Source: Mycolicibacterium fallax
GTDB taxonomy: Bacteria > Actinomycetota > Actinomycetes > Mycobacteriales > Mycobacteriaceae
DNA length: 64,000 nt
Assembly: GCF_010726955.1 (NCBI RefSeq)
Contig: NZ_AP022603.1
Location: 3,224,001-3,288,000, forward strand
Direction of reading: 5' to 3'
Shown: positions 1-64,000 of the stretch, one piece after another
How positions within the stretch are numbered: position 1 is the first letter of the stretch
How the letters are laid out: every line of letters begins with the position of its first letter
Notes under the pieces: generated by a model
Seen by the model: the letters and a program-made list of their open reading frames with translations, nothing else
Told to the model about the DNA's origin: nothing
Databases searched by the model: none
Program-made: the position numbers and the translations under genes

Positions 1-1951
1 AAACGCTGCGCTTCCCAACGAAGCTCGGGCTCCACGGGTCGAACCGCTCCATTCCAGGAAGCACATCCCCGTCACGATCAGTGAGCGGGACAGTCGGTGT
101 CGCTGCTACCTGATCCAAATCGGGCTTCTTCCCATCGTCGCCCGTCGCCCAGAACTCGTCCTCGGCTCGGATGCCCAAGCGGGGCATGAGTGCTCGTGTC
201 GCGGCGCTGACGGGCTCCCACTGCTCCCATAGGCTGCGTACCTCATCGGTCGGGGGACGCACTTTACGGTCGGCGTCGGGGTCGAGGCTTGTGGTGCCAG
301 GGCTCCATGTGTAGACGGACTGAAATTCAATGAGGTCGCTGCCTGTGGTCACCATGCCTCGCCCTTTTTTGCCCGCAATCCTGCTGCCCAACACCTCGGC
401 GCGGGCGCGAGTCGCGGTGTTGAAAACGCCAGGGTTGTTGAGGGTTTCCGCTTCGGGCTGCCCAAGAGAAACGGTCAGTCCGAGGTTCGCTTGCCAGCTA
501 CCCGGAACAGCGCCAGCGCCTGTTTTCCTGATGGTTTGCGACAGCAGCGCCACGTGTGCTCGGGCTTCACGCGCCAGGCGCAAGATCAGGTCAACGTCGG
601 ACTCGAACGGCGCGGCGCTCTTGTAGGCAGCTCCCAACGTGATGCTTGTCGCGCCCCACTCATCCAACAGCAACAGGATCGGCGGGAAGTCGAACGCGCG
701 TCCGTCGCCGTTCAGCTTCGCCTCCGTCGCGGCTTCGAATCTCCGCTCCACCTCTTCCCTCACGGTTCGAACCATGACGGCTGTTTGCGCTGCGTCGCGC
801 GCCACCATTGCCACACCGGGTGCGGTGTGAAGCGTTGCGAAGTCGGAAGGTTTACCGCTGCTGATGAACGCGGTGAATCCGCCAGCGGTGTCTTTGCCCG
901 TGTCAGGGTCGCGGTAACCCGTGCGGAACATCTCGATGATGCTGCGTGCCCACACACTCTTTCCCGCGCCGGTTCCACCAGCCACCAGCACGTGTGGGAA
1001 ATCGTCTAATGGGTACTTCACGGTTTTACCCCGTGAGTCCAGTCCGAGCATCCAGCAAGCCCCCTCGTAACGCTTCGATGCCTGTTGGGCTGACGCCACA
1101 ATCTCACGCGGCGGTTCAAGGCAAACAGCGGCGGGGAAAGCGCTCGGTGCGTCATCGAAAATCAACAGCGGCGCTCCTGAACTCGTCTCTCCAACACGAA
1201 GGTTTCCCGCTGACATCCCCGCTGCTTTGAAGCCGGCTCGGAGGGTGTCCACCGATGCCTGCCACCGCTTCGGCGGCACATTAACGTCCAGCTCCACCGT
1301 CAACCGAAGTCCATCTTCGGCAACCTGCACACGGGAAATCCTCGGTACAGAAACCGTCGTCAGCTTCCTAGTCCCACTTGCATATTGCCCCGTCCACGGC
1401 TCATCGGTCGTAGTCGCGTGAGTGAGTCCCGCTGCGATGGTTAACTCCCGCCACCAGGTCTCGTCACGTAGGCGCGACAGCACATTGAGGTACCTCTTTT
1501 TGATATCCGTCCAGACAGCCAGGGTCTCCCTAGCCTTTTCGCGCCAGGTTTCATCCCGCATGAGGTCACCGTTTCGGGATCGCATGAAACCGGGTCCGAA
1601 CACCACCGCCTTCTGGTCGGGGGACTCGGGATGAGGGAGGAACGCAAGGGGCAACGGAGCGGCGTGATGCGACACTCGCATCGGCTTCAGCGCGGCGTTG
1701 TTGCCACCGACATATTCCGTGCGCGGCGCTGAATACCAGCTCTTTTCCTGATCCTGATACCCACGGATGAGCTGCTGGTTTTCCCGCTGCCGTGCGGTGA
1801 CGGCGGCGGCTGCTGCCCGCTGCTCACGGTCTAACGCTCGGTCAGCGGCGCGCCGAGCTTCGCGCCGATCAGCAGCGTGATCCCTGTAGTCCTGCCTGTA
1901 CCTCCAGCGACGGTCTGCTGGGTCTTCCAACCACCTACCGATGAATCCCAT
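1..1951 (-). CDS. FtsK/SpoIIIE (TraB-like) DNA translocase, 3' end outside window
   Basis: The ATG at 1949-1951 opens a frame that stays open to the left edge, giving at least 650 residues. A Walker A motif GGTGAGKS lies near residue 325 and a hydrophobic Walker B strand ending LLLLDEWG near residue 430, the arrangement of FtsK/HerA hexameric DNA pumps. In AICEs such a protein (TraB) moves double-stranded DNA between mycelial or cell partners after binding 8-bp repeats; that role is inferred from the context. The N-terminal part (residues about 20-70) is charged and rich in Arg/Glu, without obvious membrane segments. The DNA-recognition gamma domain, if present, lies in the missing C-terminus. 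The gene starts 2 bp after the stop of the upstream membrane-protein gene, so the two are probably co-translated. Confidence 0.85.
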   Translation of the reverse strand, partial: MGFIGRWLEDPADRRWRYRQDYRDHAADRREARRAADRALDREQRAAAAAVTARQRENQQLIRGYQDQEKSWYSAPRTEYVGGNNAALKPMRVSHHAAPLPLAFLPHPESPDQKAVVFGPGFMRSRNGDLMRDETWREKARETLAVWTDIKKRYLNVLSRLRDETWWRELTIAAGLTHATTTDEPWTGQYASGTRKLTTVSVPRISRVQVAEDGLRLTVELDVNVPPKRWQASVDTLRAGFKAAGMSAGNLRVGETSSGAPLLIFDDAPSAFPAAVCLEPPREIVASAQQASKRYEGACWMLGLDSRGKTVKYPLDDFPHVLVAGGTGAGKSVWARSIIEMFRTGYRDPDTGKDTAGGFTAFISSGKPSDFATLHTAPGVAMVARDAAQTAVMVRTVREEVERRFEAATEAKLNGDGRAFDFPPILLLLDEWGATSITLGAAYKSAAPFESDVDLILRLAREARAHVALLSQTIRKTGAGAVPGSWQANLGLTVSLGQPEAETLNNPGVFNTATRARAEVLGSRIAGKKGRGMVTTGSDLIEFQSVYTWSPGTTSLDPDADRKVRPPTDEVRSLWEQWEPVSAATRALMPRLGIRAEDEFWATGDDGKKPDLDQVAATPTVPLTDRDGDVLPGMERFDPWSPSFVGKRSV

Positions 1952-1953
1952 CG

Positions 1954-2430
1954 TCAGAATCCATCCTCGTCAGATATGTCATCGAACGAGTTGTTCACAT
2001 TCCCCTGGGACTGCCCATTCGGGGCATTCCCAGGGGTTGATGGGTTACGGGAAGCGATGTCCTCGTACCGATCACGGGGGATAACCCTGCCGTCAGGAAG
2101 GGTGACGTATTCCGTGTGCGCGCTTGGCGGTGTAGCTGGGAGCTGCGAGCGCAGCTCGTCCGCCGCGTTGCTCAACTCCCCGCCCTCGCGCGCCAGCCAC
2201 ACGCCCATGCCGATGCCAAAAGCTGCGATCACCAGGCTTATCGGACGGTCGATAACCACCATCACAATGCCGAAAACGATGCTTGCGCCGATGGTGATCA
2301 AGGCTTGCATCCCCTTCTGCTCAGACGCCTCATCCAGTCGCTGTATCTCGGCAACCAGCTCGTCGTAATCACTCGTCGGGTTCACGGGCTGCTGCATGTA
2401 TGCGGGGTCGTAGTTTCCGTGGTTGTTCAT
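1954..2430 (-). CDS. small membrane protein with acidic Phe-terminated tail
   Basis: 158 residues. Two adjacent hydrophobic segments (about residues 43-80, around TIGASIVFGIVMVV and SLVIAAFGIGMGVWL) predict a membrane hairpin with both long tails on the same side. The C-terminal half is polar, and the last residues SFDDISDEDGF closely resemble the tail of the next gene's product (SFDAFDDEDF). The family is not recognised. It sits directly upstream of the FtsK-like translocase and may anchor or recruit it (inference). Confidence 0.75.
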   Translation of the reverse strand: MNNHGNYDPAYMQQPVNPTSDYDELVAEIQRLDEASEQKGMQALITIGASIVFGIVMVVIDRPISLVIAAFGIGMGVWLAREGGELSNAADELRSQLPATPPSAHTEYVTLPDGRVIPRDRYEDIASRNPSTPGNAPNGQSQGNVNNSFDDISDEDGF

Positions 2431-2432
2431 CT

Positions 2433-3134
2433 CTAAAAATCCTCATCATCGAAGGCGTCAAATGACGCGCCAGGGGTCGGACGCGGCGGTGTCGTCGTGC
2501 CCGTCGCGGGCTGCTGTTGCCCACCAGCAACGCCAGCATCGAAGCTCGGAGCTGCTGGTGCGTCGGGCAAATCGGGGTCGCCAGCAAACTCGGGGCTGCT
2601 GGTGTAGGTGTCCTCGCGGCGTCCCATACCGCCGATGAGAAGCACAACCGAAAGCAGTCCGAACGGGATGAATCCCCAGAACCACATCGGTCGCGCTTCG
2701 CTGCAAACCTCGCCCTTGCTGTTGGGAACAACACCAGGCTTCACCGATCCCACGGGCGGGGTGCCCGCTGCCGTGAAGCTGCCCGTGTTGATGAGGCATG
2801 AGCTTTCCGCTTGGGTCAGCATCGCTGTTCTACCGAGGGCGACGTTGCAGCTCTTGTAGGCACTGTTGGTGTCGCCGAACGAAGCGCTCGCTGCCCTCTT
2901 CACATCGAAGGTTGACGGGGATGCGGGACTGGACGGCTTCGGTGCGCGGGTCTCCAGGGGTTTCAGCTCATCCAGTACCAGACCATCCGTGCCGTCCACG
3001 ATCTTGTCCAGCAGGCTGCGGGTGTCGGTCTGCTCCACCTTCGGGGCTGGTTTGCACACGGTGTCGCCCGCGAAGGTGCCGCCCACGAAACAGACCAGCG
3101 CCGCGCCTGCTGCGACAGCGGCGGGGATGCTCAT
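2433..3134 (-). CDS. exported membrane protein with acidic Phe-terminated tail
   Basis: 233 residues. An N-terminal hydrophobic segment (residues about 4-22) and a second segment around residues 148-172 (MWFWGFIPFGLLSVVLL) predict an external domain of about 120 residues between them, with several cysteines (in CKPAP, KSCN, SSCL, EVCSE) that could form disulfides outside the cell. The C-terminal cytoplasmic tail is Gly/Pro-rich and ends SFDAFDDEDF, the same short motif as the downstream gene product. The family is not recognised. It belongs to the gene run leading to the translocase, so a transfer-channel component is a reasonable guess. Confidence 0.75.
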   Translation of the reverse strand: MSIPAAVAAGAALVCFVGGTFAGDTVCKPAPKVEQTDTRSLLDKIVDGTDGLVLDELKPLETRAPKPSSPASPSTFDVKRAASASFGDTNSAYKSCNVALGRTAMLTQAESSCLINTGSFTAAGTPPVGSVKPGVVPNSKGEVCSEARPMWFWGFIPFGLLSVVLLIGGMGRREDTYTSSPEFAGDPDLPDAPAAPSFDAGVAGGQQQPATGTTTPPRPTPGASFDAFDDEDF

Positions 3135-3523
3135 CAGGACTCATCCCCTGTGATGGTGTGTGCGGGACGTGACGCATCGCGGCGGGACTGAACGAACCGA
3201 TATCCAGCGAAACCGACAGCCACCAGGACGAGGGTCGCGGCGGCGGTCACCCCTACGGTCTCCCACGGGAAGCCAGGATCGGGCTGCGCGAGTGCGTCAC
3301 GGAAGCTCTTCTCCATGATCTGCTCGATGACGCTGTTCGGGTCGGGATGATCAGCGGGGATCAGGATGGACGGAAGCGTGTCGTTGCAGACGGTCTCTTC
3401 TGCTCCAGGCTGATGGGTCAGGGTTCCGCCGCCCTCGGGGATGGGTTCCATCACCTCATAGGTTGGAAATCCCCTGTCCTCTACAAAAACAGGGCTCGGG
3501 GTCGGGGTTGGTGTGGTTGTCAT
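3134..3523 (-). CDS. single-pass membrane protein of the transfer gene cluster
   Basis: 129 residues. The N-terminus is rich in Thr/Pro (MTTTPTPTPSP). One hydrophobic segment at about residues 90-110 (VGVTAAATLVLVAVGFAGY) is followed by a basic stop-transfer stretch (RFVQSRRD) and a short tail, so most of the protein should lie outside. The ATG is preceded by a good ribosome site (GAGGAG). Its stop overlaps the start of the next gene by one base, which marks it as first gene of the run that ends with the FtsK-like translocase. The family is not recognised. Confidence 0.7.
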   Translation of the reverse strand: MTTTPTPTPSPVFVEDRGFPTYEVMEPIPEGGGTLTHQPGAEETVCNDTLPSILIPADHPDPNSVIEQIMEKSFRDALAQPDPGFPWETVGVTAAATLVLVAVGFAGYRFVQSRRDASRPAHTITGDES

Positions 3524-4011
3524 TTTGGTGCTCCTCTATATAGGGGGAGCGCCGTTCTCGTAACGGGAGCGATGCTCCGTGTCGATTGGCTGTAAATTAA
3601 TGCTCAATTAGCGGCGGCTGAACGTAGTGAATGCCGCTGTAAAGCATTAAATAACCAATTAGTAGAATGGTAGCATCCATTTCCAAATAATGTCCAGTAG
3701 CTAGCAAAACTTCTTTTGCACTTCTTTTCCCTATCCCATTCTCCTATCAAAACCACCTCCTATCAGCACATATGGTGTTATCCACTCATTAACACAATTG
3801 GGCTGCGGAATGGTGATAGCTAATAAGGATTAATAGTGTCCTTGTAACAATCCCCGTAACGAAAATAGGATATGAGAATTAGCGGTGTGAGTGTGTCTAT
3901 AGGCGGGTTTGCACAGGTCAGAACACCCAAAACACATACGGTTCTGTTACGGGGACAAACGGGGACAATCGTCCTTGTAAGGGTGCCGCTGTAACGGGAT
4001 GCGGGCAAGAG
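3524..4011. other. AT-rich intergenic region with divergent or leader signals
   Basis: About 490 bases without a convincing gene. The DNA is much richer in A/T than the flanking genes. A TATATAG box at 3538-3544 lies on the minus strand just upstream of the 3523 start. A copy of the recurrent motif CAGGTCAGA lies near 3914. Short stretches repeat the word ACGGGGACAA around 3950-3966. A 62-codon minus-strand frame (3820-4008) has no supporting ribosome site and I do not call it. Confidence 0.5.
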
Positions 4012-4048
4012 AAAACCCCGCTGCGGGAGAGAGTCGCAACGGGGTTTT
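4012..4048 (-). terminator. rho-independent terminator after the SpdB-like gene
   Basis: AAAACCCCG at 4012-4020 pairs with CGGGGTTTT at 4040-4048 around a 19-base loop that can itself pair in part. The A/T runs on both sides make it usable in either direction. It lies 20 bases beyond the stop codon of the gene at 4068-5024. Confidence 0.8.
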
Positions 4049-4067
4049 CTGATCAGGGATGGTGCCG

Positions 4068-5024
4068 TTAGACGGCTACCAGCTCACGGTGAGCTTCCGA
4101 ATGCCGTGAGTCACGGATCTGACGAACGGTGCGCTCGCCCATGCCCAGCGTCGAGGCGATGGCGAGCACAGGGGTGTCATCGTCCAGCTGACGGAGAACC
4201 TCAGCCACGGTCGCGGCGGGGGTGCGCTTGCCCGTGCGCTTCAGCAGCGCCCGTGCCTCGGTCAGGTGCTCATCGGTCACACGGTCAGTCACAGGATCGT
4301 TCACAGGATCGTTCACAGGCGCGGTCGCAGCCACATGAGGAACGGTCACGGGACGGTCGTTCACACGGTCGTTCATAGGTGCGGAAACGGTCACAGGACG
4401 GTCGTTCACACGGGCGGTCGGACAGTCAACCACACGGTCGTTCACACGGTCAGCCGCAACTACCTGCGGTGACGCTGCTGAACGTGCGGTACGAAGGTCA
4501 GCGTCAGATGCGGGACGGAGCGCGAACCACGCGGCGGTGCATACCAGGAGTACGGCGTCGATGGTCGCGGGGAAAGCGTAGGACGCCCATCCAGACATAC
4601 CGCCCATGATCGCCACTGCCCGTAGGTGCTCATAGGAGACACCGAGCGAAACACCGAACACCGCAGCGCCAACCATCACAGCCACACGGAACAACCAGGG
4701 GCTGTTACGCAACCGAACCACGTTCGCGCGAGTGACGGCTCCCACGGACGACAGGGTGTAGATAATGTGCAGCGCCCACGCTGCCATCACAGGCGCGAGG
4801 CTGAAGACGATGATGCTCAGCACACGTCCAGCTGCCGAGGGGATGGTCGCCGTGACGTTGCCCGCCACGGTCAACAGCAGCCCCGCAGCGATGCCCAGCA
4901 GCATGATCTTGCGAGCGTGCGCTCGGTCGCGCTCGGCGTCCAGCTCTACGGTGACGTGAAGCTGTTCAGCTTCACGGTCAGCCTTCGACAACTTCTTCTT
5001 CGGGGGTGATGCTGTTCCGTTCAT
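4068..5024 (-). CDS. SpdB-like (DUF2637-type) membrane protein with C-terminal HTH
   Basis: 318 residues. A basic N-terminus (PPKKKLSKADREAE) is followed by about four membrane segments (residues about 40-175). Then comes a repetitive linker built from VNDR/VNDP/MNDRVNDRPVTV units (about residues 190-250). The C-terminal region contains a helix-turn-helix-like stretch (VLAIASTLGMGERTVRQIR). This layout matches mobile-element spread proteins of the SpdB/DUF2637 type in actinomycete plasmids, which help intramycelial or intercellular DNA spread. The ribosome site is AGGAGAG before the ATG. The linker-coding DNA is itself an array of repeats. Specific function is inferred. Confidence 0.7.
   Translation of the reverse strand: MNGTASPPKKKLSKADREAEQLHVTVELDAERDRAHARKIMLLGIAAGLLLTVAGNVTATIPSAAGRVLSIIVFSLAPVMAAWALHIIYTLSSVGAVTRANVVRLRNSPWLFRVAVMVGAAVFGVSLGVSYEHLRAVAIMGGMSGWASYAFPATIDAVLLVCTAAWFALRPASDADLRTARSAASPQVVAADRVNDRVVDCPTARVNDRPVTVSAPMNDRVNDRPVTVPHVAATAPVNDPVNDPVTDRVTDEHLTEARALLKRTGKRTPAATVAEVLRQLDDDTPVLAIASTLGMGERTVRQIRDSRHSEAHRELVAV
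4270..4455. repeat. degenerate 12-bp repeat array inside the SpdB-like gene
   Basis: The plus strand repeatedly shows GGTCGTTCACAC and close variants (GGATCGTTCACA twice in tandem, GGTCAGTCACA, CGGTCGTTCACACGG three or more times). On the coding strand these specify the VNDR/VNDP units. The array is either a protein repeat or a DNA-binding array that happens to be coding. Confidence 0.7.
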
Positions 5025-5062
5025 TTCTCTCTCCTGATCTATCTAGCAAACGTGCGATGAAG

Positions 5063-5998
5063 CTAGCTCGACGTACTGACTAACGCGCGAGCTGGTTTCC
5101 TACCTGATGCCAAGCTGCGCACAACACTCCAGTCCATGCCCAAAACTTCGGGATCGGACAAGCTGTATTCCCCTCCCCGTACAGGGCTGCCGACGAGGGT
5201 GAACGCTCCCTTCGACACGCCCATCTCCAGCGCAGCGCTGGTGTGCTGACGAAGGCGGCTGCGTACCCGCTCACGCAAAACGTGACGGGTAGCGGGCTGC
5301 AAGACACTCATCAAAACCGCCAACTCGCGAGCGCAATCGAGCACGGGCGAGTCGCCTACGGGGGTGATGGGGATCATCGGGCTCCCCGCTTGGTCAGCGA
5401 GCATCTCCAACGCTGCAACAGCCCGTTGGAGGAGGGCGGGATCGGCGGTGATACTGCCGCCGGCCACTGCCCCTTGGAATGCCGTAGGGCTTGTCCCAGG
5501 GGCTTGTGGCTTGCGGTATGCAACGGGAGCGTGCAAGCCCTCGTCCATCTGGTCATACGGGCGGGGCTGCGGCTGCACACGTTCAATCCCAGGGGCTGTT
5601 TGCCCAGGGGTCGGAACGGGTGCGGGTGCTGACTTAGGTGTCCACCATCCGATCCCACAACGGGCTACACCACCATCCACCACCAGGAGGTGAGTGTCGG
5701 TGAGGAACTTCAGCGCGGCGGGGTCGAGGTCGGTGACGGGGACGACAGCGGCTCGGTCGGTGAACTTGGACAGGATGCCCGCAGCGTTGGTGACGAGGGT
5801 GTTGGGGAGGTTCAGCACGACATCCTCGGTGTCGGTGTAGACCCACCAGTTCTTCTGCATACCGAGCTTCAGCGCGGCGGTGCGGACGGTGCTCGGGATA
5901 GCCGTGATCATCCGAGGGGAATAGCTCCGTGGATGGTGAGTGACGCAGTTCCAGAGGATGATCGCGGCGGCGTCCTCGACGGTTGGTGTGGTGCTCAT
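5063..5998 (-). CDS. hypothetical protein of block 1
   Basis: 311 residues, soluble, no signal or membrane segment. The N-terminal 110 residues (with HHPRSYSPRMITAIPS and two Trp residues in NWWVYTD) look like a compact domain, followed by a Pro-rich linker (residues about 125-175) and a helical C-terminal domain rich in Arg (HVLRERVRSRLRQHTS). A 45-bp part of the linker coding region (5461-5502) has an imperfect second copy in the origin region. Ribosome site GGAGAG before the ATG. I do not recognise the family. Placement between the SpdB-like gene and the DUF3987-like ATPase suggests a replication or transfer accessory role. Confidence 0.7.
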   Translation of the reverse strand: MSTTPTVEDAAAIILWNCVTHHPRSYSPRMITAIPSTVRTAALKLGMQKNWWVYTDTEDVVLNLPNTLVTNAAGILSKFTDRAAVVPVTDLDPAALKFLTDTHLLVVDGGVARCGIGWWTPKSAPAPVPTPGQTAPGIERVQPQPRPYDQMDEGLHAPVAYRKPQAPGTSPTAFQGAVAGGSITADPALLQRAVAALEMLADQAGSPMIPITPVGDSPVLDCARELAVLMSVLQPATRHVLRERVRSRLRQHTSAALEMGVSKGAFTLVGSPVRGGEYSLSDPEVLGMDWSVVRSLASGRKPARALVSTSS

Positions 5999-6032
5999 GG
6001 TCTGCTCTCTCCTTACTTGGGTTGTTGGGTTG

Positions 6033-6416
6033 CTACGGGGACTGCTCGGGGTTGGCGGCGCTCCTGCTCTTGGTCAAAAACTCGGTGATGGCTTCTTTTG
6101 TCGAATCGCGGATCACGCGTTCAAAATCCACATATGCGATCTGCCAGCACTTGCTTTCGAGCCAGTCCCGAAACACATCGGTGACGGCTTCCTCCACATC
6201 AACAGCGGGTGAGATGCTCACGTACTTACGGAAGCGTTCGAACTCCGCTTCGGATGCGACTGTCAGACGGTCGCCACACATCACAAGAGGGCGTCCGAGT
6301 TTGTCCCAAGCGATGACAGGGCGGCGAATGTCGTAGTTGTTGGAGTCCTCCTCTTCAGGCGAGAGGACGTAGCGGGCGGTAGCCCCCGCAAGCTCGGGAG
6401 TGTGTGGAATTGCCAT
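6033..6416 (-). CDS. hypothetical protein of block 1
   Basis: 127 residues, acidic, soluble, no motif that I recognise. The start is supported by GGAAGAAAG upstream of the ATG. It lies 37 bases after the ATPase gene and 34 bases before the next gene, so it is probably part of one transcript running from about 7974 to 5063. Confidence 0.65.
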   Translation of the reverse strand: MAIPHTPELAGATARYVLSPEEEDSNNYDIRRPVIAWDKLGRPLVMCGDRLTVASEAEFERFRKYVSISPAVDVEEAVTDVFRDWLESKCWQIAYVDFERVIRDSTKEAITEFLTKSRSAANPEQSP

Positions 6417-6453
6417 TTTCTTTCTTCCTTACTTCTTGTTTTTGGACTGACAG

Positions 6454-7974
6454 TTATGAGCCTGTGTAGGCGTCGATGCCCGTAGCACCGTCCGCTACCC
6501 AATAACGGGTCTTCCCAGCGGGATCGGTAGTGGCGGTGATGTCCCCTGCGGCGACATGAACGTCGATGAAGCTCTGGGTTTGCTTGCGTTGCTTTGCGGG
6601 CATGTTCCGAGCTATGTCGCTCGGCAGCGCTCCGAATTGCGGTGTCCGAGATCCGACTTTCCACTTGTCGGTCTTCAGAATTTCCAACACACGATCCAGT
6701 GCCGCCTGCTGCGCGGCGTCGGAAGCCTTCTCCAGGAATCCCTCACGGGCAAGCCACCGCTCGCCGTCCAGGATGCCCTTGTCGCGTGCCTCCGCCATCT
6801 TCTTCTTGTCTGCCGAGATGATGCAGTAGGCGCGGGCGCGGCGGCTGTATTCCAGAAGGCACTCCGCCCACCACCAAGCCTCACGGTCGATGACGGCGGG
6901 GTTCCCGAGTCCAGCCCGCCATCCCGCGAAGATCGCGGCGAGACGGACACAGAGGTTGTCGGCGTGTGCGTCGAGCGGGTTGCCCAACTTTCCCTTCAAG
7001 ACGCGAGCGCGCCGCACTTCGAGCTCCTGGAGGACTTCATCGTCCACGGTGAGCCCGTTGGTCGGACCCCACACAACGAGCGTCGGTGCCTGAAGCTGAA
7101 GACTCATGGCGGGTACGCCGAGCGCCTTCTCGACTTTGCGTTTGTACCCACGGATAGCGGGTGAGGTGTCTGGTGCGTCCACGTCAGGCAAGGGGAACCA
7201 CAACAGCCGCTGCAAGGTGCCACCAGTAGCGTCCTCCAAGAGCACACCAGCGTGATCAGGCTGCGCTCCCACGAACATCACGAAGCGGTAGGTTCCCGCT
7301 TCGACCTTGCATCCGAATCCGGACTTCAAACGGGTGATGGACTCATCGCCCGCGTTCTCGCCAGTGAACAGTGACCGCATGGTCGCATCGAGGGTCGAGT
7401 TTGCGTTCGCGCTCTTCGCGGCCAACTGATCAATTTCCCCCCAGTTAGCCCAGACAGGCTCATCGTGGCGAACGGTTTCGCTTCCCTTACCGTCAGCGGC
7501 GGGGACGGTCTCAAAGAAAGCGTTGATAAGCGCCTCTCCCGATGCGGGGGTGTGCGCGCGGTACCCGCCCAGGGGGTTGGCGGTGACCATCGGAGCATCG
7601 AGGGTGACGCCCTTACCGAGCCCCGATGCGCCCACGAGGCACACCATCAGGTTCAGGGGAATAGCCCGCCCGCTGACTCCCGTGCCCACCGACACCTTCG
7701 ATGCATCACAGCACCCCACACCGAGCGCCTTGCTCAGCAGCGCGACAGGGTTGCCTTTCTGGTACCCGCGCGCCACCAGCTCGATGATGGAGATAAGGGG
7801 GACGCCGCACTCCATGACTTCGGAATACAGCTCGTCGTCAGCGAGCTTATTAAGGGGCAAGCCTTCGTTAATGGACTGAAACTTGGGTGTGGACGGCTTC
7901 ATGTAGGAGTGCGTCTGCAACCGAGGGTCAGCGGGAGCGCTTATTGCGGTATCCGAATTTGGTGATATAGTCAC
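6454..7974 (-). CDS. DUF3987-like P-loop ATPase, probable replication helicase
   Basis: 506 residues from a GTG at 7972-7974 with GGAAGG eight bases upstream; longer in-frame starts lack a ribosome site. A P-loop GASGLGKG occurs near residue 115, and an acidic strand in WANWGEIDQL near residue 180 could be Walker B. The region VWGPTNGLTVDDEVLQELEVRRA and the helical C-terminus are like DUF3987/primase-associated ATPases carried by actinobacterial plasmids and phages. The second K/S of a classical Walker A is replaced by G (GKG instead of GKS/T), which is unusual. It lies next to the origin-like region, consistent with a helicase role. No primase domain is attached. Confidence 0.7.
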   Translation of the reverse strand: MTISPNSDTAISAPADPRLQTHSYMKPSTPKFQSINEGLPLNKLADDELYSEVMECGVPLISIIELVARGYQKGNPVALLSKALGVGCCDASKVSVGTGVSGRAIPLNLMVCLVGASGLGKGVTLDAPMVTANPLGGYRAHTPASGEALINAFFETVPAADGKGSETVRHDEPVWANWGEIDQLAAKSANANSTLDATMRSLFTGENAGDESITRLKSGFGCKVEAGTYRFVMFVGAQPDHAGVLLEDATGGTLQRLLWFPLPDVDAPDTSPAIRGYKRKVEKALGVPAMSLQLQAPTLVVWGPTNGLTVDDEVLQELEVRRARVLKGKLGNPLDAHADNLCVRLAAIFAGWRAGLGNPAVIDREAWWWAECLLEYSRRARAYCIISADKKKMAEARDKGILDGERWLAREGFLEKASDAAQQAALDRVLEILKTDKWKVGSRTPQFGALPSDIARNMPAKQRKQTQSFIDVHVAAGDITATTDPAGKTRYWVADGATGIDAYTGS

Positions 7975-7989
7975 AATTAGTTCCTTCCG

Positions 7990-8030
7990 AAAAACCGTCC
8001 CGGTGCCTACCAAAGCGGGGGCGGTTTTTT
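7990..8030. terminator. bidirectional terminator-like hairpin
   Basis: AAAAACCGTCCC at 7990-8001 faces GGGGGCGGTTTTTT at 8017-8030. The imperfect stem has A/T runs on both sides. It separates the excisionase-like gene from the ATPase gene on the minus strand. Confidence 0.7.
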
Positions 8031-8038
8031 GTTGTCTA

Positions 8039-8263
8039 TTACTTGGTTCTCGTCGTCAGTCGCCAGCCCCACAAACGGAGCGCGTCGCGTGGGTCAATAG
8101 CCCAAGTGTTTCCCACCTTCAGAGCGGGAAGCCTGCCCGATTCCACGGCAGTAATTACGCCGCGTCGAGTCAATCCGAAGAGGTCGGCTATCCAGGTAAC
8201 GCCCACCTTCTCGGGGAGTTCGCCCTGAATCGGTACGGGAAACTCGAGAGTGACGGTTGTCAT
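8039..8263 (-). CDS. excisionase-like HTH (HTH_17/MerR-type) protein
   Basis: 74 residues from the ATG at 8261-8263, chosen because AGAAAGG lies eight bases upstream; an ATG 24 bases further has no such site. The core VTWIADLFGLTRRGVITAVESGRLPALKVG matches the winged HTH of excisionases and small MerR-like factors that bend att or origin DNA. It opens towards the ATPase gene and is divergent from the origin-like region. It could be the element's Xis, although no integrase is visible, or a replication/copy-control regulator. Confidence 0.75.
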   Translation of the reverse strand: MTTVTLEFPVPIQGELPEKVGVTWIADLFGLTRRGVITAVESGRLPALKVGNTWAIDPRDALRLWGWRLTTRTK

Positions 8264-8525
8264 TTCTTGTCGCCTTTCTAGCTGCATTTGTGCGTCTGTA
8301 TATAGCCTAACTCGTATTTGCGCTTTTCAGTTCCCAGCTAGCAACGAAATTTATTACCATTCACAGAGGGTGTTAATGCCACATAAACACAGGTCAGAAG
8401 TATTTTTCGGAGCCCGCGAAGTGGTGAATTGGAGAAGATGCAGGTCAGATAGCAAATTCACCAAAGAACGCGTTGAATTCCGTTATTGGCTGTAATCAGC
8501 GCAGCGCACACCGTTTATCTATTAG

Positions 8526-8541
8526 TGTGACGAAGGTCACA
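8526..8541. promoter_or_regulatory. perfect Crp-type palindrome
   Basis: TGTGACGAAGGTCACA fits the mycobacterial Crp consensus TGTGA-N6-TCACA in all ten conserved positions. It lies about 95 bases before the 8-bp repeat array. Binding by the host Crp encoded at 31678-32352 is inference. Confidence 0.6.
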
Positions 8542-8621
8542 TGCGTGAATGGCTGAATGGCTTATATCCGCCGCCTAGAGACACCGATCAGCTTCACTCA
8601 CTAATGTCCGCCGCGTCCTAT

Positions 8622-8669
8622 AGGAACCGAGGAACCGAGGAACCGAGGAACCGAGGAACCGAGGAACTG
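8622..8669 (+). repeat. six tandem 8-bp repeats (AGGAACCG), possible translocase recognition site
   Basis: Five perfect units of AGGAACCG and a sixth with one change (AGGAACTG) follow each other without gaps. Clustered 8-bp repeats are the known binding sites (clt/TRS) of TraB translocases in Streptomyces plasmids, and this element encodes an FtsK/TraB-like protein. They could instead be replication iterons. Confidence 0.6.
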
Positions 8670-8709
8670 GCTTCTCTAATGTCCGCAGCCTAGAGACACC
8701 GAGGAGCTT

Positions 8710-8942
8710 GTTAATATCGCGCGAGACTCGCGAGACTCGCGAGACCGCTTTTCGCGAGAGTGAGTCCGCAGCTCTCTTCATAACGTGAAGTGATGATTTT
8801 TTATTATTAATATATATACTCTGAGCTGCGGAAATGCTGAATTTTGACACCCGCCGCGCTCATTCTGAAGAGAGCCCCGCCGCGCCCCCACACACCCCGA
8901 AAAACAGTCTCGCGCGTCTCGCGAGTCTCGCGCCATATTAAC
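8710..8942. other. candidate replication/transfer origin: nested inverted repeats around an AT-rich core
   Basis: A 36-bp outer arm (8710-8745) has a partner at 8907-8942 with only two mismatches. Each arm holds three GCGAGAC units. Inside, TCCGCAGCTC (8765-8774) pairs with GAGCTGCGGA (8823-8832), flanking a 48-bp A/T-rich core with an ATTATTAATATATATA tract. A further pair, GCTCTCTTCA (8771-8780) and TGAAGAGAGC (8866-8875), overlaps. Iterons beside a melting region are typical of theta or integrative-element origins. Confidence 0.65.
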
Positions 8943-9128
8943 AACGTCTTGAAAACCACCCACCAACGCTGCGCTAAAACCGCCGCGTGATCCCACCCAT
9001 AGACCCCTGGGACAAGCCCTACGGGCAATTCCACGGGGCAGTGGCCGGACAGCCCACACAAGCCCTACGAACCACCCACAAGCCCCCTGGGCACCAACAC
9101 CCCACCCCTGCCCTACGAGCCGTCCTAG

Positions 9129-9143
9129 AGGTAGTCACTACCT
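9129..9143. promoter_or_regulatory. operator-like palindrome upstream of 9207 gene
   Basis: AGGTAGTCACTACCT is a perfect 7-1-7 palindrome 64 bases before the next start codon. No clear -10 box could be fixed around it. Confidence 0.5.
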
Positions 9144-9206
9144 GTTTTCGTCCCACGCCGCGTGTCCACGGCGCGTCAGCTTCCCCCACCTGTAGCGTCG
9201 CGGCGC

Positions 9207-9581
9207 ATGGGAATCCTTGATGAGCGAGTGACAGAGGCAGCCGAACCTCAATGGGAGATTGTTCGTGTTGTCCTCCCGCCGCAGCCGAGCGGGATTGAGA
9301 TGTGGACGAGACCCACGCTTACCGACATAGCCGAGTATGTCGAGGGGTTAGACCTTTTTGGGATCGTCCAGCAGAGGAATGTCCACACTGGCGAACTGCG
9401 GTGGCGTCCTGCGACTATAAGTGGTGGCGGGGATGTGACCGTTATAGATGAGCCGCGAACCGACACGCAATACACGAAGGTGTGGTGGTGCAGGTCCATT
9501 GGCAGTAAAGACCCTGAACTATACGACTGGGGGCAACGTGGGGGCGGATTCCCTGAGGTTGAACGTATCCGTGAGCGCTAA
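9207..9581 (+). CDS. hypothetical protein of block 1
   Basis: 124 residues from the ATG at 9207. An ATG 45 bases earlier is in frame but the coding pattern is weaker there. The product is soluble, rich in Trp, Arg and Pro (WTRPTLTDIAEYVEGLDLFG, KVWWCRSIGS). No ribosome site is evident, so the start is uncertain. I do not recognise the family. It is the first rightward gene after the origin-like region. Confidence 0.6.
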   Translation: MGILDERVTEAAEPQWEIVRVVLPPQPSGIEMWTRPTLTDIAEYVEGLDLFGIVQQRNVHTGELRWRPATISGGGDVTVIDEPRTDTQYTKVWWCRSIGSKDPELYDWGQRGGGFPEVERIRER

Positions 9582-9587
9582 TCCCGT

Positions 9588-9629
9588 ATTATCAATTTCT
9601 CCGTATTCGCGTACCTGAAAATTGATAAT
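9588..9629. terminator. AT-rich hairpin after the 9207 gene
   Basis: ATTATCAATTT (9588-9598) and AAATTGATAAT (9619-9629) are perfect 11-bp arms with a 20-base loop, starting six bases after the stop codon. There is no strong T-run, so it could be an operator rather than a terminator. Confidence 0.5.
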
Positions 9630-9662
9630 GAACTAGTAACACTAATTGCCTCCAATTTCAAC

Positions 9663-9685
9663 ATAACTGGTGTTATAGTTATTTT
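9663..9685 (+). promoter_or_regulatory. promoter and operator for a leaderless transcript
   Basis: TATAGT at 9674-9679 lies seven bases before the ATG at 9686, the spacing of a transcription start at the A of the start codon. A dyad ATAAC-TGGT-GTTAT (9663-9676) overlaps the -10 box and could be an autoregulatory operator. Confidence 0.6.
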
Positions 9686-9982
9686 ATGACCGCAGCTATT
9701 TCAATTCCTTATCGGGAATTGCGCGCAGCTCAGCGTCGCGCTATACGGGCGGAAGAATGCGCCGCCGCCGCCCGCCGTGAGCGTGACGACCTCACCGCCG
9801 CGTTGTACGAGCAGGGCGTCCCGCAGACCCATCTGGCACAGGCGCTCGGCATCACTCAGTCTTACGTGTCTCAGCGCATCGCGCAGCGCCGTAAGGAACT
9901 GGCGCACGGCACCCTCCCCGCACCGAGGCACAATGAGGACAACGCAGCGCCTCACCAGCGCGGCGAAGGAGGGGAAGTCTGA
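9686..9982 (+). CDS. small helix-turn-helix DNA-binding protein
   Basis: 98 residues. A basic helical N-terminus (AAQRRAIRAEECAAAARRE) precedes an HTH: GVPQTHLAQALGITQSYVSQ (about residues 44-63), then IAQRRKEL. This resembles small sigma-70-region-4/XRE-like plasmid regulators. The transcript is probably leaderless (see the promoter entry). Its stop overlaps the start of the next gene (ATG/TGA overlap at 9980-9984), so it is cotranscribed with the Pro/Thr-rich and metalloprotease genes and probably controls them and itself (inference). Confidence 0.75.
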   Translation: MTAAISIPYRELRAAQRRAIRAEECAAAARRERDDLTAALYEQGVPQTHLAQALGITQSYVSQRIAQRRKELAHGTLPAPRHNEDNAAPHQRGEGGEV

Positions 9983-11298
9983 TGCAGCGCACCGACGCGC
10001 ACCTGGAGCTGTTCAGTGGATGGGACAGCTCCCTTTCCGAGCTGACCGACAGTCCCTGGACTCCCGCACTCGACGGTGATGCCTGGCAGGGAGCGCCCGC
10101 CGACGCGGGAGCTCAACGGGCTCAGCAAGAGCAGGTGTGGGTAGAGAAACTGTCCACCGCAGCGGGGGCCATGGTGCCTGTCCTGGAAGCTCAGCAGATC
10201 GCCGCCGCCAACTACGAGGCGGCTCCCACCGAAAACGAGGTGCTCCAGGCGAAGGCAGCCGCCGCGCTGGCGAAGAACAGTGACCTTCCGAACGCGCCCG
10301 CGCTGGAAAAGGAATACCTCCGTCTGAAAGACGAGCGGGATGCGGCTGTACGCGCGCTGGAGCTGGCGTGTGCGGACACACAGGCAGCGCTCGACAAGCT
10401 CGACCTCCCCGACATCACCGATGACACCTGTAGCGCCGAGGATGAGACCACCGATCCCGAGTCCGATGAGGATGAGGATGAAGACGACCCTGGAATGCAG
10501 GGCGGGGATGAAGACGAGGACGAAGACGACCCTGGAATGCAGGGCGATCCCACCACCGAACCGTCCCCGACCGACACCACCTCACCGACTCCGAGCCCGC
10601 AGCGCGCCGATGGCGACACGTCCCCGCCCGCGCAGCCAAGCCCGAACGCCAGTGATAGCGCTCCCCGCATCGTGATGGATGCACCACCGCGCACCGAGCT
10701 GTCGTCTAGCTCATCGGATACCGGCAGCGCCGCGAGTCCGAAGGTGTATCCGAACCCGAACGTTGGACAGCAGCCCACCTACACGCCACAGGCACAGCCG
10801 CCGCCCGTGATGGCAACCCCGTCCAGCACGGCTACCGCAGCGCCCGCACAGCAGCAGGCATACCGCCCCGCACCGACCCCATCCCACACGCAGCGGGAGA
10901 CCAAGGTAGACGGCAGCGATCCGATTAGCCTCGTTGGCGCAGCGCCCGTTGCGACACCTGTTCCCGCTCATGCGCCGATGCCGTCCAGCACGGTGTCGTC
11001 TCCGAGCACCAGCTTGTCCAGCAGCAGCAGCGCACCTACAGCGCCTACGGCAGCGGCTCCGAGCGCAGCCCCTGGAGCGGCACCGGTTGGCGGAGCACCA
11101 GCCCCTATCGGTGCGGGGAGCAAGCCGACGACCAGCCACACCAAGATCATTGCCGCCGATCAGCCCACCGACCCCGAGCCCGACAAGGGGGTCAAGAAGA
11201 TGACCACAGCGGAGCTGTACAGCGCCGTTGCCGCGCTGATGACAGAGATTGACGAGCGCGATGCAGCCCCGAAGCCCCCCGCATCGGAGAAGGTATGA
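9982..11298 (+). CDS. large Pro/Ser/Thr/Ala-rich low-complexity protein with acidic repeats
   Basis: 438 residues. A helical N-terminal region (about 1-140, with Trp in LFSGWDSSL and coiled-coil-like KEYLRLKDERDAAVRALE) is followed by two tandem acidic repeats, each DEDEDEDDPGMQG (near residues 165-190). A long disordered Pro/Thr/Ser stretch follows (about 190-395), and a short helical C-terminus (MTTAELYSAVAALMTEIDER). There is no signal peptide or membrane segment. It is translationally coupled on both sides (HTH gene and lipoprotein gene). The family is not recognised. A scaffold or exported surface/transfer protein is possible. Confidence 0.75.
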   Translation: MQRTDAHLELFSGWDSSLSELTDSPWTPALDGDAWQGAPADAGAQRAQQEQVWVEKLSTAAGAMVPVLEAQQIAAANYEAAPTENEVLQAKAAAALAKNSDLPNAPALEKEYLRLKDERDAAVRALELACADTQAALDKLDLPDITDDTCSAEDETTDPESDEDEDEDDPGMQGGDEDEDEDDPGMQGDPTTEPSPTDTTSPTPSPQRADGDTSPPAQPSPNASDSAPRIVMDAPPRTELSSSSSDTGSAASPKVYPNPNVGQQPTYTPQAQPPPVMATPSSTATAAPAQQQAYRPAPTPSHTQRETKVDGSDPISLVGAAPVATPVPAHAPMPSSTVSSPSTSLSSSSSAPTAPTAAAPSAAPGAAPVGGAPAPIGAGSKPTTSHTKIIAADQPTDPEPDKGVKKMTTAELYSAVAALMTEIDERDAAPKPPASEKV

Positions 11299-12029
11299 GA
11301 TTCAGATACGTTGCCGCAGCGGCACTTTCAGTAACTCTCCTCGCTGGTTGCAGCGCGACCACAAGCGGAACAGCGCAGCCCGCCCGTGTTAACGACGCCT
11401 CAACACCATCACGCAGCGTCACCACGACTACCGCCACGACAACAGCCGAACCCGCCCGTGTCCCCGTCACCATCGAGGGGAGCACGGGGGACTACTTGGA
11501 CACGCTGGCGCAGAACACGCTCAGCGCGCTGGTCACCTTCTGGGATAAGAGCGGAGCCGTCACGAAGCCGATGCGCTATACCTATTGGGAATCCAGCGCA
11601 GGCGAGCAGTCCCCGATGTGTGCGAGTAGGCACCAGCCCGAAGGTGTGTTTTGTGACCGAACACGCGGCGAGATTGACGAACTTGCTTGGGATAAAACCC
11701 ATTTTGGCGAGCTAGTGAACAACTCCGAAGTTGGCGCGAAGGCTGCTTCCGTCATGCTCCTCGCACATGAGTATGGACATGCGGTGCAGGAGGCGCAGGG
11801 CAACCTCCGTGACAACAAGCATCGCGAGCTTCAAGCTGACTGTCTGGCAGGTGTTTTCGCGGCGGACTACGCTCCCGAGATCACCGACGAGCGCTGGGGC
11901 ATCGCTTCGAACCACGTCTATGGATTCACCCGCGCCACGGCGGACAAGGTTCGCAACCGCATCGTCGCCTTCTCCGAGGGCTGGTACAAGAAGTCAGCCG
12001 CGCACTGCAACAGCTACACGGGATCGTAA
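11295..12029 (+). CDS. lipoprotein zinc metalloprotease
   Basis: 244 residues. The N-terminal signal ends in a lipobox LLAGC (Cys19), so the mature protein should be lipid-anchored outside the membrane, followed by a Thr-rich linker. The catalytic zinc motif HEYGH in MLLAHEYGHAVQ (near residue 155) and ELQADCLAG about 20 residues later fit the neutral zinc metallopeptidase family (YpfJ/PF04228 type), where the second Glu/Asp completes the site. Four cysteines (CASR, FCDR, DCLAG, HCNS) could form disulfides. It overlaps the previous stop by four bases. On a conjugative element it may remodel the envelope or cleave a surface partner (inference). Confidence 0.85.
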   Translation: MRFRYVAAAALSVTLLAGCSATTSGTAQPARVNDASTPSRSVTTTTATTTAEPARVPVTIEGSTGDYLDTLAQNTLSALVTFWDKSGAVTKPMRYTYWESSAGEQSPMCASRHQPEGVFCDRTRGEIDELAWDKTHFGELVNNSEVGAKAASVMLLAHEYGHAVQEAQGNLRDNKHRELQADCLAGVFAADYAPEITDERWGIASNHVYGFTRATADKVRNRIVAFSEGWYKKSAAHCNSYTGS

Positions 12030-12047
12030 GTCCTGATCATTCCCATG

Positions 12048-12083
12048 CCCCAGCGGCTGTTCATACCGAACCGGCCGCTGGGG
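12048..12083 (+). terminator. rho-independent terminator after the metalloprotease gene
   Basis: CCCCAGCGGC (12048-12057) pairs perfectly with GCCGCTGGGG (12074-12083), followed by CTTATCTT. It is placed 18 bases after the stop codon. Confidence 0.8.
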
Positions 12084-12098
12084 CTTATCTTCGCTTAA

Positions 12099-12172
12099 CC
12101 CCTGGGACGTAGATAGGTGCAGGTCAGATGAGGTATAGCCCCGTGGATTTCCCGTGTGGGATTTCCCAGGGG
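12099..12172. repeat. inverted copies of CCCCTGGGA in the convergent intergenic region
   Basis: CCCCTGGGA at 12099-12107 and TCCCAGGGG at 12164-12172 face each other across 56 bases that also contain a CAGGTCAGA motif (12119). This word is repeated elsewhere in block 1. Function unknown. Confidence 0.5.
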
Positions 12173-12201
12173 CATACACGTAGACACGCAGCCCGCGCCT
12201 G

Positions 12202-12621
12202 TTAACCGCGTCTGTACACCGTCACGCGGTGGGTAGCCATCAGAGCCAGAGTCTTCGTGTACCAGTCAGGTTTAGCGCCAGCGCCGAGGACACGGACAAC
12301 AACACCAGCTAGGTCTCCGATGTCGTCGGGGTCGGACAGCGCAGCCCGTTCCCGTCGCGCTTGGTCGATGAGGTCGCCGTCTCCCATCCAGAAGCCCTCG
12401 ACACCGACAGCGAAAGGATCGCCTATCTGAACCCACGCCAGAAACTTGCGGTCTCGGGTGTATCCCGTGAGCAGCTCCCCCTCGACATGCACAGGCGGCG
12501 GGGACAACGGCGGTTCAGGTACGGGGTCTAGCTCATCCAGGTTGTCCAGGTCGGTTGGTGTCCACCTCGCAGCGTCCGTCCAGGGGTAGCAGTCCTCGGG
12601 GTCGGTGAAGATGAGATTCAT
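12202..12621 (-). CDS. small acidic hypothetical protein
   Basis: 139 residues, acidic and Trp/Pro-rich at the N-terminus (YPWTDAARWTPTDL), with a Pro-rich linker (PEPPLSPPP) at residues 35-45. It is the last of four overlapping small genes reading leftwards, and its start overlaps the upstream stop by four bases. I do not recognise it. The gene style (short, acidic, tightly packed) is that of phage or element accessory operons. Confidence 0.65.
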   Translation of the reverse strand: MNLIFTDPEDCYPWTDAARWTPTDLDNLDELDPVPEPPLSPPPVHVEGELLTGYTRDRKFLAWVQIGDPFAVGVEGFWMGDGDLIDQARRERAALSDPDDIGDLAGVVVRVLGAGAKPDWYTKTLALMATHRVTVYRRG

Positions 12622-12836
12622 CGGTGAACTTCGACGGTGAGTGTCCAGGTAGCGGTCGTCACGCTCACGGACACCGAACGCGGTACCAGGAAGTTCAGGT
12701 CAGCCAGGTCTACGTATGTGGGCAAGTCCAGGGCAGCCCGCAGCTTGGGCATGTCCATCGTTCCGTCCTCGCGCAGGAACCTCCCCCTCACGCTCAGAAC
12801 TCGGTTATAGGTCACGGTGACAGGCGGCGGGGTCAT
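12618..12836 (-). CDS. small hypothetical protein
   Basis: 72 residues, rich in beta-branched residues (SVSVSVTTATWTLTVEV), suggesting a small beta domain. It overlaps both neighbours by four bases, so translation is coupled. No family recognised. Confidence 0.6.
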   Translation of the reverse strand: MTPPPVTVTYNRVLSVRGRFLREDGTMDMPKLRAALDLPTYVDLADLNFLVPRSVSVSVTTATWTLTVEVHR

Positions 12837-13192
12837 CGGTTCGGCTCCGTCAGCTCGATGTGAATGGTCAGCTCGGGACAGCGCAGACGGGCGAACGGCC
12901 GCCAGCTCAGGTCGCGGTCAACCCACTCGCAGATGGTGACGTACTTGTCGGTGTCGGCTAGTAGGCGCTCCAGTCCCAGCTCGTCGGCGGCTTCTTCGAT
13001 CCCGCAACGCATAACGGGGTAGCCCTCCAGGTTCAGGTAGTTGCCCGTTGCTGTTCGGGTCGTCCCATCGGGCAGGGTGATGGTCACGCGGCACCAGACG
13101 GTCTCTTCGTCGGCATCGGTGAACGGGGTCGGGTCATACGGGTTCGCCACGTCCTCGGCTGTCCACGTCCAGGGGAAGCCCTCAAGCGGCAC
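12833..13192 (-). CDS. small acidic hypothetical protein
   Basis: 119 residues from a GTG. The N-terminus (FPWTWTAEDVANPYDP) is reminiscent of the 12202-12621 product (YPWTDAARWTPTDL), so the two may be distant paralogues. Cysteines occur in VWCRV, MRCGI, TICEW and LRCPE. It overlaps the upstream gene by 11 bases. No family recognised. Confidence 0.6.
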   Translation of the reverse strand: MPLEGFPWTWTAEDVANPYDPTPFTDADEETVWCRVTITLPDGTTRTATGNYLNLEGYPVMRCGIEEAADELGLERLLADTDKYVTICEWVDRDLSWRPFARLRCPELTIHIELTEPNR

Positions 13193-13445
13193 GGCGCACC
13201 ACCAGCTCGCCTACACCGTCCACGCTGACTTCGGCTCGCCCGTGAGTCAGAACCTGGTAGGTCAGGCTGTACAGCAGCCGAACCAGGAACAGGTCGCTGA
13301 AGATGCTGTAGTCCATGTCGGCATTCGCGGCGGCGTCTAACAGCCCGTCAGGAGTGAGGTCACGCAGCGGGACGGTCACATGCTCGTCCCCGTAGCGCCA
13401 GGTGAGTTCATACATGCCCAGCAGCTTCGCTCGATGGTCGGACAT
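13182..13445 (-). CDS. small hypothetical protein, first gene of the 13445-12202 operon
   Basis: 87 residues if the ATG at 13443-13445 is used; an alternative ATG at 13410-13412 would give 76. The product is soluble (TVPLRDLTPDGLLDAAANAD). A longer in-frame version to 13619 runs through a repeat-rich promoter region and is unlikely. No family recognised. Confidence 0.55.
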   Translation of the reverse strand: MSDHRAKLLGMYELTWRYGDEHVTVPLRDLTPDGLLDAAANADMDYSIFSDLFLVRLLYSLTYQVLTHGRAEVSVDGVGELVVRRAA

Positions 13446-13585
13446 GCGCCAGGTGTCACGTCCCCGCCCGTTGGCGCAGCGGGATGAGGGGGTTGTAGGG
13501 CTTGGTTCCCGTGAGAAACGGCGCTCACACGAAGGAATAAACACCGAATGCGGGGACTGTTCGGTGAGGGGTCGAACTTTTTTCC

Positions 13586-13621
13586 TGACACTCCACTGAC
13601 ACTCAAACCGTTCTGACACTC
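13586..13621. repeat. three copies of TGACACTC upstream of the small-gene operon
   Basis: TGACACTC occurs at 13586-13593, 13597-13604 and 13614-13621, read as GAGTGTCA on the transcribed strand. They sit about 140-175 bases before the first start codon of the operon and just beyond the tRNA-Pro terminator. Probable operator sites. Confidence 0.5.
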
Positions 13622-13628
13622 AAATAGA

Positions 13629-13670
13629 GAAACCCGCTCTGTCCTGTTTTACCAGGTCAGAGCGGGTTTC
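13629..13670 (-). terminator. terminator downstream of tRNA-Pro
   Basis: GAAACCCGCTCTG (13629-13641) pairs perfectly with CAGAGCGGGTTTC (13658-13670); T-runs lie on both sides. It is positioned seven bases beyond the tRNA 3' end. Confidence 0.85.
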
Positions 13671-13676
13671 TTTCTG

Positions 13677-13750
13677 TCGGGGTGGCGGGATTCGAACCCA
13701 CGACCTCTTCGTCCCGAACGAAGCACGCTACCAAGCTGCGCCACACCCCG
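13677..13750 (-). tRNA. tRNA-Pro (anticodon CGG)
   Basis: Read on the minus strand from 13750, the acceptor arms CGGGGTG and CACCCCG pair, followed by discriminator A. The anticodon loop TTCGGGA gives CGG, reading CCG. The TTCGAATC T-loop is present and CCA is not encoded. The 5' half is the core of the block 2 attachment site, so the sequence upstream of this gene is element DNA, not the original promoter. Confidence 0.95.
13707..13750. repeat. block 2 attachment site, integrase-proximal copy (44 bp)
   Basis: Identical over 44 bases to 23120-23163. It covers the tRNA-Pro anticodon stem-loop to the mature 5' end and reconstitutes a complete tRNA. Confidence 0.9.
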
Positions 13751-13820
13751 TGTTCCGCGATCACAATACGGTATGGCCGGTCAGGGCACATAATCGGTAT
13801 CCCTGGACGGTCTGCACGGG

Positions 13821-14957
13821 TCACTGGCTGACCACCGGGGTCACAGCGGGGTCACAAGCCAGGTCAGCCGCGCGCTGGGCGTCCACTGCGGCCGACACCC
13901 GATCCAGGTCGTCGGGCAGCAGCGAGGCGTACACGTCGGCGGTGACCGCTCCGCTGGCGTGACCTGCCAGCAGCTGGACCGCCTTCAACGATGCGCCCGC
14001 CGAGATCGCCAGGCTGACCGCCGTGGCCCGCGCATCGTGCACGGTCAGCGTCGGGATCGAGTCGTCGAGCTTGCGCGCGGCAGCCAGGGCCGGATGCCAC
14101 ACCCGACGCCGCCAGTTGTTGACCCGGATCGGCGTGGTGCCGTTGCCGAACAGCAGATCGTCCCGGGCGCGGCCGGTGGCCTGGACGCTCAACGGCTGCA
14201 GCAGGTGCGCCGGGATCGGCACCGACCTGGCCTCGTAGGTCTTGGTCGCGCTCCACACCAGACCCTCGCCGCGCACGTCGGTGACCGACCGGTTGACGTT
14301 CACTCGCCGACGCAGGAAGTCCACATCCTCGACCCGCAGCGCGAACAGCTCCCCGGCGCGCAGTCCGAAGTAGCACAGGCACTCGGTGATCAGGGTGTCC
14401 TCGGGAGTGGAGCAAGCCTCGGCGACCAGCGCCACCTGCCGGTGGGTCAGGTACCGCTTGACCTTCGGGGTGCGTCGAGGTGCTCGGACTCCGGTCGCCG
14501 GGTTCGACTCGATCAGCCGATCCTGGACCGCCACTGCCAGGATGCCTCGCAGCACCACCAGCGCGTTCTCGATGGTGGCCGGTCCGGCTCCGTCTGCCGA
14601 CATCTGCCCGACCCAGGTCCGGATCTGGCTCGGCCGGATCTTGCCGACCTCGGCCGACTCCCAGCGTGGTTTGACCTGTACCTTCCAGGCACCTTTGCGG
14701 GTCGCGCGGGTGGTGGCTTTGATGTGAGCCAGTCCGGCCAGGTAGTCCGGCCACAGCGTGCCAACCGTGATCTGGCCGGAACGCGGGTCGATCCACTGAC
14801 CGGAGGCGACCTTGACCTCCAGCTGCGCAGCAGCCAGCTTGGCCTCCTTCATAGTGCGGTAGCCCTTGCGCTGGTGCTGGCGGCCGTCCGGGTCGCGATA
14901 TCGGACCTTGTACCGCAGCTGGCCGCTGCTCAGGGTGTACTTCTCGATGCTGCTCAT
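13821..14957 (-). CDS. tyrosine site-specific integrase
   Basis: 378 residues. The N-terminal arm-binding part contains YRDPDGRQHQRKGYRT (AP2-like/Arm domain), then a SAM-like core-binding domain (about 60-160). In the catalytic domain the first Arg is in LRAGELFALR, the HxxR box reads HDARATAVSL, and the second His lies in LAGHASGAVT. The nucleophilic Tyr is in TADVYASL. The usual HDLRHT is changed to HDARAT, which keeps the key His and Arg. Ribosome site AAGGAG before the ATG. The gene abuts the attachment site at the tRNA 5' side, so the enzyme recombines within the anticodon-to-5' half of tRNA-Pro. Confidence 0.95.
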   Translation of the reverse strand: MSSIEKYTLSSGQLRYKVRYRDPDGRQHQRKGYRTMKEAKLAAAQLEVKVASGQWIDPRSGQITVGTLWPDYLAGLAHIKATTRATRKGAWKVQVKPRWESAEVGKIRPSQIRTWVGQMSADGAGPATIENALVVLRGILAVAVQDRLIESNPATGVRAPRRTPKVKRYLTHRQVALVAEACSTPEDTLITECLCYFGLRAGELFALRVEDVDFLRRRVNVNRSVTDVRGEGLVWSATKTYEARSVPIPAHLLQPLSVQATGRARDDLLFGNGTTPIRVNNWRRRVWHPALAAARKLDDSIPTLTVHDARATAVSLAISAGASLKAVQLLAGHASGAVTADVYASLLPDDLDRVSAAVDAQRAADLACDPAVTPVVSQ

Positions 14958-14986
14958 GGTGTCTCCTTGAATGGGTGGGCAACTAA

Positions 14987-15018
14987 AGCGACCCCCGGTC
15001 GAATGACCGAGGGTCGCT
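14987..15018 (-). terminator. hairpin between repressor and integrase genes
   Basis: AGCGACCC (14987-14994) pairs with GGGTCGCT (15011-15018), extended by CGGTC/GACCG. It lies just after the repressor stop on the minus strand and could isolate integrase expression. Confidence 0.6.
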
Positions 15019-15024
15019 GTGGGA

Positions 15025-15708
15025 TCAGGTGGGATCCGGTGGGTAGTGGGTTGGATTCCGGCGCGAGTCCGGCCAGTCGGCGATGTGCTCGGCGAGCTGG
15101 GCGCGCAGCTCGGCGGTCACGTCACCCGGCGAGCGGTGCTGCACCTCGGCGAGGTGGTCGCGGATCTCGCTGAAGGTGCGGCCGGTCTCCAGCAGCGTGT
15201 GGGTGACCGCGTTCAGCACGTTCTCATCGAGATCGAGCGCGCGTGCCGTCCGGCGCTCGGTCAACCCAGACCGCAGGCTCATCGCGTACAGGGTGTCGGC
15301 CGGGACCCCCAGGGTGGTTGCCATCTGGTCGGCGCTGGCCCAGCCGCTGAACGCTGCCCACTCGTCCGGCGTCATCGGGTCGCTGGGCTCAAGCGATGGC
15401 ACCGGACCGAACAACCCGGCCAGGTCGGCAGTGGCCACGGTGACCTCTCCCAGATCCACGCGCTCGGCGTCGGTCTGCAGCAGCTCGGAGATCTCGCACT
15501 CCAGCACCCTCGCCAGCGCCAGCACGGTGGACAGCTTGGGGTCGCGTTCCCCACGCTGAATCGCGCTGACCCGGCTACCGGACCAACCGAACCCGAGTTG
15601 GCGCGCGGTGACGGCTACGTCATCCAGACTCAGCTCACGGTCGGCGCGTAGTCGCCGGACGTTGCGGCCGACCACCCGGCCGAGGCTCTCAACCTTCGGA
15701 CCTGCCAT
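15025..15708 (-). CDS. XRE-family transcriptional regulator, probable repressor
   Basis: 227 residues. An N-terminal HTH (residues about 10-75: VVGRNVRRLRADRELSLDDV, then SGSRVSAIQRGERDPKLSTV) is typical of XRE repressors. The remainder is a helical C-terminal region of unknown type (LSRSGL-like helices, RTFSEIRDHLAEVQHR). It starts at the last base of the upstream gene (stop and start overlap by one base). As the only repressor-like gene between integrase and the early region, it is the likely lysogeny-type control protein and may bind the palindrome at 16198-16221. Confidence 0.85.
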   Translation of the reverse strand: MAGPKVESLGRVVGRNVRRLRADRELSLDDVAVTARQLGFGWSGSRVSAIQRGERDPKLSTVLALARVLECEISELLQTDAERVDLGEVTVATADLAGLFGPVPSLEPSDPMTPDEWAAFSGWASADQMATTLGVPADTLYAMSLRSGLTERRTARALDLDENVLNAVTHTLLETGRTFSEIRDHLAEVQHRSPGDVTAELRAQLAEHIADWPDSRRNPTHYPPDPT

Positions 15709-16034
15709 CAGAGGAAGTCATGGGTAGACGGGCACATCATCAGCTTGGACGGGAGCACCCCCATGGTGTTCCGCCGCCGCGCCGCGCGAGCGTGCACGGA
15801 GTCGACGTCATCGCTGTAACGGATGAACTCGGTCTTTAACCGCTCAAACGCTGTGGAGAGAGTGACGTCACACGCCTCTGCGATGAGAAGGCTCGCCAAC
15901 GCTGCCAAATCAGCTCCGGCGGAATAGATTTCGGATTCTGTCTCCGTGAGCGAAGCTTGCCAGGGGTGACCCGACGTGTCGTCGGCCAGCTCAATCATGC
16001 GACGCCGCGTGGTTTGGATCGAAGTCTCGGTCAT
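15708..16034 (-). CDS. hypothetical protein cotranscribed with the repressor
   Basis: 108 residues, helical (AGADLAALASLLIAEACDV), no motif recognised. It is first in the leftward operon and translationally coupled to the repressor. Its start lies about 160 bases from the operator palindrome in the divergent promoter region. Confidence 0.65.
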   Translation of the reverse strand: MTETSIQTTRRRMIELADDTSGHPWQASLTETESEIYSAGADLAALASLLIAEACDVTLSTAFERLKTEFIRYSDDVDSVHARAARRRNTMGVLPSKLMMCPSTHDFL

Positions 16035-16197
16035 TTGGGGTGTCCTCTCAGTCGGTCGGTGCGTGGGATCTCCGCGCCAGGCCAGTGTAGCACGCTATGG
16101 TACTACCTGTCGTACCGTCTGAAACAACACCGCTGGCCAAAGCGGGCTCACGATCGGTGTGGCTGGTTGCGGTCCGCTTAAATCGTATGGTCGACTG

Positions 16198-16221
16198 GTG
16201 TCGCACCAAACGGTGCGACAC
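16198..16221. promoter_or_regulatory. operator-like palindrome in the divergent promoter region
   Basis: GTGTCGCACC and GGTGCGACAC are perfect 10-bp arms around AAAC, 25 bases before the excisionase start. It is a likely site for the block 2 repressor (inference). Confidence 0.65.
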
Positions 16222-16246
16222 ACCGCCGACGAGAGGAACACCCCAA

Positions 16247-16456
16247 GTGAAACCGCACACCGACCCCCGACTGACCACCCCCGAGGCCGCCGAGTACATG
16301 GGTCTGGCCCAGCGGACGCTCGAGTACTGGCGCAGGACCGACCGGGGACCGCGCTACCTGCGCTTTGGACACAAGGTGGTCTACCGCCAGTCCGACCTGG
16401 ACGAGTTCACCCAGCAGTGCGCGGTGGACACCTCCGAGACGCGCGCGGTCAGTTGA
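16247..16456 (+). CDS. excisionase (HTH_17 winged-helix)
   Basis: 69 residues from a GTG with GAGAGG upstream. The sequence LTTPEAAEYMGLAQRTLEYW (residues about 9-28) followed by GPRYLRFGHKVVYRQSDLDEF is the standard HTH_17 fold of Xis proteins. It is the first rightward (early) gene, divergent from the repressor operon. It should bias the integrase to excision. Confidence 0.9.
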   Translation: MKPHTDPRLTTPEAAEYMGLAQRTLEYWRRTDRGPRYLRFGHKVVYRQSDLDEFTQQCAVDTSETRAVS

Positions 16457-16562
16457 CGGCAGCGCCCGACCTCCAAATAGCCGAATGGCCGGGGTCGGGG
16501 ATCACCCAACACCGGCCACTCAAACCGTCCGCGCAAGAGGACTGAGAAGGAGACACCCCAAG

Positions 16563-17393
16563 ATGCCTCACAACCAGGAAACCATGCAGCTTAACGAGCT
16601 GCCAAACACGCGCGGAGTGTTCGCGCGGATCGCGCCCACACTGGCGGCCGAGGGCTGGCAGGTCTTCCCGCTCGTGCCGGGTACCAAGACCCCCTACGCC
16701 GGGTCGCACGGGCACCTGGACGCCACCGACGACCCCGCCGTGGTGTCCCGCTGGGCACGGGAGACGCCAGAGGCCAACGCCGGGGTGAGACCACCCGAGA
16801 GCGTTGTTGTGTTGGACGTAGACGACCCGGTGACATTCGAGTCCTGGTGTGCAGCAAGGCGACTCGCGACGCCGGACACGCGGACAGTCCACACCCGGCG
16901 CGGGGTCCACCTGTACTACCGGCTACCGCAGCCGGTGGACCTGCGCGCTCAGCTGGTCGGGGTCAAGGTGGACCTCAAGAGTCACCGAGGGTTCGTGCTG
17001 GCACCCGGGTCGGTGGTCGGCGGCCACACCTACCGCCTGTCTCGGGAAACCCCCCCTGCTGACCTGCCGACCCTGCCGTCGCAGTGGCTGCCGCTGGTGA
17101 CCCGGCCGCAGCGTCAGGCGTCCCCGCCGTCCGGCCCACAGAGGGGGCTTCCCTCCGGCGCGGACCCCACCCGGCTGGCGCGTCTGCTGAGCGTCAAACG
17201 ACCCGGTGACGGTCGGCGCGGGTTCCTGCGCTGGGCGCTGTGTGAGGCGCACCGGACGTTCACCGGCGCGGAACTGCAGCACGCGGTCGGCGCTCTGGTC
17301 GAGGCGGCCGGGCACGTCGGCCTCGACCCCGCCAACACCGCCGAACTGGCGGAGTGGGCCAACCAGGAGTTCACCCAGGAGACTAGCTCGTGA
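16563..17393 (+). CDS. bifunctional DNA primase/polymerase (prim-pol) domain protein
   Basis: 276 residues. Prim-pol features: GWQVFPLVPGTKTPY (about 30-44), the metal-binding strand VVVLDVDD (about 82-89), HTRRGVHLYYR (about 110-120) and DLKSHRGFVLAPGS (about 137-150) with the catalytic His/Arg region. The C-terminal part (after about 215) is helical and may contact the helicase. It lies downstream of xis and overlaps the helicase gene by four bases. Together they would prime and unwind element DNA. Confidence 0.9.
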   Translation: MPHNQETMQLNELPNTRGVFARIAPTLAAEGWQVFPLVPGTKTPYAGSHGHLDATDDPAVVSRWARETPEANAGVRPPESVVVLDVDDPVTFESWCAARRLATPDTRTVHTRRGVHLYYRLPQPVDLRAQLVGVKVDLKSHRGFVLAPGSVVGGHTYRLSRETPPADLPTLPSQWLPLVTRPQRQASPPSGPQRGLPSGADPTRLARLLSVKRPGDGRRGFLRWALCEAHRTFTGAELQHAVGALVEAAGHVGLDPANTAELAEWANQEFTQETSS

Positions 17394-18880
17394 CCCGTTA
17401 CACCGACCTCGAACTACGCCACCACGACGGTCGCCTGCGGCTGGACGATTCGCCGGTGTCGGCGTACCTGGCGCAACGGATGCGCCCGCTTTACCGGTGC
17501 GTGTCCGGTCTGGGTTGGCACCACTACGACGGCCGAGTGTGGCGACCTGTCACCGACGACGAGCTAACCACCGAAGTTCAAACCCAGCTGACTGACTTGT
17601 TCGCCGAAGAGGCACCGCACGCCGAGTCGGACCGCCGAAAGCGGCTCGCCGGTCTGCTGTCGGGTGGCCGCATCCGAGCAGTTAAGGGTCTCCTACGCGG
17701 CTTGCTGCACGAGGACGCCAGCCGGTTTGACTCACGCGAGCACGCACACCTGCTCAACACCCCAAACGGCGTGGTCGATCTGCGCACCGGCGAGCTGGGA
17801 CCACACAACCCGGACTTGCTGCTGACCAAGATGACCACCGTCGAGTACCGGCCCGACGCGCGACACCCGGACTGGGATAAGGCGTTACAGGCGTTGCCGC
17901 CGGAGGTAGTCACGTGGGTGCAGGTCCGACTCGGTCAGGCGTTGACCGGCGTACCGCCGGGTGACGACCTGCTCATGGTCTGGCACGGCGGAGGGGAGAA
18001 CGGTAAGTCGACCTTGCTGGCGTTCCGGTTCGCACTGGGTGACTACTCCGGCGACATCAGCGACCGAGTGCTGACCGCACGAGCGGGCGACCACCCGACC
18101 GAGCTCACCGACCTACGCGGGTTGCGTTGCGCGGTCCTGGAAGAGCTGCCACCCGGCCCGCTGTCAGAGAACCGGCTCAAGCGGGTGGTCGGCACCGACA
18201 AGATCACCGCGCGCCGGATCCGCGAGGACACCATCTCGTGGTTGCCGACTCACACTCCGATCATCGTGACCAACCACCTGCCACGAGTGGCCGAGACCGA
18301 CCACGGCACCTGGCGACGACTGGTCTTGGTGACCTTCCCGTTTCGGTACCTCAAGCCGGGCCAGCCGAAGCGGCTCAAGACCGAATTGCGTGGCGCACCT
18401 GGGCTGCGCGAGCGGGTTCGCGACAACACCGACAAGCAACACGAGGCAGCGCTTGCCTGGTTGGTGGCCGGAGCGGTCCGCCTGTACGGAGGCACCGACT
18501 CCCAACACCTGCCGCCAGTGCCCGACCAGGTCCAAGCCGACACCGAAGAGTGGCGACACGGCGTGGACTTGCTGGCGCTGTTCGCCGACGACGAGTTGGT
18601 GTTCGACCGGGCGTGGTCGGTCAAGTCCACAGACGTGTTCGGCGAGTTTCAGAAGTGGCTGGCCAACCACGGGCAAGCGGAGTGGTCTGACCAGACGTTC
18701 ACCGAGCGGCTGCAGACCCACCGGTTGGCACAACAACACGGGCTGACCAAGACCCGAGTGCGACCCAAGCAGCTGTCGTTTCCACGCTGGCAGAAAGCAC
18801 CGAAAACACCTAGCGCCAAGGTCTCTCAGTGGCACGGCGTGAGGTTCCGCACGGCCGACGACGACCAGGGAGAGTCGTGA
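17390..18880 (+). CDS. phage/plasmid SF3 helicase (P4/D5 primase-helicase type)
   Basis: 496 residues. The D5_N-like region (about 60-200) includes HLLNTPNGVVDLRTGEL. Walker A GGGENGKSTLL is near residue 203 and an acidic Walker B in LRCAVLEELPPG near 245. Then comes SF3 motif C, PIIVTNHLPRV, near 300, with an arginine-finger region TWRRLVLVTFPFRY. The length is typical of satellite helicases in which the primase is a separate protein, here the upstream prim-pol gene. Confidence 0.92.
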   Translation: MTRYTDLELRHHDGRLRLDDSPVSAYLAQRMRPLYRCVSGLGWHHYDGRVWRPVTDDELTTEVQTQLTDLFAEEAPHAESDRRKRLAGLLSGGRIRAVKGLLRGLLHEDASRFDSREHAHLLNTPNGVVDLRTGELGPHNPDLLLTKMTTVEYRPDARHPDWDKALQALPPEVVTWVQVRLGQALTGVPPGDDLLMVWHGGGENGKSTLLAFRFALGDYSGDISDRVLTARAGDHPTELTDLRGLRCAVLEELPPGPLSENRLKRVVGTDKITARRIREDTISWLPTHTPIIVTNHLPRVAETDHGTWRRLVLVTFPFRYLKPGQPKRLKTELRGAPGLRERVRDNTDKQHEAALAWLVAGAVRLYGGTDSQHLPPVPDQVQADTEEWRHGVDLLALFADDELVFDRAWSVKSTDVFGEFQKWLANHGQAEWSDQTFTERLQTHRLAQQHGLTKTRVRPKQLSFPRWQKAPKTPSAKVSQWHGVRFRTADDDQGES

Positions 18881-19278
18881 GCGGGCAGGGTCGGGCAGTA
18901 GTCGGATGGGCGTTCTCACGAGGGGACCAGATCCTAAGACCGCCTACCGACTATTGCCCGCCCCTGACCACCCCCTCTGACCTGCGGCGGAGCAGCCACC
19001 CCGGGCAGAAGGGTAACCCCCTCTCCGGACCCGGCACGCGAGTCAGCAGGGGGGGCCATCCTCCCGGAAGAGCCCCCCTGCCTACTGTCTGCCCGACTGC
19101 CTGGCAGCAGGCCACGAACTGTGCCCGATCGGGCACATATGTGCCGCACACCCCCCGTCCAGCACTGTGCCGACTGTGCCGCCCCCTTAGGGGGCACAGT
19201 GGGCACAGTGCACAGGGACCGGGCGCAATTGTGCCGAAACACCCTGACCCCCAACAACATCGACAGACAGGAGAACTC
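18881..19278. other. intergenic region, probable replication origin of block 2
   Basis: About 400 bases without a supported gene between helicase and the next small gene. The first part holds an inverted repeat, CGGGCAGTAGTCGG (18892-18905) with CCGACTATTGCCCG (18947-18960, one mismatch). The second part contains the TGTGCC array listed separately. Confidence 0.65.
19120..19235. repeat. TGTGCC iteron array with overlapping palindromes
   Basis: Eight copies of TGTGCC/GGCACA lie in 116 bases. TGTGCCCGATCGGGCACA (19120-19137) and GGCACATATGTGCC (19132-19145) are overlapping perfect palindromes. 19163-19210 forms a long hairpin with arms of two iterons plus a C/G run each side of TTAG. A last copy lies at 19230-19235. 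The position just after the helicase gene suggests the replication origin. Confidence 0.7.
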
Positions 19279-19533
19279 GTGGCGCCCATCGGCCGTGACA
19301 GGCAAGCCTCGACCACTCACCCACTGAGTCAGGCAATCGGGATCGTGCACGCGTGGCTGGACCGTGGCCCACTGACCGACACCGAGCTGTACCGACTGGC
19401 TGCAGATCGCGGCCTGTCCGCCAGCCGAGTAGGTCCGGCGCTCAATGCGATGACGCAGCGCAAGGAGATCGAACGAAGTGCCGACCGGATGTACCGGCTG
19501 GCCACCATCCCGACCCAACCGAAGGAGAGCTAG
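19279..19533 (+). CDS. small winged-helix-like protein
   Basis: 84 residues from a GTG with ACAGGAGA upstream. The core (LSQAIGIVHAWLDRGPLTDT, then SASRVGPALNAMTQRKEIE) resembles a winged-helix domain with a wing ending DRMYRLA. Probably DNA-binding; it lies right beside the iteron array. No specific family assigned. Confidence 0.7.
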   Translation: MAPIGRDRQASTTHPLSQAIGIVHAWLDRGPLTDTELYRLAADRGLSASRVGPALNAMTQRKEIERSADRMYRLATIPTQPKES

Positions 19534-19535
19534 AA

Positions 19536-19850
19536 GTGACCGACAACCGACCTGAACTCGACCCGCATCAGTGGTCGATCGCTGGCGGACTGACCGCCGT
19601 CGCCATCGTGCGCGCTGTCGCAGAGGGCGACTACGTCCACGCCGAGGAACTGTGGCAGACCGAGCGGATCCACGATGGCCAAGGCCAACACGTGGTCGCG
19701 GCACTGGCCATCATCGCGACCAACGCACTGACCAACCTCGCCACGTTCGACCAGCCGCCGACGACGCTGAACAAACTGCTCGACCGCCTCAACGACCACT
19801 ACGCGGCCGAGATCCGCGCCCAGTTCAACTACCACAAGGAGACCAAGTGA
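19536..19850 (+). CDS. small hypothetical protein
   Basis: 104 residues from a GTG following GAAGGAGAG. Helical, with WSIAGGLTAVAIVRAVAEGD. It shares composition and layout with the next gene product (both start with TDN/TTDN and have an Ala-rich helical core), so the two may be paralogues. Translationally coupled downstream. No family recognised. Confidence 0.65.
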   Translation: MTDNRPELDPHQWSIAGGLTAVAIVRAVAEGDYVHAEELWQTERIHDGQGQHVVAALAIIATNALTNLATFDQPPTTLNKLLDRLNDHYAAEIRAQFNYHKETK

Positions 19851-20179
19851 CCACCGACAACGACCGACCCACCGACGCCCAGATGTACGAAGGCGTGGTC
19901 CGCGCGGCAGCGGTGATCGCGGCCGCGATGGCGGGGCAGATGAACTTGGTCAACCGGACGATCTCGTACGCCGAATCGACCGGCCACGGTCCGGCGCTGG
20001 TTAACGGCATGGTCACCATCGCGGCCGAGGCGCTGGTGGCCGCCGTCGCCTACGCCGCCGAGGATCCGGTCGAGGGCGTGACCACGGACCGGCTGCTGTA
20101 CACGATCTGTGAGACAGCGCGCACGGGTGCGCAGATGGCCCGCGACATCCAACAGCTCACCGAAGGGACCGACCAGTGA
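19847..20179 (+). CDS. small hypothetical protein
   Basis: 110 residues from a GTG overlapping the previous stop (GTGA). Ala-rich helical protein (VVRAAAVIAAAMAGQMNLVN). Its stop overlaps the scaffold start by four bases. Location between replication and capsid genes gives no clear function. Confidence 0.65.
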   Translation: MTTDNDRPTDAQMYEGVVRAAAVIAAAMAGQMNLVNRTISYAESTGHGPALVNGMVTIAAEALVAAVAYAAEDPVEGVTTDRLLYTICETARTGAQMARDIQQLTEGTDQ

Positions 20180-20694
20180 CCACCAAGCCCAAGACCGACC
20201 CGGCCGACGACGACCAGACCGACGGAAAGCCCACGGAGACACCGGGAACCCCGGACGGGGCCGACACCCCGGAGCAGCCTTCCGAGGCCGACGACGGGCA
20301 AGCGGAGGGCCAGGAGGACACCACCGGAGACGACGAGCCGGTGCGTAAGCTGCGCCGGGAGGCCCAGAACCTGCGCCAGCGTGCCAAAGACGCCGAGGCC
20401 AAGGTGACCGAGTTGACCGACCGCCTTGCCGCCGTTGACCAGTCGATGGTTGCCGCTGCACTCGACCCGACCGGGGTGTCGCCAGCGGTGTTCAACCGCG
20501 CCGGACCGCCGCTGGACGAACTGCGCGACGAGTCTGGGGTGATCGACCTGGGCAAGGTGACCGCAGCCGCCGAGGCTCTCAAAGCGGAGTTTGGGATCCG
20601 ACCCGGACCACAGCCAAATCCGCAGCAGGGCACGCCATCTCAGCGCAGAGCCGCGAACACACTCGCCGAGGCGTTCACCGGCCGCCGACGCTGA
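20176..20694 (+). CDS. probable capsid scaffold protein
   Basis: 172 residues from a GTG. An acidic disordered N-terminus (many Asp, Thr, Pro, Gly) leads into a coiled coil (about 55-95: KLRREAQNLRQRAKDAEAKV) and a C-terminal helical/basic tail (RRAANTLAEAFTGRRR). This acid-coil-basic layout and placement directly before the major capsid gene are typical of phage scaffolding proteins (DUF4355-like). No protease domain is visible. Confidence 0.75.
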   Translation: MTTKPKTDPADDDQTDGKPTETPGTPDGADTPEQPSEADDGQAEGQEDTTGDDEPVRKLRREAQNLRQRAKDAEAKVTELTDRLAAVDQSMVAAALDPTGVSPAVFNRAGPPLDELRDESGVIDLGKVTAAAEALKAEFGIRPGPQPNPQQGTPSQRRAANTLAEAFTGRRR

Positions 20695-20704
20695 TGGTTG
20701 AATG

Positions 20705-20745
20705 GGAGGTGGAGCTGCGACCCCGGTGGTCAACGCTCCACCTCC
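20705..20745 (+). terminator. stable hairpin between scaffold and capsid genes
   Basis: GGAGGTGGAGC (20705-20715) and GCTCCACCTCC (20735-20745) are perfect arms with a 19-base loop and no T-run. It may protect mRNA ends or set the scaffold:capsid ratio rather than terminate. Confidence 0.5.
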
Positions 20746-20832
20746 ACAGCGCCAGGTGCGCTCACGGCCGTGGCCCCGGTGGTCCCGGCCGGTCCTCAAA
20801 TCGACGCACCTGACTAGCCTCTGGAGGCAAAC

Positions 20833-21918
20833 ATGACCGCTGAAGCTCACTCAAGCCAGACCACCGCGAAGCCGTTCCATCCGGACTCGACCCTGATCGA
20901 GGCCGACCAGGTGGTCGCCGACGCGCTGTACCTCACCTCAGCGCAGAACCGTGGCGAGCTGACCAACGACGAAGCGTCCCTGCGCATCGGCCTGGTGAAT
21001 GACGATGACGCCAGCACCGTGCGCGAGCTCGAAACCATCCCGCTGTCGGAGGCCGGGACCGCCGAGGTAACCGTCCAGACCACGACCGTCGCGGCGTACC
21101 AGGAGGTCTCGCGCGCCCAGTACGAGACCGAGGGTTTCGGTGGCGTGCTGGCCGCCAGCATCGCGCGCTCGATCACCCGTCGCGCCGACCGGGTGCTGCT
21201 GACCGACGTGGACGCCAGCACCGGCATCCTGGCCGCCGCTGGCGCGACCGAGGCCACCGTGGGCGACGACCTGTTCGCGCTGAGCGACCTGGCCGCCGAC
21301 CTGGAGACCCTCGGCGCAGACCCGGACCATTGGTTGATGGCACCTCGCACCTGGGCAGCCCTGCAGCGCGTGGTCCGCGCCTCGGGGTCGAATGAGTCCC
21401 TGCTCGGCCTCGGCACCAGCGACACCCAGCGGCTGCTGCTCGGTCGCGAGGTCCGCACCAACAAGGCTGTGCCCGAGGGTGTCGGCCTGCTGGTCGATCC
21501 CAAGGTCGTGGCCGCCGTCTACAGCCCACTGCGCGCCGACGTGAGTTACGACGCCGGGTTCCAGAAGATCGCGGTGGCGGTCCGGTCGGATTGGCGGGTC
21601 GGTCACGTGCTGACCCGGCCGGAGCGCCTGGGTCGGTTCTACGTCGACGGGGTGACCGGCAGCTCGATCCTGGACCTCGGTGGGGCGACCGATGGCACCT
21701 ACAGCCTGACCTTCCGTGGTCGCACGACCGCAGCCATCGCGCACAACGCCAACGCTGGCGCGGTCAAGACCGCACTGGTCGCACTCGATGACGGACTGCT
21801 GGCTGACGCGTGGACCGTGACGAGCGCAGACGGCAAGTTCACCATCGGTCACCCGGCAGGCGTGCTGTCCGGATCCGGTGAGCTGCTGGTGGGTGGTACA
21901 GGGCTGGTGGTCAGCTAG
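20833..21918 (+). CDS. phage major capsid protein with C-terminal accessory domain
   Basis: 361 residues with a strong ribosome site (GGAGG). The body (about 20-285) has capsid-type features: LIEADQVVADALYLTSAQNR near the start, strands such as ETIPLSEAGTAEVTVQTT, the helix GGVLAASIARSITRRADRVLL, and RSDWRRVGHV-like basic strands near the end. Residues about 290-361 form an extra beta-rich domain (GTYSLTFRGRTTAAIAHNAN and following) of the kind appended to phage structural proteins. It should assemble a small shell with the upstream scaffold; packaging and tails would have to come from a helper. Confidence 0.85.
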   Translation: MTAEAHSSQTTAKPFHPDSTLIEADQVVADALYLTSAQNRGELTNDEASLRIGLVNDDDASTVRELETIPLSEAGTAEVTVQTTTVAAYQEVSRAQYETEGFGGVLAASIARSITRRADRVLLTDVDASTGILAAAGATEATVGDDLFALSDLAADLETLGADPDHWLMAPRTWAALQRVVRASGSNESLLGLGTSDTQRLLLGREVRTNKAVPEGVGLLVDPKVVAAVYSPLRADVSYDAGFQKIAVAVRSDWRVGHVLTRPERLGRFYVDGVTGSSILDLGGATDGTYSLTFRGRTTAAIAHNANAGAVKTALVALDDGLLADAWTVTSADGKFTIGHPAGVLSGSGELLVGGTGLVVS

Positions 21919-22379
21919 TAAGACCCGCGCTCGCGGGTCGGTGCCAGGTCGACTCCTTTCACGACCCGGCGCTGGCCCACGCTTGAGCGCGACGACCGGT
22001 CCCGGCGCTGTGCGGGTGCTGCCGCAGGCGTCGGGGCCGGTCAACACCAACAGGCGAGGTGGCACCCGCAACGCGGGTCGGGGTCGGCAACCCGACAGCC
22101 ACCTCGCCTGACCTGTACCCAGGGGGGAATAACCTCCTTCCCCCTACTCCGCAATCCATATGGGCAATGGCGGCTTGTGTACTCAAAGTGCCGGAGAATC
22201 AGGGGTAACCCCATCTCTCGGGTACCGCCTGGGCGCTCCGCTGGCGTCGTCCGGGTGTCTCCGTTGTCCTCCGTCGCACTCGGACCACTGTCCCGGTACC
22301 TCTGCCGGGGTGCGGGGTCGCCAGACAGCAGGAGGGCTCCCCGGGTCTGTCCGGAGAGCCCTCCTGTCGGCGCGCTGGC
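21919..22379. other. non-coding region after the capsid gene
   Basis: About 460 bases with no supported gene. It contains a short hairpin right after the stop (GACCCGCGCTCGCGGGTC, 21922-21939), a long-loop inverted repeat CAGGCGAGGTGG (22051-22062) / CCACCTCGCCTG (22099-22110), and the terminator of the convergent gene. Packaging or transcription-end signals are possible. Confidence 0.5.
22329..22366 (-). terminator. terminator of the 22380 gene
   Basis: CAGGAGGGCTC (22329-22339) and GAGCCCTCCTG (22356-22366) pair perfectly around 16 bases, 14 bases beyond the stop codon. There is no strong T-run. Confidence 0.6.
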
Positions 22380-22895
22380 TCAGCTGGCACGCTTGGCCAG
22401 CTTCGTGCGGTGGTTGACCGCGACTCGAATCGCCTTACGGATCAGGGCATCTGAGCATCCGACCATGTGGCGGCTGACCTCGGCGTCCAGCCAAGGTGTG
22501 TCGGCGGTGATCGGCGCGGTCTCGGCAACTCGGCGACCCACGATCCCCGCGTACCGCGCGTCGTGACCCTGTGCGAACAGGCTCCGGGTGGTCGCTCCAC
22601 AGCCGCAGTGGCAGGCGTTCAGGTCGGCAGGCTTGCGGGTCCGCTTGGCCTTGACCGGCTTGGCGTCGGCGAGCTCGTCGGCGGCCATGTCCTCGATCTC
22701 GGTCTGCGCGTCGGCCTCGGCCTGGTCGGCGTCCAGGGTCTCCCGCAGCACCTGCTGGCCGGTGACGGTCAGCGTGCCGTCTGCCTCGATCAGACCCAGC
22801 TTGGCGAGCCGCTTGGTCTTGGTGTGGTGCAGCTTCGTGCCCTCGGCGTGGTCGGTCAGGTCGGCCTGGATCTGGTCGGTGATGTTGGCGTTCAT
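22380..22895 (-). CDS. cargo protein with CxCGCG cysteine cluster
   Basis: 171 residues. The N-terminal half is a small helical/winged domain (TKTKRLAKLGLIEADGTLTV) and an acidic helix (DADQAEADAQTEIEDMAADE). After a basic linker (KAKRTRKP) follows ACHCGCGATTRSLFAQGHDA (about 92-111), a motif seen in many short actinophage proteins and probably metal- or nucleic-acid-binding. It is transcribed against the structural genes and close to the distal att site, the usual cargo position (defence, exclusion or toxin). No precise function can be assigned. Confidence 0.7.
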   Translation of the reverse strand: MNANITDQIQADLTDHAEGTKLHHTKTKRLAKLGLIEADGTLTVTGQQVLRETLDADQAEADAQTEIEDMAADELADAKPVKAKRTRKPADLNACHCGCGATTRSLFAQGHDARYAGIVGRRVAETAPITADTPWLDAEVSRHMVGCSDALIRKAIRVAVNHRTKLAKRAS

Positions 22896-23119
22896 GTCGT
22901 GCTCCTTCCGGCGTTGTGGCTGATACCCGGGGGGGTATCGAAATTCAAGTTAATCACCGAGGATCGTTCGCACACAAGTTCGAAACCGTCACCCGGGGTC
23001 ACGGCCGGGGTCACCGGATGGTTCGTAGAGGGCAGTAGAGGATGTCACACCACCGTATGCAACACCGCCGATAAGAGCGGTCGAGGTGGTCGTGACTGGG
23101 GATTCCGGGGAGGGCTGCG
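22896..23119. other. block 2 right-end non-coding DNA
   Basis: Promoter region of the leftward cargo gene and the distal arm region next to the attachment site. Two GGGGTCAC(G/C) words occur near 22995-23015 and resemble GGGGTCACA near 13840-13850 close to the other end, so they may be integrase arm sites. Confidence 0.4.
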
Positions 23120-23163
23120 CTTCGTCCCGAACGAAGCACGCTACCAAGCTGCGCCACACCCCG
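23120..23163. repeat. block 2 attachment site, distal copy (44 bp)
   Basis: Second copy of the tRNA-Pro 5' half, identical to 13707-13750. Original host DNA, with the displaced native tRNA promoter, resumes at 23164. Confidence 0.9.
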
Positions 23164-23364
23164 AGTGAAGCCTGGACAGCGTATCGCACCGATACCCCCG
23201 GAAGCCAAACGCCCTCCTGTCGGTGGTCGGGGCCACACTTGAGGCGGTCGCCGAGGGCGATCACGTAACGGTTCGGGATTAACGCGGAGTGTCGGGGAGG
23301 TTATACGCAGCAGACAACGCAACCTTTGACAGGACCACACCTGCTGGGAAGGAAGTGGGCGATC

Positions 23365-23526
23365 ATGACCGCTCTGGGTGCGACCATTTACGGCGGCTTC
23401 TTTGTCCTCGCGGCGCTCTGGCTCGGGCTCACCCGTGAGTCGGCCGACGCCGAGATCGACGACTACAACGACACCGCCGCGCCCAAGCGCGCACGGGTGC
23501 TCGCCGGGCGCGGCGTGCTGCGCTGA
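23365..23526 (+). CDS. small single-pass membrane protein
   Basis: 53 residues from the ATG at 23365, selected because GGAAGGAAG lies nine bases upstream. One hydrophobic segment (ALGATIYGGFFVLAALWLG) is followed by an acidic then basic tail (ESADAEIDDYNDTAAPKRAR). First backbone gene after block 2. No family name is known to me. Confidence 0.7.
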   Translation: MTALGATIYGGFFVLAALWLGLTRESADAEIDDYNDTAAPKRARVLAGRGVLR

Positions 23527-23540
23527 GCCGGCCCACCCGG

Positions 23541-23700
23541 TTCCTCGCGGGCTCGTTCCTCGCCCGCTCGTCAGTCAGCCGGCGCCTTTACGGCTGACCT
23601 TTCCTCGCGGGCTCGTTCCTCGCCCGCTCGTCAGTCAGCCGGCGCCTTTACGGCTGACCTTTCCTCGCGGGCTCGTTCCTCGCCCGCTCGTCAGTCAGCC
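23541..23700. repeat. 60-bp tandem repeat (VNTR), 2.7 copies
   Basis: The segment starting TTCCTCGCGGGCTCGTTCCT recurs at exactly 60-base intervals (23541, 23601, 23661), the full units being identical. Each unit contains GCCGGCGCC and a GGCTGACC/GTCAGCC pair. The last copy runs into the metallophosphatase stop codon. Confidence 0.95.
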
Positions 23701-24657
23701 GGTACTGACCGCCGTGGGCCGCTTGCGGTCCAGCCCGAGGTCGGCGTCGCGCCCGCCGGTGGGCGCCGCGGTCAGCGTCAACAGGGTGGCCTCCGGGCGG
23801 CAGCAGAACCGCAGCGGCGCGAACGGCGAGGTGCCGATCCCGCCGGACACGTACAGCGCGGTGTCGGTGCCCCACCGCGAGGCGCCCCGGGCCCGGGTGC
23901 GGTCCAGATCGCAGTTGGTGACCAGCGCGCCGTAGAACGGCAGGCGCAGCTGCCCGCCGTGGGTGTGCCCGGCCATGATCAGCTGGTAGCCGTCGTCGGC
24001 GAACCGGTCCAGCACCCGGGTGTAGGGCGCGTGCACCACGCCGAGGCGCAGGTTCGCCGCCGGGTTCGGCGGCCCGGCGATGGTGTCGTAGCGGTCCCGC
24101 TCGATGTGCGGATCGTCGACGCCGGCCGCGGCGATGGTCAGCCCGGCCACCTCAATCTCGCGGCGGGTGTGGGTCAGATCCAGCCAGCCGCGCTCGGTGA
24201 ACGCCGCCCGCAGGTCCTGCCACGGCAGCGGGTTGCCGTGCACCCGGTGGTCCTTGTCGGTGAGGTACTTCGCCGGGTTCTTCAGCGTCGGCCCGAAGTA
24301 GTCATTGCTGCCGAACACGAACACCCCGGGCACCGCCAGCAGGTCGCCGAGCGCCTGCACCACCGCGGGCACGGCGCGCGGATGCGACAGGTTGTCGCCG
24401 GTGTTGACGACGAAATCCGGCTCCAGCGACGCCAGTTCGCGCAGCCAGGCCTGCTTGAGCTGCTGGCCCGGCCGCATGTGGATGTCGGACAGGTGCAGCA
24501 CCCGCAGCGGGGTGGAGCCGGGGGAGAGCACCGGCATGGTGACCTCGCGCAGCGCGAAGGCGTTGCGTTCGATCAGCGAGGCGTAACCGACACCAGCGAT
24601 TGCAGCACCGAGGGACACCGCGGCCGTGGTCTTGAGGGCGGGCAGAACTGCGGGCAT
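23695..24657 (-). CDS. calcineurin-like metallophosphoesterase (Rv3683 homologue)
   Basis: 320 residues. An N-terminal signal-anchor (TTAAVSLGAAIAGVGYASLI) is followed by the five metallophosphoesterase motifs: HLSDIHM, NTGDNLS, GSNDYFGP (GNHE variant), the central HxxRL-like region and AGHTHGGQLRLP. The enzyme should use two metals to hydrolyse phosphoesters on the outer face of the membrane (YkuE/LpxH-like family). The neighbour ponA2 makes a cell-envelope role plausible. Its stop codon lies inside the last copy of a 60-bp tandem repeat. Confidence 0.92.
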   Translation of the reverse strand: MPAVLPALKTTAAVSLGAAIAGVGYASLIERNAFALREVTMPVLSPGSTPLRVLHLSDIHMRPGQQLKQAWLRELASLEPDFVVNTGDNLSHPRAVPAVVQALGDLLAVPGVFVFGSNDYFGPTLKNPAKYLTDKDHRVHGNPLPWQDLRAAFTERGWLDLTHTRREIEVAGLTIAAAGVDDPHIERDRYDTIAGPPNPAANLRLGVVHAPYTRVLDRFADDGYQLIMAGHTHGGQLRLPFYGALVTNCDLDRTRARGASRWGTDTALYVSGGIGTSPFAPLRFCCRPEATLLTLTAAPTGGRDADLGLDRKRPTAVSTG

Positions 24658-24719
24658 GGCCTCAGCCTACTGCCCGGCTGCCACCGGCACCCGGGTTCAC
24701 GGTCGCACCGGCCCGCGGC

Positions 24720-27164
24720 CTACGGCGGCGGCGGTGGCGGCGGCGGCCCGAGCACCGGCACGGTGATCGGCGGCAGACCCGGAATCTCCACCACCGTGGA
24801 ACCGAACTCCTGCGGGGGCATCGGCAGCCCCACCGGCGGCGGCGGGGGCGGCGGCGGGGCCGGCGCGACGCCGTTGCTCAGCAGGATGGTGACGATCGAG
24901 CCCGGAATGGTTTGGCCGTTCGGCGTCGTCCCGGTCACCGTCCCGTAGCTCGACGAGCTGTTGACGTACGACGGGTTCTCCGCCACCTGGAAGCCGACCT
25001 CGGTGAGCCGCTGTCGGGCCTGCTCCTGGGTCAGCCCGGCGACGTTGGGCACCCGCGAGTTCGGGCCGCCGTCGACGAACCGCGGATCGGTCGGCGGCAG
25101 CACCACGTCGCCGAAGTTGGTGGCGATCGGCTTCATCGCGGCGAACCAGCTGCGGGCCGGCTCGTTGCCGCCGAACAGGTTGCCGTCGCCGCACTGTCGC
25201 AGCGGGAACGAGCACAGCTCGCCGGGGTTGTTGGAGTCGTCGTAGATGTAGTTGGCTGCGGCCAGGGTGTTGGTGAACCCCAGGAAGCCCGACGAGCGGT
25301 GCGCGTCGGTGGTGCCGGTCTTGCCCGACATCGGCAGGTCCCAGCCCACGCTGCCGGCGGCCGGGGCGGCGGTGCCGCTGCCCAGGTGGTCCTTGCTCAG
25401 CGCGACGGCCAGGGTGTTGGCCAGCCCCTCGGGCACCACCTGCTCGCAGGTCTGGGTGGTCACCGAGATCTTCTTGCCGTGCCGGTCGGTGACCTCTTCG
25501 ATCGGGTTCGGCGGGCACCAGGTGCCGCCGGAGGCCAGTGTGGCGGCCACATTCGACAGCTCAAGGGCGTTTACCGCGAACGGCCCCAGGGTGAACGAGC
25601 CGATGTTCTGCCGCTTGATGAAGTCGGCCAGGCTCTCGTTCTTGTCGTTCTCGTAGGCGCGGGCGGTGCCCGGGTCGGCGTAGGACCGCAGGCCCAGCTT
25701 GATCGCCATGTCGACGGTGCGCGGCACCCCGATCTGCGAGATCAGCTTGGCGAACGCGGTGTTCGGCGACGTCGCCAGCGCGTCGGTGACGTTCATCGGC
25801 GAGCGGTACGACGAGCCGCCGGAGTTCTGCACGCACCAGGTGTCCTTGGGGCAGCCCTTGATGCCGCCGCTGCCCAGGCCCTTGGCGTCGAAGCGGTTCG
25901 GCACGTCGAGCATGAAGTTGGTGCCCATGCCCAGCTCGAGTGCCGCGGCCACGGTGAACACCTTGAAGATCGATCCGGCGCCGTCGCCGACGAGGGAGAA
26001 CGGCTGCGGCTGCATGGTCTGCCCGAGCGCGTCGTCCAGCCCGTAGGTGCGGTTGCTGACCATCGCCAGCACCGGATGGCTCTCCTTGCCCGGCCGGATG
26101 ATGTTCATCACGCTGGCGACGCCCGCCGCGTCCGTCGGCGCGAACTGGTCGACGGCGCCCTTGGCGGTGGCCTGCACGTCGGGATCCAGCGTCGTCTTGA
26201 TCAGGTAGCCGCCCTTGGAGACCTGCTCCTTGCTCAGGCCGGCGCGGGCCAGGTACTCCTGCACGTAGTCGCAGAAGAACGCCCGGTCGCCGGCGGCGAT
26301 GCAGCCGCGCGGCAGCTCGTTGGGCTGCGGCAGGATGCCCAGCGGCTCCTGCTTGGCGGCCCGTAGTTCGGCGGCCTTGGCCGGGACGTTCTCGATCATG
26401 GTGTCGAGCACGATGTTGCGCCGGGCCAGCGCGCCGTCGGGGTTGACGTAGGGGTCCAGCGCGCTTGTCGACTGCACCAGGCCCGCCAGCAGCGCCGACT
26501 GCTGCCAGTTCAGGTTGATGGCGTCGATGCCGAAGTAGGTCTGGGCGGCGTCCTGGATGCCGAAGGCGCCGTTGCCGAAGGACACCAGGTTCAGGTAGCG
26601 GGTCAGGATCTCCGGCTTGGTGAACGTCTTGTCCAGGGTGAGCGCCATCCGGATCTCGCGCAGTTTGCGGGCCGGGGTGGTCTCGATCGCGGCGCGGCGC
26701 TCGGCGTCGGTCTGGGCCAGCACCAGCAGCTGGTAGTTCTTCACGTACTGCTGCTCGATGGTGGAGCCGCCGCGGGTGTCGACGTCACCGGAGGCGTAGC
26801 CGGCCACGCCGGTCAGCGTGCCCTTCCAGTCGACGCCGTTGTGCTCGGCGAACCGCTTGTCCTCGATCGAGACGATCGCCAGCTTCATGGTGTTGGCGAT
26901 CTTCTCGCTGGGCACCTCGAACCGGCGCTGCGAATACAGCCAGGCGATGGTGTTGCCCTTGGCGTCGACCATGGTGGTCACCGCGGGCGCGTCGCCCTCC
27001 AGCAGCTGCGCCGACCCGTTGGCCACCACGTCGGTGGCCCGGTTGGAGGCCAGCCCGACGATCCCGGCGATCGGGAACAGCATCGCGGCCACCAGCACGC
27101 TGGCGAGCAGGCAGCACCAGGCCAGCTTCACGATGGTCCCCGCGAGTTGCGGACGGTCCGACAT
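24720..27164 (-). CDS. ponA2: bifunctional penicillin-binding protein PonA2 with PASTA domain
   Basis: 814 residues. A membrane anchor near residues 10-35; transglycosylase (GT51) domain with EDKRFAEHNGVDWKG (catalytic Glu) and RGGSTIEQQYVKN. The transpeptidase domain has SIFK (SxxK), SPNTAF (SxN) and SGKTGTTD (KTG). A PASTA domain follows (VPNVAGLTQEQARQRL). The tail is very Pro-rich (PPPPPPPPVG and GPPPPPPPP), presumably spanning the wall. It polymerises and cross-links peptidoglycan; in mycobacteria PonA2 supports survival in stationary phase and under stress. Rv3682 homologue by synteny. Confidence 0.96.
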   Translation of the reverse strand: MSDRPQLAGTIVKLAWCCLLASVLVAAMLFPIAGIVGLASNRATDVVANGSAQLLEGDAPAVTTMVDAKGNTIAWLYSQRRFEVPSEKIANTMKLAIVSIEDKRFAEHNGVDWKGTLTGVAGYASGDVDTRGGSTIEQQYVKNYQLLVLAQTDAERRAAIETTPARKLREIRMALTLDKTFTKPEILTRYLNLVSFGNGAFGIQDAAQTYFGIDAINLNWQQSALLAGLVQSTSALDPYVNPDGALARRNIVLDTMIENVPAKAAELRAAKQEPLGILPQPNELPRGCIAAGDRAFFCDYVQEYLARAGLSKEQVSKGGYLIKTTLDPDVQATAKGAVDQFAPTDAAGVASVMNIIRPGKESHPVLAMVSNRTYGLDDALGQTMQPQPFSLVGDGAGSIFKVFTVAAALELGMGTNFMLDVPNRFDAKGLGSGGIKGCPKDTWCVQNSGGSSYRSPMNVTDALATSPNTAFAKLISQIGVPRTVDMAIKLGLRSYADPGTARAYENDKNESLADFIKRQNIGSFTLGPFAVNALELSNVAATLASGGTWCPPNPIEEVTDRHGKKISVTTQTCEQVVPEGLANTLAVALSKDHLGSGTAAPAAGSVGWDLPMSGKTGTTDAHRSSGFLGFTNTLAAANYIYDDSNNPGELCSFPLRQCGDGNLFGGNEPARSWFAAMKPIATNFGDVVLPPTDPRFVDGGPNSRVPNVAGLTQEQARQRLTEVGFQVAENPSYVNSSSSYGTVTGTTPNGQTIPGSIVTILLSNGVAPAPPPPPPPPVGLPMPPQEFGSTVVEIPGLPPITVPVLGPPPPPPPP

Positions 27165-27432
27165 GGCTACAGCGTAACGGCGGTGTTCGTGGCCCGGCAG
27201 GGACTCCCGTACTGGCCGGTAGAACCGTGATTCGGCCGGGCCGAGACGGCCGTCCCAAAAAAGTGCGGGGCCCGGTGTTGCATTCCGTGGCCCCGCGGGC
27301 CTAACTTAAACACACAATGCGACATACGTAACACACGTATATGCACTGTGGCGCAGATCGCAATGGCGTTTACGTAACGGTCTGAGCCGTAGGAGCGCCG
27401 CCTCGGGCGGCCAGAGCGATAGGGGATCGCAG
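27165..27432. promoter_or_regulatory. divergent promoter region ponA2 / whiB4
   Basis: 268 non-coding bases between divergent starts, unusually A/T-rich around 27300-27375 with a CGTATATGCA stretch that could hold -10 boxes. No operator can be assigned with confidence. Confidence 0.5.
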
Positions 27433-27786
27433 GTGTCAGTGAGCCGGCCAGCATCGCGCAGGACCAACATGTCGGCGGTCAACGGTGTCCTTCAGGGCGC
27501 CGAGGCCGAAGCCCGAATTGCCTGGGTCTCCAAGGCCCGGTGCCGCGGCGCCGATCCCGATGAGCTCTTCGTCCGCGGCGCGGCGCAGCGCAAGGCCGCC
27601 GTCATCTGTCGGCACTGCCCGGTGATCAGCGAATGCGGCGCCGACGCGCTGGACAACCGCGTCGAGTTCGGCGTCTGGGGCGGCATGACCGAGCGGCAGC
27701 GCCGCGCCCTGCTCAAGCAGCACCCCGAGGTGGTTTCCTGGGCCGACTTCTTTGCCGCCCAGCGGAAGCACCGCAGCGTCAGCTGA
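27433..27786 (+). CDS. whiB4: WhiB4 iron-sulfur redox regulator
   Basis: 117 residues from a GTG. Four conserved cysteines at 37, 59, 62 and 68 (CX21CX2CX5C) ligate a 4Fe-4S cluster; the WhiB turn GVWGGMTERQRR follows. WhiB4 senses O2/NO through its cluster and in the oxidised apo form binds DNA; it controls oxidative-stress genes in M. tuberculosis. The N-terminus MSVSRPASRRTN agrees with the known WhiB4 start. Divergent from ponA2 and convergent with the ATPase gene, seven bases apart. Confidence 0.96.
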   Translation: MSVSRPASRRTNMSAVNGVLQGAEAEARIAWVSKARCRGADPDELFVRGAAQRKAAVICRHCPVISECGADALDNRVEFGVWGGMTERQRRALLKQHPEVVSWADFFAAQRKHRSVS

Positions 27787-27792
27787 CCGCGC

Positions 27793-28926
27793 TCAGCCGG
27801 CCTGCAGTTCCCCGGTGATCTGATCGGCGATCGCCCGCAGCGCATCCAGGTCCGACACATCGAACGGCAGCGACGGCACACCCACGATCCGCACGTGCGG
27901 GTTCGCCCCGGTGAACCGCGACAGCAGCCGGATCTCCCGCTTGGCCGTCAGCGCCCGATCCGCGTGGATCCGCAGCACCCCCGCGCCCAGCGAGGCCGGG
28001 TCGGTGCTTTCCAGCTCGATGGCCCCGTCGATCGCCCGCTCCGCGGTCAGCGCCGAGAGCGTCGGATGGGTCCGGTTCAGGATCAGCCCGGCCAGCGGCA
28101 TCGCCTCCTGGGACAGCCGGTCGACGAAGAACGTCGCCTCCCGCAGCGCGTCCGGCTCGGCCGCCGAGACCACCACGAACTGGGTGCCGCGCCGCTTGAG
28201 CAGCTCGTAGGTGCGGTCCGCGCGATCCCGGAACCCGCCCAGCGTGCTGTCGAGCGACTGGATGAACGACGAGGCGTCGGCGAGCATCTGCGAGCCGAGC
28301 ACCGTCGACATCGCCTTCATCGCCAGCCCGACGGCGCCGGCCACCAGCCGCCCGATACCGCGGCCCGGGGCCAGCAGCAGCCGCCACAACCGGCCGTCCA
28401 TGAAGCTGCCGAGCCGCTTGGGCGCGTCCAGGAAGTCCAGCGCGTTGCGCGACGGCGGGGTGTCGACGACGACGAGGTCCCAGCGATCCTGGGCCAGCAG
28501 CTGGCCCAGCTTCTCCATCGCCATGTACTCCTGCGTGCCGGCCAGTGAGGTCGCCACGGTTTGGTAGAACTGGTTGTTCAGGATGCTCTCGGCGAGCCCG
28601 GGCTCGGAATTCTCGATCACCATCTCGTCGAAGGTGCTGCGCATGTCGAGCATCATCGCGTGCAGCTCGCCGGGCACCTCCTCGGGCAGCGGCACCCGCT
28701 GCGGGGTGTTACCCAGATCGGTGATGCCCATCGACTGGGCCAGCCGCCGGGCCGGATCGATGGTCAGCACCACGACGGTGCGGCCGTACTCGGCGGCGCG
28801 CAGCGCCATCGCCGCGGCGGTGGTGGTCTTGCCGACGCCGCCGGCGCCGCAGCACACCACCACCCGGTTGGCCCGGTCTTTCAGGATCGCGCCCAGGTCG
28901 AGGGCCTTGTGCGTGCCGGTCATCAC
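27793..28926 (-). CDS. ArsA/GET3-type anion-transporting ATPase (Rv3680 homologue)
   Basis: 377 residues. Deviant Walker [21 protein letters not shown] at about 27-46, switch region [15 protein letters not shown]-box-like [15 protein letters not shown], and a C-terminal AhAA domain. It overlaps the partner ATPase gene by four bases, so a heteromeric pair is expected. In M. tuberculosis the BagA/BagB (Rv3679-Rv3680) complex is required against toxic levels of some host metabolites; substrate is unresolved. No arsenite-binding Cys triad is visible. Confidence 0.93.
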
Positions 28927-29930
28927 CGCACTCCTTGCTCGGCCAGCACCTCGGCCAGTTCGTAGAGGCTGCCCAGGTCGACGCCGTCGTTGATGGCGGG
29001 CAATTCCAGTCGGGGGACCTCGACGTCGTCGAGCGCGGCGGCGCTGTTGGCGCGGGTCCGGATCAGCGACGCGTGCTCGATGGTCTCGGTCAGCAGGCCG
29101 GCGAAGTCCTCGTCGGACGGGTTGATGCCTACCCCGGCCAACTCGGCCCGGATCGTCGTGGCGTCCAGGTCGCCGTCGGCGGCCGGCTCGAGCACCTCCA
29201 TCGGCAGGAACGCCGGGATGTTGCGGTTGACGATGACGGCGCCCACCGGCAGCTCCAAGGACCGCAGCTCACCGACCGCCTCCACCGTCTCCTGCAGCGG
29301 CAGCGACTCCAGCAGGGTCACCAGGTGCACGGCGGTCTGGTCGGAGTGCAGCAGCTTCACCACGCCCTCGGCCTGACCGTGCACCGGCCCGCCCTTGGCC
29401 AGCTGGGAGATCGCCTTGGTGACGTCGAGGAACTTGCCGATCCGCCCGGTCGGCGGGGAGTCGACCACCACCGCGTCGTACACCGGCCGGCCGGACTTGT
29501 CGACCCGGGTGACGGCCTCCTTGATCTTTCCGGTGATCAGCACGTCGCGCAGGCCCGGGGCGATGGTGGTGGCGAACTCGATGGCGCCGATCCGGCGCAT
29601 CGCCCGGCCGGCCAGACCCAGGTTGTAGAACATGTCGAGGTATTCCAGGAACGCCGACTCGATGTCCAGCGCCAACGCGTTGACCACGCCGCCGCCATCG
29701 GCGGTGGCGATCTTGGTCTCCTGGTAGGGCAGCGGCGGAACGTCGAACAGCTGCGCGATGCCCTGGCGGCCCTCGACCTCGACCAGCAGCACCTTGCGGC
29801 CGCCCGCCGCCAGCCGCAGGGCCAGCGCCGCGGCCACGGTCGACTTGCCGGTGCCGCCCTTGCCGCTCACGAAATGCAGCCGAACTTCGGACAACCGGGT
29901 CGGCCAACCGACGGGAGAAGGGGGCGCCAT
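28923..29930 (-). CDS. ArsA/GET3-type anion-transporting ATPase (Rv3679 homologue)
   Basis: 335 residues. Walker [21 protein letters not shown] follows a short N-terminal extension ([20 protein letters not shown]); the true start could be some residues further in. Switch I region [15 protein letters not shown], switch [17 protein letters not shown]. First gene of the ATPase pair and divergent from the DUF4177-like gene. The pair probably acts as a heterodimer as in GET3/ArsA pseudo-dimers. Confidence 0.92.
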
Positions 29931-29978
29931 GAGAGCAGCCTAAACAACGGCGCTGGGGGCGGCGTTAAGCTCGGCAAT

Positions 29979-30140
29979 ATGACCCAACCGCAAGCCTGGG
30001 AATACGCGACCATTCCACTGCTCACCCACGCCACCAAGCAGATCCTCGATCAGTGGGGCGCCGACGGCTGGGAGCTGGTCTCCGTGCTGCCCGGCCCGAC
30101 CGGCGAACAGCACGTGGCCTACCTGAAGCGGCCGAAGTGA
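29979..30140 (+). CDS. small DUF4177-like protein (Rv3678A homologue)
   Basis: 53 residues. The pattern WEYATIPLLTHATKQILDQW and GADGWELVSVLPGP is that of DUF4177-type small proteins, which have a beta-alpha-beta fold around a conserved DGWELV. Function unknown. It sits directly before the RidA gene, with overlap if the GTG start of that gene is used. Confidence 0.85.
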   Translation: MTQPQAWEYATIPLLTHATKQILDQWGADGWELVSVLPGPTGEQHVAYLKRPK

Positions 30141-30142
30141 GC

Positions 30143-30604
30143 ATGGCGGCGAAACCGTCCGAGCGCCTCGCCGAACTGGGCTACTCGCTGCCCGAGGTGG
30201 TTCGGCCGCTGGCCGCCTACCTGCCCGCCAAGCGGGTCGGCGAGCTGGTCTACACCGCGGGCCAGTTGCCGGTGCGCGACGGCGCGCTGCTGGCCACCGG
30301 CAAGGTCGGCGCCGCGGTCAGCCCCGGCGACGCCGCCGAGCTGGCCCGGATCTGCGCGCTCAACGCGCTGGCCGCGGTCGACTCGATCGTCGGCATCGAC
30401 CAGATCGTGCAGGTGGTCAAGGTGGTCGGCTTCGTCGCGTCGGCACCCGGCTTCAACGGCCAGCCCGGCGTCGTCAACGGGGCCTCGGAGCTGCTCGGCG
30501 AGATCTTCGGCGAGGCCGGCGCGCACGCCCGCTCGGCGGTCGGGGTCTCCGAGCTGCCGCTGGACGCCCCGGTCGAGGTCGAGCTGATCGTCGAGGTCAG
30601 GTAG
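30143..30604 (+). CDS. RidA/YjgF-family protein (Rv3678c homologue)
   Basis: 153 residues from the ATG at 30143; a GTG at 30137 overlapping the previous stop is also possible. RidA features: LVYTAGQLPVRDG, ALNALAAVDSIVG, VVKVVGFVASAPGFNGQPGV, ARSAVGVSELPLDAPVEVEL. Length exceeds the 130-residue core because of an N-terminal extension, as in the LinA/mycobacterial subgroup. The conserved Arg in SAVGV (ARSAVG) that binds substrates is present. RidA proteins hydrolyse reactive enamines or bind metabolites. Confidence 0.9.
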   Translation: MAAKPSERLAELGYSLPEVVRPLAAYLPAKRVGELVYTAGQLPVRDGALLATGKVGAAVSPGDAAELARICALNALAAVDSIVGIDQIVQVVKVVGFVASAPGFNGQPGVVNGASELLGEIFGEAGAHARSAVGVSELPLDAPVEVELIVEVR

Positions 30605-30609
30605 CCGCG

Positions 30610-31410
30610 ATGGCCGCGCCGACCGAGCACCCGGCCTACGGCGTGCTGCGGCCGGTCACCGACACGGCCTCGGTGCTGCTGTGCGACAACCCGGGCAAGA
30701 TGACCCTGGAGGGCACCAACACCTGGGTGCTGCGCGGGCCCGGCGCCGACGAGATGGTCGTCGTCGACCCCGGTCCCGACGATCACGAGCACCTGGCCCG
30801 GCTGGCCGAGCTGGGCCGCATCGCGCTGGTGCTGATCAGTCACCGGCACGGCGACCACACCGACGGCATCGACACCATGGTGTCGGCGACCGGCGCCGTG
30901 GTGCGCTCGGTGGGCAGCGGTTTTCTGCGCGGGCTCGGCGGCCCGCTGACCGACGGCGAGGTGATCGACGCGGCCGGGCTGCGGATCACCGTGCTGGCCA
31001 CCCCGGGCCACACCGCCGACTCGGTCTCGTTCGTGCTTGAGGGCACCCGCGGGCAAAACGGCGCGGTGCTCACCGCCGACACCGTGCTGGGCCGCGGCAC
31101 GACCGTCATCGACAGCGAGGACGGCGGGCTGCGGGACTACCTGGACTCGCTGGACCGGCTCGGCGCGCTCGGGCCGCTGCGGGTGCTGCCCGGACACGGC
31201 CCCGACCTGCCCGACCTGGTGGCCGTCACCGACATGTACCGGGAGCACCGGCAACAGCGGCTGGACCAGATCCGCGCGGCGCTGCGCGAGATCGGCGAGG
31301 ACGCCGGCGCGCGGGCGGTCGTCGAGCACGTCTACACCGATGTCGACGAGAACCTGTGGGACGTCGCGGAATCGTCGGTGCGCGCCCAACTGGACTACCT
31401 GCGCGGCTAG
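30610..31410 (+). CDS. metallo-beta-lactamase-fold hydrolase (Rv3677c homologue)
   Basis: 266 residues. Metal motifs: SHRHGDHTDG (HxHxDH), TPGHTADSV, LTADTVLG and LPGHGPDLPD. The C-terminal helix cluster (EHRQQRLDQIRAALREIG) matches LACTB2-like members, which are endoribonucleases or thioesterases; substrate unknown. It lies six bases after the RidA gene, in the same operon. Confidence 0.92.
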   Translation: MAAPTEHPAYGVLRPVTDTASVLLCDNPGKMTLEGTNTWVLRGPGADEMVVVDPGPDDHEHLARLAELGRIALVLISHRHGDHTDGIDTMVSATGAVVRSVGSGFLRGLGGPLTDGEVIDAAGLRITVLATPGHTADSVSFVLEGTRGQNGAVLTADTVLGRGTTVIDSEDGGLRDYLDSLDRLGALGPLRVLPGHGPDLPDLVAVTDMYREHRQQRLDQIRAALREIGEDAGARAVVEHVYTDVDENLWDVAESSVRAQLDYLRG

Positions 31411-31414
31411 CGGG

Positions 31415-31504
31415 CCGGAGCAGCCGTCGTCGCCCAGCGCCCCGCGCCGGAGCAGCCGCCGTCGCCCAGCGCCCCGCGCCGGAGCAGCCGTCGTCGCCCA
31501 GCGC
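31415..31504. repeat. 32-bp tandem repeat, 2.8 copies
   Basis: Units starting CCGGAGCAGCCGTCGTCGCC at 31415, 31447 and 31479; the second unit has one change and the third is truncated. They lie downstream of the MBL gene stop, in a 267-base gene-free gap before crp. Confidence 0.9.
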
Positions 31505-31677
31505 TCACTTACGTACACCCAGATCGGCGTGTCGCGTGCAGGGATGAGCGCTCGCGGAAAGGACCGTCGCCCAGCGCGCAACCGTGTACACCCACATCGG
31601 AGTGTCACGTACCAGGTTGAGCGCTCGGCGGCAAAGGGCTGCCGCGCTCTGCGGAAAGGGCTACCGAGCTTGCGGCG
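31505..31677. repeat. pair of imperfect repeats with ACACCCANATCGG core
   Basis: ACACCCAGATCGGCGTGT (31515-31532) and ACACCCACATCGGAGTGT (31588-31605) are near-palindromic and share flanking words (CGT/ACGT, TGAGCGCTC, GCCCAGCGC). The segment looks like a dispersed mycobacterial intergenic repeat. No gene seen. Confidence 0.6.
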
Positions 31678-32352
31678 TCACCGCGCTCGGCGGGCCAGCC
31701 GTTCGCTGTCGCTGATCAGCACGCTCTTGCCCTCCAGCCGGATCCAGCCGCGCTGGGCGAAGTCGGCCAGCGCCTTGTTCACCGTCTCCCGCGACGCGCC
31801 GACGAGCTGCGCGATCTCTTCCTGGGTCAGGTCGTGGGTGACCCGCAGCGCGGCGCCCTCCTGGGTGCCGAACCGCTGGGCCAACTGCAGCAGCTGCTTG
31901 GCGACCCGGCCCGGCACATCGGTGAAGATCAGGTCGGCGAGGTTGTTGTTGGTGCGACGCAGCCGCCGGGCCAGCACCCGCAGCAGCTGCTCGGCGATCT
32001 CCGGGCGGTCCTGGATCCACGCCTTGAGCGCGTCGCGGTCCATCGAGACCGCCCGCACCTCGGTGATGGTGGTCGCCGACGACGTCCGCGGGCCCGGGTC
32101 GAAGATCGACAGCTCGCCGAACATGTCCGACGGGCCCATGATGGTCAGGAGGTTCTCCCGGCCGTCCGGCGAGCGGCGGCCGATCTTCACTTTGCCGGAG
32201 ATGATGATGTAGAGCCGGTCGCCCGGCTCGCCCTCGGCGAAAATGGTGTGTCCCCGAGGGAAGTCGACGGGCTGCAGCTGTTTGGTCAGCGCGGCGACGG
32301 CGGTGGGTTCGACTCCCTGGAAGATTCCGGCCCTGGCCAGGATCTCGTCCAC
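31678..32352 (-). CDS. crp: Crp, cAMP receptor protein (Rv3676 homologue)
   Basis: 224 residues, exactly the M. tuberculosis length. An N-terminal cyclic-nucleotide-binding beta-roll includes [15 protein letters not shown] and the phosphate-binding cassette [20 protein letters not shown] (Glu and Arg present). The C-terminal winged HTH contains [20 protein letters not shown]. It activates or represses genes at TGTGA-N6-TCACA sites. A membrane adenylate cyclase gene lies at 55105-56724 and matching sites occur at 8526 and 41683. Confidence 0.97.
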
Positions 32353-32457
32353 GTTGCCCCTCTACAGTTCTCTGGTGGTCTGATACGCGCCGACCAGTGT
32401 GGGAATCGGCAGCGCTTCGGCCAGTGTAAAGGTCGTCACACCGGCAACGAGGTCACG

Positions 32458-32742
32458 CTACACATCATTGGTGCGCCGAGTCGGCTGAAACTGCGGATTC
32501 ATCGCCGCCGGGCGGAAAACTCGGGTCGGCAGCCCCGGCTCGTCGAGCACGCTCATCAGCGGGTACGGCGGCCCGGAATTGGCCGGCGCGCCCCCGATGG
32601 CGCGCGGCCGGCTCCGCTCGATCAACTCCAGCAACTCCCGTTCGCCGTCGTCGAGTTTGCCGAGCAGCTTCTCCACGCGCTCCAGCGCGAACGTCCCCAG
32701 CATCAGCAGGCTGGGGACCAGCGTGGGGATCAACCATGACAC
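32458..32742 (-). CDS. small membrane protein (Rv3675 homologue)
   Basis: 94 residues from a GTG. One N-terminal membrane segment (SWLIPTLVPSLLMLGTFALE) is followed by a helix (RVEKLLGKLDDGERELLELI) and a Pro-rich tail. Placed between crp and nth as in M. tuberculosis. Function unknown. Confidence 0.8.
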   Translation of the reverse strand: MSWLIPTLVPSLLMLGTFALERVEKLLGKLDDGERELLELIERSRPRAIGGAPANSGPPYPLMSVLDEPGLPTRVFRPAAMNPQFQPTRRTNDV

Positions 32743-32838
32743 GAATCGCAGTTAACACCGGCAATATCTCAGGGCGATCACGTTTTGCCGACCGCTCGGT
32801 CGCACTTCGGCGCGTCGGCATCGCCTACCCTGTGACGG

Positions 32839-33573
32839 GTGACGAAGGCCAAGCAGGAGACCCGGTTGGGGCTGGTCCGACGGGCCCGGCGGATGAACCG
32901 GAAACTGGCCGTCGCGTTCCCGCAGGTGTACTGCGAACTGGACTTCACCAACCCGCTGGAACTGACCGTCGCGACCATCCTGAGCGCCCAGAGCACCGAC
33001 AAGCGGGTCAACCTGACCACCCCGGCCCTGTTTGCTCGATACCGCACCGCGCTGGACTACGCCTCGGCCAACCGGGTCGAGCTGGAGGAGCTGATCCGCC
33101 CGACCGGCTTCTACCGCAACAAGACGTCCGCGCTGATCGGGCTGGGCCAGGCCCTGGTGGAACGGTTCGACGGCGAGGTGCCCGCCGCGATGGCGGAGCT
33201 GGTCACGCTGCCGGGCGTCGGCCGCAAGACCGCCAACGTGGTGCTCGGCAACGCCTTCGGTGTCCCCGGCATCACCGTCGACACGCACTTCGGCCGGCTG
33301 GTCCGGCGCTGGGCGTGGACCGATGAGGAGGACCCGGTCAAGGTGGAGAAGGCGGTCGGCGAACTCATCGAGCGCAAGGAATGGACCCTGCTCAGCCACC
33401 GGGTGATCTTCCACGGCCGCCGGGTCTGCCACGCCCGCAAGCCGGCCTGCGGGGTGTGCGTGCTGGCCTCGGACTGCCCGTCCTACGGCATCGGCCCGAC
33501 CGACCCGCCGACCGCGGCGAAGCTGGTCCGGGGCCCGGAGACCGAGCACCTGCTCGCGCTGGCGGGGCAGTAG
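32839..33573 (+). CDS. nth: endonuclease III
   Basis: 244 residues from a GTG. HhH motif [17 protein letters not shown] with the catalytic Lys in GRKT, catalytic Asp in TVDTHFGRL, and a C-terminal 4Fe-4S loop with cysteines in [11 protein letters not shown] and SDC (C-X6-C-X2-C-X5-C). It removes oxidised pyrimidines and nicks the abasic site. The stop is adjacent to the next gene's ATG (33574), suggesting an operon with the thioredoxin-like gene. Confidence 0.96.
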
Positions 33574-34200
33574 ATGACCGGCACCGGCCGCACCATGATC
33601 GCGGTGATCGCCGTGCTGGTCGCGCTGGTCGCGGTGTTTGTGCTGGAACTGCGCGGGTCGCCGGCCGAGCCGGACGCCCCTGCCCCGGCGGTCGACGCCG
33701 CGGCGCTGGCCCAGGCCCGCGCCGACGCCGCGCTGCCGCCGTGTCCGTCCGGCGGCGACGGCACCGAGGTCGCCGCGCTGGCCGAGGTCACCGTGGCCTG
33801 CGCCGCCGACGGCGACCCGGTCCGGGTGGGCCCGGCGCTGGCCGTCGGCACCCCGGTGGTGCTGAACCTGTGGGCGTACTGGTGCGCGCCGTGCGCGGCC
33901 GAGTTGCCCGCGCTGGCCGAGTACCAGCGCCGCGCCGGGGACACCGTCACGGTGGTCACCGTGCACCAGGATCGCAACGAGGCGGCCGGGGTCGCCCGGC
34001 TGGCCGAACTGGGCGTGCGGCTGCCCACCCTGCAGGACGCCGACCGTCGCATCGCCGGTGCGCTGGGCGTTCCGAACGTGATGCCCGCCACCGTCGTGCT
34101 GCGCGCGGACGGTACCGTTGCCCAGATCTTGCCGCGGGAATTCGCCCACGCCGACGAGGTCGAGGCCGCGGTCGCCGCGGCGCTGGAGAAGCCCCGGTAA
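33574..34200 (+). CDS. membrane-anchored TlpA/CcdX-like thioredoxin (Rv3673c homologue)
   Basis: 208 residues. Signal-anchor at 5-25 (MIAVIAVLVALVAVFVL), then a thioredoxin fold with active site NLWAYWCAPCAAEL (CxxC). The preceding cysteines PPCPSGG and VACAADG form a second pair. Predicted to act on the outer face as a disulfide reductase, as for cytochrome c maturation factors. Its stop overlaps the Nudix start (TAATG). Confidence 0.9.
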   Translation: MTGTGRTMIAVIAVLVALVAVFVLELRGSPAEPDAPAPAVDAAALAQARADAALPPCPSGGDGTEVAALAEVTVACAADGDPVRVGPALAVGTPVVLNLWAYWCAPCAAELPALAEYQRRAGDTVTVVTVHQDRNEAAGVARLAELGVRLPTLQDADRRIAGALGVPNVMPATVVLRADGTVAQILPREFAHADEVEAAVAAALEKPR

Positions 34201-35003
34201 TGCCGGTGGCCGGTGCGGTCCGGAACGACGAAGAGGTGGTGCGCATGCCGATGCCCGGGTCCCCCGAGGTGTCCCCGGCCTGGCTGCGCCCGCTCGTCGA
34301 CAATCTCGACGGGGTGCCCAAGGCCTATCGCCGCCGGGTGCCGCTGGATGTCCTGGCCGCGATCACCGCGGCCAGCGCCACCGCGTCGCTGACCGGGACC
34401 CGGCGCGACGCCGCCGTGCTGGTGCTGTTCTCCGGTGCCCCCGACGCCGGGCCCGACGGCGGCCCGCCCGCCGACGCCGACCTGCTGGTCACCGTCCGCG
34501 CCTCCACACTGCGCCACCACGCCGGGCAGGCCGCCTTCCCGGGCGGTGCCGCCGACCCGGAGGACGCCGGCGCGGTGTCGACGGCGCTGCGGGAGGCCGC
34601 CGAGGAGACCGGCCTGGACACCTCCCGGCTGCGCACATTTGCCACCCTGGACAAGATGTTCATCCCGCCGTCGAACTTCCACGTGGTGCCGGTGCTGGCG
34701 TACTCCGCCGACCCCGGCCCGGTCACGGTGATGGACCCGGCGGAGACGGCGATGGTGGACCGGGTGCCGCTGCGGGCGTTCGTCAACCCGGAGAATCGGC
34801 TGATGGTGTACCGCGCCACCGGCAGCAAGCGGATGGCCGGGCCGGCGTTTCTGCTCAACCGGATGCTGGTGTGGGGCTTCACCGCGCACGTCATCTCGGC
34901 GATGCTCGATGCCGCCGGGTGGGCGCGCCCTTGGGACAGTAAGCGTGTGATGGAACTCGATGATGCGATGGCGCTCGTCGGTGGAGAGGACTTGACCCGA
35001 TGA
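34200..35003 (+). CDS. Nudix hydrolase, CoA pyrophosphatase type (Rv3672c homologue)
   Basis: 267 residues from the ATG overlapping the previous stop; the frame is open much further upstream but that part is shadow. Nudix box GGAADPEDAGAVSTALREAA followed by EETGL (GX5EX7REXXEEXGX variant), preceded by the NuCoA-type segment LRHHAGQAAFPGG. It should cleave CoA or related diphosphates. Four-base overlap with marP. Confidence 0.9.
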   Translation: MPVAGAVRNDEEVVRMPMPGSPEVSPAWLRPLVDNLDGVPKAYRRRVPLDVLAAITAASATASLTGTRRDAAVLVLFSGAPDAGPDGGPPADADLLVTVRASTLRHHAGQAAFPGGAADPEDAGAVSTALREAAEETGLDTSRLRTFATLDKMFIPPSNFHVVPVLAYSADPGPVTVMDPAETAMVDRVPLRAFVNPENRLMVYRATGSKRMAGPAFLLNRMLVWGFTAHVISAMLDAAGWARPWDSKRVMELDDAMALVGGEDLTR

Positions 35004-36187
35004 CGTCGTCGCAGTGGCTGGACATCGCGATCGTTGCGGTGGCGTTCGTCGCCGCGGTGTCCGGCTGGCGCTCCGGCGCGCTGGGCTCGCTGATGTCGCT
35101 GGTCGGCGTGGTCCTCGGCGCGGTGGCCGGCGTGCTGCTGGCGCCGCACCTGGTGTCCGGCATCGACGGCGACCGGATGAAGCTGTTCGCGACGCTGTTC
35201 TTGATCCTGGCGCTGGTGGTGATCGGCGAGATCGCCGGCGTGGTGGTCGGGCGGGCGGTCCGCGCGGCGCTGGAGAACCCGGTGCTGCGGGTGGTCGACT
35301 CGGTCGTCGGGGTGGCCGTGCAACTGGTGCTGGTGCTGGCCGCGACCTGGCTGCTGGCCACCCCGTTGACCACCTCGGGCCAGCCGAACCTGGCCAACGC
35401 GGTGCGCGGTTCGGTGGTGTGGGGCTACGCCGACTCGCTGGCCCCGGAGTGGCTGCGCGAGGTGCCCAAGCGACTCTCGGCGCTGTGGAACACCTCCGGC
35501 ATGCCCAGCGTGCTTGAGCCGTTCGGGCGCACCCCGATCGCCGAGATCAGCGCCCCGGACCCGGCCCTGGCGACCAGCCTGATCGTCGAGACGGTGCGCC
35601 CCTCGGTGGTGAAGATCCGCGGCGTCTCGCCGGGCTGCCAGAAGGTGCTGGAGGGCACCGGGTTCGTCTTCGCGCCCAACCGGGTGATGTCGAACGCGCA
35701 CGTGGTGGCCGGTTCGGATTCGGTCACCGTGGAATCCAACGGGCAGAGCTACGACGCGACCGTGGTGGCCTACGACCCCAACGCCGACATCTCCATCCTG
35801 GCGGTGCCGGAACTGCCGGCCGCCGCGCTGGAGTTCAACGACGACCGGGCCGACCCCGGCACCGACGCCATCGTGCTCGGCTATCCCGGCGGCGGCGACT
35901 TCCAAGCCACCCCGGCCCGGGTGCGCGAGGTCATCGAGCTCAACGGCCCGGACATCTACCGCACCACCACCCTCAACCGCGAGGTGTACACGATCCGCGG
36001 CACGGTCCGGCAGGGCAACTCCGGTGGTCCACTGATCGACCGCAGCGGCCGGGTGCTCGGGGTGGTGTTCGGCGCCGCCGTCGACGACGACGACACCGGT
36101 TTCGTGCTGACCGCCGAGGAGGTCCGCCGGCAGCGGGACAAGGTCGGCAACTCCGAGCGGGTGCCGACGGGGTCCTGCGTCGGGTAG
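35000..36187 (+). CDS. marP: MarP, acid-resistance membrane serine protease
   Basis: 395 residues. Four N-terminal membrane segments (about 7-135, colicin V production-like). A periplasmic chymotrypsin-fold domain has His in SNAHVVAGS, Asp in DPNADISILA and Ser in RQGNSGGPL. The cysteine in GCQKV and the one in the final GSCVG match the disulfide that stabilises M. tuberculosis MarP (Rv3671c). MarP cleaves the peptidoglycan hydrolase RipA in acid and is needed for acid survival. Last gene of the nth-to-marP operon. Confidence 0.95.
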   Translation: MTSSQWLDIAIVAVAFVAAVSGWRSGALGSLMSLVGVVLGAVAGVLLAPHLVSGIDGDRMKLFATLFLILALVVIGEIAGVVVGRAVRAALENPVLRVVDSVVGVAVQLVLVLAATWLLATPLTTSGQPNLANAVRGSVVWGYADSLAPEWLREVPKRLSALWNTSGMPSVLEPFGRTPIAEISAPDPALATSLIVETVRPSVVKIRGVSPGCQKVLEGTGFVFAPNRVMSNAHVVAGSDSVTVESNGQSYDATVVAYDPNADISILAVPELPAAALEFNDDRADPGTDAIVLGYPGGGDFQATPARVREVIELNGPDIYRTTTLNREVYTIRGTVRQGNSGGPLIDRSGRVLGVVFGAAVDDDDTGFVLTAEEVRRQRDKVGNSERVPTGSCVG

Positions 36188-36202
36188 GAGTTGCCCGGGA
36201 GG

Positions 36203-37162
36203 TCAGGCCCGCAGCTCACCGAGGAACCGCCCCAGCTGGTCGTTGACCGCGTCGGGGGCCTCCTCGTGCGCGAAGTGCCCGGCCCCGGGGATCGTGACGA
36301 AGCGCCCGTGCGGCGCCCAGCGCCTGCTGCGGGTGACGGCGTCGGCCAGCACGTAGGGGTCGGCCGCGCCGTGCAGGTGCAGCACCGGGATGGTCAGCGG
36401 GCGGTCCATCGCCCGCATGAAGCGCCTGCCCTCCGAGCGCAACTGGCTGCGCACCGCCCAGCGCTCGTATTCCAGCGCGCAGTGCGCCGCGCCGGGGATC
36501 CGGAACGCCACCCGCAACTGCGCGATGGTCTCGGCGAAATCCGCGGTCTGCTGCCAGGCCGGCGAGGCGCGGTGCCGGATCAGCGCCTCGAGTTCGCGGG
36601 CGTTGTGCCGGGTCAGCTGGTGTTCGGGCCAGCGCGGCAGCTGGTGCTGCAGCAGCGTCGGCAGCAGCGCGCGGCCCTGGTCGCGACGGGTCAGCGCGGC
36701 GCGTTTGAGGGCCGCCGGGTGCGGCGAGCTGACCACGGCGATGGCGTCGACCCGCCGCGGATGCAGCACCGAGGTGGCCCAGCAGACCAGCCCGCCGTCG
36801 GCGTGCCCGACCAGGGTGGCCGAGGTGTGCCCGAGCGCGCCGATCAGGCCGGCGGTGTCACCGGCCAGCGTCCAGCCGTCGTATCCGCGGGGCGGCTTGT
36901 CGCTGCCGCCGTACCCGCGCAGGTCCACCGCGACCACCCGGGCGCCGGTCAGGCCGCGCAGTTGGTGGCGCCAGGACCACCAGAAGCCGCCGAACCCGTG
37001 CAGCAGGATCACCAGCGGCCGGTCGGTCGGTGCGACGGCGGTGTCGGCGTCGGTCAGCGGGTCGGCCTCCACCACGTGGAAGCGGATGCCGTTGGCGTGC
37101 ACGTCCAGGTGGCGCCACGGACCGCCGAGTCGGACGGCCGACGGGTCCGGCGGCGCTACCAA
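36203..37162 (-). CDS. alpha/beta hydrolase, epoxide hydrolase-like (Rv3670/EphE homologue)
   Basis: 319 residues. Oxyanion HGFGGFWWSW, nucleophile elbow VGHADGGL with Asp as nucleophile (characteristic of epoxide hydrolases or dehalogenases), and catalytic His in PGAGHFAHEE. Cap domain between about 150 and 250. Soluble, no signal. The neighbour on the same strand is the Rv3669-like gene, five bases upstream. Confidence 0.9.
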   Translation of the reverse strand: MVAPPDPSAVRLGGPWRHLDVHANGIRFHVVEADPLTDADTAVAPTDRPLVILLHGFGGFWWSWRHQLRGLTGARVVAVDLRGYGGSDKPPRGYDGWTLAGDTAGLIGALGHTSATLVGHADGGLVCWATSVLHPRRVDAIAVVSSPHPAALKRAALTRRDQGRALLPTLLQHQLPRWPEHQLTRHNARELEALIRHRASPAWQQTADFAETIAQLRVAFRIPGAAHCALEYERWAVRSQLRSEGRRFMRAMDRPLTIPVLHLHGAADPYVLADAVTRSRRWAPHGRFVTIPGAGHFAHEEAPDAVNDQLGRFLGELRA

Positions 37163-37166
37163 ACCG

Positions 37167-37670
37167 TCACCAGCCGGACGGGTCGGTGGTCTTTTCCGGG
37201 ACCGGGCGCGCAGTCGCGGCCCGGTCCCCGCCGGAGAACATCGCGCGGGCGTCCTGCACCGTCCCGATGGTCATCCGGGGCCCGCGGATGCGGCGAACCT
37301 TCAGGTAGGCCAGGAAGCCGAGCAGCGCGGCCAGGGCCAGCATGACCACGAAGACGATCAGGAACGCCGCCCAGCGCACCAGCCAGACGTCGAGGACCTC
37401 CACGGCCAGGAAGAAGCCGATGAACGAGGAGTACAGCAGCACCACGATCGCGGCGATGGCGAACCCGCTGCCGGCCACCCCGCGCTTCACGTCGCGGGTG
37501 ATCTCGGTCTTGGCCAGCTCCACCTCGGCGCGCAGCAGGGTGGACACCTGGACGGTGGCTTCCTTGACCAGATCCCCGATCGAGGACTCGTCGGTGACCG
37601 CGTGCGGGTCCACCAGGGGGATGGACGTCACGGTCGCGGGTACGCCGTTGCGACGGTCAGCTTTGCTCAC
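37167..37670 (-). CDS. membrane protein, phage holin-like superfamily III (Rv3669 homologue)
   Basis: 167 residues. N-terminal cytoplasmic part with IGDLVKEATVQVSTLLRAEV (DUF1469/PF07332-like), then two membrane segments (AIAAIVVLLYSSFIGFFLAV and FLIVFVVMLALAALLGFLAY) and a basic tail. Function unknown. Probably cotranscribed with the hydrolase gene. Confidence 0.85.
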   Translation of the reverse strand: MSKADRRNGVPATVTSIPLVDPHAVTDESSIGDLVKEATVQVSTLLRAEVELAKTEITRDVKRGVAGSGFAIAAIVVLLYSSFIGFFLAVEVLDVWLVRWAAFLIVFVVMLALAALLGFLAYLKVRRIRGPRMTIGTVQDARAMFSGGDRAATARPVPEKTTDPSGW

Positions 37671-37820
37671 GGACGATCCTCCGGGGGTCGTGGCGGGTGC
37701 ACCTTATGTTGCCATGCGGGCCGCGGTGGCACGAGCCCGGGAGTTCTCGCCGGTAGGCTGGTGCGGCGAAACACCTGCGGTCGTGGTCGGGAACTGCAGC
37801 CGTTGATCCGGGAGGTTGTG

Positions 37821-38540
37821 GTGCGGTCCGATTGGCGCAGGTTTGCCGGTGTGCGGATGCTCGTCGCGGGGTTGGGCGTTGTCGGGGCGGCGGTGCTGAT
37901 GCCGCTGGCCGGCGGCGGGACCGCCGGCGCCGCGGAGAAGGTGGTGCTCGGCGGTGGCTCCGGCATCACCATCGACGGCGACGCGCACTGCACGCTGACC
38001 GCCATCGGCACCGACGTCCGCGGTGACCTGATCGGCTTCACCTCCGCGCACTGCGGCGGCCCGGGCGCGCTGGTCGCCCCGGAGTCCGACGAGGCCCTGG
38101 TGGTCGGCGAGATGGTGGCCGGCAACGAGGCGCTGGACTACGCCGTCATCCGCTTCGACCCGGCGCTGGTCACCCCCACCAACAACGTGGAGGGCTTCGT
38201 CATCGACGGACTCGGCCCGGACCCGGCGTTCGGGCAGGTGGCCTGCAAGCTCGGCCGCACCACCGGCCAGTCCTGCGGCGTGACGTGGGGTCCCGGACAG
38301 GATCCGGGCACCATCGTCAACCAGGTCTGCGGCGCGCCCGGGGATTCCGGGGCGCCGGTGACGGTCAACAACAAGCTGGTCGGGATGATCCACGGCGCCT
38401 ACAGCGACGCGCTGCCGACCTGCGTGGTCAAGTTCATCCCGCTGCACACCCCGGCGGTGACGATGTCGTTCAACACCCAGCTGGCCGACATCACCGCGAA
38501 GAACCGCCCGGGCACCGGGTTCCGTCCGATCGGGACCTGA
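37821..38540 (+). CDS. secreted chymotrypsin-like serine protease (Rv3668c homologue)
   Basis: 239 residues from a GTG with GGGAGG upstream; a GTG one codon earlier is too close to that site. Signal peptide (MLVAGLGVVGAAVLMPLAGG, ending near AGAA). Catalytic His in TSAHCGG, Asp in LDYAVIRF, Ser in GAPGDSGAPV. Cysteine pairs CTLT/AHC, CKLG/SCGV and VCGA/TCVV fit the alpha-lytic-protease fold. There is no large pro-region. Confidence 0.9.
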   Translation: MRSDWRRFAGVRMLVAGLGVVGAAVLMPLAGGGTAGAAEKVVLGGGSGITIDGDAHCTLTAIGTDVRGDLIGFTSAHCGGPGALVAPESDEALVVGEMVAGNEALDYAVIRFDPALVTPTNNVEGFVIDGLGPDPAFGQVACKLGRTTGQSCGVTWGPGQDPGTIVNQVCGAPGDSGAPVTVNNKLVGMIHGAYSDALPTCVVKFIPLHTPAVTMSFNTQLADITAKNRPGTGFRPIGT

Positions 38541-38547
38541 CCGGGCG

Positions 38548-40542
38548 CTACTTGGCCGCCCGGATCGCCTCGAAGACGCTGGCGTCCAGCAGGGCCGAGG
38601 TGTCACCCAGCGGCCTGCCCTCGGCGACGTCGCGCAGCAGCCGCCGCATGATCTTGCCGCTGCGGGTCTTCGGCAGCTCGGGCACCACGTGGATCTCCCG
38701 CGGCTTGGCGATCGGCGAGATCTCCCGGGCCACCTCGGCGCGCAGTTCATGGACCATGTCGTCGCGGCCGAGCTCCTTGGCGTGCTCCTTGAGGATGACG
38801 AACGCGCAGATCGCCTGCCCGGTGGTGGCATCGGTGGCCCCGACGACGGCGGCCTCGGCCACCCCGGCGTGCCCGACCAGCGCGGACTCCACCTCGGCGG
38901 TGGAGATCCGGTGCCCGGAGACGTTCATCACGTCGTCGATCCGGCCGAGCACCCAGATTTCGCCGTCGCTGCCGTAGCGGGCGCCGTCGCCGGCGAAGTA
39001 CCAGCCCTGCTCGGCGAACCGCGACCAGTAGGTCTCCACGAACCGATCCGGGTCGCCCCAGATGCCGCGCAGCATCGCCGGCCACGGCTTGTCCAGCACC
39101 AGGTAGCCGGTGGTGTGCTCACCGAAGTCCGGCGACGGCGCCAGCTCGTTGCCGTCGTCGTCGACGATCTTGGCCGAGATGCCCGGCAGCGCGCGCATCG
39201 CCGAGCCGGGCTTGCAGTGCGTGACGCCGGGCAGCGGGGCGATCATCGCCGCGCCGGTCTCGGTCTGCCACCAGGTGTCCACGATCGGGGTGTTGTCCTG
39301 GCCCATCACGTGCCGGTACCAGCGCCAGGCCTCCGGGTTGATCGGCTCGCCGACCGAGCCGAGCAGCCGCAGGCTGGACAGGTCGTGCTCGCGGACCAGC
39401 TCGCGGCCCCACCGCATGAAGGTGCGGATGACGGTCGGGGCGGTGTAGTAGATCGTGACGCCGTACTTGTCGATGACCTGGAAGTGCCGGTGCTCGTCGG
39501 GGGAGGCCGGGGTGCCCTCGTAGAGCACCTGGGTGGCGCCGTTGGCCAGCGGTCCGTAGACGATGTAGGTGTGCCCGGTGACCCAGCCGATGTCGGCGGT
39601 GCACCAGTAGACGTCGGTCTCGGGCTTCAGGTCGAACACGTAGTAATGCGTGTAGGCGGCCTGGGTGAGGAAGCCGGCCGAGCTGTGCACGACGCCCTTG
39701 GGCTTGCCGGTGGTGCCCGAGGTGTAGAGCAGGAACAGCGGGTGCTCGGAGTCGAAGGCCTGCGGGGTGTGCTCGTTGGAGACGGTGCTCATCGCCTCGT
39801 CCCACCACAGGTCGCGGCCCGCGGTCATCGGGGTGTCCATCCCGGTGCGGCGCACCACCAGCACGTGCTCGACGGTGTTGGCGTCGGGGTCCAGGCCCTC
39901 GAGGGCCTCGTCGACACCGGTCTTCAGCGGCACCGCCGCGCCGCGGCGGAACTGTCCGTCGGTGGTGATGACCATCTTCGCCTCGGCGTCCTCGATCCGG
40001 GCGCGCAGCGCGGTCGAGGAGTAGCCGGCGAACACCACCGAGTGCAGGGCGCCCACCCGCGCGCAGGCCAGCATGGCCACCACCGCCTCGGGGACCATCG
40101 GCATGTAGATCGCGACCCGGTCGCCCGCGGTGACGCCGAGGTCGGTCAGCACGTTGGCGGCCCGGCAGACCTCGTCCTTGAGCTCGGCGTAGGTCAGCGA
40201 CCGGGCATCGCCGACGGGTTCGCCCTCCCAGTGAATGGCCACCCGGTCGCCGTGCCCGGCCAGCACATGCCGGTCCACGCAGTTGAAGGCGACGTTGAGC
40301 TTGCCGCCGCCGAACCACTTGGCGAACGGCGCCCCGGACCAGTCCAGCACCTCGGTGAAGGGGGTGTTCCAGCTCAAGCGATTGGCCTGGGTGGCCCAGA
40401 AGGCGAGCCGGTCCGCGTCGGCCTCGTCGTACATAGCCGCAGTCGCGTTGGCGCTTGCAGCGAACTCCGCCGAGGGCGGGAACAGTGGCAGCTCGGGTTG
40501 CGTCTCGGTCATTCCTGTGAGACTAGTCACCGAACGTTGCAT
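38548..40542 (-). CDS. acs: acetyl-CoA synthetase
   Basis: 664 residues. ANL-superfamily motifs: LYTSGTTGKPKGVVHS (P-loop, A3), TWWQTETGA (A5), YWSRFAEQGWYFAGD, GRIDDVMNVSGHRISTAEVE (A8 hinge), and the acetylatable Lys in PKTRSGKIMRR. Makes acetyl-CoA from acetate, ATP and CoA; in mycobacteria the Lys is acetylated by a cAMP-dependent acetyltransferase. Divergent from the Fic-like gene, with no dpp transporter genes between. Confidence 0.97.
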   Translation of the reverse strand: MQRSVTSLTGMTETQPELPLFPPSAEFAASANATAAMYDEADADRLAFWATQANRLSWNTPFTEVLDWSGAPFAKWFGGGKLNVAFNCVDRHVLAGHGDRVAIHWEGEPVGDARSLTYAELKDEVCRAANVLTDLGVTAGDRVAIYMPMVPEAVVAMLACARVGALHSVVFAGYSSTALRARIEDAEAKMVITTDGQFRRGAAVPLKTGVDEALEGLDPDANTVEHVLVVRRTGMDTPMTAGRDLWWDEAMSTVSNEHTPQAFDSEHPLFLLYTSGTTGKPKGVVHSSAGFLTQAAYTHYYVFDLKPETDVYWCTADIGWVTGHTYIVYGPLANGATQVLYEGTPASPDEHRHFQVIDKYGVTIYYTAPTVIRTFMRWGRELVREHDLSSLRLLGSVGEPINPEAWRWYRHVMGQDNTPIVDTWWQTETGAAMIAPLPGVTHCKPGSAMRALPGISAKIVDDDGNELAPSPDFGEHTTGYLVLDKPWPAMLRGIWGDPDRFVETYWSRFAEQGWYFAGDGARYGSDGEIWVLGRIDDVMNVSGHRISTAEVESALVGHAGVAEAAVVGATDATTGQAICAFVILKEHAKELGRDDMVHELRAEVAREISPIAKPREIHVVPELPKTRSGKIMRRLLRDVAEGRPLGDTSALLDASVFEAIRAAK

Positions 40543-40611
40543 TTCGGTTGCCAGTCACAGATTCCCGGCCGGAATCCGGCTGCGGCGGGTCCGCGAGTAG
40601 CGTTGGCCGCC

Positions 40612-41352
40612 GTGAGCACCGACCCGTTGGCCCCGTTGGCCCAGCTGCCCGGGGTGGCAGAGGCCGCCGACGCGGCCCGCGACGCGCTCGGTAAGGCGCA
40701 CCGCCATCGCGCGAACCTGCGCGGCTGGCCGGTGACCGCGGCGGAGGCGTCGCTGCGGGCGGCGCGGGCCTCCTCGGTGCTCGACGGCGGCGCGCTCAAG
40801 CTCGACGAGGACTCCGCCGCCGACCCGGTGTTCGCCGGTGCGCTGCGGGTGACCCAGGCGCTGGAGGGTGGCGAGACCAACCTGATCGGGGTGTGGCGGC
40901 GGGCCCCGCTGCAGGCGCTGGCCCGGTTGCACATGCTGGCCGCGGCCGACCTGGTGCCGGAGGACGCGCTCGGCCGGCCCCGACTCGAGCCCGAGGTGTC
41001 GGCGCGGCTGGATCTGCTGTCCCGGTTGGTGACGGGCGGGTCGAAGGTACCCGCGCCGATCCTGGCGGCGGTCGCACACGGGGAGATGCTGGCGCTGGCC
41101 CCGTTCGGCAGCGCCGACGGCGTGGTGGCCCGCGCGGTCAGCCGGCTGGTGACGATCGCGACCGGCCTGGACCCGCACGGGCTCGGCGTGCCGGAGGTGT
41201 TCTGGATGCGCCGCCCGGGTGACTATCGCAGCGCGGCAGCGGACTTTGCCTCGGGCACCGAGCAGGGACTGCGCGACTGGATCCTGCTGAGCTGCCGGGC
41301 GATGCAGGACGGCGCCCGCGAGGCGCTGTCCATCGCGGACGCGAAGAAGTAG
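40612..41352 (+). CDS. Fic-fold-like protein with degenerate active site (Rv3662c homologue)
   Basis: 246 residues from a GTG. The N-terminal ARASSVLDGGALKL resembles the SSxIEG segment of Fic proteins. The motif region reads AHGEMLALAPFGSADGVVAR (about 155-174), aligning with the Fic core HPFxDGNGRxxR but with Ala at the catalytic His and GSADGVVAR instead of DGNGRxxR. I therefore infer an inactive or re-purposed Fic fold; M. tuberculosis annotation is conserved hypothetical. Downstream lies the Ms1-like RNA on the opposite strand. Confidence 0.8.
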   Translation: MSTDPLAPLAQLPGVAEAADAARDALGKAHRHRANLRGWPVTAAEASLRAARASSVLDGGALKLDEDSAADPVFAGALRVTQALEGGETNLIGVWRRAPLQALARLHMLAAADLVPEDALGRPRLEPEVSARLDLLSRLVTGGSKVPAPILAAVAHGEMLALAPFGSADGVVARAVSRLVTIATGLDPHGLGVPEVFWMRRPGDYRSAAADFASGTEQGLRDWILLSCRAMQDGAREALSIADAKK

Positions 41353-41365
41353 CCGGGCGCGAAAC

Positions 41366-41667
41366 GTAAAAGCGGGCGGCGCCCCGAGGTGTCTCGGATC
41401 GCCGCCCGCTAGCACGGAGTACCGGTTACCAGGCGTGCTGGGTGGGTTGCGCGGGGTGGCCTCGGCGTTCTTGCGAGACGACCCATCGCGGCCCCACCCC
41501 TGGGGTCATATGCATGGATTCGTGATTCGCAGTTACGCAGGCCCGCAACACTTCTGCCCTGTCAGCGGCTATGGCTCCGCGTGGGTGCCGGGGTCCGTGC
41601 TGGGTAGTCCGGGTCGGGAGGCGGAACCTTCTCTTCTGGTTCGGTCTTGGCCTTCCCGGTCTGCCGT
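41366..41667 (-). ncRNA. Ms1 (MTS2823/ncRv13661)-like RNA polymerase-binding RNA
   Basis: Position: directly downstream of the Rv3661 homologue on the same strand, where MTS2823 lies in M. tuberculosis. Promoter: TTGCTG (41702-41697), 17-base spacer, TACAAA (41679-41674). A terminator hairpin at 41410-41371 ends with CTTTTACGTTT. The implied transcript is about 300 nt, the size of Ms1/MTS2823. Ms1 binds core RNA polymerase in stationary phase. Sequence identity itself could not be compared. A Crp-like palindrome overlaps the promoter. Confidence 0.65.
41371..41410 (-). terminator. terminator of the Ms1-like RNA
   Basis: AGCGGGCGGC (41371-41380) and GCCGCCCGCT (41401-41410) are perfect arms; the loop contains a second small stem (CGAG/CTCG). 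On the minus strand the stem is followed by TTTTACGTTT, so termination is mainly leftward; it can also end the converging 40612 gene. Confidence 0.8.
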
Positions 41668-41682
41668 GCCTCCTTTGTACTA

Positions 41683-41698
41683 CGTGACGGCCGTCACA
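41683..41698. promoter_or_regulatory. Crp-like palindrome in the Ms1-like promoter
   Basis: CGTGACGGCCGTCACA matches TGTGA-N6-TCACA in nine of ten positions. It covers the spacer and touches the -35 box. Confidence 0.5.
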
Positions 41699-41781
41699 GC
41701 AAGCACCAAACCGCGCAATGTGCCAAATCCGTTATCCGCGTCCCGATTTCGGCGCCGCCGGGCGCGTTCGGTCGGTGGCGC

Positions 41782-42645
41782 TCAGTCGGTCGCGCCGGGG
41801 CGGTGCAGCAGCGTGTAGGCGGCCGCGCCGGCGGCCAGCGCGCTGATCGCGACGGCGGCCGTCGTCGCCACCGCCGCCGTCGACGGGGCCGGCAGCCGGT
41901 CCCGCAGCGACACCGAGTTGGTGAACGTCCGCACCGGCCAGTCCCGGGCGGCGGCCTCCTTGCGCAGCGCCCGGTCCGGGTTGACCACGGTCGGGTGGCC
42001 GACCTCGGAGAGCATCGGCAGGTCGGTGATCGAGTCGGAGTAGGCGTAGCAGTGCTCCAGCTGGTAGCCCTCCAGCTCGGCCAACTCCCGGATCGCCTCG
42101 GCCTTGGTCTCGCCGTAGCAGTAGAACGCGATTTCGCCGGTGTATTTGCCGTCCTGCTCGACCATTGTGGTGGCCATTGCGTGGGTGGCGCCCAGCGCCT
42201 TGGCGATCGGGGCGACCACCTCGTCGCCGGAGGTGGACACGATCACCACGTCGCGTCCGCACAGTCGGTGCGCGGCGATCAGGTCGGCGGCCTCGGCGAA
42301 GATCAGCGGAGTCACCACGTCGTGCAGGGTCTCGCTGACCACCGCTTTGACCTGCTCGACATCCCAGCCCGTGCACATAGCGGTGACGAACGAGCGCATG
42401 CCCTCCATCTGGTCATGATCGGCGCCCGACATGAGAAATAGAAATTGCGCATAGCTGGATTTGAGAACGGCGCGCCTATTCAGCAGTCCTTGATTAAAAA
42501 AGTGTTTGCTAAACGCGAAGACGCTGGATTTTGCGATGACCGTCTTGTCGAGATCGAAGAACGCGGCGGCGCGGACGGGGCCGGTCGTAGAGAGGGCATC
42601 GTCGCCGTTCGCGGCGGGTCCGGGAGCGGCTTCGGTGGCGGGCAC
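41782..42645 (-). CDS. HAD-IB phosphatase, SerB-like (Rv3661 homologue)
   Basis: 287 residues, the M. tuberculosis length. HAD motif I FFDLDKTVIAKSS, motif II VSTSGDEVV, Lys and motif III in YCYGETKAEAI and YAYSDSITDLPML. The C-terminus has a hydrophobic segment (STAAVATTAAVAISALAAGA), so the enzyme may be membrane-attached. Substrate unknown; related proteins hydrolyse phospho-amino acids or lipid phosphates. Confidence 0.92.
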   Translation of the reverse strand: MPATEAAPGPAANGDDALSTTGPVRAAAFFDLDKTVIAKSSVFAFSKHFFNQGLLNRRAVLKSSYAQFLFLMSGADHDQMEGMRSFVTAMCTGWDVEQVKAVVSETLHDVVTPLIFAEAADLIAAHRLCGRDVVIVSTSGDEVVAPIAKALGATHAMATTMVEQDGKYTGEIAFYCYGETKAEAIRELAELEGYQLEHCYAYSDSITDLPMLSEVGHPTVVNPDRALRKEAAARDWPVRTFTNSVSLRDRLPAPSTAAVATTAAVAISALAAGAAAYTLLHRPGATD

Positions 42646-42765
42646 GAGTCAAGGATAGGCACATCGCCGCCGCGTACCGTCATGGCCTGCAAAATGGCAG
42701 TTCGCACCATGTGTCAGAGACTGAAAAAATGCACTCTATGTCGAAAGTTCGTGCCATTCGGACAC

Positions 42766-42796
42766 TTGCACATCATGCACTTTCGGTGTGTATAGT
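42766..42796 (+). promoter_or_regulatory. promoter of the 6C RNA
   Basis: TATAGT (42791-42796) is preceded by TGTG and, 19 bases upstream, TTGCAC (42766-42771). Predicted start near 42803. Confidence 0.6.
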
Positions 42797-42802
42797 AGGC
42801 AT

Positions 42803-42900
42803 TACCCGGCTTACGCTGGGGGTGTTTCAGCCCGACCCCCCGGGGCTGAAATACGACGACCTCCGCCTCCTCCCCCCCTGGCGGGGGTCGTCCCTTTTCT
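42803..42900 (+). ncRNA. 6C RNA (B11-like small RNA)
   Basis: Two hairpins with C-rich loops: TTTCAGCCC / GGGCTGAAA with loop GACCCCCCG, then a 13-bp stem (42855-42867 with 42880-42892) with loop TCCTCCCCCCCT, ended by CCTTTTCT. This double C-loop form, the roughly 98-nt size and the place between the Rv3660c and Rv3661 homologues identify the actinobacterial 6C family (B11, ncRv13660c). Known to repress targets through C-rich loops binding G-rich ribosome sites. A TATAGT box at 42791-42796 precedes it. Confidence 0.88.
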
Positions 42901-43052
42901 GGGGGAAGTTCGCTGAGGCGCAGCCCCGAATCTTCTTGGCTTTTTCTCAGGTTTATTTGTCGGCCCGGATATTCGTCCCCAAACGCAAATCCATCCCCAG
43001 CCGTGCCGCGACGACCGGCACCCGATGACCCGCGGGCCGCACGCTGGCAGAC
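42901..43052. other. leader region between 6C RNA and ssd
   Basis: About 150 bases without a gene; fairly A/T-rich near 42930-42980 (CTTTTTCTCAGGTTTATTTG). Probably carries the ssd promoter; no box assigned. Confidence 0.4.
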
Positions 43053-44114
43053 ATGCCCGCCGCCGGAATCCTCAGCATCCTCGCCGGAGCCGACCTGTCC
43101 GGCGATCTGGACCGGGTGGCGGCCGCCGCCGGGCTGCGCATCGCGCACCAATCCCGCACCTTGGGCCTGGACCGACGGGCCTGGGACGCGGCGACGGTCA
43201 TCGTCGTCGACGCCGACGGGGCCCGGCGCGCCGCGGCCCGCGGGATGCCCCGGCGCCCCGGCATCGTCGTGGCCTGTGCCGCGGTCCCCGGCGAACCGGA
43301 CTACCGGGCCGCGGTGTCCGTCGGCGCCCAGCAGGTGCTGCGCATCCCGGCCGAGGACACCACCCTGCTGCGGGTCATCGCCGACGCGGTGCGCGCCGCG
43401 CCGCGGTCGGCGGCCACCGGCGCGGTGCTGGCCGTCGTCTCCGGGCACGGCGGCGCCGGCGGGTCGCTGTTCGCGACCGCGCTGGCCCACGGTGCGGGCA
43501 CCGCGCTGCTGGTCGACCTGGATCGGCACGGTCCCGGCATCGACCTGATGCTCGGGAGGGAGAACCAGAGCGGCCTGCGCTGGCCGGACATCGTCGTGCA
43601 GGAGGGCGGCCTGGACTGGGACGCGGTGCGCGCCGCGCTGCCCGGTGACGACGGGGTCAGCGTGCTCTCGCACCGCCGCGGCTCCGAGAAGGAGATCCCG
43701 CCGGGGGCGGTGTCCGCCGTGCTCGAGGCGGGATCGCGCGGCGGAGCGACGGTGATCTGCGATGTGCCGCGCTGGCCCGGCCCGGCCGGCCGGGCCGCGC
43801 TGGCCGCCGCCGATCTGGTCGTGGTGCTCGGCCAGGCCACCGTCGGCGGTGCCGCCGGCAGCGCCGCCACCGCGCGGGCGATGCGGGCCGGCAACCCGAA
43901 CGTCGGCCTGGTGGTCCGCGGCCCCGCCCCCGGCGGACTGCGCGCCGAGGACGTCGCCGCGGCCGCGGGCGTCCCGCTGCTGGCGGGCATGCGCCCCGAA
44001 CCGAAGGCGGCGCAACGGCTGGAACGCGGCGCGCTGCGGCCGCGGCCCGGCGGGCCGCTGGGCCGGGCCGCCGCCGCGGTGCTCACCGCCGTGACGCGAG
44101 CGAGCTCACCATGA
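43053..44114 (+). CDS. ssd: Ssd, septum-site-determining/CpaE-like protein (Rv3660c homologue)
   Basis: 353 residues. N-terminal receiver-like region (about 1-120), then a MinD/ParA-like domain with VVSGHGGAGGSLFATALAHG where a deviant Walker A would be (no Lys at either position), TALLVDLDRHGPGIDLMLG and VICDVPRWPG. In M. tuberculosis Ssd overproduction blocks division and alters metabolism. As first gene of the tad cluster it is also the CpaE/TadZ equivalent that would place the pilus machine. Overlaps tadA by four bases. Confidence 0.9.
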   Translation: MPAAGILSILAGADLSGDLDRVAAAAGLRIAHQSRTLGLDRRAWDAATVIVVDADGARRAAARGMPRRPGIVVACAAVPGEPDYRAAVSVGAQQVLRIPAEDTTLLRVIADAVRAAPRSAATGAVLAVVSGHGGAGGSLFATALAHGAGTALLVDLDRHGPGIDLMLGRENQSGLRWPDIVVQEGGLDWDAVRAALPGDDGVSVLSHRRGSEKEIPPGAVSAVLEAGSRGGATVICDVPRWPGPAGRAALAAADLVVVLGQATVGGAAGSAATARAMRAGNPNVGLVVRGPAPGGLRAEDVAAAAGVPLLAGMRPEPKAAQRLERGALRPRPGGPLGRAAAAVLTAVTRASSP

Positions 44115-45274
44115 CCGCCGCGCAGCTGGCGGCGCCGCTGATCGACCGGGTCCGGGAGCGACTGGCCGCCGAGCCCGGGCCGCTACGCCCGGCCGTCGTC
44201 GCCGCCGCCATCCGGGCGGAGTCCGGCGGTGTGCTCGGCGACACCGAGGTGCTCGCCGGGCTGCGGCTGCTGCAGACCGAACTCACCGGGGCCGGGCCGC
44301 TGGACCCGCTACTGGCCCGCCCCGGCGTCACCGACGTGCTGGTCAGCGGACCCGACTCGGTGTGGGTCGACGACGGAAACGGCTTGGCGCGCAGCACAAT
44401 CCGATTTGACGACGAGGCCGCGGTGCGCCGGTTGGCACAGCGGCTGGCGCTGGCCGCCGGTAAGCGCCTCGACGACGCCCAGCCCTGGGTCGACGGCCTG
44501 CTGACCGGCTGCGGTCGCCACCCCGTCCGGCTGCACGCCGTGCTCCCGCCGATCGCCACCGACGGCACCGCGATCTCGCTGCGGGTGCTGCGCCCGGCCG
44601 AGCAGAGCCTGGCCGCGCTGGTCGCCGCCGGCTCCATCGCCGCGCCGGCGGCCGCGCTGCTGGGCCGGGTGATCCGGGCCCGGCTGGCGCTGGTCGTCAC
44701 CGGCGGGACCGGGGCGGGCAAGACCACGCTGCTGGCCGCGCTGCTGGCCGAGGTGCCCCCGGGCGAGCGGATCGTCTGCGTCGAGGACGCCGCCGAGCTG
44801 GCCCCGCCGCACCCGCACCTGGTCCGGCTGGTCGCCCGCGGCCCCAACATCGAGGGCGCCGGCGAGATCACCGTCCGGCAACTGGTGCGCCAGGCGCTGC
44901 GGATGCGCCCGGACCGGATCGTGGTCGGCGAAGTCCGCGGCGCCGAGGTCGTGGACCTGCTGGGCGCACTGAACACCGGGCACGACGGCGGCGCGGGCAC
45001 CGTGCACGCCAACAGCCCCGCCGAACTGCCCGCCCGGCTGGAGGCGCTCGCGGCGCTCGGCGGCCTGGACCGCGCCGCCCTGCACAGCCAGCTGGCCGCC
45101 GCGATCCGGGTGGTGGTGCACCTGGGCCGCGATCGCGCGGGCCGGCGCCGGCTGACCGAGATCGCGGTGCTGCGGCCGGACGGCGGCATCGCCACCGCCT
45201 GGCACGTCGAACGCGGCCGCGGCCCGGGCGCCGACCACCTCGACGCGCTGATCCGCGCCGGGGAACCGCGATGA
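44111..45274 (+). CDS. TadA/CpaF-type secretion ATPase (Rv3659c homologue)
   Basis: 387 residues. N-terminal helical domain, VSGPDSVWVDDGNG, Walker A GGTGAGKTTLLAALLAE (about 197-213), Asp box and Walker B VCVEDAAELAPPHP and RMRPDRIVVGEVRG, then HDGGAGTVHANS (His box). Powers assembly of Flp-type pili with the two following TadB/TadC-like membrane proteins. Overlaps both neighbours. Confidence 0.93.
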   Translation: MTAAQLAAPLIDRVRERLAAEPGPLRPAVVAAAIRAESGGVLGDTEVLAGLRLLQTELTGAGPLDPLLARPGVTDVLVSGPDSVWVDDGNGLARSTIRFDDEAAVRRLAQRLALAAGKRLDDAQPWVDGLLTGCGRHPVRLHAVLPPIATDGTAISLRVLRPAEQSLAALVAAGSIAAPAAALLGRVIRARLALVVTGGTGAGKTTLLAALLAEVPPGERIVCVEDAAELAPPHPHLVRLVARGPNIEGAGEITVRQLVRQALRMRPDRIVVGEVRGAEVVDLLGALNTGHDGGAGTVHANSPAELPARLEALAALGGLDRAALHSQLAAAIRVVVHLGRDRAGRRRLTEIAVLRPDGGIATAWHVERGRGPGADHLDALIRAGEPR

Positions 45275-46047
45275 TCACGGCCCTGCCGGCCGCCGCGCTG
45301 CTGGTTGCCGCGCTGCTGATCGCACCCGGCCCACCGCGGCACCGGCTGGGCCTGTCGCCGCGGTCTCCGCGGCGGCCGCCCGCCCTGGCGTTTGCCGCGC
45401 CGCTGCTGGCCGCCGCGCTGGTCTCCCCGGCGCTGCCACCGGCGATCGCGCTGCTCGGCGCGACCGCCTGGGCCCGGCGCCGCGCCGCCCGCCGGCGCCG
45501 CGACGCCGAGGCCGAGGCGCGCGCGCTGGCCGACGCGCTGGAGATGATGGTCGCCGAACTGCGGGTCGGCGCGCACCCGGTGCACGCCCTGGCGCTGGCG
45601 GCCGAGGAGACCGGCGGCCCCGCCGGTGCCGCGCTGAGCGCCGTCACCGCGGCGGCCCGGCTCGGCGGTGCGGTGCCCGCGGCGCTGGCCGCCGCCGCGG
45701 ACCGCTCCGCGCTGCCCGGGCACTGGCACCGGCTGGCGGTGGCCTGGCGGCTGGCCGGCGAGCACGGCCTGGCGATCGCGGAGGTGCTCGCCGCGGCCCA
45801 CCGCGACGTGCAGGAACGCCGCCGCTACGCCGACGAGGTGGCGGCCGGGCTGGCCGGCGCCCGGGCCACCACCGCGATCCTGGCCGGGCTGCCCGGGCTG
45901 GGCCTGCTGCTCGGGCATGCGCTGGGCGCCGACCCGTTGGCCTTCCTGACCGGCCCCGGCGGCGGATGCCTGCTGCTGGGCACCGGATTCCTGACGGCCG
46001 GGCTGCTGTGGGCCGGCCGGATCACCGATCGGCTGACCCGGCCATGA
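45271..46047 (+). CDS. TadB-like membrane platform protein (Rv3658c homologue)
   Basis: 258 residues. Membrane segments at the N-terminus (ALLVAALLIAPG, LAFAAPLLAAALVSPALPPA) and C-terminus (AILAGLPGLGLLLGHALGAD, LTAGLLWAG), with a cytosolic T2SSF-like helical domain between (ALADALEMMVAELRVGAHPV). It forms the inner-membrane base of the Tad system together with the next product. Confidence 0.88.
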   Translation: MITALPAAALLVAALLIAPGPPRHRLGLSPRSPRRPPALAFAAPLLAAALVSPALPPAIALLGATAWARRRAARRRRDAEAEARALADALEMMVAELRVGAHPVHALALAAEETGGPAGAALSAVTAAARLGGAVPAALAAAADRSALPGHWHRLAVAWRLAGEHGLAIAEVLAAAHRDVQERRRYADEVAAGLAGARATTAILAGLPGLGLLLGHALGADPLAFLTGPGGGCLLLGTGFLTAGLLWAGRITDRLTRP

Positions 46048-46616
46048 CCGGCGCCGCGGTCCTGCTCGCCGCCGCGCTGCTGGCCTGGCCCGGCCCGCCG
46101 CGGCACCGGGTCGGGCCGGACCGGCGCCCGATCGGCCGCCCGGCGCGCGGCGCGCGGCGATCCGATCCCCTGGCGCTGGCCGCGGCGTTCGACGTGCTGG
46201 CGGTCTGCCTGCGCGCCGGCATGCCGGTGCCTGCCGCCGCCCGGGCCGCGTCCGCCGCCGCGCCGCCGGAGCTGGCCGGGCTGCTGCGCGGCGCCGCCGA
46301 CCTGCTGGCCCTTGGCGCGGACCCCGCCCGGGCCTGGGCCGCACCGACCGGGCGCATCGAGCCGAGCTGCGCGGACCTGCTGCGGCTGGCCCGTCGCTCG
46401 GCGTCCTCGGGCACCGCGCTGGCCCAGGGCGTCACCGAACTCGCCGACCGGGTCCGCCAGGACGCCCGGCACCGCGGCGCGGCCGCCGCCGAGCGGGCCG
46501 GGGTGCTCATCGCCGGCCCGCTCGGGCTGTGCTTCCTGCCGGCGTTCGTCTGCCTCGGCATCGTCCCGGTGATCGCCGGGCTGGCCGGCCGGGTACTCGG
46601 CTCGGGAGTGTTGTGA
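46044..46616 (+). CDS. TadC-like membrane platform protein (Rv3657c homologue)
   Basis: 190 residues from the ATG overlapping the TadB-like stop (ATGA). Short N-terminal hydrophobic part, a T2SSF-type helical domain (AAAFDVLAVCLRAGMPVPAA) and a C-terminal membrane region (LIAGPLGLCFLPAFVCLGIV). Partner of the TadB-like protein. Confidence 0.85.
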   Translation: MTGAAVLLAAALLAWPGPPRHRVGPDRRPIGRPARGARRSDPLALAAAFDVLAVCLRAGMPVPAAARAASAAAPPELAGLLRGAADLLALGADPARAWAAPTGRIEPSCADLLRLARRSASSGTALAQGVTELADRVRQDARHRGAAAAERAGVLIAGPLGLCFLPAFVCLGIVPVIAGLAGRVLGSGVL

Positions 46617-46637
46617 AACCGCGAAGGGAGAACACAG

Positions 46638-46853
46638 ATGAGGAAACGACGCAAAAGCCATTTGGGTCAACGGCTTTCGGCTCGGACCTGGGCGCTGGCC
46701 GCCGACGAGGCGGGCATGAGCACCGTCGAATACGCGATCGGCACCATCGCCGCGGCCGCCTTCGGGGCGATCCTCTACACCGTGGTGACCGGGGATTCGG
46801 TGGTCGCGGCGCTGACCGGGATCATCGGCCGGGCGCTGAGCACCCGGAGCTGA
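46638..46853 (+). CDS. Flp-type pilin, DUF4244 (Rv3656c homologue)
   Basis: 71 residues. Basic N-terminus followed by DEAGMSTVEYAIGTIAAAAF, a class-III signal with processing expected near GM/STVEY and Glu at +5, then one long hydrophobic helix. It is the probable pilus subunit. No prepilin peptidase gene lies in the window. Ribosome site GAAGGGAG. Confidence 0.9.
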   Translation: MRKRRKSHLGQRLSARTWALAADEAGMSTVEYAIGTIAAAAFGAILYTVVTGDSVVAALTGIIGRALSTRS

Positions 46854-47188
46854 CCGATGACCGCGGCGCGGGCACCGTCGAGGCGGCGCTGGCGATCGCC
46901 GCGCTGGTCACCGTGCTGGTGCTGGCGGTGGCCGGGCTCGGCGCGCTCTCGGCGCAGGTCCGCTGCGTCGACGCCGCCCGGGAGGCGGCCCGGCTGGCCG
47001 CCCGCGGCGACACCGACGGCGCGCTGTCCGCCGCCGCGGCCGTCGCCCCGCGCGGGGCCACCATCCGGATCGAGCCGGCCGGGGACACCGTCCGGGCCCG
47101 GGTCCAGGTGCCGGTGCCGCTGCTGCCGGGCCTGGCCGTCACCGCGACCGCGCTGGCGGCGGCCGAACCGGGATCGCGGCGGGGGTGA
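46850..47188 (+). CDS. TadE-like pseudopilin (Rv3655c homologue), unusual start
   Basis: 112 residues if initiated at a CTG (46850-46852) that overlaps the pilin stop (CTGA). The conserved N-terminal motif LTDDRGAGTVEAALAIAALV is fully in frame, yet no ATG, GTG or TTG precedes it in this frame since well inside the pilin gene. The product has one hydrophobic helix and a beta-rich tail (QVRCVDAAREAARLAARGD) typical of TadE-like minor pilins. The start is uncertain. Confidence 0.75.
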   Translation: MTDDRGAGTVEAALAIAALVTVLVLAVAGLGALSAQVRCVDAAREAARLAARGDTDGALSAAAAVAPRGATIRIEPAGDTVRARVQVPVPLLPGLAVTATALAAAEPGSRRG

Positions 47189-47204
47189 CCGCGGCGCGGC
47201 GACC

Positions 47205-47543
47205 GTGCTGGCGGCGGTGCTGGTTGTCGTGCTGGTCACGGTGACCGGGTTCGCGGCGTGGCTGGGGGCCGCCGTCGTCGCCCGGCACCGGGCCCAGTCC
47301 GCCGCCGACCTGGCCGCGCTGGCCGCCGCCGCGGCGCTGCCCGCCGGCGCCGACGCGGCCTGCCGCCGGGCCCGCCGGGTGGCCGCCGGGGCGGTCGTCA
47401 CCGACTGCCGCGTCGAGGGCCTGGACCTGGTGGTGGTCGTTGAGGTCGGTGTTCCGGTGCGGCTGCCCGGCCTGGCGCCGGCCACCGCCCGCGCGGCGGC
47501 CCGCGCCGGACCGGTCGCCGAGAACTCACCGGCCGACAGCTAG
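47205..47543 (+). CDS. TadE/TadG-like minor pilin (Rv3654c homologue)
   Basis: 112 residues from the first canonical codon, GTG 47205. The conserved-looking GDRGAATV lies just upstream in frame, so the real start may precede it and overlap the previous stop. Hydrophobic helix VLAAVLVVVLVTVTGFAAWL, then ARHRAQSAADLAALAAAAAL (TadE-type) and two cysteines (ACRR, TDCR). Last gene of the tad cluster. Confidence 0.75.
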   Translation: MLAAVLVVVLVTVTGFAAWLGAAVVARHRAQSAADLAALAAAAALPAGADAACRRARRVAAGAVVTDCRVEGLDLVVVVEVGVPVRLPGLAPATARAAARAGPVAENSPADS

Positions 47544-48553
47544 CCCGACGTCCGGGCCCGATCGTCTTCGGCCAGTTCGCATTCGGTGGCCCGCCGCATC
47601 GCCATCAGACCGGTGAACACGCCGGGCTCCAGCTCGATCCGGTTGATGGTGATGTGCACCGGAACCCAGTCGGATTCGGTGTGCGACAACCGCACGATCC
47701 GGGACGCACCGCCCGGATCGAACTCGGCGGGCATGCTCTGCAGCCGCTCCAGGTCGTCGGGGTGCACCGAGTCGGCGCGCCAGTCGTAGTAGGGCGACGG
47801 TTCGTCGAGCCACTTCAGCAGTGCCCAATTCCTCAGGTCGACCAGCGCCCGGTAGGTGCCCGGCGTCGCCAAGCCCTCCAGGATCCGCTGCGCCAGCGAA
47901 TCCGGTTCCACCACACCGCTTTCCCGCTCACTGACCCAGTTCATCCCGCGCAGCAGCACGTGCTCGGTGCCGTCGTCGGCCTCCTCCACCACCACCCGGG
48001 CGACGAACGAACCGGTCAGCGGGCTGCCGTCGGCGGCGACGAGGTCCCAGGTCTCGTAAATGGTGTCGTCGGGCTCCCGGCGCAGCGCCAGCGCCAGCAG
48101 CTTGGCCTCGCCGGTTCGCAGGGCGCCGGCGGACAGATCGCTGGCGAAGGACCGGCCGTGCACCGGCGCGTTCTCCGGATCCTCGCCGCGGTTGATCAGC
48201 GCCTGCGGACTGTCGGTCGCCTCCCCGATGGTCAGATCCCAGGTGATCGGGCCGGGCAGCGGACGCTCCGGCGGCTCCTCGTCGGCCGGGCCGATCCACA
48301 CGTGCACGCCGTGCACCCGGCCGTCGGTCATCGTCACCGGCTCGGTGCGGATGACCCGCTTCTGCTTGGGGGTCAGGCTGGCCAGTCCGGCGTTGTTGGC
48401 GACGGTCTCGGCGACGGCGGTCTGGATCGCCGACAGGTACGGGCTGCGGCGCAGGTAGCTGCTGATCGGAACCAGGTCCTTGGCGAACTTGCCCGCCGCG
48501 ACGACGACGGGTTCGCTGCCCAGGGTCTCAAGCAGCAACCACTCTTGGTGCAT
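47540..48553 (-). CDS. PAS-like domain protein (Rv3651 homologue)
   Basis: 337 residues, soluble. Contains a GAF/PAS-like central part (ETWDLVAADGSPLTGSFVAR) and a C-terminal PAS-like sheet (WVPVHITINRIELEPGVFTG). Positional homologue of Rv3651. Function unknown. Convergent with the tad cluster, overlapping the 47205 gene by four bases. No PE33-like gene separates it from the helicase gene. Confidence 0.82.
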   Translation of the reverse strand: MHQEWLLLETLGSEPVVVAAGKFAKDLVPISSYLRRSPYLSAIQTAVAETVANNAGLASLTPKQKRVIRTEPVTMTDGRVHGVHVWIGPADEEPPERPLPGPITWDLTIGEATDSPQALINRGEDPENAPVHGRSFASDLSAGALRTGEAKLLALALRREPDDTIYETWDLVAADGSPLTGSFVARVVVEEADDGTEHVLLRGMNWVSERESGVVEPDSLAQRILEGLATPGTYRALVDLRNWALLKWLDEPSPYYDWRADSVHPDDLERLQSMPAEFDPGGASRIVRLSHTESDWVPVHITINRIELEPGVFTGLMAMRRATECELAEDDRARTSG

Positions 48554-48693
48554 ACCGAGGATCTTAGCGGCGCGGGCCCGCCGATCGTGCCGTCAGCTGG
48601 CGGCGGCCGGGCATCGGTCCAGCTCGGCCGGCACCGGATCGCCGCCCGGCCGAGGTGGGCTTGGCCACCGCGGGCCGCCGCGGGTGACCCGGG

Positions 48694-51003
48694 TCATAGC
48701 GTGCGCCCGATCCGATCCAGCACCAGCCGCAGCACCGCCACCGCCCCGGCCTTGTCCAGCGGGTCGTTGCCGTTGCCGCACTTGGGCGATTGCACGCAGG
48801 ACGGGCAGCCCGCCGGGCATTCACACGCCTCGATCGCCGCCGCGGTGGCGCCCAGCCACACCGCGGCCTGCCGGTAGCCCTGCTCGGCGAAGCCCGCCCC
48901 GCCGGGATGCCCGTCGTAGACGAACACCGTGGGCAGCCCGTCGACCGGGCCGATCGCGGTGGACAGCCCGCCGATGTCGCCGCGGTCGCAGCTGGCCACC
49001 AGCGGCAGCAGCCCGATCGCGGCGTGCTCGGCGGCGTGCAGCGCCCCCGGGATGCGCAGCGCGTCGACGCCGGCGGCGGCCAGCGCCTCGACGGTGATGG
49101 TGTACATCGCCGCGACGGTCGGCAGCGTCTGGCTGGGCATGTCCAGCTCGACGAAGTCCAGCACCTCGCCGCCGGAGCGCCGGCGCAGGAACCCGGTCAC
49201 CTGGTGTTCGACGGTCACCGGCACCACCCCGAGGGTGACGTCGTCGAGGATCCGCTGCTCGCCGGCCCCGGTGACGGCGATGTCGACGCGTTCCCGCGAC
49301 GACGTGCGGTAGCCGGGATCCTCGGCGTGCACGAACGCCACGCCGTCGGCGAAGTCCAGCGCGTCCACCAGGTACGTCTCGCCCTGATGCAGGTACACCG
49401 CGCCGGGATGCACGCTGGCCGGTGCCTGGCCGACCCCGGTGCTGCCGAGCACCCGTCCGGTGCCGGTCTCCAGGATCGCGATCTGCCCGCCGGAGGAGCC
49501 GCGAATGTCGACGCCGGGGTGCGGGTCGGGGCCCGGGGTGGGGAAGTACCGCCCGGCGCGGTGCCGCAGCAGCCCGTCGTCGATCAGGTCGTCGACCACC
49601 GGCTCGGCGTCCCAGTCCCGGACTTCGGCCTCGGTCAGCGGCAGTTCGGTTGCCGCGCAGAGCAATTGGGGCCCCAGCACGTACGGGTTGGCCGGGTCGA
49701 TGACCACCCGCTCGACCGGCTTGTCCAGCAGCGCCTCGGGGTGGTGCACCAGGTAGGTGTCCAGCGGGTCGTCGCGGGCCACCAGCACGATGAGCGCGCC
49801 CTGCCCGCGCCGGCCGGACCGGCCGGCCTGCTGCCAGAACGACGCGACGGTGCCGGGGAAGCCGGCCAGCACGACGGCGTCCAGCCCGGACACGTCGATG
49901 CCGAGCTCCAGGGCGTTGGTGGTGGCCAGCCCGCGCAGCGTGCCGTCGGCCAGCGCCCGTTCCAGCGCGCGACGGTCCTCGGCCAGGTAGCCGGCCCGGT
50001 AGGAGGCCACCGTGTCGACCAGGCCCGGGGCGATCTCGGCGAGCCGGGCCCGGGCGCCCAGCGCGGTCAGCTCGGCGCCGTGCCGGGACCGGACGAAGGT
50101 CAGGGTGCGCGCGCCCTCGGCGACCAGCCCGGCCATCACGGTGGCGGCCTCGGCGCCGGCCGAGCGGCGCACCGGCGCGCCCTGCTCGCCGGTGACGTCG
50201 GTGCGCAGCGGCGGTTCCCACAGCGCGACGGTCCGGGTGCCGTGCGGGGAGCCGTCGACGCTGACCTCCTCGACCCGCTGCCCGATCAGCTCGGCGGCGG
50301 TCTGCCCGGGCGCGGCGGTGGTGGCGCTGGCGAAGATCACCGTCGGGTCGGCGCCGTAGCGGGCCGCCAGCCGCAGCAGCCGGCGCAGCACCATCGCCAC
50401 GTTGGAGCCGAAAATGCCGCGGTAGTAGTGGCATTCGTCGACGACGAGGTAGCGTAGGCCGCGCAGGAACACCGACCAGCGGGCGTGGTTGCGCAGCAGC
50501 GACAGGTGGATCATGTCCGGGTTGGAGAAGATCCACCGGGACCGGTCCCGGGCGAACCGGCGGATCTCGGCGGCGGTGTCGCCGTCGTAGGCGCTCGGTG
50601 CGACATCGGTGAGCCCGGCCGCCCCGGCCAGGGCGTGCGCGACGGCCAGCTGGTCGTGCCCGAGCGCCTTGGTCGGCGCCAGGTACAGCGCCCGGGCCCG
50701 CGGCTCGGTGGCCAGCGCGGACAGGATCGGCAGCTGATAGGCCAGCGACTTGCCCGAGGCGGTGCCGGTCGAGATCACCAGGTGGCTGCCGCGGTGGGCC
50801 AGGTCGGCGGCGCGGGCCTGGTGCGACCAGGGCGCGGTGATGCCGCGGCCGGCGAACGCCGCCGCGACGTTCGGGGGCACCCAGGCCGGCCAGTCCGCCG
50901 GCACGCCGGCGGTCGCCGGGAGCTGCGCGACGTGCCGCACCGGGTCGCCCTCGGCGTCGCCGACCAGGGGTGCCAGCAGCTCGCTGCCGAAGTTCACGGT
51001 CAC
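48694..51003 (-). CDS. SF2 DNA helicase with DUF1998 (SftH/MrfA-like, Rv3649 homologue)
   Basis: 769 residues. Walker A STGTASGKSLAYQLP (near residue 80), DEXH box VVDECHYYRG (near 190), motif III SATTAAPG, C-terminal RecA motifs ATNALELGIDVSGLDAVVL and QQAGRSGRRGQGALIV. The DUF1998 zinc site includes CECPAGCPSC and PKCGNGND (four Cys). SftH of M. smegmatis is a 3'-5' helicase, and B. subtilis MrfA removes mitomycin adducts; an excision-repair role is expected. Divergent from cspA. Confidence 0.94.
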   Translation of the reverse strand: MTVNFGSELLAPLVGDAEGDPVRHVAQLPATAGVPADWPAWVPPNVAAAFAGRGITAPWSHQARAADLAHRGSHLVISTGTASGKSLAYQLPILSALATEPRARALYLAPTKALGHDQLAVAHALAGAAGLTDVAPSAYDGDTAAEIRRFARDRSRWIFSNPDMIHLSLLRNHARWSVFLRGLRYLVVDECHYYRGIFGSNVAMVLRRLLRLAARYGADPTVIFASATTAAPGQTAAELIGQRVEEVSVDGSPHGTRTVALWEPPLRTDVTGEQGAPVRRSAGAEAATVMAGLVAEGARTLTFVRSRHGAELTALGARARLAEIAPGLVDTVASYRAGYLAEDRRALERALADGTLRGLATTNALELGIDVSGLDAVVLAGFPGTVASFWQQAGRSGRRGQGALIVLVARDDPLDTYLVHHPEALLDKPVERVVIDPANPYVLGPQLLCAATELPLTEAEVRDWDAEPVVDDLIDDGLLRHRAGRYFPTPGPDPHPGVDIRGSSGGQIAILETGTGRVLGSTGVGQAPASVHPGAVYLHQGETYLVDALDFADGVAFVHAEDPGYRTSSRERVDIAVTGAGEQRILDDVTLGVVPVTVEHQVTGFLRRRSGGEVLDFVELDMPSQTLPTVAAMYTITVEALAAAGVDALRIPGALHAAEHAAIGLLPLVASCDRGDIGGLSTAIGPVDGLPTVFVYDGHPGGAGFAEQGYRQAAVWLGATAAAIEACECPAGCPSCVQSPKCGNGNDPLDKAGAVAVLRLVLDRIGRTL

Positions 51004-51217
51004 ATCCGGAATTGTTCACCAGATTGTTTCGGCAGGGCTGTCGCGGTGCTTCCGGACGTGATTGGATGAGGGCGGTCGCAGCTTCTGTGTGGTGTCAAAA
51101 CTTTCGCAGGATCGACGTTGCGGTCGTTGTTCCTGCGAAGGATGGCGGTCACAACGGGCCACGGTGCTCCGAAGTGGTGTGCCGTACCCGAGAAGTACAG
51201 TAAGGAAAGATCGAAAG

Positions 51218-51421
51218 ATGCCACAGGGAACTGTGAAGTGGTTCAACGCCGAAAAGGGCTTCGGGTTCATTGCCCCCGAGGACGGCTCCGCCGACGTTTT
51301 CGTCCACTACACGGAAATTCAGGGGTCGGGCTTCCGCACCCTGGAGGAGAACCAGCGCGTGGAGTTCGAGGTCGGCCAGAGCCCCAAGGGCCCGCAGGCC
51401 ACCGGCGTCCGCGCGGTGTGA
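51218..51421 (+). CDS. cspA: cold-shock protein CspA
   Basis: 67 residues. RNA-binding motifs KGFGFI (RNP1) and VFVHY (RNP2), starting [19 protein letters not shown] 214-base leader region upstream (51004-51217) is long enough for a structured cold-responsive 5' UTR, although no start site could be fixed. A terminator follows directly. Confidence 0.97.
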
Positions 51422-51439
51422 GTCAACCGACGTAAACGC

Positions 51440-51478
51440 AATCCCCCCGATCCACCCGCCCGGGTGATCGGGGGGATT
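51440..51478 (+). terminator. rho-independent terminator of cspA
   Basis: AATCCCCCCGATC (51440-51452) pairs with GATCGGGGGGATT (51466-51478), followed by TCGTTTTG. Confidence 0.9.
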
Positions 51479-51550
51479 TCGTTTTGTCTCCCGGGCGCGT
51501 CCACCCCGTCGCTGCCGACCGACCGGGCGTCGCTGCCCTAGTGTCGAGGG

Positions 51551-52129
51551 ATGGATCAGCTGTCGTTCTTCTCGGCTGAGTCGGTGCCGCCCGCGGTCAC
51601 CGACGTCACCGGGTTGCTCGCGACGGCCGGCCAGATCCTCACGGTGCGCGACGGGGTCCGGGTGTCGGTGGTCGTCGATCAGTTGTGGCGGGCGGTCGCC
51701 ATCGCCGCGATGATCGTCGAGTCCGGGCTGCAGGCCGAGGTGACCCACACCGAGGAGAACACCCCGCTGGTCCGCACCGCCGTCGACGCCCGGCTGGTGC
51801 CGATCGCGATCGGCTGGACGCGCGGGGCGGTCAAGACGGTGCCGGCGGACTGGGTGCCGGGCTCGCGGGAGCTGCGGATCTGGACGCTGGCCGCGGGCAG
51901 TCCCGACGGCGACCGCTACCTGCTCGGCCTGGACCCGCACGCCCCCGACACCCATTCGCCACTGGCCTCGGCGCTGATCCGGGCCGGTATCGCGCCCACC
52001 CTGATCGGCACCCGGGGCAGCCGTCCGGCGCTGCGGATCAGCGGCCGGCGCCGGCTGTCGCGGCTGGTGGAGAACATCGGGGAACCCCCGGCGGACGTCG
52101 AAGCGTTCGCACATTGGCCACGGGTATGA
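51551..52129 (+). CDS. conserved hypothetical protein (Rv3647c homologue)
   Basis: 192 residues, soluble. Recognisable only by position between cspA and topA. Segments such as VSVVVDQLWRAVAIAAMIVE and ALRISGRRRLSRLVENIGEP are likely conserved. No known motif; function unknown. Confidence 0.85.
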   Translation: MDQLSFFSAESVPPAVTDVTGLLATAGQILTVRDGVRVSVVVDQLWRAVAIAAMIVESGLQAEVTHTEENTPLVRTAVDARLVPIAIGWTRGAVKTVPADWVPGSRELRIWTLAAGSPDGDRYLLGLDPHAPDTHSPLASALIRAGIAPTLIGTRGSRPALRISGRRRLSRLVENIGEPPADVEAFAHWPRV

Positions 52130-52268
52130 CACGGTGACCACAGGCCCTCGGCTTGCACAGGCCGCGGCAGAATGCAAGATTGGCCGCGGCGGCACGCGCT
52201 GACGGGCCGCACGACATATATAAGGACAGACGGCCCGCGGCCGTCCGCAGTGGGAGCGTAGGGGCAAG

Positions 52269-55100
52269 TTGGCTGGCAACGGAACCGTGAAGCGACTGGT
52301 CATTGTCGAGTCGCCGACCAAGGCCCGCAAGATCGCCGGGTACCTGGGCCCCAACTACATCGTGGAGTCCTCCCGCGGCCACATCCGCGACCTGCCGCGC
52401 AACGCCGCCGACGTGCCGGCCAAGTACAAGCAGGAGCCCTGGTCCCGGCTGGGGGTCAACGTCGACTCGGACTTCGAGCCGCTCTACATCGTCAGCCCGG
52501 ACAAGAAGAGCACGGTCACCGAGCTCAAGAACCTGCTCAAGGGCGTCGACGAGCTCTACCTGGCCACGGACGGTGACCGCGAGGGCGAGGCCATCGCCTG
52601 GCACCTGCTGGAAACCCTCAAGCCGCGGATCCCGGTCAAGCGGATGGTGTTCCACGAGATCACCGAGCCGGCCATCCTGGCCGCCGCCGAGAACCCCCGC
52701 GACCTGGACATCGACCTGGTCGACGCGCAGGAGACCCGCCGCATCCTGGACCGGCTGTACGGCTACGAGGTGTCCCCGGTGCTGTGGAAGAAGGTCGCCC
52801 CGCGGCTTTCGGCGGGCCGGGTGCAGTCGGTCGCGACCCGCATCATCGTGCAGCGCGAGCGGGAGCGGATGGCGTTCCGCAGCGCCGGCTACTGGGACAT
52901 CGTCGCCGAACTCGACGCCAGCGTGTCCGACCCGGGCGCCACCCCGCCGGTGTTCAGCGCCCGGCTGGTCAACGTCGACGGGCTGCGGGTGGCCACCGGC
53001 CGGGACTTCGACTCGCTCGGCGCGGTCAAGAAGCCCGCCGAGGTGGTGGTGCTCGACGAGGCCGGCGCCAACGGGCTGGTCGCCGGACTGTCCGGGGCCG
53101 CGCTGACGGTGTCGTCGGTGGAGGAGAAGCCCTACACCCGGCGGCCGTACGCGCCGTTCATGACCTCGACGCTGCAGCAGGAGGCCGGGCGCAAGCTGCG
53201 GTTCTCCTCCGAGCGCACCATGAGCGTGGCGCAGCGGCTGTACGAGAACGGCTACATCACCTACATGCGTACCGACTCGACGACGCTGTCGGCCAGCGCC
53301 ATCGACGCCGCCCGCAACCAGGCCCGGCAGCTCTACGGCGAGGAGTACCTGCACCCGACGGCGCGGCAGTACACCCGCAAGGTCAAGAACGCCCAGGAGG
53401 CGCACGAGGCGATCCGGCCGGCCGGCGACACCTTCGCCACCCCCGACGCGGTGCGCCGCGAGCTGGAGAACGACGAGTTCCGGCTCTACGAGCTGATCTG
53501 GCAGCGCACGGTGGCCTCCCAGATGGCCGACGCGCGGGGCACCACGCTGAGCCTGCGGATCGCCGGTGCCGCCGCCGACGGCCGCGACGTCACCTTCGCC
53601 GCCAGCGGCCGCACGCTGACCTTCGCCGGCTTCCTCAAGGCCTACGTGGAGACCGTCGACGAGCTGGCCGGCGGCGAGGCCGACGACGCCGAGCGGCGGC
53701 TGCCGAACCTGCGCCAGGGCCAGCAGGTCAGCGCCAACGCACTGACCCCGGACGGGCATTCGACCAACCCGCCGGCCCGCTACACCGAGGCGTCGCTGAT
53801 CAAGGCGCTGGAGGATCTCGGGATCGGCCGGCCGTCGACGTACTCGTCGATCATCAAGACCATCCAGGACCGCGGCTACGTCTACAAGAAGGGCAGCGCG
53901 CTGGTGCCGTCCTGGGTGGCGTTCGCCGTGATCGGTTTGCTGGAGCAGCATTTCGCGCGGCTGGTGGACTTTGACTTCACCGCCGCGATGGAGGACGACC
54001 TCGACGCGATCGCCGGCGGACAGGAGCGCCGCAGCAACTGGCTGCGCAACTTCTACTTCGGCGGTGAGCACGGCGCGGAGGGCTCGATCTCGCGGGCCGG
54101 CGGGCTCAAGCAGCTGGTCGGCGGCAACCTCGACGGCATCGACGCGCGGCTGGTCAACTCGATCAAGCTGTTCGACGACGCCGAGGGCCGCGCGGTCAAC
54201 GTCCGGGTCGGCAACTACGGGCCCTACCTGGAGCGGATGGTGCTCGGCGAGGACGGCGAGCCGACCCCGCAGCGGGCCAACCTCAACGATTCGCTGACCC
54301 CCGACGAGCTGACCCTGGAGCTGGCCGAGGAGCTGTTCGCCACCCCGCAGGACGGCCGCAGCCTGGGCGTCGACCCGGAGTCCGGGCACGAGATCATCGC
54401 CCGGGAGGGCCGGTACGGGCCGTACGTCACCGAGGTGCTGCCGGCCCCGCCGGAGGATCCCGAGGACGGGGTGGGCGCGAAGAAGTCCAAGAAGCCGACC
54501 GGCCCCAAGCCGCGCACCGGGTCGTTGCTGCGCAGCATGGATCTGCAGACGGTGACGCTGGAGGATGCGCTCAAGCTGCTGTCGTTGCCGCGGGTGGTCG
54601 GGGTCGATCCGGACAACGGCGAGGAGATCACCGCGCAGAACGGCCGGTACGGGCCGTACCTGAAGCGCGGCACCGATTCGCGTTCGCTGGCCACCGAGGA
54701 CCAGATGTTCACCGTCACCCTGGAGGAGGCGCTGAAGATCTACGCCGAGCCCAAGCGTCGGGGACGCCAGGCCGCGGCCACCCCGCCGCTGCGCGAGCTG
54801 GGCACCGATCCGGTGTCGGGCCAGCCGATGGTGATCAAGGACGGCCGGTTCGGCCCGTACGTGACCGACGGCGAGACCAACGCCAGCCTGCGCAAGGGCG
54901 ACGAGGTCGCGACGATCACCGACGAGCGGGCCTCCGAGCTGCTGTCGGACCGTCGGGCCCGCGGGCCGGCCAAGAAGGCCACCCGCAAGGCTCCGGCCAA
55001 GAAGGCCGCCGCGAAGAAGGTGGCTGCGAAGAAGGTCCCGGCCAAGAAGACGGCCGCCAAGAAGACGGCCGCCAAGAAGGCCGCAGCCAAGAAGGCCTAG
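52269..55100 (+). CDS. topA: DNA topoisomerase I
   Basis: 943 residues from a TTG. TOPRIM: VIVESPTKARKIAGYLG and LATDGDREGEAIAWHLLE (DxDxE). Active-site Tyr in YITYMRTDST. The zinc-finger domains of E. coli TopA are replaced by repeated C-terminal domains (NGRYGPYLKRG, DGRFGPYVTDG, EGRYGPYVTE) and a Lys/Ala tail (repeats of AAKK/APAKK after residue 900), as in mycobacterial TopA. Relaxes negative supercoils. Convergent with the cyclase gene, four bases apart. Confidence 0.98.
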   Translation: MAGNGTVKRLVIVESPTKARKIAGYLGPNYIVESSRGHIRDLPRNAADVPAKYKQEPWSRLGVNVDSDFEPLYIVSPDKKSTVTELKNLLKGVDELYLATDGDREGEAIAWHLLETLKPRIPVKRMVFHEITEPAILAAAENPRDLDIDLVDAQETRRILDRLYGYEVSPVLWKKVAPRLSAGRVQSVATRIIVQRERERMAFRSAGYWDIVAELDASVSDPGATPPVFSARLVNVDGLRVATGRDFDSLGAVKKPAEVVVLDEAGANGLVAGLSGAALTVSSVEEKPYTRRPYAPFMTSTLQQEAGRKLRFSSERTMSVAQRLYENGYITYMRTDSTTLSASAIDAARNQARQLYGEEYLHPTARQYTRKVKNAQEAHEAIRPAGDTFATPDAVRRELENDEFRLYELIWQRTVASQMADARGTTLSLRIAGAAADGRDVTFAASGRTLTFAGFLKAYVETVDELAGGEADDAERRLPNLRQGQQVSANALTPDGHSTNPPARYTEASLIKALEDLGIGRPSTYSSIIKTIQDRGYVYKKGSALVPSWVAFAVIGLLEQHFARLVDFDFTAAMEDDLDAIAGGQERRSNWLRNFYFGGEHGAEGSISRAGGLKQLVGGNLDGIDARLVNSIKLFDDAEGRAVNVRVGNYGPYLERMVLGEDGEPTPQRANLNDSLTPDELTLELAEELFATPQDGRSLGVDPESGHEIIAREGRYGPYVTEVLPAPPEDPEDGVGAKKSKKPTGPKPRTGSLLRSMDLQTVTLEDALKLLSLPRVVGVDPDNGEEITAQNGRYGPYLKRGTDSRSLATEDQMFTVTLEEALKIYAEPKRRGRQAAATPPLRELGTDPVSGQPMVIKDGRFGPYVTDGETNASLRKGDEVATITDERASELLSDRRARGPAKKATRKAPAKKAAAKKVAAKKVPAKKTAAKKTAAKKAAAKKA

Positions 55101-55104
55101 CGGC

Positions 55105-56724
55105 TTAGGTCTGCACCTCGTCGAGCGCGGCCAGCCGGATCGGCCGGGCCAGCTGGGTGGGCTCGGTGCGCCCGCGCAGCTGCACGATCTCCCCGACGTT
55201 CCAGGCCAGCGCCTCGGCGTCGGTGGCGTCGGCGACGGCGGTGGCCGAGGCGAGCACCCGGTCGGGCTCCAGCTTGGCCAGCTCGGTCAGCCGGGCGGCC
55301 TCGTTGACCGGGTCGCCGATCACCGTGTACTCGAAGCGGGCCTGCGCGCCGATGTGCCCGGCGATCGCCCGCCCGGCCGAGACCCCGATGCCGAACTCGT
55401 CGCCGAGCAGCGGCAGCAGGTTGTCGTGCAGCTCGCGGGCGGCGGCCAGCGCGGCGCCGGAGGTGTCGGGGTGTTCCAGCGGTGCGCCGAAGATGCACAG
55501 CGCCGCGTCGCCCTGGAACTTGTTGACGAACCCGCCGTAGCGGTCGACGGTGTCGACGATGACCCGGAAGAACTCGTTGAGCAGGATCACCACCTCGCCG
55601 GGCGGGCGGGTGGCGGTCAGGTACGTCGAGCCGACCAGGTCGACGAACAGCACCGCCACGTCGCGCTCCTGGCCGCCCAGCTCGGTGCCGCGCTCCAGGG
55701 CCCGGCGGGCCACGTCCTCGCCGACGTAGCGGCCGAACAGGTCCCGCAGCCGCTGCCGTTCGGCCAGGTCGCGGACCATGTCGTTGAACCCGGCCTGCAG
55801 CAGCCCGAGCTCGGAGGCGTCGTAGATCTGCATGTGCGCGTTGTAGTTGCCGCGCTGGACCTCGCCGAGTGCCCAGCGCAGCTGGCGCAGCGGGTCGGCG
55901 ATGGACATCGCGGCCAGCACGGTGCCGGCCAGGCCGATCACCAGCGCCGCGCCGGCCAGCATCAGGATCGGGGTGAACAGCTGGTCGGGGGAGGCGTTGA
56001 GCACGTTGGTCTTGCCGGCGACCACCGCCAAGACGATCGAGAGCACCGGGACGCCGGTGGACAGCACCCAGGTCAGCACCAGGCGCTGGATCACCCCGGC
56101 GGCGTGGAAGTTCTCCGGCACCCCGCCGCGCAGCGCGGCCACCGCCACCGGGCGCAGCACCCGCTCGGACTGCAGGTAGCCGATGATCGAGGTGGCGGTC
56201 GCGCCCAGCGCGGTGGCCACCGCCAGCACCGGGGCGGACTGCGCGGCGACCGGCCAGCTGGCGCTGATGAACACCACGCCGCCGATCAGCCAGTTCGTTG
56301 CGCTGATCATGGTGCGGTAGATCGGCATCCGCAGCGCGCGGGTCCGGGCCAGGTCGGTGGCGGCCGGGTCGGGGTCGGTGAGCAGCCCGTCGCGGCGCTG
56401 CCAGCGGAACACCGGGGCCAGCAGCCACAGGCTGTAGATGGCGCCGATGGTGAACGCGACGAACAGGTAGATCAGGAACACCGCCAGGTTGGTCGCCGGC
56501 AGGTCCTGCAACTGCACCCGGTCCTCGCCGGGCAGCCCGAACCGCAGGAAGCCCAGCACGAACAGTGCGCCGATGATGTCGGCCTGCAGCATGCCCAGGG
56601 TGAACACCGGCCAGGGCGTGCGGACCACCCAGCGGGCGAACGCACTGATGCGCGCCGGGTGCAGCCAACCGAGGTTCACCGGTAAACCGTATCCGGCGGG
56701 AGCGGTGAATCTGAACCGCTTCAC
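55105..56724 (-). CDS. membrane class III adenylate cyclase with HAMP domain (Rv3645 homologue)
   Basis: 539 residues from the GTG at 56724 (length close to M. tuberculosis Rv3645; an ATG at 56889 is in frame but lies within the holB start region). About six membrane segments (about 45-290), a HAMP domain (MSIADPLRQLRWALGEVQRG), then the cyclase domain with metal Asp residues in VLFVDLVGST and FQGDAALCIFG, and GRAIAGHIG. It makes cAMP, which feeds Crp. In M. tuberculosis this cyclase is the main basal cAMP source and links to long-chain fatty acids. Confidence 0.93.
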   Translation of the reverse strand: MKRFRFTAPAGYGLPVNLGWLHPARISAFARWVVRTPWPVFTLGMLQADIIGALFVLGFLRFGLPGEDRVQLQDLPATNLAVFLIYLFVAFTIGAIYSLWLLAPVFRWQRRDGLLTDPDPAATDLARTRALRMPIYRTMISATNWLIGGVVFISASWPVAAQSAPVLAVATALGATATSIIGYLQSERVLRPVAVAALRGGVPENFHAAGVIQRLVLTWVLSTGVPVLSIVLAVVAGKTNVLNASPDQLFTPILMLAGAALVIGLAGTVLAAMSIADPLRQLRWALGEVQRGNYNAHMQIYDASELGLLQAGFNDMVRDLAERQRLRDLFGRYVGEDVARRALERGTELGGQERDVAVLFVDLVGSTYLTATRPPGEVVILLNEFFRVIVDTVDRYGGFVNKFQGDAALCIFGAPLEHPDTSGAALAAARELHDNLLPLLGDEFGIGVSAGRAIAGHIGAQARFEYTVIGDPVNEAARLTELAKLEPDRVLASATAVADATDAEALAWNVGEIVQLRGRTEPTQLARPIRLAALDEVQT

Positions 56725-56803
56725 CACAGTTGGACCCCGATGGGGCGGTAATCGGCGTGCGAGCCGGGCGTGGGCGTCGGTGCCGGGCACTATTCTGTCG
56801 GTG
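56725..56803. promoter_or_regulatory. divergent promoter gap cyclase / holB
   Basis: 79 non-coding bases between divergent starts; TATTCT at 56791-56796 on the plus strand is a plausible -10 box for a short-leader holB transcript. Confidence 0.45.
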
Positions 56804-58018
56804 ATGTCCCGGGTATTTGCGCGGCTGGTCGGCCAGGATGCGGTCGAAGCCGAGTTGACGGCCGCCGCCACGGCGGCCCGCGGTGACACTGCTCACAACG
56901 CGGGCGCCGGTTCGGCGATGACGCACGCCTGGCTGATCACCGGCCCGCCCGGATCGGGCCGATCGGTCGCCGCCCAGTGCTTCGCGGCCGCCCTGCAGTG
57001 CACGTCAGAGGGGGTGCCGGGGTGCGGGCAGTGCAAGGCCTGCACGACGACGATGGCCGGCACGCACGGCGACGTCCGCCGGGTGGTGCCCGAGGGACTT
57101 TCGATCGGCGTGGCCGAAATGCGCGGGATCGTGCAGATCGCGTCGCGCCGGCCCAGCACCGGCCGGTGGCAGGTGGTGGTGGTCGAGGACGCCGACCGGC
57201 TCACCGAGGGAGCGGCCAACGCGCTGCTGAAGGTGGTGGAGGAGCCGCCGGCGGCGACGGTGTTCCTGCTGTGCGCGCCGTCGGTCGATCCGGAGGACAT
57301 CTCCGTCACGCTGCGCTCGCGGTGCCGGCACGTCGCGCTGACCACCCCGTCGGTCGAGTCGATCGCCCGGGTGCTGACCGATGGCGACGGCCTGAGCGAG
57401 GAGGAGGCGCACTGGGCGGCCTCGGTCAGTGGCGGGCACGTCGGACGGGCCCGCCGGCTGGCCGTCGACCCGGAGGCCCGGCAGCGCCGGGAGCAGGCGC
57501 TGGCGCTGGCCGGCGAGGCGACCATGCCGGGTCGGGCGTTCGGCGCGGTGGAGGCCCTGGTGAAGGCGGCCGACGAGGAGTCCAAGGCGCTGACCGCCGA
57601 CCGCAACGTCGCCGAGACCGAGGAACTGCGGACCGCGCTGGGGGCCGGGGGCACCGGCAAGGGCGCGGCCGGGGCGATGCGCGGGGCCGCCGGCGCGCTC
57701 AAGGACCTGGAGAAACGGCAGAAGTCCCGGGCCACCCGGGCCGCCCGCGATGCGCTGGACCGGGCGCTGATGGACCTGGCCGGCTACTTCCGGGATGCGC
57801 TGATGGTGTCCTCGGGGGCGGGTGCGGTGACGGCGAATCACCCGGACATGGCCGAGCGGACCGCCCGGCTCGCCCAGCACGCGCCGCCGGACCGACTGCT
57901 GCGCTGCATCGAGGCGGTGCTGGACTGCCGCGAGGCGCTGGCCGGTAACGTCAAACCCAAGTTCGCCGTCGACGCGATGGTCGCCACGGTCGGCCAGGCG
58001 CTGCGTTCCGACCAGTAG
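56804..58018 (+). CDS. holB: DNA polymerase III delta' subunit
   Basis: 404 residues from the ATG at 56804. Clamp-loader AAA+ protein: LITGPPGSGRSVAAQCFAAA (Walker A with Arg in place of Lys, as expected for a non-hydrolysing delta'), zinc module with cysteines in GVPGCGQCKAC, VVVEDADRLTEGAANALLKV, sensor LRSRCRHVALTTP. Rv3644c homologue. Directly upstream of tRNA-Thr. Confidence 0.95.
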   Translation: MSRVFARLVGQDAVEAELTAAATAARGDTAHNAGAGSAMTHAWLITGPPGSGRSVAAQCFAAALQCTSEGVPGCGQCKACTTTMAGTHGDVRRVVPEGLSIGVAEMRGIVQIASRRPSTGRWQVVVVEDADRLTEGAANALLKVVEEPPAATVFLLCAPSVDPEDISVTLRSRCRHVALTTPSVESIARVLTDGDGLSEEEAHWAASVSGGHVGRARRLAVDPEARQRREQALALAGEATMPGRAFGAVEALVKAADEESKALTADRNVAETEELRTALGAGGTGKGAAGAMRGAAGALKDLEKRQKSRATRAARDALDRALMDLAGYFRDALMVSSGAGAVTANHPDMAERTARLAQHAPPDRLLRCIEAVLDCREALAGNVKPKFAVDAMVATVGQALRSDQ

Positions 58019-58060
58019 CCCCGGGCCTGTAGACTCTGCTGCGCCCGGTGCGCCGGGCAC

Positions 58061-58136
58061 GCCGCCTTAGCTCAGTCGGTAGAGCAATTCACTCGTAATG
58101 AATAGGTCAGGGGTTCGATTCCCCTAGGCGGCTCCA
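58061..58136 (+). tRNA. tRNA-Thr (anticodon CGT)
   Basis: Acceptor GCCGCCT pairs with AGGCGGC, discriminator T, encoded CCA (58134-58136). Anticodon loop CTCGTAA gives CGT, reading ACG. The T-arm GGGGTTCGATTCCCC is intact. Its 3' end is the junction with block 3. Confidence 0.97.
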
Positions 58137-58248
58137 TTTTGTCCACGCACGTCAGCCCGGCTCTGATGGCTGGCGGGCCCGGTCAGACCGGCCACCGTGC
58201 CGCCATTGTGGGCACGCTTTGGGCACATCACCCGGTGCCCGGGGATTC

Positions 58249-59319
58249 TCACGTCGGTTTCCTCAGGTCGTTTAGGGCGGCGGCGACGGTGTCGAGTTCG
58301 TCGTCATAGAGATGGGCGTAGATGCGGGCGGTGGTCGTGATGGAGGCATGGCCCATCGCCTTTTGAATCCATCGGAGGTCCGCACCGGCCAAGCGGGCCA
58401 GACTGCCGAATGTCCGCCTCAAGTCGTGCGGTGTCACGCCCTCCAAGCCCAGCGACTCGATCGCCTTGTCCCATCCTGACCGGGCGCGCCAGTTTCCGTT
58501 CCGGAGGTGGCCGCCCTCAGGTGCCGGAAACACCAAGTCGTTCGGGCGGCGACCCTCGATCCTGGCCTTCAGGATGTCCCGGAGAAACGCGGGAATGCCG
58601 ATATCGCGAGTCGAGGCGACACTCTTGGGGACATCGACGTCCATGTGGCCCGCGACTTCGGTCGCCCGCTCGAAGACCCGCACCCGATTGCGCGCCAGAT
58701 CAACGTGGAGGACGCGCAAGCCAGCAGCCTCCGACCAGCGCAGCCCGAGGTAGGCCATGCACAGCACGATGTCTCCATGCTCGCCGAGTTTGTCGGCGAG
58801 GGCGTCGACCTCGTCAGCGGTCAGGATGCGCTCCCGGGCCGGGGGACGGGCCGGGAGGTCGACGCCCCGCGCGACGTTGTGGGGCAGCCGGCGGGTAGAG
58901 ACACCGTGCTCGAGAATGAGGCACAGGACTCGGTGGGCGTATCTGACGGTCTCGGCTCCTTTGGTCTTCGACAGCGAGGCGACCCAATCGGCGACATCGC
59001 CGTGCTCGATCTTGCCGATCGGCCACAGCTGGAACTGATTAAGCGCATGTTGCATCGCGACGCGGTAGTTCTGCGGCGTCGTCTTCCGGCGGTGGGTCAG
59101 AGTAGTGCGCTCGTACTCCTGCCAGAGGCTGAGCAGTGTCATGCGCCCGCGCTGCGGGTCCACGAACTCGCCCCGGCGCATCCGACCACGCAACTCGGCT
59201 TCGAAGTCCTCGGCGTCACGGCGGCGGTCAAAGGTTCGTGAACGCTGGCGCTGATCCGGGGTGCGATAGCGGACGCGCCAACGCACCCGGCCGGCGGCAT
59301 TGAGTCGCTTCTCGATCAC
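58249..59319 (-). CDS. tyrosine site-specific integrase
   Basis: 356 residues from a GTG overlapping the xis stop (GTGA). N-terminal arm domain (GRVRWRVRYRTPDQRQRSRT), core-binding domain (about 60-160), catalytic domain with Arg in GLRWSEAAGL, HDLRRTFGSL (HxxR), GHASITTTARIYAHL (His and nucleophile Tyr). All catalytic residues are present. Target is inferred to be the 3' end of the adjacent tRNA-Thr. Confidence 0.95.
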   Translation of the reverse strand: MIEKRLNAAGRVRWRVRYRTPDQRQRSRTFDRRRDAEDFEAELRGRMRRGEFVDPQRGRMTLLSLWQEYERTTLTHRRKTTPQNYRVAMQHALNQFQLWPIGKIEHGDVADWVASLSKTKGAETVRYAHRVLCLILEHGVSTRRLPHNVARGVDLPARPPARERILTADEVDALADKLGEHGDIVLCMAYLGLRWSEAAGLRVLHVDLARNRVRVFERATEVAGHMDVDVPKSVASTRDIGIPAFLRDILKARIEGRRPNDLVFPAPEGGHLRNGNWRARSGWDKAIESLGLEGVTPHDLRRTFGSLARLAGADLRWIQKAMGHASITTTARIYAHLYDDELDTVAAALNDLRKPT

Positions 59320-59510
59320 GCGGCCCTCTTCGTCTCTTCGATCCAGCGGAGGACCGCGGCCGCGTCGAAGCGGCGATGCTTGCCGATCTTGAAAGATGGC
59401 GGCCCCTCGCCATGGATCGCCCAGTGATGGACGGTCGACACCGGGACGCACAGGATCTCGGCGACGTTCTTGACCGTCAGCAGCCGGGGGAACGTAATGC
59501 CGTCGTTCAT
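59316..59510 (-). CDS. excisionase (HTH_17)
   Basis: 64 residues from the ATG overlapping the rep stop (ATGA), with AGGAAGGAC upstream. LLTVKNVAEILCVPVSTVHH and GEGPPSFKIGKHRRFDAAAV form the winged HTH. Rep, Xis and Int are translationally coupled in series, as in pSAM2. Confidence 0.92.
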   Translation of the reverse strand: MNDGITFPRLLTVKNVAEILCVPVSTVHHWAIHGEGPPSFKIGKHRRFDAAAVLRWIEETKRAA

Positions 59511-61030
59511 CGTCTGTCCTTCCTCTGGGTGATTGCGTCTCGCGTCTGTTCGGCCCGCCACTGCGCGTACTCCCGTGATCGCGCTGCCGCCGCAAGCGCG
59601 AGGGCCCTGTCGCCGCTGCGTGTCCAGCCGCTCCCTTGGAAGGCCCACGCTCCGACGATCAGCGTCGAACTCTCCTCGTCCGCGAGTAGCCGCTCTTCGA
59701 GTCCCGTTGGGTCAAGCGGCTTGCCGCGGCGCTCGAGGTCGGCTCGCAAGAGTTGGAAGCGATGCCGGGCACGTCGCAGCGCTCCGAGGGTGATCGAGTA
59801 TCGCCGCGACTTGGTCGAGAAATGACCGCGAAAGCCAAGCGTCCGGTTCCGCTTGAACAGCAGCAGATATGGAGAATCCTCACCCGCCGCCATGCCGCGG
59901 GTGGCGAGTTCCTTGCACGTCTGCTCAAGCTGCCGCAGATGAGGGCCGCGGAGTTGCCCGTGATCCAGTTCAGCGACGTCTTTGGTGGCGTACTTCGCGA
60001 GATAGCCGGCGACCTGCTCGGCATGTAGCGAATCCGTTTGGTAGTCAACGCCTTTGGCCCCGCGAACCGGTCGGATGTCGATCTGGGTGCCCCATTGGAT
60101 GAGTCGGCTGGTGTCCTCGGCGTCGATGGCAGGCGCGAAGTACTCGACACCGTTGATCACGCGTCGGAACGTCTCCGCCAGCTCGGCCTCGTCCAACGGC
60201 GATGGTGAGCCAGGGCCTGACGGTCCGTCGAGGCGGAACAGGGCGTGGAAGTGGACAAGTCCTCTTGTCTGGAACTCAGCTACCTTCGCGTACTGGAGCG
60301 ACGCCGACTCCCCCAGCGATTCCTCGGGTACGTCCAACTTCGCGGCGATCGCCCGGCGCAGTGCCATCACCGTCCGGCGCCAGAGTTCAGGGGCCCACCA
60401 GTTCCAGACGACCGCGCCTTCCCAGTCGTAGCACTCGTCACAAAGCGGGGCGCCGCCGTGAGGGTCGTGGGGTTCGTGAATGGCCATGCAGCTCGTCGGC
60501 CGTCCGTGCCGACAAGTCTCTGACATGTCGCGGGGTCGGCACCGGCCGCCGGCAGTAGAACCTCCGACCGGCCGCGGCCCGTGAACAGAGCCGAACGAGG
60601 GAGCGGTGAACGTAGCGAACAGCACGGGATTACTGGCCACGCCGGTCGATACGGTTTTGCCGCCGACCAGGCCCGCTCGAAGCATCTCGAACGTGTCGCG
60701 GGCGTAGACCCGGGAGCAGGACGGACATACGTCGGCGCGTCTGTTGCCGCAGGGGCGGTAGACGACGCCGAGCGGGGACTGGTCGGACGAAAAGGTATCC
60801 AGCACTTGGCCTGTCGCGGCGTCCACGGTGGTCGAGCTTCCGACCAGGCGCACGGGGTTCGCGCAGTAGCCGACCCTCGCCGCGGTATCCGCCCATGCAT
60901 CGAAGGACCCGTCTGCGATCCGTTGGATCAGCGCTTCCGTGGTAGCCGAGCTGAACTCGGCGATATCGAGCGGTGCGGTGTCCCCGAACCCGGGAAATCC
61001 TGAGTTCGGGGACACCGCTGATGCGCTCAC
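59507..61030 (-). CDS. RepSA-type rolling-circle replication initiator
   Basis: 507 residues from the GTG at 61030; longer starts overlap the upstream gene. Cysteine pairs CPSC, TCRH, LCDECYDW suggest a zinc ribbon in the N-terminal half. The HUH motif is GLVHFHALFRLD (about residue 245), and the Tyr motif AGYLAKYATK (about 330) with two Tyr residues near the catalytic position. This is the pSAM2 Rep family, which nicks a double-strand origin to start rolling-circle replication after excision. Confidence 0.93.
   Translation of the reverse strand: MSASAVSPNSGFPGFGDTAPLDIAEFSSATTEALIQRIADGSFDAWADTAARVGYCANPVRLVGSSTTVDAATGQVLDTFSSDQSPLGVVYRPCGNRRADVCPSCSRVYARDTFEMLRAGLVGGKTVSTGVASNPVLFATFTAPSFGSVHGPRPVGGSTAGGRCRPRDMSETCRHGRPTSCMAIHEPHDPHGGAPLCDECYDWEGAVVWNWWAPELWRRTVMALRRAIAAKLDVPEESLGESASLQYAKVAEFQTRGLVHFHALFRLDGPSGPGSPSPLDEAELAETFRRVINGVEYFAPAIDAEDTSRLIQWGTQIDIRPVRGAKGVDYQTDSLHAEQVAGYLAKYATKDVAELDHGQLRGPHLRQLEQTCKELATRGMAAGEDSPYLLLFKRNRTLGFRGHFSTKSRRYSITLGALRRARHRFQLLRADLERRGKPLDPTGLEERLLADEESSTLIVGAWAFQGSGWTRSGDRALALAAAARSREYAQWRAEQTRDAITQRKDRR
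60975..61018. other. perfect 15-bp inverted repeat in the 5' end of rep
   Basis: GCGGTGTCCCCGAAC (60975-60989) and GTTCGGGGACACCGC (61004-61018) with a 14-base loop, within the first 20 codons of rep. Candidate translational control hairpin or nick-site hairpin. Confidence 0.6.
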
Positions 61031-61061
61031 TTGAGTGCCGATTCCTGATTGCGGCCGAGGA

Positions 61062-61475
61062 CTATGCGGCGCCCTTGTCCACTGCGCTACCAGGCGCAAA
61101 GATGCCGTCGGCGCGGAAGGACCACGCGATGCGGGGTCGCGATCCGGTCTCGTCGATGTAGGGCAGTGCCGTCAGCCCGGCGAACTCGATCGGCGTCCAC
61201 GGGAAAGGCGTCTTGTTCGCCGGGACGACCGGCTGGGTCTTGGACAGGAACTTCACCGTCACGGCCGTGTCGCGCTTGGCGGCGTCCGGATCAGCGTCGA
61301 GGACGGTCGCCTGCCACATTGGCAGCCCGGACTCCTTCTCGACCGACTGGGGCCGAACGCCGTCCGGTCCGATCGGGGAGTTGAAGTCGAGGACGGGCTC
61401 GATGCCGCCCTTCAGGTACGCGCCGCTGGGGAACACGGCCGAGTGGGCGAGGGGGATTCGCTTCTGAATGGTCAA
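61062..61475 (-). CDS. Pra-like activator of replication, integration and excision
   Basis: 137 residues from a TTG with GAAGGGA upstream. The product (LAHSAVFPSGAYLKGGIEPV, then RPRIAWSFRADGIFAPG) matches by memory the plasmid replication/integration/excision activator family found before repSA in Streptomyces AICEs. It ends 32 bases before rep and is divergent from the GntR gene, whose palindrome lies between them. Confidence 0.75.
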   Translation of the reverse strand: MTIQKRIPLAHSAVFPSGAYLKGGIEPVLDFNSPIGPDGVRPQSVEKESGLPMWQATVLDADPDAAKRDTAVTVKFLSKTQPVVPANKTPFPWTPIEFAGLTALPYIDETGSRPRIAWSFRADGIFAPGSAVDKGAA

Positions 61476-61491
61476 CGGTAGATCCCTTCAA

Positions 61492-61520
61492 CGGTTTGGC
61501 TAGCCATTTCCAGCCAACCG
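61492..61520. promoter_or_regulatory. operator region of the GntR regulator
   Basis: TGGCTAGCCA (61497-61506) is a perfect palindrome within a larger dyad CGGTTTGGCT / AGCCAACCG. A TATATGG box follows at 61524-61530. It sits between the divergent Pra-like and GntR genes. Confidence 0.55.
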
Positions 61521-61606
61521 CAGTATATGGACAACCATGCCGTTCATGTCAAGGGTTTAGGGCCGTGTTGGCCAGGCGGGCTGATCAACTCTGTACGCTC
61601 AGCTGC

Positions 61607-62449
61607 ATGAGCCTTGACCTGGATGACCCGAGGCCGCCGTATCAGCAGGTGGCCGCCAAGCTGCGGGCGGCGATACTGACGGGGAAGCTGGCACCGGGGG
61701 AGCGGTTGCCCACGCAGGTCGAGTTGTCGAAGACCTATGGCGTTGCGCGAATGACTATTCAGCAGGCGCTGCGCATCCTCAGGGACGATGGTCTGATCGC
61801 GACCCGGCAGGGGAGTGGCATGTTCGTGCGGCAGCGGACAACGCGGCCGATCGCACTGAGACCCCATATCGAGCAAGGCTTCAAAAGCCCTCAGGTGCGC
61901 ATCGACTTTTCGGGCTATACGGCAGAGACGCTCAACGGCATTCTCACCGAGCCGCTGGACCAAATTCGTAACGGCAGCTTGTCACCCGAGTCGATTCGAC
62001 TGCGACTTCTGCTGCCAGACCTCGGTGCGTCGTTGGCTCTCCCAATCGCCGTCGATCGTGACGCGACTCAGTCGCAACTCGCCCGCGAGAGAATGGCGGC
62101 GATCAGCGACCGCCATGTCGGGCTGATCCAGGCGGCTGTCGAGGAACTTGTAGGATTGGATCTGGTACCCGATGCGAAAGTAGCTGTGCGCCTTTACGAA
62201 TCGGCACCCCTGTTTAAGGTCTACATCATCAATGACGCCGAAACCTTCTTCGGTTACTACCCCGTTATGCGTCATGACGTGACGCTCGATCGCAAGAGCG
62301 TCGCGATCTACGACCCAATGGGTAAAGACGCTGTGATGTTCCACTACAGCGACGATGGTGACCCGGATTCGACCTCAACCCAGTTCCTCACGCAGACCCG
62401 TAACTGGTTCAACAGCATTTGGGACTCGATCGCTCAGCCGCTTCCATGA
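61607..62449 (+). CDS. GntR-family (HutC/KorSA-like) transcriptional regulator
   Basis: 280 residues from the ATG at 61607; the longer frame from 61496 crosses the operator. Winged HTH: YQQVAAKLRAAILTGKLAPG, PTQVELSKTYGVARMTIQQA, DGLIATRQGSGMFV. The C-terminal half is not a standard UTRA domain but a region with PLFKVYIINDAETFFGYYPV, like the phospholipase D-like/effector parts of AICE regulators. Probable KorSA-type repressor of the pra-rep operon. Confidence 0.88.
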   Translation: MSLDLDDPRPPYQQVAAKLRAAILTGKLAPGERLPTQVELSKTYGVARMTIQQALRILRDDGLIATRQGSGMFVRQRTTRPIALRPHIEQGFKSPQVRIDFSGYTAETLNGILTEPLDQIRNGSLSPESIRLRLLLPDLGASLALPIAVDRDATQSQLARERMAAISDRHVGLIQAAVEELVGLDLVPDAKVAVRLYESAPLFKVYIINDAETFFGYYPVMRHDVTLDRKSVAIYDPMGKDAVMFHYSDDGDPDSTSTQFLTQTRNWFNSIWDSIAQPLP

Positions 62450-63087
62450 CTGACGCCGAGGCAATCATCGCAAGCGCCGGCGCGCTGCTCCTTGATTTCG
62501 ATGGGCCGATCACTGCGCTCATGCCGGCGCCACTGAATGCCGAGGCCGCTGATCGGGCACGTGCTGCGCTGCAACATGTTTCGCTTCCCGACGAGATCCA
62601 GTCAACTACGGATCATCTGGCCGTTCTGCGCTATGTCGCAGCGTTCATGCCCGCCGAACTGAATCGCGTGGAGGCCGCCTGCTCTTCTGCAGAGGTCGCC
62701 TGCGCGCGACGCAGCCAGCCGAGTCCGGAGATACGGACAATGCTCAGAAATGCGCAACGCCAAACGATTCCCGTCGCGATCGTAAGCAACAACAGCCAGT
62801 CCTCGGTCGAGGAGTTCCTACAACGCTTCAGTTGGACCGCACCGATCCAGGTGCTCGCATGCCGAACACCGGCGACGGTGCTGAGGTTGAAGCCGGACCC
62901 GTACCTCGTGCGTACAGCTGTTGAACAGCTCGATGTGGACGCTGGCCGCTGTGTCTTCGTCGGTGACTCGGCCACCGATGTCGAGGCGGGGCGGGCAGTG
63001 GGAGTGCGAGTAATCGGATTGGCGAAGACGCCGCAACGTGGGCAGGAGCTGCTCGACGCCGGTGCTGTAGCCCTGATCGAGCGTTAG
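62446..63087 (+). CDS. HAD-superfamily hydrolase
   Basis: 213 residues from an ATG overlapping the GntR stop (ATGA). Motif I LLDFDGPITALM (the usual DxDGT has GP after D), motif II VSNNSQSS, Lys and motif III RLKPDPYLV and FVGDSATDVEAGR. A phosphoglycolate phosphatase-like fold with an alpha-helical cap. GntR-HAD gene pairs recur on Streptomyces AICEs; substrate unknown, perhaps a signal sensed by the regulator. Confidence 0.88.
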   Translation: MTDAEAIIASAGALLLDFDGPITALMPAPLNAEAADRARAALQHVSLPDEIQSTTDHLAVLRYVAAFMPAELNRVEAACSSAEVACARRSQPSPEIRTMLRNAQRQTIPVAIVSNNSQSSVEEFLQRFSWTAPIQVLACRTPATVLRLKPDPYLVRTAVEQLDVDAGRCVFVGDSATDVEAGRAVGVRVIGLAKTPQRGQELLDAGAVALIER

Positions 63088-63180
63088 CGGACGCCGCCAG
63101 CTCGGCGCCATAACTCCTGATGGAAGGATGGCGGATCCGCCGGAGATTTGCAGTTGGAGAACGCTGAGCCCACGGATTCT
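63088..63180. other. short gap between HAD and pstS genes
   Basis: 93 bases, convergent genes. No copy of the tRNA-Thr 3' end and no clear terminator. Contains ATGGCGGATCCGCCGG (a GGCGGATCCGCC palindrome) near 63128-63139 that could act as a weak hairpin terminator. Confidence 0.4.
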
Positions 63181-64000
63181 TTAGGTGATGCTGTTGACCG
63201 CGGTGGCGATTTTGCTTTGAAATTCCGCGGGCAGAGGGATGTAGCCGACCTTGTTGAGGTCGGTTTGGCCGACGGTGACCGCTGCTTGGAGGAAGGCTTT
63301 GACGGCTTCGCCGGTGGTCGGGTCGGGGTAGCGGGAGCAGACGATCGCGTAGCCGGCGAGGAGGATGGGGTAGCCGAATTTCGCGCTGGGCTGGAAGGCC
63401 GGGGTCATGTCGAGGACCAGGTTGTTGCCTTGGCCGGTGATCGTGACGGGGGCGATGGAGGTGCCCGTCCAGTCGGTGCCGATGTGGGTGATGCCGGCGG
63501 GGGTTTTGATGTCAGCGGTCGACAGTCCCTGGTTGATTGCGGAGGACCATTCGTTGTAGGTGATCGCACCCGGGGTGGTTTTCACCGCTTCGGCTGTGCC
63601 CTGATTTCCGGGGGCGCCTTGGCCCACGCCGCCCTTGAATGTCTTCCCGGCGCCGCGTGTCCACGACCCCGCTGATGCGGTCTGTAGGTATTGCTGGAAA
63701 TTGTCGGTCGTCCCTGATTCGTCGCTGCGGTGCACGACCCGGATTTCTTCGGCGGGCATGGATGTGCGGGGGTTCGGATGCGCCCTGCCGGCCGGCAAGT
63801 TCAGTGCCTCGATTGCCGGGTCGTCCCACCGGGTGATGGCACCGGAGAAGATGCCGGCCAGGGTGGGGCCGTCGAGGATCAGGACGTCAACGTCGGGGAG
63901 GTTGTAGGTGATGGCGATCGGTCCGAATACGATCGGGATGTTGAGCGCGTCGGCGCCGCCGCAGCGCTGTTTTGCAGCGTCGTACTCCTTGCCTTGAAGT
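63181..64000 (-). CDS. pstS: PstS-type phosphate-binding protein, 5' end outside window
   Basis: At least 273 residues; the frame is open to the right edge. Phosphate ABC-binding features: IVFGPIAITYNLP, LAGIFSGAITRWDDPAI, VHRSDESGTTDNFQQYL (phosphate-contact Ser/Asp/Arg loop) and TYNEWSSAI. The signal/lipobox region is missing. Phosphate is captured outside the membrane for PstCAB. No pstCAB genes are visible. It may be host DNA beyond block 3 or cargo of it. Confidence 0.92.
   Translation of the reverse strand, partial: LQGKEYDAAKQRCGGADALNIPIVFGPIAITYNLPDVDVLILDGPTLAGIFSGAITRWDDPAIEALNLPAGRAHPNPRTSMPAEEIRVVHRSDESGTTDNFQQYLQTASAGSWTRGAGKTFKGGVGQGAPGNQGTAEAVKTTPGAITYNEWSSAINQGLSTADIKTPAGITHIGTDWTGTSIAPVTITGQGNNLVLDMTPAFQPSAKFGYPILLAGYAIVCSRYPDPTTGEAVKAFLQAAVTVGQTDLNKVGYIPLPAEFQSKIATAVNSIT

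Follow-up and report, generated by a model that had tools for sequence, protein, structure and literature searches.

Introduction

Some mobile elements encode a helicase that is taken as a self-loading initiator of their own replication, as is the case for two staphylococcal proteins, SaPIbov1 Rep and SCCmec Cch, the latter being MCM-like. The organisation closest to the one reported here is that of the origins of phage-inducible chromosomal islands (SaPI and Gram-negative PICI; PICI/SaPI below), described as unique to PICIs, in which the origin lies immediately 3′ of the initiator gene and the initiator binds the iterons through its C-terminal domain. For SaPI Rep, this domain is described as recognising such repeats, apparently as two hexamers (PMC7581432). 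The archaeal plasmid pRN1 is reported to encode its own primase/helicase with a C-terminal winged helix, which acts at an adjacent inverted structure (PMC4234260); its origin is a stem-loop of ~100 nt, located 3′ of the gene and devoid of iterons. In actinobacterial mobile DNA, the origins of extrachromosomal mycobacterial prophages are of a RepA type (RepA of 320-350 aa) or of an RNA type, with no repeated motifs in the regions examined in that study (PMC7157519). Finally, a survey of AICEs (PMC3218068) used RepSA, RepAM and Prim-Pol/RepPP and pointed to additional 'unforeseen AICE replication modules'. In the literature searched, limited to PMC, we recognised nothing on paired inverted iterons in actinophages or AICEs.

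In this study, we analysed a window of 64 kb, that is the whole stretch of DNA considered here (bases 3224001-3288000 of the 4.16-Mb single-contig genome of Mycolicibacterium fallax); unless stated otherwise, coordinates are those of the window. Ms1 and 6C RNAs are consistent with a mycobacteria-like actinobacterium. The preliminary description of this DNA had interpreted a non-coding stretch with nested inverted repeats as a replication origin, which, as judged from the sequence, appears largely right: the feature is very probably the bidirectional, helicase-initiated replication origin of a ~17.8-kb integrative actinobacterial element. Its organisation matches the one published for PICI/SaPI origins, while initiator, box and host range differ; indeed, an extra conserved box, TCTGA(G/C)C(T/A)G(C/G)GG, is found here. 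In addition, the PICI/SaPI origin is 3′ of its initiator gene, whereas the one in the window is 5′ of the helicase gene with an HTH gene in between; placement of the PICI/SaPI kind is seen in the viral loci that have pairs. The binding of iterons by the C-terminal domain of the PICI/SaPI initiator may have an indirect parallel in the winged helix predicted at the C-terminus of our helicase and in the co-variation of this part with the iterons in viral relatives. PICIs as a whole are marked by a primase/rep module, induction by a helper phage, and genes for phage interference and packaging. We do not file the element as a PICI, given its different gene position, the lack of a recognised primase and the presence of an FtsK translocase. 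The DUF927 domain of the SaPIbov1 Rep/Cch family is absent from the helicase and, unlike pRN1, the window has iterons.

Results

Two opposed sets of iterons around an AT-rich middle

The feature is built on two inverted arms of 47 nt, the left one at 8708-8754 (+ strand) and the right one at 8898-8944 (- strand), which are 91% complementary and separated by 143 nt. The preliminary description had reported arms of 36 bp with two mismatches and three repeat units each. Both points are borne out, as 34 of 36 positions pair in the best 36-nt alignment, now extendable to 47 nt, and each arm holds three copies of CGCGAGAC with a period of 9 bp: direct in the left arm (8720, 8729 and 8738), inverted in the right arm (8907, 8916 and 8925). 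Such pairing is beyond chance, since at most 24/36 positions paired in 300 dinucleotide shuffles of the 1.2-kb region and at most 26/36 in four shuffles of the whole window. Within the 18-kb stretch holding the element CGCGAGAC is confined to the arms, with two further copies in the 64-kb window; the shorter word GCGAGAC occurs 16 times in the window, including 6 copies in the arms. Elsewhere in the window, a scan at 15/16 identified five inverted pairs unrelated to the feature.

Between the arms lies an AT-rich core (8776-8818, + strand), a candidate melting site that opens with the short dyad CTTCA-TAACG-TGAAG; CTTCATAACGTGAAG precedes the AT tract and CTCTGAGCTGCGG follows it. The inner dyad of 10 bp that had been described around this tract is indeed perfect, its left half TCCGCAGCTC (8765-8774, + strand) and its right half GAGCTGCGGA (8823-8832) flanking 48 bp of 79% AT with a core (8790-8818) of 90% AT; its left half is not conserved in three relatives (L006, L015 and L017, see below). 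As these relatives keep the right half only, we rejected the dyad as a functional unit and consider that what is conserved is the box CTCTGAGCTGCGG (8819-8831, + strand). A further nested inverted repeat pairs 8771-8783 (+ strand) with 8863-8875 at 92%.

The feature differs from classical iteron plasmids, with DnaA boxes beside direct iterons: no DnaA box (TTNTCCACA with at most one mismatch) was found between 6199 and 9300, and matches of this type across the window (22) are close to expectation (19). The DNA from 8300 to 9300 gave no similarity match with plasmids and phages. To the right of the feature, positions 9004-9048 have a 45-nt inverted copy (91%) at 5460-5502, inside the gene 5063-5998.

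An integrated element with an AICE-like gene complement

The element that holds the feature is ~17.8 kb long and bounded by a 47-bp direct repeat (100%) at a tRNA-Pro gene, with the right copy in the tRNA-Pro at 13676-13722 and the left copy outside the window, 4076-4030 bp to the left of its start. The products of the element include a tyrosine integrase (PF00589, 74 bits), a repressor-like HTH protein, an FtsK/SpoIIIE-type DNA translocase, a DUF2637 protein (4068-5024, - strand) and a helicase. The translocase (731 aa, - strand), whose gene starts or ends 244 bp outside the left edge of the window and reaches position 1951, matches PF01580 with 25.9 bits for a cut-off of 24 and has a Walker A motif, GGTGAGKS. 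Pfam recognised no primase among the 18 element proteins scanned, which cover all but a few small frames. With its tyrosine integrase, its tRNA attachment site with direct repeats and its FtsK/SpoIIIE translocase, the element resembles AICEs in gene complement; it differs from them by its helicase, which has no Pfam match and hence none to RepSA, DUF3631 (RepAM) or Prim-Pol, the AICE replication proteins that we tested.

The preliminary description had placed a putative helicase gene beside the repeats. The helicase gene is nearby (6454-8013, - strand) and its product, the candidate initiator, is modelled as an MCM-like AAA+ protein; the immediate neighbour of the repeats is however the gene of a small HTH protein (8039-8287, - strand; HTH_17/excisionase-like, with matches below curated cut-offs), and the helicase gene comes next. 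Similar small HTH proteins are encoded ahead of the helicase in L006, L015 and L008/L017. This protein varies between elements and is a possible accessory iteron binder. On the opposite side of the repeats, a second HTH protein (9686-9982, + strand) is 44% identical over 70 aa to a protein of L015.

Transfer sites of FtsK/TraB-type translocases include 8-bp TRS repeats. An array of 5.8 tandem copies of the 8-mer AGGAACCG (8622-8667, + strand) lies 40 bp left of the arms, a spot to which it is unique in the genome, and could be a clt/TRS-like transfer site for such a translocase; no 8-bp array turned up when 20 kb around L006, the second element of the chromosome, were scanned for tandem repeats. 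The element is integrative and probably conjugative.

Beyond the second HTH gene, positions 9982-12029 encode a protein that is long and of low complexity, whose match to EspB is very weak (E 0.06), followed by a lipoprotein-like zinc metallopeptidase. Comparable gene pairs were seen by eye in L006 (3505-8356) and L015 (431-4520), and were not recovered by blastp; the L006 element also encodes WXG100/ESX-like proteins. It is conceivable that these gene pairs are tied to type VII secretion or DNA transfer.

A predicted MCM-like helicase

The structure model of the helicase (pLDDT 87) displays an MCM-type AAA+ core, with a winged helix predicted at the C-terminus. Using Foldseek, 47 of the 48 matches at E≤1e-3 were MCM entries, with low TM-scores (0.28-0.39 by query across the 48 matches). 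The sequence itself matches no Pfam family at E≤0.1, neither DUF927 nor D5_N being recognised, and a helicase profile of 4 rows gave no match among solved structures. The close family is small: 7998 candidates scored out of 5.8 billion yielded 26 proteins (P0001-P0026) at E≤1e-10, mostly on short contigs. Among genomes, own genome included, the helicase was found in 7/401 of the family (E≤1e-20) and 14/394 of the class (E≤1e-30); in the order, the only one of 397 genomes at E≤1e-40 was its own.

Related elements and chromosomal loci

Three relatives were informative. L006 is a second element of the same chromosome (1904950-1926693, at a tRNA-Met), whose helicase is 51% identical over 420 aa; its counterpart (9573-9630) of the core 8776-8831 is 81% identical and is flanked by ATGGGAG-type words. 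L015 is a contig of 9 kb that was assigned, perhaps wrongly, to Microthrixaceae by binning; it shares this core and also has ATGGGAG words. L017, from another genus, has perfect arms of 34 nt with GAGTG words, and its AT tract is followed by GAGCTGCG. Thus, inverted arms, AT core and GAGCTGCG are found beside the helicase gene in all three loci, with ATGGGAG iterons in two and GAGTG iterons in one. The scan for long-range pairs covered 24 kb of the window and 20, 9 and 20 kb of the relatives, and the arms are the sole pairs that it gave at 18/20. Between elements, the layout and the core are kept and the repeat word changes. Conservation in relatives, which the preliminary description had put forward as a check, thus holds for the geometry, the AT core and the box, not for the repeat word, which is exchanged; the layout kept in the three elements supports the origin reading.

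With respect to the rep genes, the core of the window's element is oriented opposite to those of L006, L015 and L017. Arm-to-arm recombination could flip the core, and a core working either way would suit a symmetric, bidirectional origin. Among the 401 genomes of the family, the core pattern was found in the window's own genome only, twice.

Among more distant members of the helicase family, pairs lie 3′ of the helicase gene in L018 and L022, and a 15/16 pair surrounds CCGCAGCTC in L020. L021 resembles the layout by eye, yet has no 15/16 pair, and the only pairs of L019 are 6 kb off and lack an AT-rich middle. Furthermore, six of 13 additional chromosomal loci (L117-L129) have a pair of at least 15/16 and seven have none. 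Five of these six pairs are directly 3′ of the gene, the middle being not very AT-rich in two of them (minimal GC 0.38); the sixth, in L122, lies inside the reading frame and is probably no origin.

Phage and viral loci

Searching with tblastn, we found genes related to the helicase (27-37% identity) in 64 phage records, and most of the matches among the rows shown are annotated as DNA primase or primase/polymerase. In six of seven phages inspected, an inverted pair around an AT-rich middle is located directly 3′ of the primase/helicase gene; in four of the six, the annotation places a small hypothetical gene across the pair, and two have the pair in an annotated gap. No pair was found in Firecracker, the remaining phage, nor in a Tsukamurella plasmid.

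We then turned to viral contigs. Scans with two and four helicases gave, respectively, no relatives and one weak relative (L025), in which the 16-nt scan found no pair. A scan with one profile of one collection, on which the statistics below depend, identified 105 relatives; 80 were kept, of which 74 had enough flank, the six without 3′ flank (L052, L057, L072, L078, L092 and L109) being left out of the counts. The best 16-nt inverted pair reached at least 15 in 48/74 loci, compared with 0/74 in a control stretch of the gene itself. Counting non-redundant loci, a pair of at least 15/16 lies within 480 bp after the helicase stop in 31/54, for a background of 4/630 other 500-bp windows of the same loci; at a looser cut-off of 14/16, the figures are 35/54 and 44/630. 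Among the 23/54 loci without a pair at 15/16, 19 also had none at 14/16. The paired-repeat layout beside these helicase genes is therefore common but not universal, and its presence in 31/54 loci gives further support to the origin reading proposed earlier.

The loops of 36 non-redundant viral loci, a training set from which the window's own family was excluded, yielded de novo the motif TCTGAcCTGcGGt, with an LLR of 80.5 compared with 43-53 in six shuffled sets. When both strands of the whole window are considered, TCTGAcCTGcGGt has its top site at 8820 (TCTGAGCTGCGGA), within the box beside the AT tract, and the motif site is also the top one in L006, L015, L020 and L123. In held-out loops, the motif was significant in 5/14, three of which are from the window's own family, and not significant in 9/14 (L017, L018, L021, L022, L117, L120, L122, L127 and L129). 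As in the elements, orientation varies: viral sites scoring at least 9 lie along the gene direction in 9 cases and against it in 16.

Co-variation of the helicase C-terminus and the iterons

In the window's helicase family, the C-terminal domain evolves apart from the core. Core and C-terminal identities are, respectively, 90% and 25% between two metagenomic members (P0009 and P0012), 54% and 10% between the window and L006 helicases, and 89% and 93% between those of L006 and L015, which have their repeat word in common. In two other metagenomic helicases, P0003 and P0005, the C-terminal domain looks by eye like that of the window's helicase. Across viral loci, the sharing of repeat words is predicted by C-terminal identity over and above that of the core (partial rho 0.32, 0/1000 permutations), while the reverse test, core given C-terminal part, gives 0.11 (p 0.09); relatedness is not fully removed by these permutations.

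Near-identical helicases are more telling. Among 103 viral/phage pairs with cores at least 75% identical, the shared fraction of iteron 7-mers is 0.62 or more in every one of the 39 pairs whose C-terminal 80 residues are at least 96% identical, and 0.38 or less in every one of the 64 pairs at 89% or below. These pairs come from a handful of clades and are non-independent, so that they amount to a handful of independent exchanges. In phiGD17-1 and prophiGD12-2 (L026/L028), the cores compute as 100% identical, the C-terminal parts are 35% identical and the iterons are different. When L026/L028 and L064/L060 are aligned, the AT core and the sequence past the right arm are kept, with a box-like CTCTACCTGG alongside the AT core, whereas the C-terminal codons, the left arm and the right arm all differ; in Tarzan and Santhid, the core is kept in part, as is the sequence past the arms. 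Since the AT core is kept between two flanking arms that both differ, one linked exchange of helicase end and origin is disfavoured; several separate exchanges could be an alternative. In these viral relatives, the comparisons indicate that the last 80 helicase residues and the iterons change together.

Discussion

We propose the following role for the feature. After excision of the element, the two opposed iteron triplets would be recognised by an initiator. The MCM-like helicase is the most likely one; its C-terminal winged helix would read the iterons, perhaps assisted by the small HTH protein encoded nearby. The two bound sites would load two helicase hexamers face to face, the AT core between the arms would melt and replication would depart both ways; the box CTCTGAGCTGCGG beside the AT tract may be a conserved second cis signal. 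While we infer these steps of binding, loading, melting and replication, several lines of evidence converge on an origin: arms beyond chance with iterons that occur nowhere else in the 18-kb stretch, relatives that keep arms, AT core and GAGCTGCG despite other iterons, the excess of viral pairs beside helicase genes, the motif site at 8820, the MCM-like model, and a helicase C-terminus that changes with the iterons in viral relatives and is exchanged in the window's family too. Other observations weaken this reading. The feature is 5′ of the helicase gene here, with a small gene between, and 3′ in viral loci; some viral loci have no pair, the box is mostly non-significant in held-out loops and, in most of the six phages, the pair is covered by an annotated small hypothetical gene. 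Moreover, the Foldseek TM-scores are low, no primase was recognised and the 103 pairs are non-independent.

The location of the feature also weakens it, as it sits in the gap between the HTH gene at 8039-8287, which points left, and genes that point right (9162 or later), a place where operators are expected. The repeats could then form a double operator, being sites of one of the two HTH proteins that would control the divergent genes, and iteron origins often regulate their rep gene as well. We nonetheless find this unlikely as an explanation of the feature: the viral pairs are 3′ of the helicase gene and not in a promoter, the repeat words track the C-terminal domain of the helicase itself, and the single promoter-like site found in 8280-9250 (8348-8376, 0.6 expected) is outside the arms. 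A transfer origin for the FtsK/SpoIIIE-type translocase would make sense of the translocase gene and of the 8-bp tandem repeat close to the arms. That tandem is however a better transfer candidate than the arms themselves, phages share the layout, and L006 has arms with no translocase relative found in the 29 kb around it, which makes a role of the arms in transfer improbable.

Even less probable is a partition (centromere-like) site of the excised element. The repeats are opposed and the HTH protein at 9686-9982 has a very weak match to the RepB partition family (E 0.011, below cut-off), but no other partition match was found among the scanned element proteins, and the layout is linked to helicase genes in many replicons. 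As for a terminator, an attenuator or a mere fold-back with no DNA-binding role, to which the long complementary arms and a terminator-like match within the right arm (- strand) might point, we give it hardly any credit: the 143 nt between the arms greatly exceed what a terminator would allow, the units are tandem 9-mers and the middle holds conserved sequence.

A replication origin thus remains by far our preferred reading, and it gives a little-known class of actinobacterial mobile DNA an origin that can be tested. It also suggests that the organisation described as unique to PICIs has a wider occurrence. On a more tentative note, actinobacterial phages and integrated elements might share a large unnamed class of origins, in which an MCM-like self-loading helicase has a replaceable winged-helix reader, mirror-image iteron sets load two opposed hexamers, and a TCTGASCWGSGG box with an AT tract serves as a freely oriented opening core. 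We regard this as a possibility and not yet as the probable case, albeit a better one than we first estimated, because reader and address change together while the core is kept. If true, bacteria would have in this class a compact equivalent of the MCM double hexamer origin of eukaryotes, and origin specificity would evolve by joint exchange of reader and address. The natural matched pairs of helicase end and iterons on near-identical cores are material for the study of how replicons replace their address with the machinery kept, and a simple scan beside primase/helicase genes can find such origins, which would aid the annotation of phages and elements.

The element has several neighbours. A second element is inserted in tandem at the same tRNA-Pro (13707-23166, with a 47-bp repeat of 98% at 13707-13753 and 23120-23166); it encodes an integrase, a repressor-like HTH protein, a Prim-Pol and a D5 helicase (Pfam), as well as a phage capsid-like protein recognised by eye only (20833-21918), and has the look of a small satellite that carries a capsid gene. 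In this Prim-Pol/D5 element (13.7-23.2 kb), the scan at 15/16 gave no inverted pair. A third element, at a tRNA-Thr (58061-61099), encodes an integrase-like protein (58249-59595, by eye) and a RepSA (pSAM2-type) initiator (59507-61099), so that three integrated elements with three different replication modules are found in one window. Finally, the locus L005 (14549-17356) has two tyrosine integrases, the left one recognised by eye and the right one by Pfam, aimed at the left attachment repeat, which suggests a further element left of the ~17.8-kb one.
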